The notes under the pieces: model-generated
The model's database searches: none
Told to the model about the DNA's origin: nothing
Seen by the model: the letters and a program-made list of their open reading frames with translations, nothing else
Made by a program: the position numbers and the translations under genes
Shown here: positions 1-64,000 of the stretch, piece after piece
Layout: every line of letters begins with the position of its first letter
Numbering within the stretch: position 1 is the stretch's first letter
Source: Arcuatula senhousia
Lineage: Eukaryota > Mollusca > Bivalvia > Mytilida > Mytilidae
Assembly (NCBI GenBank): GCA_963971305.1
Contig: OZ020304.1
Location: 79,670,355-79,734,354 of the forward strand
DNA: 64,000 nt
Direction of reading: 5' to 3'

Positions 1-2
1 TG

Positions 3-350
3 GGTGATGTAACAGGACTATTGGTTGGACTATTTACAGGGCTATTATTCCTAAGGTTAATGTTTATACATGTAGATCTATTGAATAAACGAGGAGGTGA
101 TTCTCGAGATTGTTCCTTCACTGAAACAAAAGAAAACATATTGACATCCCAGTCAAGACAAGCAATTCACAAGACACTGACAAAGTGGGAATCATTATCA
201 ACCTTTAACAAAATCAAAATTTTGAAGGATTTGCATAAAATATGTGAATTCTTATATGGTGAAACATCAGTGTGTAAACATGGTAAACTAAAACATGGTA
301 AAATTCCATATCATTTCCTAATAAGTTTTGAAGTTTCAATTGACACCTAA
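3..350 (+). CDS. Unidentified open frame running in from the left edge (possible terminal exon)
   Basis: The frame is open from the window edge to a TAA just after position 347, about 115 codons. It begins with a hydrophobic stretch (GLLVGLFTGLLFLRLMFI) that could be a membrane segment, followed by a polar region with KTLTKWESLS and HKICEFLYGETSVCKHGKL. A possible acceptor (tatttacag) lies at 31-39, so it could be the last exon of a gene converging on PP4R3. I do not recognise the family. It has no ATG in frame near its start and could also be part of a decayed transposon or chance. Confidence 0.25.
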   Translation, partial: GDVTGLLVGLFTGLLFLRLMFIHVDLLNKRGGDSRDCSFTETKENILTSQSRQAIHKTLTKWESLSTFNKIKILKDLHKICEFLYGETSVCKHGKLKHGKIPYHFLISFEVSIDT

Positions 351-756
351 AATTGAGGACCTACAGAAAGACAAAGTAAAAGGTATAGGGCTACCCTACC
401 TTAATGCAGGGCCCTGATCAAAATACTCATAATCTCTTAATACTTAATAAAATAAACAGCAGCTTGCAAGAAGATAGTCTTTCCCCATAATATTCATCAA
501 AAAGAAAAAGAAAAGTTTTCTTAGACCACTCTCATGATGCCTTTTCCCAGTTAACTCTTGCTTTCTCATGAATATGTCACTATTTTTGTGTGTGTTTATA
601 CTGTGGAAAATACAATAAATCATAAACTTTTATCATGTTTATCCTGGTACTTCAATATTATCACATTTTCAATGTCAACAATCAATAATCATAAAATCCA
701 TTACACGCCCAAAGTATCTCACATCATATATTGGACACAGTTACCTTTTTTGCTAC
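351..756. other. Non-coding stretch downstream of PP4R3 exon 14
   Basis: PP4R3 exon 14 ends at 757 with a clear minus-strand donor, so 351-756 belongs to the following intron. The C-terminal exon(s) of PP4R3 must lie left of position 1. I see no acidic or basic tail-like coding sequence here on the minus strand. Confidence 0.5.
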
Positions 757-20036
<19,280 letters not shown>

Positions 20037-20488
20037 GATCTTTTGATTTTGAAGAGATGGTAAAAGGTGATGATTCAAACAAAGTTATTCTGATACTTGT
20101 GGTCCCAAATCAGCACCACATGAAGACAATACTCCAAATAATTCGACCGCGCACCGACTCTACCTGAAATTGTGAAAAAGATTCGGTAAGGTTACTCAGA
20201 ATCGGAACTAATTGGATATCAATATAAACGTAACAAATAAACAAAATATGACACAGGTGTGAAATTTGAGGGGAATAATTTGATAACTGGCAATGAAATT
20301 ACACTTGATCAACATAATGCCGATTGTTCCAATTGTCAGCCATCTTGAATGTGTTTAAAGTTAAAATGGGGTTTCCTAATTTCAGCACACAGTGTTTACC
20401 AATTTCCGTGAATTATCTCTGGACCCGAAACGTAAATCCCACGAAATTCTTCTGCACCGCATTTATACTAGTAACTGTGCTACAGGAC
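20037..20488 (-). promoter_or_regulatory. PP4R3 5' UTR and presumed promoter region
   Basis: This lies directly upstream of the PP4R3 ATG on the minus strand and is less AT-rich than the surroundings, with ccgcgcaccgac at about 20147. No TATA box or initiator can be assigned with confidence. It is placed here only by position. Confidence 0.35.
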
Positions 20489-21050
20489 CGGGGGGGGGGG
20501 TTCTCTCTATGTACCAGTATACGGGATGTGCATTTTTATGGGTCCATTTTTCACAATTTTTTACATAGATTTGGGTATCTTTTTTTTGCAGTTGTTGAGA
20601 TGTCATTTTTAAGTAAGAAAGAGACTTGTAATTTATTCTCTACATCTACATGGTACGTTGATCTGTCATTATCTTGAAAATTACTCAACGCTTCCGGTGC
20701 ATAAAGAAAATTTAGAAGAATGTCAAAAATTATTTTCAAATCAAAGAAGAATTAACAAATATAAAAAAATAAAAATATAATAATGAAAAAAAAAAAAAAA
20801 TCTATAAAATCAGTTATACTGTGCTTTTTCCAATAAAGAATTGAATTAAAAAAAAAAATAAGGCTCTAATAAATGAAAAAAAACCCTTAATTGACTTTTA
20901 TTTCGTTACATAGAAATGGGTATTTTTTTGCTAATCACATAGATTTGGGTATATTTTTAACGATTTTCTGACATAGATTCGGGTACCAATTCAGTTCAAT
21001 CTACAAAATTCACATCCCGTCATAAAACACCAGAGTAAACCCCCCGGGCA
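20489..21050. mobile_element. MITE-like element with G-rich imperfect TIRs
   Basis: The left end ccggggggggggttctctct leads to a gggatgtgcattttt block. The right end, read inverted, is cccggggggtttactctggt and then gggatgtgaattttg. Inside, tacatagatttgggtat recurs three or four times. The ORFs over it are not genes. Confidence 0.5.
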
Positions 21051-21174
21051 AAAGGATAACCTAAATGTATTCTGGTGTTCCTATAAAGGAATGAAATAAG
21101 AAGAAAAGAAGAATAACACCGTGGGCCATGTTTAATGAAAGTTTCTTTCATAAGGGCCCTTTATTCGGTCTTTA

Positions 21175-21363
21175 GGCTGTGAGATATGGGGATTTTTCAA
21201 CCCTTATACTGTAAATGGTTCTCCTTCACTTGACAAAATTTATGGTAACACTATTACCTGTGAAAAATTGCACATAAAATTTTGTAAATTTATACTTGGG
21301 GTACACAAAAAACCCCGACAAATTTTGCTGTTAATTCAGAACTGGGTAGATTTCCACTTCATT
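21175..21363 (+). pseudogene. Fragment of a non-LTR retrotransposon RT C-terminal region
   Basis: The frame reads GCEIWGFFNPYT..., then KLHIKFCKFILGVHKKPRQ. This matches the YGCEIWG ... KxHxxFCKxILGV signature found downstream of the catalytic core in many invertebrate LINE ORF2 proteins. It is open for 63 codons before a TAA and has no RT core beside it, so it is a 5'-truncated remnant. Confidence 0.6.
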
Positions 21364-21366
21364 TAA

Positions 21367-22079
21367 AAAAAAAATAAAAGTGTTCCACCGTCCTTTGGTG
21401 TCCATAGCTGAGAGATGAATATCTATATCCTTAACATACTGTACATGTATTCTTATTCTTATTCATATAGTCAACCATGCTTGTTCCACACAACCACACA
21501 CATGCAATATATCAATTAGTTATATATAAACATTTGCTAGTATTGTTAAGCTATGTCTGTTATGTACTGTTTTAAATCATAAATGTTAATTGTCATTGCC
21601 TGCAAATGTCCTTGATTGGCTGAAATAAAATACTGTCTAATGTCTATAATGTCTAAACATGAACATGTATATGATCTAGTCTTATAAAATAGAATAATAG
21701 ATTCTATATTTAAGGTATATTCAAATAATTTACAAATAAAGGTACTAACATAATGATTACGAACTTGGAGGATCAATCTTAAATGTCCATGAAAAAAGAC
21801 AAAACAAGGAAGGAATACCGGAGAAATTGAAGATAGCTATGTTCCCGGCTTGGTTCAGGCATTTCAAATAAAGTTTTATTTAGACTCGGCATATAAATAC
21901 ATAATAAGGAAAATGGGAAATGTAAGGCTAAACCAGGTTTTATGGCGCGGCAAACCTCCATCTTTTGTCCCGGTAGTAACACAAAACACAACACGGCTGT
22001 GAAGACATAAAAGGAATATTGAGATGATAATCTCAGTACAACAAGCCACAGCCAAGCACCACTAACCATTTCGTCTAAC
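21367..22079. other. Intergenic, nothing firmly recognised
   Basis: A minus-strand ORF of about 106 codons (22099-21779) continues from the Penelope-like fragment, but its sequence beyond MDKIKVMLDEM shows no recognised domain. Confidence 0.3.
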
Positions 22080-22084
22080 ATGAC

Positions 22085-22610
22085 TTTGATTTTGTCCACC
22101 AGTGGCAGATAATTGAAGGAAAAAGTTTTTTCGGGATCGTACGAGACGTTTTTTGTTATAACCTTTTTAGAAATTAAAGTCGTCTCATTTACTCGTAAAT
22201 TTTTTTAATGACATGACTCTCCTTGTAAAATTCGAGCTGAAATCCAAGAGTGGATTCGGAAGTTTCTTTAATTTCTAGTTCTGTGGATATATTTAAGGAG
22301 CCCATCTACCAAACGAAGCGTTGATTGTTGACAGAGAGGACGTCATCAATATATCTTAAAGTGAGATTAAAGGACCTAGCCTCTTTCGTCTTCTTGTTCT
22401 TTACGAGTTCCTGAATAAATTCAGTCTCGTAAGAGTATAAAAACAAGTCCTTGAGGAGAGGAGCACAATTTGTGCCCATTGGAATACCAATTCGTTGTTA
22501 AAAATATCCCTCCAAATGTGACAAATGGTGTTGTCAATAAGGAAATCAAGCATACTGCAAACTTGTTCCAAAGTGTAATAAATCTTATCGTTCTAACATG
22601 TTTTTGAAAA
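22085..22610 (-). pseudogene. Decayed Penelope-like element reverse transcriptase fragment
   Basis: Read on the minus strand across several frames, it contains MLDFLIDNTI, then a GIPMGTNCAPLL-type block (22494-22450), DLFLYSYETEFIQELVKNKK (about 22455-22395) and RYIDDVLSVNN (about 22365-22330), then ELEIKETSESTLGF. GxPMGTxxAPLxAxLFLYxYE and YIDD are the RT signatures of Penelope-like elements. Frameshifts and a stop break it; no GIY-YIG endonuclease domain is visible. It is an inactive remnant. Confidence 0.75.
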
Positions 22611-22644
22611 AAGTACAATTATAACATAAAACACGTAATTATAT

Positions 22645-22985
22645 GGCAGTGGCTCCGAATACACACGTGTACCTGTAGCCGGTAGGCTCCGAATGCACGC
22701 GTGTACCTGTAGACTGTAGGCTCCGAATACACGCGTGTACCGTTAGCACTCAAATAGCCCGTCGCACGCCACAGAGTCGTTCATAAATTTGTTGATCCCC
22801 ATTTTACACTTGTAACATGACCATATATAATTCTGTATAAGATCTTATCTTAATTTCAGAAACTGGTTGTATTTTGATTTACAGTGCCAACATATACATA
22901 TTTATATTTGATCAAAATTCCGTAAACCTATAGCCAAAACCCGTGTTTCAGCTAACGGTACACGCGTGTATTCGGAGCCACTGCC
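22645..22985. mobile_element. MITE with GGCAGTGGCTCCGAATACAC termini
   Basis: GGCAGTGGCTCCGAATACAC at 22645 is inverted by GTGTATTCGGAGCCACTGCC ending at 22985. The left terminus is followed by two further tandem copies of ggctccgaat.cacgcgtgta, so the left end carries three and the right end one. It is 341 bp and non-coding, with repeated CACGCGTG palindromes. Confidence 0.7.
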
Positions 22986-23639
22986 TTTATGGCAGAACTA
23001 AAAATAAATCAGTATAACAAAACCTATGCAAAAAATAGCATATAAAGGCACAAAACGGTCATAAAAGGACACGCTCACTTCCATCATGCACTTTACATCT
23101 CAGAATCTAGGAAGTTTGCTTCATATTTAGATCTACATCTATAGAAATTGACTCGCAAAGAAAACTTTCAACAAAGCTCTATGGCAAACGTGTTGAATTC
23201 AACTTTCCCTTCTTGTGTAGCAACATTTCGTCCGCTCCACTTCTATACTTTACGGATAGGGTGGTGCCGCTGAGATTTTGAAACCCCACCCTTTTCATAT
23301 ATTTTGAATTTGAAAATAAGATACCTTATTATATTTTTTTACTGAAAAAAAACACCCTTTTCGCATAATATTGAGGCTGAGATCTGAAGATAAAAATCAT
23401 TTATTTATTTACAGCTAGTCAAAGATGTTTTTAGTCAATGAACATACACAATTTTACACAATTATGAATAGATCTGCACTAGAAAAGAATTAAGAATTGC
23501 CTGGTCGGGCTTGTCATGTTATTAGCAGGTCAATATCGACCTTATCATATATTTTATAATTGTTTTCTCGACCTTATCACATATATTCTCAACTCCAAAA
23601 ATGCTACCTATTCCAGCGGCACGTACCTTTTATATAGGA
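22986..23639. other. Intergenic, nothing recognised
   Basis: AT-rich DNA without a recognisable coding or repeat signal. Confidence 0.35.
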
Positions 23640-24504
23640 AGTGGCAGTGGCGTAACTGGCTTTAAACAAAATGGAAGCAAAGATGTATTTGCCAGTGTTA
23701 AGTGCGAAGCGAGGCGCGAAATTTTTTAGGTGATTTTTGACGCGGATTTTGTGCTAAAAAACAATATTTTTTTTTAGAGTTTTTGGGGGGCATACGCCCA
23801 GTACGAACCTGACCTCCCCAGGAAGCTCATGGAAGCCCTTTGGGAAAAGGGCACGTCAAAATCGTTCTTTTTATCGAATAGTTAATGTTTTTAAGTCGTG
23901 AAAAAACGCCTTCATAGACATTCAAATTGTGTAAAAAAAACTATCACATTCACCCCTTTTTTGGCAAAAGACTGGCCAGACAGCCAACAGATGTCAAGTG
24001 TCCGTATATTGTCTTTATCCCACTTGTCACCAGCTCATCATTTAATGTTCATTTTATCACTTCTTTCGCGTTCCTTTCCCTGATCACATAGCAGAAACCG
24101 GAAAGACCGATTTTATATCTTTTCTAAAGAAATTTTATTTTCTTGTTCTCATCAGCAACACAGTCAGAAGCAACTTACCAATGTTATACATATAAACCTG
24201 TCGCTTAATATATCCATATAAATTTAATGTTCAAAACCAAACAGGGAAAGGTAATAAGCAATTTTAAGTTGTCCGCCCTAAATGGTAGGTTTTGTTGAAT
24301 GCGCATTCCTTTGGCAAGGTCGGTATAGTTGGAGTTTATGCTTAAACAATTGTTTAAACCCCAAGCAGTGGTGATAAGATAAACATGAAATATGATAAGC
24401 AGTAAGAAGTGCGATGCCGCGGAAGCAGTAAAGTACGATTACTTTTCAACATTCAATAACTGAGAACATTTTTTTGGCGAAATAGAAATGGAAGCATTTG
24501 CTTC

Positions 24505-25212
24505 GACTGCTTAGGGGACATCTGACAACTTTGACCCTATGAAAACATCTAAATGAGCTGAGCATTTAAGCTAGCAACAGCTTTTCTCTATCTGCAATAG
24601 TTTTCATTCTATAGGCCAAAAACACTATTTTTCGCCTTTAAGGGGCTGTAACCCTTATAAGGGGTCATCTGACAACTTCGACCCTATGGAGACTTTTGTA
24701 GAGCTTAATGAGCTGAACATTTAAGCAAGCAACAGCTTTTCTCTATCTGCAATAGTTTTCATACTATAGGGCAAAAACATGAAAAATTAATGCTATTTTT
24801 CACCTTTAAGGGGCCATAACCCATATAAGGGGTCATCTGACAACTTTGACCAAATGAAGACTTTTGTAGAGTTTTCGATCCTGAAGCAGTAACGTGGCAT
24901 CAAATTTCATCTATTTCGTATACTTTTTGAATTACAAGCCAAAAACAGTAGTCTGACCCCCCTGTTCTATTTTTAGCAAGGGCGGCCATGTTTTTTAACG
25001 AATCAAAAATCGAAACACAACTTTTATGCAGGACACCCTAAGGATCAATCATACCAAGTTTCATTAAATTCTGTTCCGTAGTTTCAGAGAAGATTTTTGA
25101 AAAATTGTTTACAGACGACGACAGACGACGACGACAGACGACAGACGACGACGAAGGACGCCAAGTGATGGCAATAGCTCACCTGGACCGAAGTTTAGGT
25201 GAGCTAAAAAGG
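24505..25212. repeat. Element related to both the CAGGTGAG family and the interior of 8740-9240
   Basis: It has gctgtaacccttataagggg, tctgacaacttcgaccctat, ctatttttagcaagggcggc and a GACGACGAC stretch, and ends aggtgagctaaaaagg as copies 1 and 2 do. The left end is not clear. Confidence 0.55.
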
Positions 25213-26154
25213 TCATATTGATAGAATTTTTCTTGAGAACATATTTTATGTAAATATTTTGACCGCTCTTGTATAAATTATGCACACTTTAAAGGTAAAC
25301 AAGGTAAGTGGCCTTGCTACGCCTGACACATGTTTCCTTTATTCATAACTTCGCAAAATATCTGTTTTCAATCGCGTTGTATGCAAAGTTCTCGCAGCGC
25401 TCTGTATTGTCGGATCGGGAAATATTGAGTATGGATATGACCCTTTTAAAGAATACATCCTTAAGTAAATTTCTTGTCTAAGGTGATTGCCGATTTTTAT
25501 TTAAATTTAGTATTTTTCGTGTTCAAATGTGTATAAACAAAGTACACTGTTGCACTGATAAACTTTAGCTTATGTACTATTCAACATGTGCTTGTGTACT
25601 ATTCAACTAGTGCACTCTCAAAAAAGTTGTACTTCACAACTATAACATGAAATATTTTACTTGCTTTGAAAGATAGATTTGTAGCATTACTTAATACCTT
25701 TATTTCATCTATTTTATTATATGTTTATTGAGGAAATTGATTAAAGTATACAATATATACATGTTTTATTTTGTTTGTTAGCCCATTTTCATGCATCGGC
25801 TACTTTATTTCAAAAAATGAACAAAACGTTCGACTTTTTTATTCTTACTTGACGGCCATTGATTTTAGTTAAAAACGAATGTCATTTCATAGGACAATGT
25901 AAAGTATAGTAGCAAAAGTGCCAATTAAATTCAAAGGAATGACTGCTTACAAGTCTTTTTTATGAAAAAAGCCAAAAAATGTGCAGACGGTTTTCTAGGT
26001 TGCACAAGTCAACTATGACGTATGTACTTCTCAATCGTTTTTACACAGCGCACCTTCCATACATTGGTCACGCTCAAATATTAATCCAATTTGATTTGAT
26101 TAATTATATTACTGATTGATATTATAATACAATAATAATAATATAATTGAGGAG
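25213..26154. other. Intergenic, nothing recognised
   Basis: AT-rich DNA within the possible 3.6-kb TIR element. Confidence 0.3.
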
Positions 26155-26376
26155 GTGAAAAACAATCTTTTCAAGAAGTTTATGAACTTAACAATGAGTT
26201 CGATCTTCGACATGTACACATCAGTAATGGAAATTCCAACTGACCTCCAAACCCTTATCAACACCGCCCTCAAAGACGGAATGGAATTGAAATGGGACTT
26301 TTCCGTGACCAACGGAAAAGTAGAAGTCAAGATGACTTGGACGCCGGCTGAGAAACCACCTAGTCCTATAACATAG
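26155..26376 (+). CDS. Small coding-like ORF, unidentified
   Basis: This 73-codon frame is richer in GC and in codon bias than its surroundings. The stretch TDLQTLINTALKDGMELKWD then FSVTNGKVEVKMTW looks protein-like: a helix, then two beta strands around NGK. It starts just after gaggaggtga; the nearest ATGs are at 26182 and 26194. It may be the C-terminal end of a transposon-encoded protein. I do not recognise a family. Confidence 0.3.
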   Translation: MKNNLFKKFMNLTMSSIFDMYTSVMEIPTDLQTLINTALKDGMELKWDFSVTNGKVEVKMTWTPAEKPPSPIT

Positions 26377-27115
26377 GACTTCGTATGGGGCACGAGGTTT
26401 TTCATTTGGATATTTTATATGTCTCAGCCGCAACCATCCCGACTCCTCTTTTCGACATAGATGATGTATACTAGGAAGAAGAACATCCGGCAACAATAGA
26501 CATACAAAACATAGTGATTTAATATAGTGCTTAGTTGCATTTTAAATGTATTCCTTATCTATAGAAATTTTAAGATGCATGCAATTTTAGTTGTATGTCA
26601 GCATTTTTTTTTTCAGTTGTATGTCTTATCCCGAGTATAATAATTTATACATGCATTTTAAAAGGTTTACATTTTTTGTTGAAATTTAAACAAGTTTCTG
26701 GGTTGTTTTTTTTTAATTATTGTTTTGTTCGCCATAATGATTTTAAAAGTGTATTACATGTTACCAATTTCATTCTCTCACTTTTTACTATCTCAAGATT
26801 TTTAATTCATTATGCTGTGATTTTCCAGATTTTTTTTCATGAATCTGGGATACACCATGAACATTTTAAGTCAAAAGGTTACTTTTTGCTTAACTTCACA
26901 ATACTTACGTATTTTTTGTCAAAAACAATTTCTATTCTGTTTGTTAAGGATATTGTTAATAGTTCGTAATCTGAATAAATTTTAATCATTCTTGAACTGG
27001 AATGATTTACAGATGTAACTTCACAATATATAATATGACAAATATAATACATATTCTTATTAATAATATTCATTTCATCGCCTAAATCTAAGGTAAATAC
27101 TAATAAAACTGTCAA
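26377..27115. other. Intergenic, nothing recognised
   Basis: Very AT-rich, with T-runs. The ORFs here are low-complexity. Confidence 0.35.
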
Positions 27116-27119
27116 AATA

Positions 27120-27187
27120 TGTGCTCGGGCGCTAATTTTTCCGCTCGGGCGCTAATTATCACCTCGGGCGCCCTCGGGCGCTGATTA
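27120..27187. repeat. Short GGGCGC direct repeats
   Basis: ctcgggcgctaatt-type units recur four times within 68 bp (27124-27187), GC-rich in an AT-rich surrounding. They lie just inside the right end of the possible 3.6-kb TIR element. Confidence 0.6.
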
Positions 27188-27223
27188 GTATGACCCCTTA
27201 CATTGTGTTACGCCACTGAGTGG

Positions 27224-27756
27224 TCCCCCCGAAAGCATATGTTACACTGAACTATGTCAGTAATTTTCCAAGTTACAAGAAAAGCATTGTGGCATAGACA
27301 GACAAAAAAAAAGAGTCAAAACTAATTGAGATTCCCTTGAAGCATTTAAATTCGACGATTACGCTAATTGTCAATGTTTCCTTCTTCAATCATTATGCAA
27401 CTGTTGTTGTTCTGAGTCAAATACAGGTCAATTAATTAGATAATCTTATTCTATGCTATATAAAAGAGTTGTTACCTGTCAAAACACGTTGGATAATTAA
27501 ATTTGAATAGATAATAAACACAAGCCGCGTTAATCAATCTAATGTGCATTTTTGACGTCCGATGTTATGATGTGAAAACAGCTGTTTAGAGGCGTTTAAT
27601 CTTGACAAGACTTTGGTGAGATCTAACCATATAAACACTCTTTTGTATCCCATCACAAAATTGTCGCAAAAGTTTCGAAAAGTATGACTTTAAAATGCAA
27701 CTGTTTGTTTACCTGATATACCTGTGAATACGAACTCACTGTTTAAATAACACAGT
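27224..27756. other. Flank and possible 5' UTR of the non-LTR element
   Basis: No conserved 5' end can be fixed for the retrotransposon. The region upstream of the ORF1 ATG at 27757 is non-coding. Its 5' boundary probably falls somewhere within this stretch. Confidence 0.3.
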
Positions 27757-28362
27757 ATGACAGATCTAACGGAACTTCAACCAAGTGACTTATTAGTTCA
27801 CCCTAGCGTTATAAACTCTCAGTATGATCCATTTATTGCTGCATTGTCATCCCAATATTCCACTCCTAGCATAAACTGTGATAAAAGTGAAGTTATTATA
27901 CGTTACCTTGAGACCGAACTTGCAGCGCTACCTAAAGATTCGTTCATATCAAAACTTCAAGAAAAATGCAACGAACTTGCCTTAGACCTAGAGGACGTTA
28001 GGTACTCACTTCTTGATATAGCAAAGCGGCATCAAGACTTTCCTTATAAAAACGCTACCCTGAAAAAGCGTCTTTGTCCAAGAAAACCAAGCGGTGAAAC
28101 AATAGACAATAAACTTGGAAATGATTGTTTTGTCCTTTTCTTAGCAACTCTTGGAGAATTTACGGATGATCTTAAACAAACTTTGAACGTTAGATCTCAA
28201 ACGCCGTCTTCTTATCGCAGAACAAACGATACCGAATCCGAGACGTTTCACACTAGTAGTTTATCGATAAAAGAAACACTTATTCGATTAGAACGCGATC
28301 TAAACTCCTTAAAGGGAGACTTTACACAAGAATCTGAATACTTAAATAGAACTGTTTTAGAG
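27757..28362 (+). pseudogene. LINE ORF1, 5' part (interrupted by MITE)
   Basis: The ATG at 27757 opens MTDLTELQPSDLLVHPSVIN. About 200 codons of mainly helical, charged sequence follow, with no zinc knuckle. The native frame is cut at 28362 by the MITE; the listed stop at 28372 lies inside the inserted DNA. It continues after 28829. ORF1 proteins of this kind bind the element RNA as chaperones. Confidence 0.65.
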
Positions 28363-28820
28363 CATCTTCGCTAGCCAAGGGTTACGATCCGCTACCTCTC
28401 ATCTTCACCCTTGGCAGATCTAGAAGGTTTTTGTAATCTTAACATTTTAATTATCTCCCTTGAAGCAATATCTATTAGAAGTTTAAAAAATTATTTTCTT
28501 CCAGATAGTTGCAAAAATAGGAGATATTTTGTTCAATTAATGTCAAACACTTATCTAAAGATAAAATAAACGTAATTTTGGTAAGATTTGATCATAACTG
28601 CTAATATTTTTTGCAAAAATAATAATTATTTATCACCTTTGTAAACCCACATGTTTGTAAACAGATTAATTAAAAATGGAAATGGAGCAATTTGATTGGA
28701 TGCAGCCAACTTTCACTGCATCCAATCAGATCAGAGAATGTATGACCACAAAAATCCTTCTATATCTGCCAAGGGTGAAGATGAGAGGTAGCGGATCGTA
28801 ACCCTTGGCTAGCGAAGATG
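28363..28820. mobile_element. 458-bp MITE inserted in LINE ORF1, 9-bp target duplication
   Basis: The terminal inverted repeats start CATCTTCGCTAGCCAAGGG and extend with near identity for about 70 bp on each side. GTTTTAGAG stands on both flanks (28354-28362 and 28821-28829), a 9-bp target duplication. A 9-bp duplication with long TIRs suggests a Mutator-like (MULE) non-autonomous element. Interior non-coding. Confidence 0.88.
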
Positions 28821-29938
28821 GTTTTAGAGCTGAGTCGTGAAAACAAACAATTGATTAGTACAAGTGCAAAGCAAGATGAAAGGTACAAAAACTTACAAAA
28901 TCAAATCTCGGCACTCCGTGATAACAATAAAGAACTTATGAATGAGGTAGAGGCTTTAAAAAACTTTAAGAAAAGTGCTGATGAACTGTTTGAAAATAAT
29001 AGATCTGATAAACTTAAATTTCGAACGCAATCAAAGAGCTAAAATCGAAGCTGGAATACTTTGTCTCAATAAACGATAATGTGGCAAAAGACATTCGCAA
29101 ACTCCAAAATGAGTCAAAATCCTTAATTTCTTCTGTGAGCGAATTAAAGAAGACGATGGCACTTGAAACTGTAAGGATAAACCAAATAAACGATACTCGT
29201 TTACAAGGCGTAGTTAGTCTTAAAACCAAAACAAACATTATAAATGACAAGATTAAAGAGTTTGATGATGACTTAGATGTAGTAAAATCACAAACAAGTG
29301 GGTTTTCCAAATCTATAAGTGACTTGCGTGCCCGCATCTCAAATGCAGAAAAGGAGCTTAAAGCACTCGACAAATCAAAAACAACGTACGCCTCTGTGGT
29401 CAAACATATTAGTTCAGACTGTGCGACACAAACTTTAGTTTTAAGTCCAAATACTAGTGTTCAAACCACCCCTCGCAACAAGTCAAATGCAAATGAGTCA
29501 GAGAAAAGTAACATTGATACTGAAAATACACAAGAAAAATCTGCACCAACCTTGAACGATAACATACAAACTGTTTCTTCCAGTATACCTGTACACTGCC
29601 CTTCTTCTGTATGCAACACAAACAAGGTGGATTCGTTTAGCGGATACGTTGTTAAGGAAAGACGGTCTGTTCGTCGTTACTACGTAGGTGGTATAAATAA
29701 GTGGAACTCGTGTGAATCGTCTATGCGGAGTTACTTAGAGCAAAGGGGTGTCACGATAACACATTTAAGGTACTTTGATAAACCAAATAAACGAACCGCT
29801 TCTGCTCAACTCAATATAGATGTTCAATGTGATCACCTACTTCATCAATCAGACTTCTGGCCAAAAGGTATCTTCATCAAAGAGTGGCTTCCGTGGTCCG
29901 TGTTTCTTTCTTCAAAGACTGACGATAACCGACGATGA
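28821..29938 (+). pseudogene. LINE ORF1, 3' part (coiled coil and C-terminal domain, frameshifted)
   Basis: Coiled-coil heptads run from LSRENKQLISTSAKQDERYK through NAEKELKALDKSKTTYASVV. A one-base shift near 29020 moves the frame: the first frame ends at 29042, and the next is open from before 29081. The C-terminal part VKERRSVRRYYVGGINKWN to FWPKGIFIKEWLPWSVFL resembles the folded C-terminal domain of many invertebrate LINE ORF1 proteins. Confidence 0.65.
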
Positions 29939-31740
29939 ATCTGTGTATATCATGCTGGAATTGTAGAGGCGTCATGACAGCCGCGCCATTTCTTTCAAAC
30001 TTTTTATTGAGTAACAATATAGATGTCATAGGATTGTCCGAGCACTGGTTAAGGAAATGCCAACTTAACTTTTTAGAAACTGTAGAAAGAAACTATCATG
30101 TTTATGGTAAAGGCGTAGATGAGAATAATTCCGAGCGAATCCAAGTCTCAAACAGAGGCGGCGTTCCGTTTTTAGTTTCGTCTTCGATTGCTCCGTATGT
30201 TTCAGAAATAGAGATTAATAGCAGTAGAATTTGTGGCATTGAAATAAACTTTCCAGATTCAGTTAGTATCTTCCTATTTAATGTATATTTACCAGCCGTA
30301 ACACAGCCATTTGAATATTTTCTTAATGAGACTGAGTATTTGTTTGACTTGTACAACGCTTATTCCATGCACGGAACTGTATTTATTCTGGGAGATTTTA
30401 ACTGCAAGATAACTGGACCAAGATACCAAGCATCACATGACCGGCGGAGTCATTATGTTGACCGTCTATTACGCGACTCAAATAGTTTATCATTACACCT
30501 TCAAGATTTCGGAAAAGGGCCAGTTCACACGTTTCAATCGTACGAAGATGGACCTTGTTCGGTGATTGACCATATTATTACAAGCGTCGATAACGTATCC
30601 GATATAAAAACAGTTTTTGTGACCGGAGACGATATGTATAATGTGTCCGACCATAAGCCTGTTACATGCATACTTAACTTACAGAACTCTATTGTGAATG
30701 CAATACCGACCAGTACTATAACCAAACCGAAAATAGCATGGGCCAAAGCGATAGAAACAAACACAATATTAGACTATTCATTTGCTGTGTCGCAAAATCT
30801 ATGGTCGTTATCTAAACCAAAGATACCGTCGTCTAAAGATGAAATTGAGACGTACTACAACTCCATAATTTCGGCTATCTTAAAAGCGGCTAGTGATACA
30901 CTTCCTCACAAAAAGTTTGTGAAACATATCAAACCTTACTGGAATGCAATAGTCGGGAAGCACCATAAGACTATGACTGAAAAACGATCATTATGGATAA
31001 TAAATGGTAAAGTGCATGACAGAAACGACCCGTTTTTCGTCGAGTACAAGAACTCTAAGAGGGTATTCCGAAACGAATTAGACAATGCATATAATACTTA
31101 CCTTAAAGACATGATACAGCAAATAGAAGGTTCTGTTGATACGGACCAGAAGTATATTTGGTCTATTCTTAAGAGTCGAAGGAAACACAAAACAGTATGT
31201 CGTGAATTGAAAGTAGATGGTACAGTTAATACGTCAAATAAAGATATTTGCCATGCGTGGTCAAAGCATTTCGAGCACATATACGAATTTGACTCTTCAT
31301 ACACTTCTCCAGATAATGCGGTAAACGTAACAAATGAAGTGAATGATATAAGAACGCAACAAAAATCTTTAGAACACCAAATTGCGCCTTTCGACGAGCA
31401 AGACATATTAAATATCTGTAAGCAACTTAAGAACAATAAAGCTAGTGGACTTGACGATGTTTCGTATGAACATATAAAATATGGCGGAAAAATCTTGATC
31501 ATTCATCTCTGTCATCTCTTTAATATGATCATACATACCTGCTACACCCCAGCTGATTGGAAACAAAGTGTCATTATACCATTGTTCAAAGGCGGTACAA
31601 AGGATAAGACTGATCCAAATTTATATCGAGGAATCTCGCTTACGAGCTGCGTTGAGAAAGTATTCGAAAAGGCTTTACTCTCGAGATTAGTGACACTACA
31701 GAATAACTTTCCTCATCCTTCTCAGATGGCCTATCAATAA
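29935..31740 (+). pseudogene. LINE ORF2, endonuclease and start of reverse transcriptase
   Basis: The N-terminal EEP (APE-like) endonuclease shows all main motifs: CWNCRGV, SEHWL, LGDFN and SDHKPVTCI (residues about 7-250). The linker region leads to the RT entry motifs NNKASGLDDVSYEHIKYGG and YRGISLTSCVEKVFEKAL. An in-frame TAA at 31738 stops it just after SQMAYQ, before RT motif A. This enzyme would nick target DNA and prime reverse transcription. Confidence 0.85.
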
Positions 31741-32980
31741 GAATTATGCAGCTTACATGCGTCGTTTAATGTACAGGAAGTTATTCGTCACTATCAAGAA
31801 CGACACAGTGATATTCTAATTGTACTTTTAGACAGTGTAAAGGCCTTCGACACCGTTTGGCATGATGGTCTTCTGCTCAAACTGTTCCAGAAGGGAGTGA
31901 CGGGTAACTTATGGCTACTTCTAGATGAAATGTACAGTGATATGCAAAGTTGTGTATTATTCAATCTTCTTGGTTCAACCTTCAACGTGGCGTTCGACAA
32001 GGTGGAGTGTTATCGGCTGTCCTATATTTGGTGTACATCAATGACCTACTTCTGGAATTAGCAGAAAACAGGTTCGGATGTATGATGATAGACATTGACA
32101 TAAGTTCGTCCGTTCAAGCAGACGACATAGCGTTAGCGGCTACAACTGAGTATGGAATGCAGCGCCTGATTAACTGTTGTGAATCATATAGTTTGAAATG
32201 GGCCTTCAAATTTTCACCACCCAAGAGTCACGTGTTAGTATACTCAAAACGGAGGGATAAGACACTGCCTTATTTAACACTATATTCTAACCGTATCCCA
32301 GTCGTTAAGTCTGCAAGACATGTTGGTGTTTTACTGAATAGTGATTTTAACTCTTTTGACCTTATATCAAATGCCTGTCGATTATTACGGACATCAACTC
32401 TTTCCGTTTTGAACTCTGGTATTCACCCATGTTTCTTGAATCCACTTACCTGCTTGAAAGTAATCAAATCTGTGTGTTATAGAAAAGCCTTATATGGATG
32501 CGAACTTTGGAATAATTTAAACAAGACAGAGTTATTGCTGCTAGAACGCTCACATCGTTTTATATGTAAAACCCTCCAAGGACTTCCTAAAAGGACAAGA
32601 TCTGATAAATGCTGTAGCTTATTAGGAATGTATTCCATTGAAACGGAAATTAACATTTGCAAACTTCTATTCTTTGGAAGACTATGCAGACTTAATTCTA
32701 ATGCCTTGCCTAAAAGAATTCTGGTAACAAGACTTCTGGAAAATAAATATAGTTGTGTATTTGAACAGTTCGGTTTTGTTCCTGACATTTTGGAATTAAT
32801 GAAAAAATACAACTTGATTAACTTTTTGAGTGACTTTTTGGAGACCAGTATATTTCCATCCAAACTAATATGGTCAAGAACTGTAAAGCAGCACGTTTAT
32901 GAAATAGAAGAAGAGTTGTGGCAAACCAGAATGGAAAGTGACAGTGACTTTGACTTGTTTAAATTGATACATCCTAAGAT
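31735..32980 (+). repeat. 1246-bp tandem duplication of the LINE RT region, copy 1
   Basis: The copy starts at caataagaattatgcagctt (31735), and the same sequence restarts at 32981. It encodes RT motif A (LDSVKAFDTVWHDGLLLKL, frame +1), then after a shift near 31985 motif B (RQGGVLSAVLYLVYINDLL), a catalytic QADDIALAA box (Gln in place of the usual Tyr or Phe) and PPKSHVLVYSK. The unit is not a multiple of three. Confidence 0.85.
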
Positions 32981-34226
32981 CAATAAGAATTATGCAGCTT
33001 ACATGCGTCGTTTAATGTACAGGAAGTTATTCGTCACTATCAAGAACGACACAGTGATATTCTAATTGTACTTTTAGACAGTGTAAAGGCCTTCGACACC
33101 GTTTGGCATGATGGTCTTCTGCTCAAACTGTTCCAGAAGGGAGTGACGGGTAACTTATGGCTACTTCTAGATGAAATGTACAGTGATATGCAAAGTTGTG
33201 TATTATTCAATCTTCTTGGTTCAACCTTCAACGTGGCGTTCGACAAGGTGGAGTGTTATCGGCTGTCCTATATTTGGTGTACATCAATGACCTACTTCTG
33301 GAATTAGCAGAAAACAGGTTCGGATGTATGATGATAGACATTGACATAAGTTCGTCCGTTCAAGCAGACGACATAGCGTTAGCGGCTACAACTGAGTATG
33401 GAATGCAGCGCCTGATTAACTGTTGTGAATCATATAGTTTGAAATGGGCCTTCAAATTTTCACCACCCAAGAGTCACGTGTTAGTATACTCAAAACGGAG
33501 GGATAAGACACTGCCTTATTTAACACTATATTCTAACCGTATCCCAGTCGTTAAGTCTGCAAGACATGTTGGTGTTTTACTGAATAGTGATTTTAACTCT
33601 TTTGACCTTATATCAAATGCCTGTCGATTATTACGGACATCAACTCTTTCCGTTTTGAACTCTGGTATTCACCCATGTTTCTTGAATCCACTTACCTGCT
33701 TGAAAGTAATCAAATCTGTGTGTTATAGAAAAGCCTTATATGGATGCGAACTTTGGAATAATTTAAACAAGACAGAGTTATTGCTGCTAGAACGCTCACA
33801 TCGTTTTATATGTAAAACCCTCCAAGGACTTCCTAAAAGGACAAGATCTGATAAATGCTGTAGCTTATTAGGAATGTATTCCATTGAAACGGAAATTAAC
33901 ATTTGCAAACTTCTATTCTTTGGAAGACTATGCAGACTTAATTCTAATGCCTTGCCTAAAAGAATTCTGGTAACAAGACTTCTGGAAAATAAATATAGTT
34001 GTGTATTTGAACAGTTCGGTTTTGTTCCTGACATTTTGGAATTAATGAAAAAATACAACTTGATTAACTTTTTGAGTGACTTTTTGGAGACCAGTATATT
34101 TCCATCCAAACTAATATGGTCAAGAACTGTAAAGCAGCACGTTTATGAAATAGAAGAAGAGTTGTGGCAAACCAGAATGGAAAGTGACAGTGACTTTGAC
34201 TTGTTTAAATTGATACATCCTAAGAT
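32981..34226 (+). repeat. 1246-bp tandem duplication of the LINE RT region, copy 2
   Basis: As far as I can compare by eye it is identical to copy 1, including the same frameshift and the same codons over more than 300 residues. It is followed directly by the native continuation (attgttcctcatagagcatg) at 34227. Confidence 0.85.
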
Positions 34227-34614
34227 TGTTCCTCATAGAGCATGGACTATAGCAAAACTTTATCCTGAACTTAGAGACAAAGCCAAATTTCTGATAGATG
34301 TTTGCTGCTTAATACGTGAAGAAAATGACCTTCTACTTTGCGATAAATGTGGTCAGTTTTATAACAACATTTTCAAACATTTATTGTTATCCTGCGATCA
34401 AACAAGAAACAGTCGAGATGAGTTTTGGCGTGATATAATAGCAATCAATCCAATAACATTTAGTGTTCACCTAGACAACATGCCTCCTACTGAGTTTTTA
34501 TGCACAATACTGTCTTGCAATACCGAATACGAACTAGACTCAGATGAACTAATCCAGTTTTCAAAAACTTGTGTTTTCCATGTGGCTTCAATTTGCAAAC
34601 TCTTCTATCCTTAA
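33196..34614 (+). pseudogene. LINE ORF2, reverse transcriptase core to C-terminus
   Basis: The frame runs from before RT motif B through the catalytic ADD, the thumb, and a C-terminal CCHC-like knuckle (CDKCGQFYNNIFKHLLLSC, i.e. C-x2-C-x9-H-x4-C), ending at a TAA after LFYP. This is the intact end of ORF2. The ATG at 33196 is only the first in a frame that is entered by a frameshift, so it is not a genuine start. Confidence 0.8.
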
Positions 34615-35220
34615 ACAAACGCTGTAATTTTGTTGACGATATTGTGTACTTTATGTCTTAATTTATTAGTATGATTATTGATTCTACAACCATTTATTCA
34701 TTTAGTTTTTTACTCTGATAAAGATTTTTTTTGTTTTTTTTTGTTTTTTTTTCTTTTTTAATTTTTAAAGCATTTACGTTGGTTAATGTAAAAGACCTTA
34801 ATAGCGAGAATAATTTTACTTTTTGCATTGTTGTATCTTGAGTTTTTGTGTGTGTGGTTTTTTTTTTCTTTTTCAAATAGTATACATATATGTCATAGAG
34901 TTATACTATAGTTCCACATATTCAATTTCCAATATTTTACTCATATCAGTTTATTTAATTTTCTTATTTAGTTTAACGTCAAACTTGTATAAAGTAAAAG
35001 TTATGACAAATGCCTATGAACACAAAATGTATTTATTTTGTCTGACTTTGAAATACTATATTTTTGGTCATGTGTGCTATTATTATTTTACTTTATTAAT
35101 TTTTTTTTTTCATATAATATATCTATGAAAGTTTGGTCATTTTACTTTGTGTATGATATGTGAATTAACATTGTTGTCAAAACAAATCTCTGTAAAAGAG
35201 GAAATAAAGTTATATATATA
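34615..35220 (+). other. LINE 3' untranslated region and tail
   Basis: AT-rich with long T runs, ending in aggaaataaagttatatata, which looks like a polyadenylation-type signal followed by a TA-rich tail. The ORFs over it are low-complexity artefacts. Confidence 0.5.
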
Positions 35221-35428
35221 ATCTTTAATTAAGGATAAAATTCAGAGTCCGGTGTTGTACCTTTCGGATATTCAAACACGGTAGTGGATAAGAGCTCTAT
35301 AATTTAGCAACTTTTTATACTGGTACTTACCTTCACTTCTCCACATCTTCCTTCAGTAAATAAAAACAGTAACAGTGGACCGGAACTGGCATTTTGCAGA
35401 TGAATTTCTTACGTGTACATCTTTGCCG
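35221..35428 (+). promoter_or_regulatory. TANGO1 presumed 5' UTR and promoter region
   Basis: This lies between the LINE tail and the TANGO1 start codon. No core promoter element stands out. A ccttcag|taaataaa possible acceptor at about 35350-35356 could indicate an upstream non-coding exon. If so, the promoter lies within or before the LINE. Confidence 0.3.
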
Positions 35429-35555
35429 ATGGAAAGAAAACAACAATATTGCTGCATTTGGATTTTAGAATTATTTTTTCTATTCATTAATCTGACGCCA
35501 TGCATTTGCTCCAAAATATCTGATTTGCGGCTTTGTGCAGACAATAATTGTAAAA
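35429..35555 (+). CDS. MIA3: TANGO1 coding exon 1 (signal peptide and CADxxC)
   Basis: The first ATG in frame is at 35429. MERKQQYCCIWILELFFLFI then NLTPCICS forms a signal peptide, followed by KISDLRLCADNNCK. The LCADxxC motif is the start of MIA-family SH3 domains. Donor GTAATA, phase 1. Codon 43 (A + CT from exon 2) gives the same spacing between CADxxC and the next conserved block as in vertebrate MIA. Confidence 0.85.
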
Positions 35556-38500
35556 GTAATAATTTAAAAACAGTTCATTATCTTTTTTTGAAGTAAAACT
35601 AAAACTTATTTTCTTTCGTTAATCCGCCAAAATAGAAAAAAAACCCAAACATTGAAGGATAATAATAATGAGATGGGGAGTAAGTGTAGGGAACATGATG
35701 GTAATTGCTTCCCCTTTATAATCAAACAACTATTTTCAGTCTTTCAACCTTTCCCTGAAGAGTGTTTGATGTAAATAAAATTAAATCTATATGGTGTAAC
35801 CTTTTTCCCATTGAATAAGTGGTGTCAAATCATATGTTGACCGCCTTTTGAGAGAGCTGTTGAATGCCGAGTTCAGCTGGCGGATGTTTACATTCAATTT
35901 TCTCCGGTGTTCATGAAAATTTCATCCTTGTTTGAAAAATCACCAAAAAAAATTATCCATCATGTGGAAAATTTTATTCTTATTTTATTAAACTACATCC
36001 ATTTAAAAACTTGAAAACATACATTGATAATCCAGTCTTGATATTATAATCCAATCACAGTCCAGCAAAGTTTTAATATCTAGCTTCAAGCTCTGTCACA
36101 GTCTGACTTCCGGTTGCGCAATACTTAATTCCTGTTATGTTACCTATACTGTTAGGCCTGCATGATATTTGTTCGCGAAACACTTTTTTCTTGTATTTTA
36201 ATCTGTTTTTAAGAATAACGAAAAGTTTTCAAATCTTTGTACCTCTTTTTTAACTTCCTGTGGTGATTTAAGAATGTCTACTGTTCGGCTGCGGCCAACG
36301 ATGAAAATCCTACAAAATATAACAACACACAATGTCTAAATAAACAAAATTTTAAGCAATGTTTTCTAATCTTATCTTTTTAGTAGGAAAGATACATAGT
36401 ATTGCTACTTATTTTGCACATTGAGCAGTTGAATGGGGATTTATTCTAAACAAAGAAAAGGAATGAAAATTGTGTACCTAGAAAATTGGCCGTCTAAAAT
36501 ATTTTTAACTGCCACGTCGCAATATGTAAATAAAGAAAAATGAACATAAATATTTCAACACGTTATACAGAATTTGATAGAAATTTACCTGCGTATGAGC
36601 GAGAATGCTTTAAAAACCATAGTTGAAGCCTATCATTGATCCATAATTTTTCTTCCCCTCTTATGCATTCATGGCGCAAATGTTGATTCTGGTGCTAAGT
36701 CCATAGCTGTTGAAAAAAAAAATGAAATCAATGAAAGGTTAGTTCAGCTTTTGTGAGTAGGGCTTTACTAAATGACTTATTCAGTAAGTACGGCAAGTAA
36801 TTTAGATAAGAAGAGACACACAGAAGACAAATAATGTGACTGCGGCATAAAATTCCATTGAAATCAATGTATTTTTCAAAATGTGTTTTATTTGAGCCCA
36901 AATACAGAAATACTAAGTGATGGTGTGACTCTGGACTTCAATTAGACTTGATATGAATAAATAAGACCAAAACAAGTGGATATAAAAAGCTTGAGTTAAG
37001 AAAACACAGAAACATAATTTTGGCTATAGGGAACATGATGGTAATTGCTTCCCCTTTATAATCAAACAACTATTTTCAGTCTTTCAACCTTTCCCTGAAG
37101 AGTGTTTGATGTAAATAAAATTAAATCTATATGGTGTAACCTTTTTCCCATTGAATAAGTGGTGTCAAATCATATGTTGACCGCCTTTTGAGAGAGCTGT
37201 TGAATGCCGAGTTCAGCTGGCGGATGTTTACATTCAATTTTCTCCGGTGTTCATGAAAATTTCATCCTTGTTTGAAAAATCACCAAAAAAAATTATCCAT
37301 CATGTGGAAAATTTTATTCTTATTTTATTAAACTACATCCATTTAAAAACTTGAAAACATACATTGATAATCCAGTCTTGATATTATAATCCAATCACAG
37401 TCCAGCAAAGTTTTAATATCTAGCTTCAAGCTCTGTCACAGTCTGACTTCCGGTTGCGCAATACTTAATTCCTGTTATGTTACCTGTATCATACGCTCCC
37501 GAAGGGAGCGATAATGGTAGAAATGTCAATATTTTAGTTGTACTATGAGATGAATTTTCCTTCAACGTCCGGTTTAGCACACGCTTGTTTTCCCGAACTT
37601 TCGGCGTCTTTTTAACGTTTTTTATCTTTGAAAAATTTAGACGTCATTAAACGCTCACGTAACCCACAAGAAAAGCTAGTTTGTTTTTATTTTCGGACCC
37701 CAAAAATTAAATTAACTTAAACTTGGGGAGCGTAACAGGTTGTACCTGCCTCATATTATGTTTCACAGCCTATATAATTTCATAAATCACTAAACATGTC
37801 AATATAGACAAATGACAATTTGGTACAGTCATAATTTAGTCTTCAATGTGACTAGATGTTTTTGCTTACCATCTTGCAATTACATATAGTGTCAGTTGAT
37901 ATGAGGCAGGTTTAACCTGTGATGCTCCTGAAGTTAAAATACAATGTACCTTTAAATATTTTTCATGCTATATAGATTTTAGAAAAAATTTGTATTCGAA
38001 AATAAAAAAAAATGCGAGCTTTTCTTCAGTCAGTTCCAGGTCCCGTGTGCGCTTAATGATGTTCAAAATTTTCAAATAGATAAGCGTTAAAAAGACGCTG
38101 AAAGTTCGGGAAAACAAGCGTGAAATACCGGATGTTGAAGGAAAATTCAGCTCATACATGTCATAGTACAACTAAATTGTTGACATTCGGGAGCGTATAA
38201 GATAATATGATAATGGCATTGCCCTAAATGCTCACGAAGATACCGAAATAAAATTATTTCAGTCTTGCCCATTTGAAGATGTAATAGTATTTCCCACCAT
38301 TTTTCTGCGCATATGCAGACTTTTTTTTTAAAACTTCCTAAAATCTGAATGTAAGCCATGTCAAAATTTCTTTGATCATATTTTGGGTCTTGTGCAATAT
38401 GGCAGACTCTGTACATTAATGAGCTTCGCTTCACTCGCATAATATGAGACAGGCATGGCCTGATTTAGGGACGTAAGTCAGTCATTTTGCAGTGATGGAT

Positions 38501-41500
38501 TTACATGAGGCTTGTCACCCATGCCTTTATGAGACAGTCAGGAATTTCCCCCTCTTTATTACAAAAAATAATTTTTGTTCACAAGTACATGTACTTGTAC
38601 ATGTAAGTAAGTAAATTTTATTGATTTAAAGACCAGACATTGTTCTAGCATCAATACACAAATTAAACAGAAACAAGAAATACAAAATCAAATTCACCAA
38701 ATTACAGAGAATAAATGCACATACATTTAGATCATGTAGTCGTAACATATTGACAATGTTGAAGACTGGGACAAAATATTAGTTTTACCCGTCCACATTG
38801 TTATGTGTCTGTGCTGCCTTGTATGTTCAGTGTCTGGTAGACTCTTATAGTTGTGAGCTGTAGTTGATTGTAGTTCTGGCAAGCTCCATGTCCTTGCATT
38901 GGCTTGTGTCAGTGCTTTTTTTAACAACCCAAGGTTAGTTTCTACACGATTCTACAACACTTTGAATAAAGAATACACTGGAATAAGTGTTTACGACACA
39001 AGCTACATATATAAACGGCAATTAAAAAATCTACAATGGAATACAGTGAGCAGCCTTCAATGTGACCAGTGGTTGCTGCTTGCTGTTTTGCAATGGTCCT
39101 AGAATCAAAATGCATATGATTTAAAATCAATCCTTAAAGAAAGAAAAAACTTATTCTGCAGATAATAAAAAGACCCAATAACTACACTATATGTTTTTTA
39201 CAACTGTATATTTTCTTTTTCTTTCAGCTGTATTATCATTGGCTAAAACGCTTGCAAGACATCAAAATAATGATCCTGTTTTCCTGTCATTCAGCAGAGG
39301 TGAAATAGTTCAAGTTTTAAGTAAATCTGCTGGAAACCGACCAGATTTATGGGCAGGACAGGTAAAAAATTTATCTTTAATATTTTTAGAGTTTTACACA
39401 GTAAACAACAGAGAAAAATTGTTTTACCAAAACCATTGAATCTGTGAATATCAAATTTATGAAAAAAATATTATCTTCCACTCTGATTATTTGGATAGAT
39501 TAACTTCATAAATTTGCTGTCACATTTTATGTAAACTGTAAAACAGAAATCTCACTTAAAATTTAAAAATGTCAGATGACTATGATGAATTCTATGAATT
39601 TTCACAATTTTAAAGATGATATAACCATTTTAGTTATGAATTAGAATATTATTTGTTTCTATGTAAAGCAGCAACTTACATGTATAACAAGTAGTAAATG
39701 ATATCATAGTGTGAAAGATAACCTTGATTAGGATTGAAATATTATATTTATTTTGCTATAGATTGGTGATAGAAAGGGATATTTCCCAAGGTCATTTGTG
39801 AGAGAATATAAAGTAGAAATTCCTAATCCTGGAAACATTGTTCCCACAGAGGTAAATAAAAGATATTTTGTAAACACCTCCTGTCGGTACATAAATACTA
39901 AAATGTGTGTGTGTGTGTGTGTGTTAGGGTTTAACACCCTTCTCGATGCACCCAGGTCATATAGGGAGGTCAGTTTTGATGGTGGAGGAAACCAGAGTAC
40001 CTGGAGGAAACCGCCACCCTTGGGCAGGTAAATGACAAATGTAATCACAAACAAGGTCGGGAAGTCCCTTTTTTTTGTAAATTACAAATTGGACTCGAAC
40101 ACCACCTGAGAGATGATGGGCTAGTGATCAATAGTGTGGTATTTAAACCAGTGCCTTAGACCACTCGACCACCCAGGCCCCCATACTAAAGAAAGGACAT
40201 TCAATGTTTCCTATTGGTACCTCCAAATTCGAAGAACAAATGATCATTAAAATTTTGTGTGCAAATTTGATCATTTTTGTCAGTGTTTGTACATAATAAT
40301 ATAATATAGAAGTTGTATAACCCTTCAACTTAACTTTTTGTCTCTGTCTGAATACAAATAAGACTTGATGATAATAAATATGTTACATACAGGATGAAAT
40401 TAACGAGGAATAAGAATAATATTAAGTTTATTGGGTGTATGATCCTGTTTCACAATCTTTTGTAAATCTGATTTATATTATCATCAGATAGAATGTTCAG
40501 CAGTAGAGGGTGGGAGAGGGATTTTCATAAAAGCTTTATCAACTACTTATCACAGCCTTTCGGTATTTTGTATGCAGGATCAACATGATTCCATTTAAGG
40601 TCTGCTGCTTGTTCAACAAAATCCAGCCATTTTGTCTTTTACAAGTTTATTTTTGTAGGGAAATGAACCAAAACCTATACTTTCTGGATCCCAATCTACA
40701 GATGATACAGAGCTAGGGGATGAAACAGAGATTTCTGAGGATGAGGGGTACCAGTCTGGTAAATATTGATTTGGCAATGATAAAGTTGTGCTAACATAGA
40801 TTCAGCAAAGGCTTATGTGCAACAAAGTTCTAATAATTTGACATTTAAATTGAAGAATTTGAAAATGCTTTTAAAAATTTCACCTTTTTCAATGGTAATT
40901 TTTGAGATATGTATGAGATATTTTATGTTCTATTCCACATAAGGGTCAGGCAGGGCTAATTCCAGTATGAGATATTTTATGTTCTATTCCATATAAGGGT
41001 CAGGCAGGGGTAATTCCAGTATGAGATATTGTATGTTCTATTCCACATAAGGGTCAGGCAGGGATAATTCCAGTATTAGATATTTGGGTATAGATGCAAG
41101 TGCATTTTCATACGGCCGCAAAAAATTTGCGGACGTATAATGGTATGATGCTGTCGTCGTCGTTGTCGTCGTCATCTGTTAACATTAGTGTATACACGAT
41201 AACTTTAGTTCTAGTAATCCAAATGCAATGAAATTTCACAATGATATATACCTTACCATTAAAGGATTGAAGGGATTGATTTGGGGGGTCCCACCTGTTT
41301 TGGTTTCGAAATTAGGGGCCAAAAATGCTACTTTTATGTTTGTTGCCACGATAACTTTAGTTTATCCAATTGCTTTGTACTTTGGCAATAATGTTTCTGA
41401 CCATAAAAGGGTGAATGGGATTGATTTTGGGGGTCTCCCCTTTTTTTGTTTCAAAATTAGGGACCCAAAAGGGGCAAAAAATTCAAATATTTTATTGTTT

Positions 41501-44500
41501 CCACCATAACTTCGGTCCTAGTTGGCTTATTGCTTTGAAATTTATGAAGAATGTTTCATACAATAAAAGAATGAACTGGATGAACTTTAGCGCGCCCCCT
41601 TTTTCCTGTTAAGTAATTAAGGGCCAAAAGGGGCCAAAATCGAAACTTTAAATTAGTGGACTGATTTAAAAATTTTTTTTGCATGTTTGTTCTTGTCAAA
41701 TAGCAGATGCAAAATTGAGAATTGATTTTTGCTACCCCATCTTTTCCCCCTTATTATATAATAAGGGGCCAAAGGGGACCAAAATCAAAATTTTTTTTTA
41801 TTTGTGATCTGATTTTGAAAATTTTTTTTTTGCATGTTTGTTCTTGTCAAATAGTGGATACAAAATTGAGAATTAATTTTTGCGATACCCCTTTTTCCCC
41901 TTATCATGTAATTAGGGGCCAAAATTCAAACTTATTCATTTGTGGTCTGATTTTGATCTGATTTTGATCTCCTTTAGTAAATTTGATTCTTTTTAAAATG
42001 TGAATAGAAAGTCTACCAAAACCTGCATTTTTCAGAAACCTTTGTCAGTCCACCATGGGCTGCATATGTCCAGAGCAATTGACTATCCATATCGGGCCTA
42101 AAACCTACAGGGTTCAACATGTTGCGGTCGTATCATACTGTGCTCGGCGAAGCTTTTTATTTGTATTTAAAAAGAATTCATTAGTGCCTAGATATTTTTT
42201 GACTGCTTATATAGGGAAAAAATTAGACAGGAAATTTCTGGTACTTTTAACTGTATAATGTAACTAAATTTAGAATGGTATTATTTCCTAAACACAAAGT
42301 GACTTAAAAAATTAAGTGGTCAAAACAAAGTTTACTGTGGTTGCTTTTAATACCTAATTCTATTGAATTTCTTATGTGTATTTGTTATCGATGTGCCACC
42401 CTATTAATGGTATCTGTCTGATTCTAATATAAAGTAGAAGATAATAGATATGATACAAAACTTTCTAATATAAACTGTATCCTTATACAGTTATACCAGT
42501 AATACATGTAGAGTAAATCCTCAGATAACTCTAATACTTTCCAATGGTCCCTTCGACTTCAAGTTAACTAGGTTCAACTGTACATACAAATATCTAGAAG
42601 ACATTAAGACTATATATTAAAATTGTATGTCTTAATTTAGATGAAGATGACAAGAGGAGTCAAGGAGAGAAAAATGTGGAGGAAACCGAGGCTCCTAAGG
42701 AGGTAAATCAAGGAGACCTGATCGAAGACGAAACTGACCTAACAGAAAAACCCACAGAATCTAAGGCAGATAGTAATAGTAAGTTATAAACCATTTTACT
42801 TCAAAATGATCTCTGTCATGTAATTAATCATTTTAGGCTATTCTTGACAACCTTCTTTGTTACACTTGTCAACTGTGAATTTAAAGTTTCCAAGGAGAAA
42901 AACATTTGTATTTTACATACATAATGTTAGATATTGTTTTTGACATTTTTGTATTGACATATTTTGAAGTGAAAACAAAATGAAAAGTTTGAGACTAAAC
43001 AGTCAGAAAGGTGGTGACAAAATATTATCTCCCCTGTAGATATTTTGTATGTTTGAATGAGTTGAAATGCAAATCATTCTTAAGTGACACACTGAGCTGA
43101 AATCACCAACTTAATCTTTTGATTAATAAAATGTAGGACATATTTATATTCAAGTTGGTGTAAGTGAAGGAACAAGTTATTATTCTTTTTTCTTAGTTGG
43201 AATGTTTAATTCATATAATAATAATAATATTGTGAGAAAAAAAGATTTTATTATCTCTTAGCAATAACCGGAACTCTATAACCGGGACAAACATGTTGTA
43301 ATTAAAAATAATGGTAAGTGCGTGGAATTACATACTTTGACAGATGAAGGCCATTCTTGTGCTTTTTGTGTTGTCAAAATCTTAAGGAAATCGGTGAATG
43401 ATGTTTTTTTTCACAAGCAAATCCAAAACGTTGCTAGGCTAATAAAGGGAGGCGATTAGAATTTAACAAATGGAACATACCTGACTTGATAAACCTCCCC
43501 CTTCTAAAACGTTATTTTACATTTGGTTATTATCATTCTATTTCCAAGGCATGCATTATATTAGATAAAAAGTAATATTTTAACAGCTTTACAAGTTAAG
43601 GCATTTTTTATTGCAGAATTCAAGAGAAGTATATTAGCAAGTCGAGAAGACCATTGCTATTTTTATCCGTGTATGAGATACTCTCAATGTTTATTTATTT
43701 TATGAATGAAAATTCTATATTTAGAAAGGGGGATTTTCAAATAACTTATGAAATTAGCACAACTTTGAACATATATCTTATAAAAATAGCTATAGCAATA
43801 TTCAGGACTTTTAGATCAAAAAGACTGGAATCTTATCTGTTGGAAAATTATTAAAAATATGTTTAAAAACTTCCGATTTGGTCAATTTTGTGCAATTTGT
43901 TCAATTTTTACGTCACTATGACGTCACAGTATGGTCAAAAATATTAAATTGTCTATGAAGCATTAAAGTACTGACATTTAACTAAGTCTTGTCACACTTT
44001 TTACTTGAATTCTCAAAAATTACCCTTATCAACCCTAGTCCTTTTGTACAGATTTTTTTAAGCATAATGTTATTTTTGTCGCAAAGGAAATCAAACCCCA
44101 TAGTATAGCTTAACATAAGAAACTTTTCCCGTTACATATTTAATAAACCAATGCAAATTCGGTGTTATTTAATCTTCTTTTACATATTTTATATCATATT
44201 TTATTATGAAAATGACTTTGATATACTTTTTGATGCCCATATTTACTATGTAAACATCCCTAATCAAATTCTATCTTATTTACTGAATAGCTTATATTCT
44301 CTTGTCTCGTTCTGACCACTTTTCTGACTGTAAAGTTATAATGATATGTTTTGTATGCTTTCAGTGCAAGAAGATGATACTAGAGATGAAACAGAATTAG
44401 ATGATGATACAGATATAGAAGTAGATGAACCAGATGTGGATGATAGTCAGGGTAAATCTGAGGAAAACAACCAGGATGTCAAAATTGTCCAATCAGAGGA

Positions 44501-47500
44501 AGGGTTACAAGTATTGGAGGATGAACCAGCAGATACAAACAAGCCTGACACTGATGCAGAGGAAGGGGGACAGCAGATGGACAAACAACCAGTGGAAACA
44601 AACAAACCTGACACTGTGACAGAGGAAGGGGGACAGCAGATGGACAAACAACCAGTGGAAACAAACAAGCCTGACACTGGGGCAGAGGAAGGGGGACAGC
44701 AGATGGACAATCAACCAGTGGAAACAAACAAGCCTGAAGTTGGGACAGAAGAGGGAGGAAACAAACAACCAGCAGAAGATGGAGACAAGAGTCAGATAAA
44801 AAGTGATGACAAACAACTGTTGGAGGGAGAGACAGAAATTGTACAAGACCTGAGTCAACCAGAGGAAGATGGAACAAAAATTCAACAGGACTTTGATAAA
44901 CAAGAAGAAAAAGTACAGGAGCAAGACATGAACAAAGAAGAGGAAAAAGAGACTCAGCAGGATCAGCACAGGGATAAACAGGAGGATGAACACACACAGA
45001 TGGACAACCAACAAGAAAAGGAGGAAGTCAAACAACAGGTGCTAGATGCAGAAACACAGAAAGAGGAAACAGGAACAGAAATTCATCAGAACTTAGAAAA
45101 GACAAATACAGAACAGAAACTTGCAAAGACTAACACAGAACAGAAACTTGCAGAGACAAACTCAGGTGTGGAACAGAAAGTTGAAGAGACAGGCTCAAAT
45201 ATAGAACAGACGGTTGAAGGAAAGCTGGTAGAGGAACAACAAGGAGAACCACCCAAAACAGACTCTAGTAAACCTAGTGGATTAGAAGGAGTTATACAGG
45301 CACAGCATGATAATACTGATAGTCAAGGAGAACCACCCAAAACAGACTCCAGTAAAGCTGGTGGATCAGAAGGAGTTATACAGACACAGCCTGATAATAC
45401 TGATAGGCAAGAGGATGGTACACAAAACACAGAGACTACCATAGAATCAAACACTGAGGTGAAAGAGGAGATAAGGAAAGAAACAAAGGAGGAGGAAACT
45501 GATAAAGCAGGAGATGGTACATTGGTTAGACAAACAGAATCTACAGGAGATGGTACAATGGTTAGACAAACAGGATCTACAGGAGATGGTACCAAAGAAT
45601 TTACAGAAGCAGAGATAAAACCTACACCTGTACTATCCTCAGGGACCTTAGACAATCAAGTTACCTCACAGTTACAATCCAGTACACAGCCTCCTGTCCA
45701 GCCCAGTGAATTAGAAGGCTTTACAATCATTGATGGGACTCCATTTCCTATTGATATGTTTGATGAACCACCCACATCAGTGGAAGGTATACAAGCCACA
45801 GCTTCTCAGGAGACCCACCAACCACCCACGTCAGTGGAAGGTATACAAGCCACAGCTGCCCAGGAGATCCATCAAAGTCACATCTCTCACACTCAAATAG
45901 AACAACAGGACAGTTCTAAACTTAGTGAAACAGTTCATTCAAATCAGGAAGGGAGAATTGCTCATCAAGGCCAAGATAGTAGTACAGTCAAACCCTCACA
46001 AGAAGGCGAAAAAGCCCAACAAAATCAAGAAAGTGGTACAGTCCAACTTACACAAGAAAGTGGTACAGTCCTAGAAACTCAGGAAAGTGGTACAGTCCAA
46101 CAAACTCAGAAAACTGGTACAGACCAACAAAATAAAGAAAGTGGTACAATCAAAGAAACTCAGGAAAGTGGGATACTCCAACAAACTCAAGAAAGTGGTA
46201 CAGTCAAAGAAACTCAGGAAAGTGGTACACTCCAACCAACTCAAGAAAGTGGTACAATCCAACAAACTCAAGAAAGTGGTACAGTCCAACAAACTCAAGA
46301 AAGTGGTACAGTGCAAGAAACTCGAGAAAGTGATACAGTCCAACAAATTCAAGAAAGTGGTACAGTGCAAGAAAATGTAGAAAATGGAATGCTACAACAA
46401 AATCAAGAAAGTGAAACAATCCAACAGATTCAGGAAAAGGAATCAAATCAGATAAATCATGAAGTCCAACAAACTATAGAAAGTGGATCAGCTCAACTTA
46501 ATGATAAAAGAGAAATAAACAAAGTATCCCAAGATGACAAGCTAGACAGTCTACAACGTGACGTTGTTAACAAGAGGGAAGAACCAGAACAACTATTGTC
46601 CAATCAAAAGCCAAGAAAGACGACAGGTCATCCTGATGTTCTAGATGTTACTGAAGAGTACTTGGAAAGTCTCAAACAACAGGAAATGCAGCAGATGAAC
46701 CAGCAAAGCAATGAGGTTAACAAAGACCAAGAGCCACAGACTGGACAAATTACTGACAAGAAACCTGATGACAATGTACAGCCTACAATGCATACTGATA
46801 ATCTACACAAACCTTCAACAGAAGACATCATTGACAGGACAGATGGTGGAATAGTTCAGCCTGTATCTACTACCGGTATTGATAATCAGCAAAAACCACT
46901 AACAGAAAATGTAATTGATAAAAAAGTCAGTGACATCTTACATCCTGTGTCAAATCATGATCATCAGCTGAAACCACTAACAGAGGAAGCCATTGACAGA
47001 AAAGTTGATGATATCTTACAAGCCGTGTCCTCAATGGATCCCCAGCAGAGACCTATAACAGAAGATGCCATTGACAGACGAGATATCCTACACTCTGTGT
47101 CACATGCTGAACAGCTGATGTCATCTATGGAAGTCCCTGTACAACCAGATGTTAATCAAGCTACCATGGAACTCAATAATGATATAAAGGTTGACCAAGC
47201 TACAATGAAACTGAATTCTGACTTTAAGTTTGGTATTGCCAACGAGACAGTGCTGCCACAACAGGACATAGAACCCAGATTACAGGACATCTACAGGACT
47301 GCTGACTTTGTCTCTAGGAAGCCATTATCTCATGAGACAGAAGTCAGTGTTCACCAGGAACCAGTCCAGCCAGAATCTCCTACCAGTCAGACTCCTACCC
47401 AGGACAAAACAGAGGCTCCCCCTAGTCAGACTACTACCCAGGACAAAACAGAGGCTCCCCCTAGCCAGACTACTGCCCAGGACATAACAGAAGCCCCTCC

Positions 47501-48675
47501 TAGCCAGACTCCAGCCTCAATCCAGGAAGAGATACCCCCTCCACCATCAGGAGAGTTTGTCACACCTGATCCTTTGTTACGTAGAATTAATGATGAAAAT
47601 CTAGAGGAAAAGGAAGATAAAGAATACAGGGATCAGCAGACATGGAGAACTGGTTTCCTGACGTTGGATTCCAACTTGAAGGTCATTGTAGAAAAAGTAA
47701 GATTCAGTTCTTTGCTGTTCAATCTACATTTTAATTATAATAAGATAATGCTTGAAAAAAAATATCAATGCATTCTAAACATTCATAAGGAAAATTATAA
47801 AAAAGAGTAAAGAGTTTGAGCAGCATCTTATTTGCTGTTATAGAATAGTGTTCATTTGTTCTGGATTTGACTTTTGCATATTTTGGCAAACACTATTTTT
47901 CTACCACTACTTTGATTAAATAAAGCTTGTTATTTTTCAATCCAATTGTTTTACTAATAACTAATTCTATTTTCTAGGCATGTTATTTTTCAATCCATAT
48001 TGTTTTACTAATAACTAATTCTATTTTCCAGTTACCCCCATCCATCCAGTCTTTATTGGAACAGGAACCTCTTGGTTTATCACCACAGATGACAGTTCTT
48101 GTTGCTATGACAACTGTAGCCATGACAATACTGATAACCAGTCTCTCTTGTTTGTTAGGAGTAAGTTCATTATGTTATAAATCTGAGTTTGTTTGTACAG
48201 TTTTATTTTCTAGAACTATTGTATCTATCGGAGCAAACTTGTTTGTGTGTTTTATATGGGAATCATCTTGTCATAGGTTAAGATTCTAAACTTGGGAGTA
48301 TGCTTATAGTACTAGTTGTTCCTGGTTTTTGGTCAGATTTCATGGAGTGAAAAATATGGGTTATAAAATGGTGAATGTCAGGCGGGCGGGGAAGAAATTT
48401 TCATAACAGTTTTCTCAGCAACTACTAATCACAGCCACTTGATAATTGGTATTCAGCATTAGGGTGGGGTCCCATAATGTGGGATTCGATTTCAGGTCTG
48501 TCACTCACCTACTTCCTGTTTAACGAAATCCAACCATTTTTAACTTTGACAGATTTGTCTCTTAACAACAATTATCTAGTATAATATTTTATGTATAAAT
48601 CAATGTTTCATTAACACCAAATTTTTATATTATTTTTTAAGGGAAAGAAAGCCCCAACCAAGTCAGACCCTATAG
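35429..48675 (+). CDS. MIA3: TANGO1 / MIA3 homologue (ER export receptor), 8 coding exons, C-terminal half off the right edge
   Basis: TANGO1 sits at ER exit sites. Its luminal SH3-like domain engages bulky cargo (collagen, via HSP47 in vertebrates), and its cytosolic coiled coils and proline-rich tail recruit cTAGE5, Sec12 and Sec23. Exons 1-3 give a signal peptide and a MIA-type SH3 fold: LRLCADNNC, LSFSRGEIVQVLSK, DLWAGQ, KGYFPRSFVREY. Exons 4-6 are the acidic, Gln/Glu/Thr-rich luminal region, mostly one 3332-nt exon. Exon 7 carries the membrane segment; exon 8 starts the cytosolic side. All splice phases fit (1361 codons + 1 nt). The next exon must lie beyond 64000, leaving an intron of more than 15 kb filled with the 54-bp array. 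MIA3 rather than MIA2 is preferred because of the long luminal region. Confidence 0.88.
35687..36145. repeat. 459-bp direct repeat, copy 1 (TANGO1 intron 1)
   Basis: It starts tagggaacatgatggtaatt and ends cctgttatgttacct. Copy 2 at 37027-37485 appears identical. The ends are weakly inverted (AGGGAACATGAT against AGGTAACATAAC). It could be a MITE present twice, LTR-like ends of a small element, or a recent duplication. Confidence 0.85.
36146..37026. other. 881-bp segment between the 459-bp direct repeats
   Basis: AT-rich, no coding sequence of note. Together with the flanking repeats it forms a 1.8-kb LTR-like structure, but it lacks TG..CA ends, a recognisable primer-binding site or gag/pol. 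Confidence 0.5.
37027..37485. repeat. 459-bp direct repeat, copy 2 (TANGO1 intron 1)
   Basis: Apparent perfect copy of 35687-36145, displaced by 1340 bp. The flanking sequences differ immediately outside both ends. Confidence 0.85.
37491..38200. mobile_element. Inverted-repeat element (~115-bp arms) in TANGO1 intron 1
   Basis: The left arm 37491-37615 (atacgctcccgaagggagcg, ttagttgtactatgagatga, cttgttttcccgaactttcg) is inverted at 38086-38200 with about 85% identity. The left arm has an extra gaagggagcg hairpin. A diverged relative lies at 17640-19420. Confidence 0.65.
38201..39227. other. TANGO1 intron 1, distal part
   Basis: 38270-38440 is related to 17640-17770 in reverse. A tacatgtacttgtacatgta palindrome lies at about 38583-38602. 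The rest shows nothing recognisable up to the exon 2 acceptor. Confidence 0.4.
39228..39361 (+). CDS. MIA3: TANGO1 coding exon 2 (SH3 domain, residues 43-87)
   Basis: A 134-nt exon coding VLSLAKTLARHQNNDPVFLS then FSRGEIVQVLSKSAGNRPDL WAGQ. Acceptor TTTCTTTCAG, donor GTAAAA. The Cys that usually follows 'PD' in MIA-type domains is absent (NDPV). Confidence 0.9.
39762..39851 (+). CDS. MIA3: TANGO1 coding exon 3 (SH3 domain end, residues 88-117)
   Basis: A 90-nt phase 0-0 exon coding IGDRKGYFPRSFVREYKVEI PNPGNIVPTE. GYFPxSxVRE is the most conserved MIA/TANGO1 motif. Acceptor GCTATAG, donor GTAAAT. Confidence 0.92.
39905..40184 (-). mobile_element. tRNA-derived SINE in TANGO1 intron 3
   Basis: On the minus strand from 40184: gggggcctgggtggtcgagt then ggtctaaggcactgg holds an A-box (TGGTCGAGTGG). 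GGTGTTCGAGTCC (40103-40091) is a B-box. A body follows with ctggtttcctccaccatcaa and ends in an (AC)n tail (39923-39905). The Pol III promoter spacing suits a Leu/Ser-type tRNA head. The central part resembles the conserved domain shared by many invertebrate SINEs (MetaSINE-type); that assignment is tentative. Confidence 0.65.
40185..40658. other. TANGO1 intron 3, distal part, with a fragment of the aggaagtaga family
   Basis: 40500-40650 (agggattttcataaaagctt, aacaaaatccagccattttg) matches the reversed family also seen at 48310-48560. Nothing else is recognised. Confidence 0.4.
40659..40758 (+). CDS. MIA3: TANGO1 coding exon 4 (acidic linker, residues 118-150)
   Basis: A 100-nt exon coding GNEPKPILSGSQSTDDTELG DETEISEDEGYQS plus one base. 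Acceptor TTTTTGTAG, donor GTAAAT. Strongly acidic. Confidence 0.85.
40913..41085. repeat. 54-bp tandem repeat, three copies, TANGO1 intron 4
   Basis: gagatattttatgttctatt then ccacataagggtcaggcagg recurs three times with a 54-bp period (aagggtcagg at 40941, 40995 and 41049). The sequence is unrelated to the large 54-bp array downstream. Confidence 0.85.
41110..42160 (-). mobile_element. Second copy of the atacgaccgca / GACGACGAC element, reversed
   Basis: It starts atacggccgcaaaaaatttg then cggacgtataatggtatgat, and ends ttgcggtcgtatcatactgt then gctcggcgaagcttttt. It is the reverse of 8096-9507, with the same subrepeats (ttaggggcc, aaaggggcc) and the same cccatgggctgcatatgtcc block. Non-coding. 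Confidence 0.65.
42641..42778 (+). CDS. MIA3: TANGO1 coding exon 5 (acidic linker, residues 151-196)
   Basis: A 138-nt exon coding DEDDKRSQGEKNVEETEAPK EVNQGDLIEDETDLTEKPTE SKADSN plus one base. Acceptor TTAATTTAG, donor GTAAGT, phase 1. The composition continues that of exons 4 and 6. Confidence 0.82.
42779..44364. other. TANGO1 intron 5, nothing recognised
   Basis: AT-rich 1.6-kb intron. There is an internal plus-strand ORF at 43654-43854 with no recognisable domain. The phase between exons 5 and 6 is continuous, so no exon needs to lie here. Confidence 0.4.
44365..47696 (+). CDS. MIA3: TANGO1 coding exon 6 (3332-nt luminal exon, residues 197-1307)
   Basis: The exon begins after GCTTTCAG; TG plus the A of exon 5 gives Met, then QEDDTRDETELDDDTDIEVD. 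It ends ...LDSNLKVIVEK with donor GTAAGA, phase 0. The region is acidic and very rich in Q, E and T, and is built from internal repeats: four ~21-residue KPDTxxEEGGQQMDKQPVETN units, fifteen 9-residue ESGTVQQTQ units, pairs of QGEPPKTDSSK and PPTSVEGIQATA, several PLTEEAIDRKVDDIL units, and three TEAPPSQTTxQDK units. A long disordered luminal region is typical of TANGO1; this exact sequence is not conserved. Confidence 0.88.
44541..44760 (+). repeat. 63-bp coding repeat in TANGO1 exon 6, about 3.5 copies
   Basis: Units of 21 codons (NKPDTxxEEGGQQMDKQPVET) are nearly identical at DNA level. The last copy is degenerate (NKPEVGTEEGGNKQP). Confidence 0.85.
46029..46433 (+). repeat. 27-bp coding repeat in TANGO1 exon 6, 15 copies
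   Basis: Fifteen consecutive 9-residue units of the form ESGTVQQTQ (variants ESGTVKETQ, ESGTLQPTQ, KTGTDQQNK). The period is exactly 27 bp and all are in frame. Confidence 0.9.
47697..47927. other. TANGO1 intron 6, 5' part, nothing recognised
   Basis: Short AT-rich intron segment between the exon 6 donor and the duplicated acceptor region. Confidence 0.4.
47928..48032 (+). repeat. Tandem duplication of the TANGO1 exon 7 acceptor
   Basis: tgttatttttcaatccaatt then gttttactaataactaattc and tattttctag is followed directly by a second, nearly identical copy ending tattttccag. Both contain the branch-like ttactaataac, the pyrimidine tract and the AG, at 47976-47977 and 48030-48031, 54 nt apart. 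Confidence 0.92.
48032..48160 (+). CDS. MIA3: TANGO1 coding exon 7 (transmembrane exon, residues 1308-1350)
   Basis: A 129-nt phase 0-0 exon coding LPPSIQSLLEQEPLGLSPQ followed by MTVLVAMTTVAMTILITSLS CLLG, a clear membrane segment. Acceptor TATTTTCCAG, donor GTAAGT. A second acceptor copy lies exactly 54 nt upstream (AG at 47976-47977) in a local tandem duplication. Confidence 0.88.
48161..48641. other. TANGO1 intron 7, with a reversed aggaagtaga-family fragment
   Basis: About 48310-48560 (tttcataacagttttctcag, ctacttcctgtttaacgaaa) is the interspersed family of 2090-2745 and 12480-12925 in the other orientation. Confidence 0.5.
48642..48675 (+). CDS. MIA3: TANGO1 coding exon 8 (34 nt), founder of the 54-bp array
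   Basis: The exon codes GKKAPTKSDPI plus one base (phase 1), with acceptor TTTTTTAAG and donor GTAAGC. The basic KKAPTK fits the cytosolic side of the membrane segment. Its last 16 bases (AAGTCAGACCCTATAG) and the donor are the constant part of every unit of the array that follows. The call rests on phase, position and the origin of the array; no conserved motif marks it. Confidence 0.7.
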
Positions 48676-51600
48676 GTAAGCCTGGTTGTTTGTCAGTAGT
48701 ATTATCTAACATTAAGTCAGACCCTATAGGTAAGCCTGGTTGTTTGTCAGTAGTATTATCTAACATCAGACCCTATAGGTAAGCCTGGTTGTTTGTCAGT
48801 AGTATTATCTAACATTAAGTCAGACCCTATAGGTAAGCCTGGTTGTTTGTCAGTAGTATTATCTAACATTAAGTCAGACCCTATAGGTAAGTCTTGTTGT
48901 TTGTCAGTAGTATTATCTAACATTAAGTCAGACCCTATAGGTAAGCCTGGTTGTTTGTCAGTAGTATTATCTAACATTAAGTCAGACCCTATAGGTAAGC
49001 CTGGTTGTTTGTCAGTAGTATTATCTAACATTAAGTCAGACCCTATAGGTAAGTCTTGTTGTTTGTCAGTAGTATTATCTAACATTAAGTCAGACCCTAT
49101 AGGTAAGCCTGGTTGTTTGTCAGTAGTATTATCTAACATTAAGTCAGACCCTATAGGTAAGCCTGGTTGTTTGTCAGTAGTATTATCTAACATTAAGTCA
49201 GACCCTATAGGTAAGTCTTGTTGTTTGTCAGTAGTATTATCTAACATTAAGTCAGACCCTATAGGTAAGCCTGGTTGTTTGTCAGTAGTATTATCTAACA
49301 TTAAGTCAGACCCTATAGGTAAGCCTTGTTGTTTGTCAGTAGTATTATCTAACATTAAGTCAGACCCTATAGGTAAGTCTGGTTGTTTGTCAGTAGTATT
49401 ATCTAACATTAAGTCAGACCCTATAGGTAAGCCTGGTTGTTTGTCAGTAGTATTATCTAACATTAAGTCAGACCCTATAGGTAAGTCTTGTTGTTTGTCA
49501 GTAGTATTATCTAACATTAAGTCAGACCCTATAGGTAAGCCTGGTTGTTTGTCAGTAGTATTATCTAACATTAAGTCAGACCCTATAGGTAAGCCTGGTT
49601 GTTTGTCAGTAGTATTATCTAACATTAAGTCAGACCCTATAGGTAAGTCTTGTTGTTTGTCAGTAGTATTATCTAACATCAGACCCTATAGGTAAGCCTG
49701 GTTGTTTGTCAGTAGTATTATCTAACATTAAGTCAGACCCTATAGGTAAGCCTGGTTGTTTGTCAGTAGTATTATCTAACATTAAGTCAGACCCTATAGG
49801 TAAGCCTGGTTGTTTGTCAGTAGTATTATCTAACATTAAGTCAGACCCTATAGGTAAGCCTGGTTGTTTGTCAGTAGTATTATCTTACATTAAGTCAGAC
49901 CCTATAGGTAAGCCTGGTTGTTTGTCAGTAGTATTATCTAACATTAAGTCAGACCCTATAGGTAAGTCTGGTTGTTTGTCAGTAGTATTATCTAACATTA
50001 AGTCAGACCCTATAGGTAAGCCTGGTTGTTTGTCAGTAGTATTATCTAACATTAAGTCAGACCCTATAGGTAAGCCTGGTTGTCTGTCAGTAGTATTATC
50101 TAACATTAAGTCAGACCCTATAGGTAAGCCTGGTTGTTTGTCAGTAGTATTATCTAACATTAAGTCAGACCCTATAGGTAAGTCTTGTTGTTTGTCAGTA
50201 GTATTATCTAACATTAAGTCAGACCCTATAGGTAAGCCTTGTTGTTTGTCAGTAGTATTATCTAACATTAAGTCAGACCCTATAGGTAAGCCTGGTTGTT
50301 TGTCAGTAGTATTATCTAACATTAAGTCAGACCCTATAGGTAAGTCTGGTTGTTTGTCAGTAGTATTATCTAACATTAAGTCAGACCCTATAGGTAAGCC
50401 TGGTTGTTTGTCAGTAGTATTATCTAACATTAAGCCAGACCCTATAGGTAAGTCTGGTTGTTTGTCAGTAGTATTATCTAACATTAAGTCAGACCCTATA
50501 GGTAAGTCTGGTTGTTTGTCAGTAGTATTATCTAACATTAAGTCAGACCCTATAGGTAAGTCTTGTTGTTTGTCAGTAGTATTATCTAACATTAAGTCAG
50601 ACCCTATAGGTAAGCCTGGTTGTTTGTCAGTAGTATTATCTAACATTAAGTCAGACCCTATAGGTAAGCCTGGTTGTCTGTCAGTAGTATTATCTAACAT
50701 TAAGTCAGACCCTATAGGTAAGCCTGGTTGTTTGTCAGTAGTATTATCTTACATTAAGTCAGACCCTATAGGTAAGTCTGGTTGTTTGTCAGTAGTATTA
50801 TCTAACATTAAGTCAGACCCTATAGGTAAGCCTGGTTGTTTGTCAGTAGTATTATCTAACATTAAGTCAGACCCTATAGGTAAGCCTGGTTGTTTGTCAG
50901 TAGTATTATCTAACATTAAGTCAGACCCTATAGGTAAGTCTGGTTGTTTGTCAGTAGTATTATCTAACATTAAGCCAGACCCTATAGGTAAGTCTGGTTG
51001 TTTGTCAGTAGTATTATCTAACATTAAGTCAGACCCTATAGGTAAGCCTGGTTGTTTGTCAGTAGTATTATCTTACATTAAGTCAGACCCTATAGGTAAG
51101 TCTGGTTGTTTGTCAGTAGTATTATCTAACATTAAGTCAGACCCTATAGGTAAGTCTGGTTGTTTGTCAGTAGTATTATCTAACATTAAGTCAGACCCTA
51201 TAGGTAAGCCTTGTTGTTTGTCAGTAGTATTATATAACATTAAGTCAGACCCTATAGGTAAGCCTGGTTGTTTGTCAGTAGTATTATCTTACATTAAGTC
51301 AGACCCTATAGGTAAGCCTGGTTGTTTGTCAGTAGTATTATCTAACATTAAGTCAGACCCTATAGGTAAGCCTGGTTGTTTGTCAGTAGTATTATCTAAC
51401 ATTAAGTCAGACCCTATAGGTAAGTCTGGTTGTTTGTCAGTAGTATTATCTAACATTAAGTCAGACCCTATAGGTAAGCCTGGTTGTTTGTCAGTAGTAT
51501 TATCTTACATTAAGTCAGACCCTATAGGTAAGCCTGGGTGTTTGTCAGTAGTATTATCTAACATTAAGTCAGACCCTATAGGTAAGCCTGGTTGTTTATC

Positions 51601-54600
51601 AGTAGTATTATCTAACATTAAGTCAGACCCCATAGGTAAGCCTGGTTGTTTGTCAGTAGTATTATCTAACATTAAGTCAGACCCTATAGGTAAGCCTGGT
51701 TGTTTGTCAGTAGTATTATCTAACATTAAGTCAGACCCTATAGGTAAGTCTGGTTGTTTATCAGTAGTATTATCTAACATTAAGTCAGACCCTATAGGTA
51801 AGCCTGGTTGTTTGTCAGTAGTATTATCTTACATTAAGTCAGACCCTATAGGTAAGCCTGGTTGTTTGTCAGTAGTATTATCTAACATTAAGTCAGACCC
51901 TATAGGTAAGCCTGGTTGTCTGTCAGTAGTATTATCTAACATTAAGTCAGACCCTATAGGTAAGTCTGGTTGTTTGTCAGTAGTATTATCTAACATTAAG
52001 TCAGACCCTATAGGTAAGCCTGGTTGTCTGTCAGTAGTATTATCTAACATTAAGTCAGACCCTATAGGTAAGCCTTGTTGTTTGTCAGTAGTATTATCTA
52101 ACATTAAGTCAGACCCTATAGGTAAGCCTGGTTGTTTGTCAGTAGTATTATCTTACATTAAGTCAGACCCTATAGGTAAGCCTGGTTGTTTGTCAGTAGT
52201 ATTATCTAACATTAAGTCAGACCCTATAGGTAAGCCTGGTTGTTTGTCAGTAGTATTATCTAACATTAAGTCAGACCCTATAGGTAAGCCTGGTTGTTTG
52301 TCAGTAGTATTATCTAACATTAAGTCAGACCCTATAGGTAAGCCTGGTTGTTTGTCAGTAGTATTATCTAACATTAAGTCAGACCCTATAGGTAAGTCTG
52401 GTTGTTTGTCAGTAGTATTATCTAACATTAAGTCAGACCCTATAGGTAAGTCTTGTTGTTTGTCAGTAGTATTATCTAACATTAAGTCAGACCCTATAGG
52501 TAAGCCTGGTTGTTTGTCAGTAGTATTATCTAACATTAAGTCAGACCCTATAGGTAAGTCTGGTTGTTTGTCAGTAGTATTATCTAACATTAAGTCAGAC
52601 CCTATAGGTAAGCCTGGTTGTTTGTCAGTAGTATTATCTAACATTAAGTCAGACCCTATAGGTAAGCCTGGTTGTTTGTCAGTAGTATTATCTAACATTA
52701 AGTCAGACCCTATAGGTAAGCCTGGTTGTTTGTCAGTAGTATTATCTAACATTAAGTCAGACCCTATAGGTAAGTCTGGTTGTTTGTCAGTAGTATTATC
52801 TAACATTAAGTCAGACCCTATAGGTAAGTCTTGTTGTTTGTCAGTAGTATTATCTTACATTAAGTCAGACCCTATAGGTAAGTCTTGTTGTTTGTCAGTA
52901 GTATTATCTAACATTAAGTCAGACCCTATAGGTAAGCCTGGTTGTTTGTCAGTAGTATTATCTAACATTAAGTCAGACCCTATAGGTAAGCCTGGTTGTT
53001 TGTCAGTAGTATTATCTAACATTAAGTCAGACCCTATAGGTAAGCCTGGTTGTTTGTCAGTAGTATTATCTAACATTAAGTCAGACCCTATAGGTAAGCC
53101 TGGTTGTTTGTCAGTAGTATTATCTAACATCAGACCCTATAGGTAAGCCTGGTTGTTTGTCAGTAGTATTATCTAACATTAAGTCAGACCCTATAGGTAA
53201 GCCTGGTTGTTTGTCAGTAGTATTATCTAACATTAAGTCAGACCCTATAGGTAAGCCTGGTTGTTTGTCAGTAGTATTATCTAACATCAGACCCTATAGG
53301 TAAGCCTGGTTGTTTGTCGGTAGTATTATCTAACATTAAGTCAGACCCTATAGGTAAGCCTTGTTGTTTGTCAGTAGTATTATCTAACATCAGACCCTAT
53401 AGGTAAGTCTGGTTGTTTGTCAGTAGTATTATCTAACATTAAGTCAGACCCTATAGGTAAGCCTGGTTGTTTGTCAGTAGTATTATCTAACATCAGACCC
53501 TATAGGTAAGTCTGGTTGTTTGTCAGTAGTATTATCTAACATTAAGTCAGACCCTATAGGTAAGCCTGGTTGTTTGTCAGTAGTATTATCTAACATTAAG
53601 TCAGACCCTATAGGTAAGCCTGGTTGTTTGTCAGTAGTATTATCTAACATTAAGTCAGACCCTATAGGTAAGCCTGGTTGTTTGTCAGTAGTATTATCTA
53701 ACATTAAGTCAGACCCTATAGGTAAGCCTGGTTGTTTGTCAGTAGTATTATCTAACATTAAGTCAGACCCTATAGGTAAGCCTGGTTGTTTGTCAGTAGT
53801 ATTATCTAACATTAAGTCAGACCCTATAGGTAAGCCTGGTTGTTTGTCAGTAGTATTATCTTACATTAAGTCAGACCCTATAGGTAAGCCTGGTTGTTTG
53901 TCAGTAGTATTATCTAACATTAAGTCAGACCCTATAGGTAAGTCTTGTTGTTTGTCAGTAGTATTATCTAACATTAAGTCAGACCCTATAGGTAAGCCTG
54001 GTTGTTTGTCAGTAGTATTATCTAACATTAAGTCAGACCCTATAGGTAAGTCTTGTTGTTTGTCAGTAGTATTATCTAACATTAAGTCAGACCCTATAGG
54101 TAAGCCTGGTTGTTTGTCAGTAGTATTATCTAACATTAAGTCAGACCCTATAGGTAAGTCTTGTTGTTTGTCAGTAGTATTATCTAACATCAGACCCTAT
54201 AGGTAAGTCTTGTTGTTTGTCAGTAGTATTATCTTACATTAAGTCAGACCCTATAGGTAAGCCTTGTTGTTTGTCAGTAGTATTATCTAACATTAAGTCA
54301 GACCCTATAGGTAAGTCTTGTTGTTTGTCAGTAGTATTATCTAACATTAAGTCAGACCCTATAGGTAAGCCTGGTTGTTTGTCAGTAGTATTATCTAACA
54401 TTAAGTCAGACCCTATAGGTAAGCCTGGTTGTTTGTCAGTAGTATTATCTAACATTAAGTCAGACCCTATAGGTAAGTCTGGTTGTTTGTCAGTAGTATT
54501 ATCTAACATTAAGTCAGACCCTATAGGTAAGCCTGGTTGTTTGTCAGTAGTATTATCTAACATTAAGTCAGACCCTATAGGTAAGCCTGGTTGTTTGTCA

Positions 54601-57600
54601 GTAGTATTATCTAACATTAAGTCAGACCCTATAGGTAAGCCTGGTTGTTTGTCAGTAGTATTATCTAACATTAAGTCAGACCCTATAGGTAAGTCTTGTT
54701 GTTTGTCAGTAGTATTATCTAACATTAAGTCAGACCCTATAGGTAAGTCTTGTTGTTTGTCAGTAGTATTATCTAACATTAAGTCAGACCCTATAGGTAA
54801 GCCTGGTTGTTTGTCAGTAGTATTATCTAACATTAAGTCAGACCCTATAGGTAAGCTTGGTTGTTTGTCAGTAGTATTATCTAACATTAAGTCAGACCCT
54901 ATAGGTAAGCCTGGTTGTTTGTCAGTAGTATTATCTAACATTAAGTCAGACCCTATAGGTAAGCCTGGTTGTTTGTCAGTAGTATTATCTAACATTAAGT
55001 CAGACCCTATAGGTAAGCCTGGTTGTTTGTCAGTAGTATTATCTAACATTAAGTCAGACCCTATAGGTAAGCCTGGTTGTCTGTCAGTAGTATTATCTAA
55101 CATTAAGTCAGACCCTATAGGTAAGCCTGGTTGTCTGTCAGTAGTATTATCTAACATTAAGTCAGACCCTATAGGTAAGCCTGGTTGTCTGTCAGTAGTA
55201 TTATCTAACATTAAGTCAGACCCTATAGGTAAGCCTGGTTGTTTGTCAGTAGTATTATCTAACATTAAGTCAGACCCTATAGGTAAGTCTTGTTGTTTGT
55301 CAGTAGTATTATCTAACATTAAGTCAGACCCTATAGGTAAGCCTGGTTGTTTGTCAGTAGTATTATCTAACATTAAGTCAGACCCTATAGGTAAGCCTGG
55401 TTGTTTGTCAGTAGTATTATCTAACATTAAGTCAGACCCTATAGGTAAGTCTTGTTGTTTGTCAGTAGTATTATCTAACATTAAGTCAGACCCTATAGGT
55501 AAGTCTTGTTGTTTGTCAGTAGTATTATCTAACATTAAGTCAGACCCTATAGGTAAGCCTGGTTGTTTGTCAGTAGTATTATCTAACATTAAGTCAGACC
55601 CTATAGGTAAGCCTGGTTGTTTGTCAGTAGTATTATCTAACATTAAGTCAGACCCTATAGGTAAGCCTTGTTGTTTGTCAGTAGTATTATCTAACATTAA
55701 GTCAGACCCTATAGGTAAGTCTGGTTGTTTGTCAGTAGTATTATCTAACATTAAGTCAGACCCTATAGGTAAGTCTTGTTGTTTGTCAGTAGTATTATCT
55801 AACATTAAGTCAGACCCTATAGGTAAGTCTTGTTGTTTGTCAGTAGTATTATCTAACATTAAGTCAGACCCTATAGGTAAGCCTTGTTGTTTGTCAGTAG
55901 TATTATCTAACATTAAGTCAGACCCTATAGGTAAGCCTGGTTGTTTGTCAGTAGTATTATCTAACATTAAGTCAGACCCTATAGGTAAGCCTGGTTGTTT
56001 GTCAGTAGTATTATCTAACATTAAGTCAGACCCTATAGGTAAGCCTGGTTGTTTGTCAGTAGTATTATCTAACATTAAGTCAGACCCTATAGGTAAGCCT
56101 GGTTGTTTGTCAGTAGTATTATCTAACATTAAGTCAGACCCTATAGGTAAGTCTTGTTGTTTGTCAGTAGTATTATCTAACATTAAGTCAGACCCTATAG
56201 GTAAGCCTGGTTGTTTATCAGTAGTATTATCTAACATTAAGTCAGACCCTATAGGTAAGTCTGGTTGTTTGTCAGTAGTATTATCTTACATTAAGTCAGA
56301 CCCTATAGGTAAGCCTGGTTGTTTGTCAGTAGTATTATCTAACATTAAGTCAGACCCTATAGGTAAGCCTGGTTGTTTGTCAGTAGTATTATCTAACATT
56401 AAGTCAGACCCTATAGGTAAGCCTGGTTGTTTGTCAGTAGTATTATCTAACATTAAGTCAGACCCTATAGGTAAGCCTGGTTGTTTGTCAGTAGTATTAT
56501 CTAACATTAAGTCAGACCCTATAGGTAAGCCTGGTTGTTTGTCAGTAGTATTATCTAACATTAAGTCAGACCCTATAGGTAAGCCTGGTTGTTTGTCAGT
56601 AGTATTATCTTACATTAAGTCAGACCCTATAGGTAAGCCTGGTTGTTTGTCAGTAGTATTATCTAACATTAAGTCAGACCCTATAGGTAAGCCTGGTTGT
56701 TTGTCAGTAGTATTATCTAACATTAAGTCAGACCCTATAGGTAAGTCTTGTTGTTTGTCAGTAGTATTATCTTACATTAAGTCAGACCCTATAGGTAAGC
56801 CTTGTTGTTTGTCAGTAGTATTATCTAACATTAAGTCAGACCCTATAGGTAAGCCTGGTTGTTTGTCAGTAGTATTATCTAACATTAAGTCAGACCCTAT
56901 AGGTAAGCCTGGTTGTTTGTCAGTAGTATCATCTAACATTAAGTCAGACCCTATAGGTAAGCCTGGTTGTTTGTCAGTAGTATTATCTAACATCAGACCC
57001 TATAGGTAAGCCTGGTTGTTTGTCAGTAGTATTATCTAACATTAAGTCAGACCCTATAGGTAAGCCTGGTTGTTTGTCAGTAGTATTATCTAACATTAAG
57101 TCAGACCCTATAGGTAAGTCTGGTTGTTTGTCAGTAGTATTATCTAACATTAAGTCAGACCCTATAGGTAAGCCTGGTTGTTTGTCAGTAGTATTATCTT
57201 ACATTAAGTCAGACCCTATAGGTAAGCCTGGTTGTTTGTCAGTAGTATTATCTAACATTAAGTCAGACCCTATAGGTAAGCCTGGTTGTTTGTCAGTAGT
57301 ATTATCTAACATTAAGTCAGACCCTATAGGTAAGCCTGGTTGTTTGTCAGTAGTATTATCTAACATTAAGTCAGACCCTATAGGTAAGTCTTGTTGTTTG
57401 TCAGTAGTATTATCTAACATTAAGTCAGACCCTATAGGTAAGTCTTGTTGTTTGTCAGTAGTATTATCTAACATTAAGTCAGACCCTATAGGTAAGCCTG
57501 GTTGTTTGTCAGTAGTATTATCTAACATTAAGTCAGACCCTATAGGTAAGCCTGGTTGTTTGTCAGTAGTATTATCTAACATTAAGTCAGACCCTATAGG

Positions 57601-59677
57601 TAAGCCTGGTTGTTTGTCAGTAGTATTATCTAACATTAAGTCAGACCCTATAGGTAAGTCTGGTTGTTTGTCAGTAGTATTATCTAACATTAAGTCAGAC
57701 CCTATAGGTAAGCCTGGTTGTTTGTCAGTAGTATTATCTTACATTAAGTCAGACCCTATAGGTAAGCCTGGTTGTTTGTCAGTAGTATTATCTAACATTA
57801 AGTCAGACCCTATAGGTAAGCCTGGTTGTTTGTCAGTAGTATTATCTAACATTAAGTCAGACCCTATAGGTAAGCCTGGTTGTTTGTCAGTAGTATTATC
57901 TAACATTAAGTCAGACCCTATAGGTAAGTCTTGTTGTTTGTCAGTAGTATTATCTAACATTAAGTCAGACCCTATAGGTAAGTCTTGTTGTTTGTCAGTA
58001 GTATTATCTAACATTAAGTCAGACCCTATAGGTAAGCCTGGTTGTTTGTCAGTAGTATTATCTAACATTAAGTCAGACCCTATAGGTAAGCCTGGTTGTT
58101 TGTCAGTAGTATTATCTAACATTAAGTCAGACCCTATAGGTAAGCCTGGTTGTTTGTCAGTAGTATTATCTAACATTAAGTCAGACCCTATAGGTAAGCC
58201 TTGTTGTTTGTCAGTAGTATTATCTAACATCAGACCCTATAGGTAAGTCTGGTTGTTTGTCAGTAGTATTATCTTACATTAAGTCAGACCCTATAGGTAA
58301 GTCTTGTTGTTTGTCAGTAGTATTATCTAACATTAAGTCAGACCCTATAGGTAAGCCTGGTTGTTTGTCAGTAGTATTATCTAACATTAAGTCAGACCCT
58401 ATAGGTAAGCTTGGTTGTTTGTCAGTAGTATTATCTAACATTAAGTCAGACCCTATAGGTAAGCCTGGTTGTTTGTCAGTAGTATTATCTAACATTAAGT
58501 CAGACCCTATAGGTAAGCCTGGTTGTTTGTCAGTAGTATTATCTAACATTAAGTCAGACCCTATAGGTAAGCCTGGTTGTTTGTCAGTAGTATTATCTAA
58601 CATTAAGTCAGACCCTATAGGTAAGTCTTGTTGTTTGTCAGTAGTATTATCTAACATTAAGTCAGACCCTATAGGTAAGCCTGGTTGTCTGTCAGTAGTA
58701 TTATCTAACATTAAGTCAGACCCTATAGGTAAGTCTGGTTGTTTGTCAGTAGTATTATCTAACGTTTAAGTCAGACCCTATAGGTAAGTCTTGTTGTTTG
58801 TCAGTAGTATTATCTAACATTAAGTCAGACCCTATAGGTAAGCCTGGTTGTTTGTCAGTAGTATTATCTAACATTAAGTCAGACCCTATAGGTAAGCCTT
58901 GTTGTTTGTCAGTAGTATTATCTAACATTAAGTCAGACCCTATAGGTAAGCCTTGTTGTTTGTCAGTAGTATTATCTAACATTAAGTCAGACCCTATAGG
59001 TAAGCCTGGTTGTTTGTCAGTAGTATTATCTAACATTAAGTCAGACCCTATAGGTAAGTTTGGTTGTTTGTCAGTAGTATTATCTAACATTAAGTCAGAC
59101 CCTATAGGTAAGTCTTGTTGTTTGTCAGTAGTATTATCTAACATTAAGTCAGACCCTATAGGTAAGTCTTGTTGTTTGTCAGTAGTATTATCTTACATTA
59201 AGTCAGACCCTATAGGTAAGTCTGGTTGTTTGTCAGTAGTATTATCTTACATTAAGTCAGACCCTATAGGTAAGCCTGGTTGTTTGTCAGTAGTATTATC
59301 TAACATTAAGTCAGACCCTATAGGTAAGTTTGGTTGTTTGTCAGTAGTATTATCTAACATTAAGTCAGACCCTATAGGTAAGTCTTGTTGTTTGTCAGTA
59401 GTATTATCTAACATTAAGTCAGACCCTATAGGTAAGTCTTGTTGTTTGTCAGTAGTATTATCTTACATTAAGTCAGACCCTATAGGTAAGTCTTGTTGTT
59501 TGTCAGTAGTATTATCTTACATTAAGTCAGACCCTATAGGTAAGCCTGGTTGTTTGTCAGTAGTATTATCTTACATTAAGTCAGACCCTATAGGTAAGCC
59601 TGGGTGTTTGTCAGTAGTATTATCTAACATTAAGTCAGACCCTATAGGTAAGCCTGGGTGTTTGTCAGTAGTATTAT
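48660..59677 (+). repeat. 54-bp tandem array (minisatellite/satellite), block 1, about 204 units
   Basis: The unit is AAGTCAGACCCTATAG (copy of the TANGO1 exon 8 end), GTAAG, then cctggttgtttgtcagtagt and attatctaacatt. Variation is confined to a few positions: cctggttg / tcttgttg / tctggttg / ccttgttg, and taacatt / ttacatt. About ten 49-bp units lack five bases (aacatcagaccc) in the two blocks together. Local higher-order blocks are visible. The long ORFs on both strands are a by-product of a stop-free unit of 18 codons and are not annotated as genes. Confidence 0.97.
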
Positions 59678-61313
59678 TATGTCTCCCCTTCCCAGAAGGG
59701 GGAGACATATTGTTTTTGTGTCAGTTCTTCTTCTTCTTCTTCTTCTTCTTCTCATACAAAGCGTGTCCGGGCCATAACTTTTTTATCCTTTGAGATAGGG
59801 CTTTGATATTTGGCATGTGGATGTATCACCATGAGACGATGTGTCGCGTACCAGAATGACCTTCATATGACCTTGACCTTTGACCTCAAGGTCAAATTAA
59901 GGCTAATTTTACATCCAAAGTGTTCCGGGCCATAACTTTTTTGTTCTTTGACATAAGGTTTTGATATTTGGCATGTGGATGTATCACCATGAGACGATGT
60001 GTCACATACCAGAATGACCTTCATATGACCTTGTCCTTTGACCTCAAGGTTAGATTAATGCTTATTTTACATGGAAAGTGTGTCTGTGCCATAACTGTTT
60101 TTGTTCTTTGGCATAGGGCTTTTATATTTAATATGATGATGTATTACCATGATATTATGTGTGGCGTACCAGAATGACCTTCATATGACCTTGACCTTTG
60201 ACATCAAGGTCAAATTAAAGTTAATTTTACATGCAAAGCGTGTCAGGGCCATAACTTTTTTATCCTTTGAGATAGGGCTTTGATATTTGGCATGTGGATG
60301 TATCACCATGAGACGATTTGTCGCGTGCCAGAATGACCTTCATATTACCTTGACCTTTGACCTCAAGGTCAAATTTATGCTAATTTTACATCAGAAGTGT
60401 TCCGGGCCATAACTTTTTTGTTCTTTGACATAAGGCTTTGATATTTGGCATGTGGATGTATCACCATGAGACGATGTGTCACGTAGCAGAATGACCTTCA
60501 TATGACCTTGTCCTTTGACCTCAAGGTTAAATTAATGCTTATTTTACATGGAAAGTGTGTCTGTGCCATAACTGTTTTTGTTCTTTTGCATAGGGCTTTA
60601 ATATTTAACATGTTGATGTATTACCATGAGATTATGTGTGGCGTACCAGAATGACCTTCATATGACCTTGACCTTTGACATCAAGGTCAAATTAAAGCTA
60701 ATTTTACATGCAAAGTGTGTCCTGGTCATAACTTTTTATCCTTTGATATTTGGCATGTGGATGTTTCGCCATGAGACGATGTGTCACGTACCAGAATGAC
60801 CTTCACATGACCTTGACCTTTGACCTCAAATAAGGCCATTACTTTTTTGTTCTTTGACATAGGGCTTTGATATTTCGCATGTGGATATTTCGCCATGAGC
60901 CATGTGGCGTACCAGAATGACCTTCATATGACCTTGACCTTTGACCTCAAGGTCAAATTAATGCTATTTTTACACATAAAACATGTCTGGGTCATACATA
61001 TTTTAATCCTATTCAAAAGGCTTTGAATTTTTACATTTCAATTTGTCATCATGGAAACAATGTGTCACCAACCTTAATGACTTTGACCTGTGACTTCAAT
61101 GTCAAATAAATGCTAATTTGACATGCAAAGCCTTCCAGGCCATAACTTTTTTATCCTTTGACATAGGGCTGTAGAATGTAGATGTATCATTATTAAAAAA
61201 ATTGTTGTACAATGTATGTCATTGTGACTTTGACCTTTTGACCTCAAGATTGAACTTGATATTCAAGGAAGGGGAGACATCAGTTTTAGTGTGCTAAAAC
61301 AGTTTTTCCTAGT
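59678..61313. mobile_element. 1.6-kb element inserted in the 54-bp array, with ATGTCTCCCCTTC ends and ~158-bp subrepeats
   Basis: The array breaks within a unit at gtattat and resumes with cttacattaag, losing almost nothing. The element starts tatgtctccccttcccagaa and has gaaggggagacat near its right end (61268-61280), giving a 13-bp inverted match; about 33 bp more precede the array. The interior holds about nine ~158-bp subrepeats (ccataacttttt..., ttgatatttggcatgtggat, catatgaccttgacctttga). A (CTT)n tract lies at 59727-59752. No protein is encoded. Confidence 0.8.
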
Positions 61314-63420
61314 CTTACATTAAGTCAGACCCTATAGGTAAGCCTGGTTGTTTGTCAGTAGTATTATCTAACATTAAGTCAGACCCTATAGGTAAGCCTT
61401 GTTGTTTGTCAGTAGTATTATCTAACATTAAGTCAGACCCTATAGGTAAGTCTGGTTGTTTGTCAGTAGTATTATCTTACATTAAGTCAGACCCTATAGG
61501 TAAGCCTGGTTGTTTGTCAGTAGTATTATCTAACATTAAGTCAGACCCTATAGGTAAGCCTGGTTGTTTGTCAGTAGTATTATCTAACATTAAGTCAGAC
61601 CCTATAGGTAAGCCTGGTTGTTTGTCAGTAGTATTATCTAACATTAAGTCAGACCCTATAGGTAAGCCTGGTTGTTTGTCAGTAGTATTATCTTACATTA
61701 AGTCATACCCTATAGGTAAGCCTGGTTGTTTGTCAGTAGTATTATCTAACATTAAGTCAGACCCTATAGGTAAGCCTGGTTGTTTGTCAGTAGTATTATC
61801 TAACATTAAGTCAGACCCTATAGGTAAGTCTGGTTGTTTGTCAGTAGTATTATCTAACATTAAGTCAGACCCTATAGGTAAGCCTGGTTGTTTGTCAGTA
61901 GTATTATCTTACATAGAGTCAGACCCTATAGGTAAGCCTGGTTGTTTGTCAGTAGTATTATCTAACATTAAGTCAGACCCTATAGGTAAGCCTGGTTGTT
62001 TGTCAGTAGTATTATCTAACATTAAGTCAGACCCTATAGGTAAGCCTGGTTGTTTGTCAGTAGTATTATCTAACATTAAGTCAGACCCTATAGGTAAGTC
62101 TGGTTGTTTGTCAGTAGTATTATCTAACACTAAGTCAGACCCTATAGGTAAGTCTTGTTGTTTGTCAGTAGTATTATCTAACATTAAGTCAGACCCTATA
62201 GGTAAGCCTGGTTGTTTGTCAGTAGTATTATCTAACATTAAGTCAGACCCTATAGGTAAGCCTGGTTGTTTGTCAGTAGTATTATCTAACATTAAGTCAG
62301 ACCCTATAGGTAAGCCTGGTTGTTTGTCAGTAGTATTATCTAACATTAAGTCAGACCCTATAGGTAAGCCTGGTTGTTTGTCAGTAGTATAATCTAACAT
62401 TAAGTCAGACCCTATAGGTAAGTCTTGTTGTTTGTCAGTAGTATTATCTAACATTAAGTCAGACCCTATAGGTAAGCCTGGTTGTTTGTCAGTAGTATTA
62501 TCTAACATTAAGTCAGACCCTATAGGTAAGCCTGGTTGTTTGTCAGTAGTATTATCTAACATTAAGTCAGACCCTATAGGTAAGTCTGGTTGTTTGTCAG
62601 TAGTATTATCTAACATTAAGTCAGACCCTATAGGTAAGCCTGGTTGTTTGTCAGTAGTATTATCTAACATTAAGTCAGACCCTATAGGTAAGTCTGGTTG
62701 TTTGTCAGTAGTATTATCTAACATTAAGTCAGACCCTATAGGTAAGCCTGGTTGTTTGTCAGTAGTATTATCTAACATTAAGTCAGACCCTATAGGTAAG
62801 CCTGGTTGTTTGTCAGTAGTATTATCTAACATTAAGTCAGACCCTATAGGTAAGCCTGGTTGTTTGTCAGTAGTATTATCTAACATTAAGTCAGACCCTA
62901 TAGGTAAGTCTGGTTGTTTGTCAGTAGTATTATCTAACACTAAGTCAGACCCTATAGGTAAGTCTTGTTGTTTGTCAGTAGTATTATCTAACATTAAGTC
63001 AGACCCTATAGGTAAGCCTGGTTGTTTGTCAGTAGTATTATCTAACATTAAGTCAGACCCTATAGGTAAGCCTGGTTGTTTGTCAGTAGTATTATCTAAC
63101 ATTAAGTCAGACCCTATAGGTAAGCCTGGTTGTTTGTCAGTAGTATTATCTAACATCAGACCCTATAGGTAAGCCTGGTTGTTTGTCAGTAGTATTATCT
63201 AACATTAAGTCAGACCCTATAGGTAAGCCTTGTTGTTTGTCAGTAGTATTATCTTACATTAAGTCAGACCCTATAGGTAAGCCTGGTTGTTTGTCAGTAG
63301 TATTATCTAACATTAAGTCAGACCCTATAGGTAAGTCTTGTTGTTTGTCAGTAGTATTATCTTACATTAAGTCAGACCCTATAGGTAAGCCTGGTTGTTT
63401 GTCAGTAGTATTATCTTACA
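61314..63420 (+). repeat. 54-bp tandem array, block 2, about 39 units
   Basis: It continues the same unit in the same orientation after the insertion. One unit has a taacactaag variant that appears twice, 810 bp apart (15 units), marking a higher-order duplication. The array ends at ttatcttacatt|attaatg near 63420. Confidence 0.97.
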
Positions 63421-63511
63421 TTATTAATGATTTCAAAATATTATGTCAAAGAGAAAAAGATGTTTACATGTAAATGTTTCTAGTAAATACTATTATTTAG
63501 ATTAGAAGAAT

Positions 63512-63950
63512 CAGTTGAAAAAGACTTAAACCTATAGGTTAGACATAAAAACAGTGAAAAAGACTTGAACCTATAGGTTAGACATAAAAACAGTGAAAAA
63601 GACTTAAACCTATAGGTTACACATAAAGACAGTGAAAAAGACTTAAACCTATAGGTTACACATAAAAACAGTGAAAAAGACTTAAACCTATAGGTTACAC
63701 ATAAAAACTGTGAAAAAGACTTAAACCTATAGGTTACACATAAAAACAGTGAAAAAGACTTAAACCTATAGGCTACACATAAAAACAGTGCAAAAGACTT
63801 AAACCTATAGGTTACACATAAAAACAGTGAAAAAGACTTAAACCTATAGGTTACACATAAAAACTGTGAAAAAGACTTAAACCTAAAGTTTACACATTAA
63901 AACAGTGAAAAAGACCTAAACCTATAGATTACACATGAAAACTGTTAAAA
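63512..63950. repeat. 39-bp tandem array, about 11 units
   Basis: The unit is aaaaagacttaaacctatag then gttacacataaaaacagtg, with an exact 39-bp period and low divergence; the last two units are degenerate. It begins about 90 bp after the 54-bp array ends and shares the core CCTATAGGT with it. It still lies within the TANGO1 intron that starts at 48676. Confidence 0.93.
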
Positions 63951-64000
63951 GAAAAGCTGTTTAAGTTAATTAATTTGCAAGTATCTTTCACATTATAAAG

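Follow-up and report, generated by a model that had tools for sequence, protein, structure and literature searches.

Tandem multiplication of a candidate 5' splice site at the exon 8 junction of a TANGO1-like gene in the bivalve Arcuatula senhousia

The minisatellite of the human IFI6 gene (6-16, G1P3) is said to consist of 26 copies of a 12-nt unit. It is reported to supply multiple splice donors, two of its downstream units being used (Turri, Cuin and Porter 1995). In potato RdRp, a single tandem duplication across the intron 1/exon 2 border is described, from which a new intron arose (PMC4974935). The ratchet points of the fly require AG/GT (the slash marking the splice junction throughout) and a short RS-exon of about 50 nt with its own donor (PMC8605326). 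Our literature search for comparable arrays returned the potato case, and IFI6 was found by name; rarity in print is not proved by this.

The window, that is, the whole stretch of 64,000 nucleotides analysed here, contains an array that resembles the IFI6 repeat in being a tandem repeat at an exon-intron boundary, with the authentic donor as the first unit and donor sequence in the units, at least one of which downstream (donor 2) is in frame. It differs in the size of the unit (54 bp versus 12 bp), the number of copies (244 versus about 26) and the 34-nt length of the exon. The likeness to potato RdRp lies in a border-crossing tandem duplication that yields extra splice signals, although in TANGO1 it is the donor side that is multiplied, and 244-fold. 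As at the Drosophila ratchet points (PMC8605326), AG and GT are juxtaposed and a donor follows about 50 nt downstream; unlike them, the TANGO1 AG lacks a clear polypyrimidine tract, and the sites form a repeat array instead of standing singly in long introns. Finally, the locus shares with U1 telescripting (PMC5499120) many candidate intronic U1 sites and few polyadenylation hexamers, whereas in TANGO1 both features follow trivially from one repeated unit.

The coding exons referred to below are numbered with the signal-peptide exon as the first, so that exon 8 is the eighth coding exon.

ATG at 35429, + strand: TANGO1 signal-peptide exon, read by eye
39228-39361 and 39762-39851, + strand: TANGO1 exons 2 and 3, SH3 domain
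44365..47696, + strand: TANGO1 exon 6, long and luminal, in which TRF gives nine rows
48032..48160, + strand: TANGO1 exon 7, transmembrane region (LPPSIQSLLEQEPLGLSPQMTVLVAMTTVAMTILITSLSCLLG)
48642..48675, + strand: TANGO1 exon 8, a 34-nt microexon encoding GKKAPTKSDPI plus 1 nt, phase 1

Judged by its predicted protein, the gene is a mollusc-like TANGO1/MIA3, the coiled coil itself lying beyond the window. The same identity had been proposed in the initial annotation, and it agrees with a Pfam SH3_2 match (4.8e-09) in the predicted luminal part and with the homologues of the membrane region, in which the start of the coiled coil comes next. In a protein search, the membrane segment and exon 8 aligned with 14 molluscan proteins from 13 species (nine from bivalves and five from gastropods, none of them close), of which ten are named TANGO1 or MIA2-like and four are hypothetical or uncharacterised. 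All 14 have DP[ILV] as the equivalent of KSDPI and pass directly, with no insert, to the conserved start of the coiled coil; this protein-level comparison favours the view that the first donor is ancestral. No exon 9 turned up within the window, and it must lie beyond it. A protein search with the membrane segment joined to a scallop tail found nothing among 62 candidates (lengths about 360-1145), and literature searches on a TANGO1 microexon and on TANGO1 together with Mytilus gave nothing relevant. All nine TRF periods in the luminal exon 6 are divisible by three, which seems to reflect a local habit of tandem duplication, with selection only filtering for frame.

Downstream of exon 7 the following features were delineated.

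48660..63423, + strand: 54-bp tandem array of 244 donors, unit AAGTCAGACCCTATAG/GTAAGCCTGGTTGTTTGTCAGTAGTATTATCTAACATT, from TRF and pattern searches
48676..48729, + strand: the first extension open to the exon, of 54 nt and in frame, if donor 2 is used
48730..48778, + strand: first 49-bp unit, with a 5-nt deletion
59677..61312, no strand assigned: insertion of 1636 bp, unrelated to the array, inside one unit at an A/T site
63424..64000, + strand: non-repeat intron to the right of the array, taken as its ancestral continuation
63516-63950: second array, 39-bp unit, within this right-hand stretch of intron

TRF reports a single 54-bp array at 48660-63423 with a printed copy number of 274, which exceeds the count of units because its span takes in the insertion. 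An anchor search independent of the donor found 244 units, with GTAAG intact at the donor place in every one, and a 19-base junction pattern with up to three mismatches matched 244 times, where shuffles predict 0.01. The array has 243 occurrences of the exact word CTATAGGTAAG and the rest of the window has none, the one remaining unit reading CATAGGTAAG; accordingly TATAG/GTAAG is found in 243 copies, the exon end included, and CATAG/GTAAG in one. The 243 intervals between donors measure 54 bp (231 cases), 49 bp (ten), 55 bp (one) and 1690 bp (one, the interval split by the insertion). The end of exon 8, AAGTCAGACCCTATAG/GTAAG, is itself the first copy, 16 exon bases being common to exon and unit. 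The claims of the initial annotation that some 240 tandem donors stand at this junction, that each unit carries the last 16 bases of exon 8 with the donor, and that the exon boundary is the first unit all hold, the count now being 244 over 48642-63423. The insertion ends in CTAG, contains internal 158-bp repeats and shows by eye a stem-loop near its 3' end. We take it to be a Helitron-like non-autonomous element.

The left copy begins inside exon 8 and the right copy runs into non-repeat, unrelated intron. Since both outer edges lie in this way, the array has grown where it stands, through tandem duplication that spanned the junction, and the birth at the exon-intron border suggested earlier fits both of them; the edges place the origin at the exon 8 junction. 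A satellite invading from elsewhere is rejected on the same anatomy, and no copies of the unit outside the array were found within the window by exact-word and 19-base pattern searches. Scans of viral and prokaryotic contigs for the exact pattern gave no matches, a result of little meaning, since those contigs are of viruses and prokaryotes. As to the mechanism, one tandem duplication would have linked a segment made of the 16 terminal nt of exon 8 and 38 nt of intron to a second copy of itself, and unequal exchange or slippage would then have raised the number of units to 244.

Along the array, 29 distinct sequences occur among 242 intervals. The mean difference is 1.15 bases between adjacent units and 1.22 between any two. 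Among the 231 full-length units, 16 of the 54 positions are variable, none of them in the 7-base AG/GTAAG block. This avoidance of the donor is not significant (P 0.07, hypergeometric test), and the invariance is not distinguishable from drift; selection on the donor, suggestive at most, was set aside as its cause. Higher-order repeats with a clear period were not seen; among 36 lag tests, weak signals came from +33 (P 0.004 at lag 6, P 0.016 at lag 4) and from +6 (P 0.03 at lag 6). A single 12-unit run recurs with an offset of 10 units.

Every unit holds a complete, strong candidate 5' splice site, as estimated by pairing with the 5' end of U1. The donor of exon 8 scores -9.7 kcal/mol, the best of the seven TANGO1 donors scored, and the 244 array donors score -9.7 (170) or -10.8 (74) kcal/mol; as good a value is reached by 9 of the 2591 GTs in the first 48.6 kb. 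These energies bear out the predicted strength of the repeated donors, and the proposed consequences for the reading frame proved correct as well. Use of donor 2 (after 48729) would extend the exon to 88 nt, keeping the frame without a stop and adding GKPGCLSVVLSNIKSDPI (18 codons), and use of donor 3 (after 48778) would give an exon of 137 nt with the frame shifted by the 49-bp unit. Counting the first, 2 of the 244 donors keep the frame and are open, donor 2 being the sole downstream one.

By naive folding, the array donors are less accessible than six other donors of the gene. The roles of U1 sponge, splicing enhancer or hotspot of donor choice, put forward as possibilities in the initial annotation, draw no support from this, from the invariance of the donor or from the array-peptide search described below. 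The same folding calculation gives the first donor a value of 0.0032, lower than donor 2 (0.0157), donor 3 (0.0116) and the average over the 56 that follow (0.0093), an order that speaks against first-donor use. Unusual self-pairing of the unit RNA was discarded, since in 49% of shuffled units the pairing was no weaker. One 371-nt stretch folds slightly better than its shuffles (z -2.05, 4 of 100 as good), and no Rfam family reached threshold in the window.

We consider it probable (about 0.66) that the array is an intronic minisatellite born in place, whose first donor is mainly used, with its neighbours leaking and the rest passive. By analogy with IFI6, exon 8 would for the most part use the first donor, its own, to give the conserved protein, and the next donor or two would leak, producing either 18 additional codons in frame or a frameshift; the remaining donors, about 240, would be passive apart from some bound U1 snRNP. 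On this analogy the array is most likely a much enlarged case of a rare known arrangement, the donor minisatellite of the IFI6 kind. Among equal donors in competition, the textbook preference is for the one nearest the 3' splice site, and the first donor is therefore not an automatic winner. A 34-nt exon is below the length that suits exon definition, and this would tip the choice towards donors 2 and 3. In addition, proteins of the SRSF1 type can move the choice to an intron-proximal donor (PMC5585400).

In a different and rather unlikely reading, donors 2 and 3 equal or surpass the first in use, or units serve as 33-nt cassette exons, so that the array diversifies TANGO1. Donor 2 would then place an 18-residue insert just past the membrane segment, donor 3 would yield a frameshifted, unstable mRNA setting the level of TANGO1, and cassettes between GTCAG/ and /GTAAG would also keep the frame. 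It draws on the open frame of donor 2, on array donors equal to or stronger than the first by U1 pairing, on the shortness of exon 8 and on the IFI6 precedent; GTCAG, an acceptor at position 21 of the unit, has a score of 4.2, at the 93rd percentile of AGs, in a small model built from the gene's own seven acceptors, themselves at 0.8 to 11.2, and the 33 nt after it are open in frame, as read by eye. However, the nearest CTAAC is 41 nt from GTCAG with four other AGs between, hardly any donor keeps an open frame, the 14 molluscan proteins lack the insert, and an array-peptide search of both strands, with 7986 candidates scored (proteins of about 79-252 residues), found none with the 18-aa repeat. 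The same acceptor model bears on recursive splicing, in which TATAG/GTAAG would be an acceptor joined to a donor and the intron would be removed in unit-sized steps. Such a self-regenerating ladder, very improbable in our estimate, would restore the identical exon 8 donor at any unit end and leave the message unchanged through some 240 steps. A branch-point-like CTAAC lies 20 nt upstream of TATAG/GTAAG; because most units read GTAAG...CTAAC...TATAG/GTAAG, the intron could shorten by one or many units. GTAAG, CTAAC and the terminal AG occur together in 215 of the 243 intervals, the next donor, which would give the RS-exon its donor, is 54 nt downstream in 231, and an exact CTAAC is found in a comparable stretch at only 1.1% of random window places. 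Yet a looser CTRAY at suitable distance is present in 8.6% of random stretches, TATAG scores -3.3 (54th percentile of AGs), and the tract upstream of it is 47% pyrimidine, short of a polypyrimidine tract. AG/GT at the units is uninformative, since duplication of an exon end in AG yields it automatically. At 54 nt, an intron comes close to the minimum length in animals, and with so weak an acceptor at the unit end the ladder is a long shot.

Equally little credence is given to a U1 platform, in which the 244 candidate sites would prevent premature 3'-end formation in the long intron (telescripting) or act by local titration of U1. High-affinity sites in such excess over the upstream GTs would suit this role, and the units lack AATAAA and ATTAAA, of which 38 occur in the 15 kb upstream; from 48642 on, these hexamers occur only in the insertion (60214, 60691, 61105, 61192) and the 39-bp array (63896). 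But this lack is trivial, one hexamer-free 54-bp unit being repeated, and the extra 14 kb of intron to be protected exist only through the array itself. U1 is very abundant, which makes titration implausible. As for the assembly, a real array with wrong copy number or order, or one inflated from a short true array, would be consistent with the little clustering of variants, unusual for an array that grows locally. Such an artefact is very unlikely in view of the variety of interval sequences, the single-copy insertion inside the array, the 12-unit run repeated at an offset, as expected after a genuine local duplication, and the unique flanks on both sides.

The array presents a natural competition experiment, in which a single transcript holds 244 5' splice-site sequences that are almost the same, the presumed ancestral donor coming first. 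The usage of these donors would test the roles of exon size, transcription order and distance to the acceptor among equal donors. The locus also illustrates the extent to which a splice junction can multiply without, presumably, destroying an essential gene.

TANGO1 lies on the + strand, with its first eight coding exons inside the window; GT and AG borders are present for exons 2 to 8.

Coding exons of TANGO1 in the window
Exon 1, + strand: ATG at 35429 (start read by eye)
Exons 2 and 3, + strand: SH3 domain (SH3_2, E 4.8e-09)
Exons 4 and 5, + strand
44365-47696, + strand: exon 6, long luminal exon
48032-48160, + strand: exon 7, membrane segment
48642-48675, + strand: exon 8

At the end of exon 8 begins a tandem repeat of the unit AAGTCAGACCCTATAG|GTAAGCCTGGTTGTTTGTCAGTAGTATTATCTAACATT, which extends from the last 16 bases of the exon through 63423. 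Counted with an anchor blind to the donor, this donor array comprises 244 units, every one of which retains GTAAG, in agreement with the initial annotation of about 240 tandem copies of the exon 8 donor; a 19-base junction pattern with at most three mismatches likewise has 244 matches versus 0.01 expected. The 243 intervals between donors measure 54 bp (n=231), 49 bp (n=10, a 5-base deletion), 55 bp (n=1), and 1690 bp (n=1), the last containing a 1636-bp insertion at 59677-61312. The left edge of the array is within exon 8, and at its right edge TTATCTTACATT is followed by the non-repeat sequence ATTAATGATTTC. The simplest history would be a duplication spanning part of exon 8 plus 38 intron bases, followed by amplification. 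A tandem duplication crossing an exon-intron border, by which splice signals are inherited, has also been described from potato (PMC4974935).

When the final 190 residues of the gene model were used as a protein query, the search retrieved, among 596 candidates, 14 molluscan proteins from 13 species at E 1e-3 or better, named either transport and Golgi organization protein 1 or MIA2-like (10) or hypothetical or uncharacterised (4). In all 14 the alignment reaches DP[ILV], the counterpart of the exon 8 end, directly followed by the start of the coiled coil (VVVR, LVVR, VVIR or VVIH, then [LI]EE). Since all these proteins pass from DP[ILV] straight into the coiled coil, their comparison supports donor 1, the own 5' splice site of exon 8, as the probable ancestral exon border. 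The initial annotation is also right on structure and reading frame: donor 2, the next copy, gives an 88-nt exon that is open and in frame, donor 3 gives a 137-nt exon with a shifted frame, and among all 244 donors only these first two, donors 1 and 2, keep the frame without a stop. The ten 49-bp units, which carry an identical deletion and each alter the reading frame of any read-through product, are dispersed over 48730-63168, four of them within 53094-53505.

A minisatellite supplying multiple splice donors has been described in the human interferon gene IFI6 (6-16, G1P3) (a 1995 paper, by its title in the reference list of PMC2572611), where, according to a paper that cites it (PMC4526556), two downstream repeat units serve as donors and three mRNAs result. 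The TANGO1 array appears to be of the same kind, but consists of 244 units of 54 bp and belongs to another gene and lineage. By analogy, donor 1 would be expected to dominate, with leakage to the next one or two.

Donor strength was estimated as pairing energy with the 5' end of U1 snRNA. The exon 8 donor (-9.7 kcal/mol) is the best of seven TANGO1 donors scored, the remaining six ranging from -4.5 to -8.8 kcal/mol; 74 of the 244 array donors reach -10.8 kcal/mol owing to T at +6. Among the 2591 GTs that the first 48.6 kb contain, only 9 pair as well as the exon 8 donor. In local folding (window 80, span 40; two longer settings agree in direction), the 59 array donors examined are less accessible (0.0032 for donor 1, 0.0157 for donor 2, 0.0116 for donor 3, and on average 0.0093 for the other 56) than the gene's six non-array donors (0.02 to 0.25), and this modeled occlusion would count against the strength of the array donors.

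Across the 231 full-length units 16 of 54 positions vary, none of them within AG|GTAAG; as the chance of such invariance is 0.07, it is not enough to claim selection on the donor. The variants at +6, +9, and +33 are combined in all eight ways, and adjacent units are almost as divergent as distant ones, which points to thorough exchange between units, growth that was not solely local, or shuffling of units by the assembly. One 12-unit run recurs at a 10-unit offset.

A full unit starts with GTAAG, closes with AG at the next donor, and in most cases has CTAAC 20 nt before its end. All three elements are found together in 215 of 243 intervals, so the array could, in the boldest reading, be a series of recursive splice sites with exons of zero length, the intron being removed in unit-sized steps at TATAG|GTAAG; the distance to the next donor, 54 nt downstream, also comes near the length of the RS-exon at fly ratchet points, roughly 50 nt (PMC8605326). 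We nevertheless regard such splicing as very improbable. AG|GT arises automatically on duplication of an exon that ends in AG, and CTRAY falls in range by chance in 8.6% of cases (about 1.1% for exact CTAAC). The TATAG acceptor lacks a clear pyrimidine tract (47%), is average among AGs, and scores -3.3, whereas the seven acceptors of the gene itself, the only ones from which the model was built, score between 0.8 and 11.2. Counter to this view of a weak acceptor side, a second AG in the unit, GTCAG at position 21, has a score of 4.2 (93rd percentile), which the real acceptors' range includes. The 33 nt from there to the next donor would make an in-frame cassette exon, by which units could diversify the TANGO1 mRNA; but the CTAAC closest to this GTCAG lies 41 nt off, with four other AGs in between. 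A role of the array in U1 telescripting would fit the absence of AATAAA and ATTAAA from the units, versus 38 such hexamers in the 15 kb upstream, but this absence is a trivial result of repeating one hexamer-free unit. From 48642 on there are five hexamers, four in the insertion and one (63896) in a neighboring 39-bp array.

The 1636-bp insertion has an A|T target site in the array, a CTAG end, a stem-loop near the 3' end (by eye), the inverted repeat ATGTCTCCCCTTCC close to both ends, and internal 158-bp tandem repeats; by these features, it resembles a non-autonomous Helitron-like element. The stretch 27751-34614 holds ORFs that by eye look like LINE endonuclease and reverse transcriptase, with a segment repeated at a 1246-bp offset (ORFs 31741-32061 and 32987-33307 are identical).

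The 39-bp unit array (11.2 copies, 63516-63950), also intronic, starts 92 bases past the end of the donor array. It holds a 12-bp palindrome, AACCTATAGGTT, and a 9-mer, CCTATAGGT, that also occurs in the 54-bp unit (shuffle P 0.024), either by chance or through a common palindrome effect on repeat growth; CCTATAGG has no occurrence outside the stretch spanned by the two arrays. Another 54-bp tandem array (40911-41085, 3.2 copies), unlike the donor array in sequence, lies in intron 4. Exon 6 contains nine TRF repeats, including the ESGTVQQTQ type; their periods run from 27 to 84 bp and are without exception multiples of three. These nine repeats, and the 39-bp array beside the donor array, point to a gene generally prone to tandem duplication, with a frame filter in exons, and make it the default assumption that the donor array arose neutrally.
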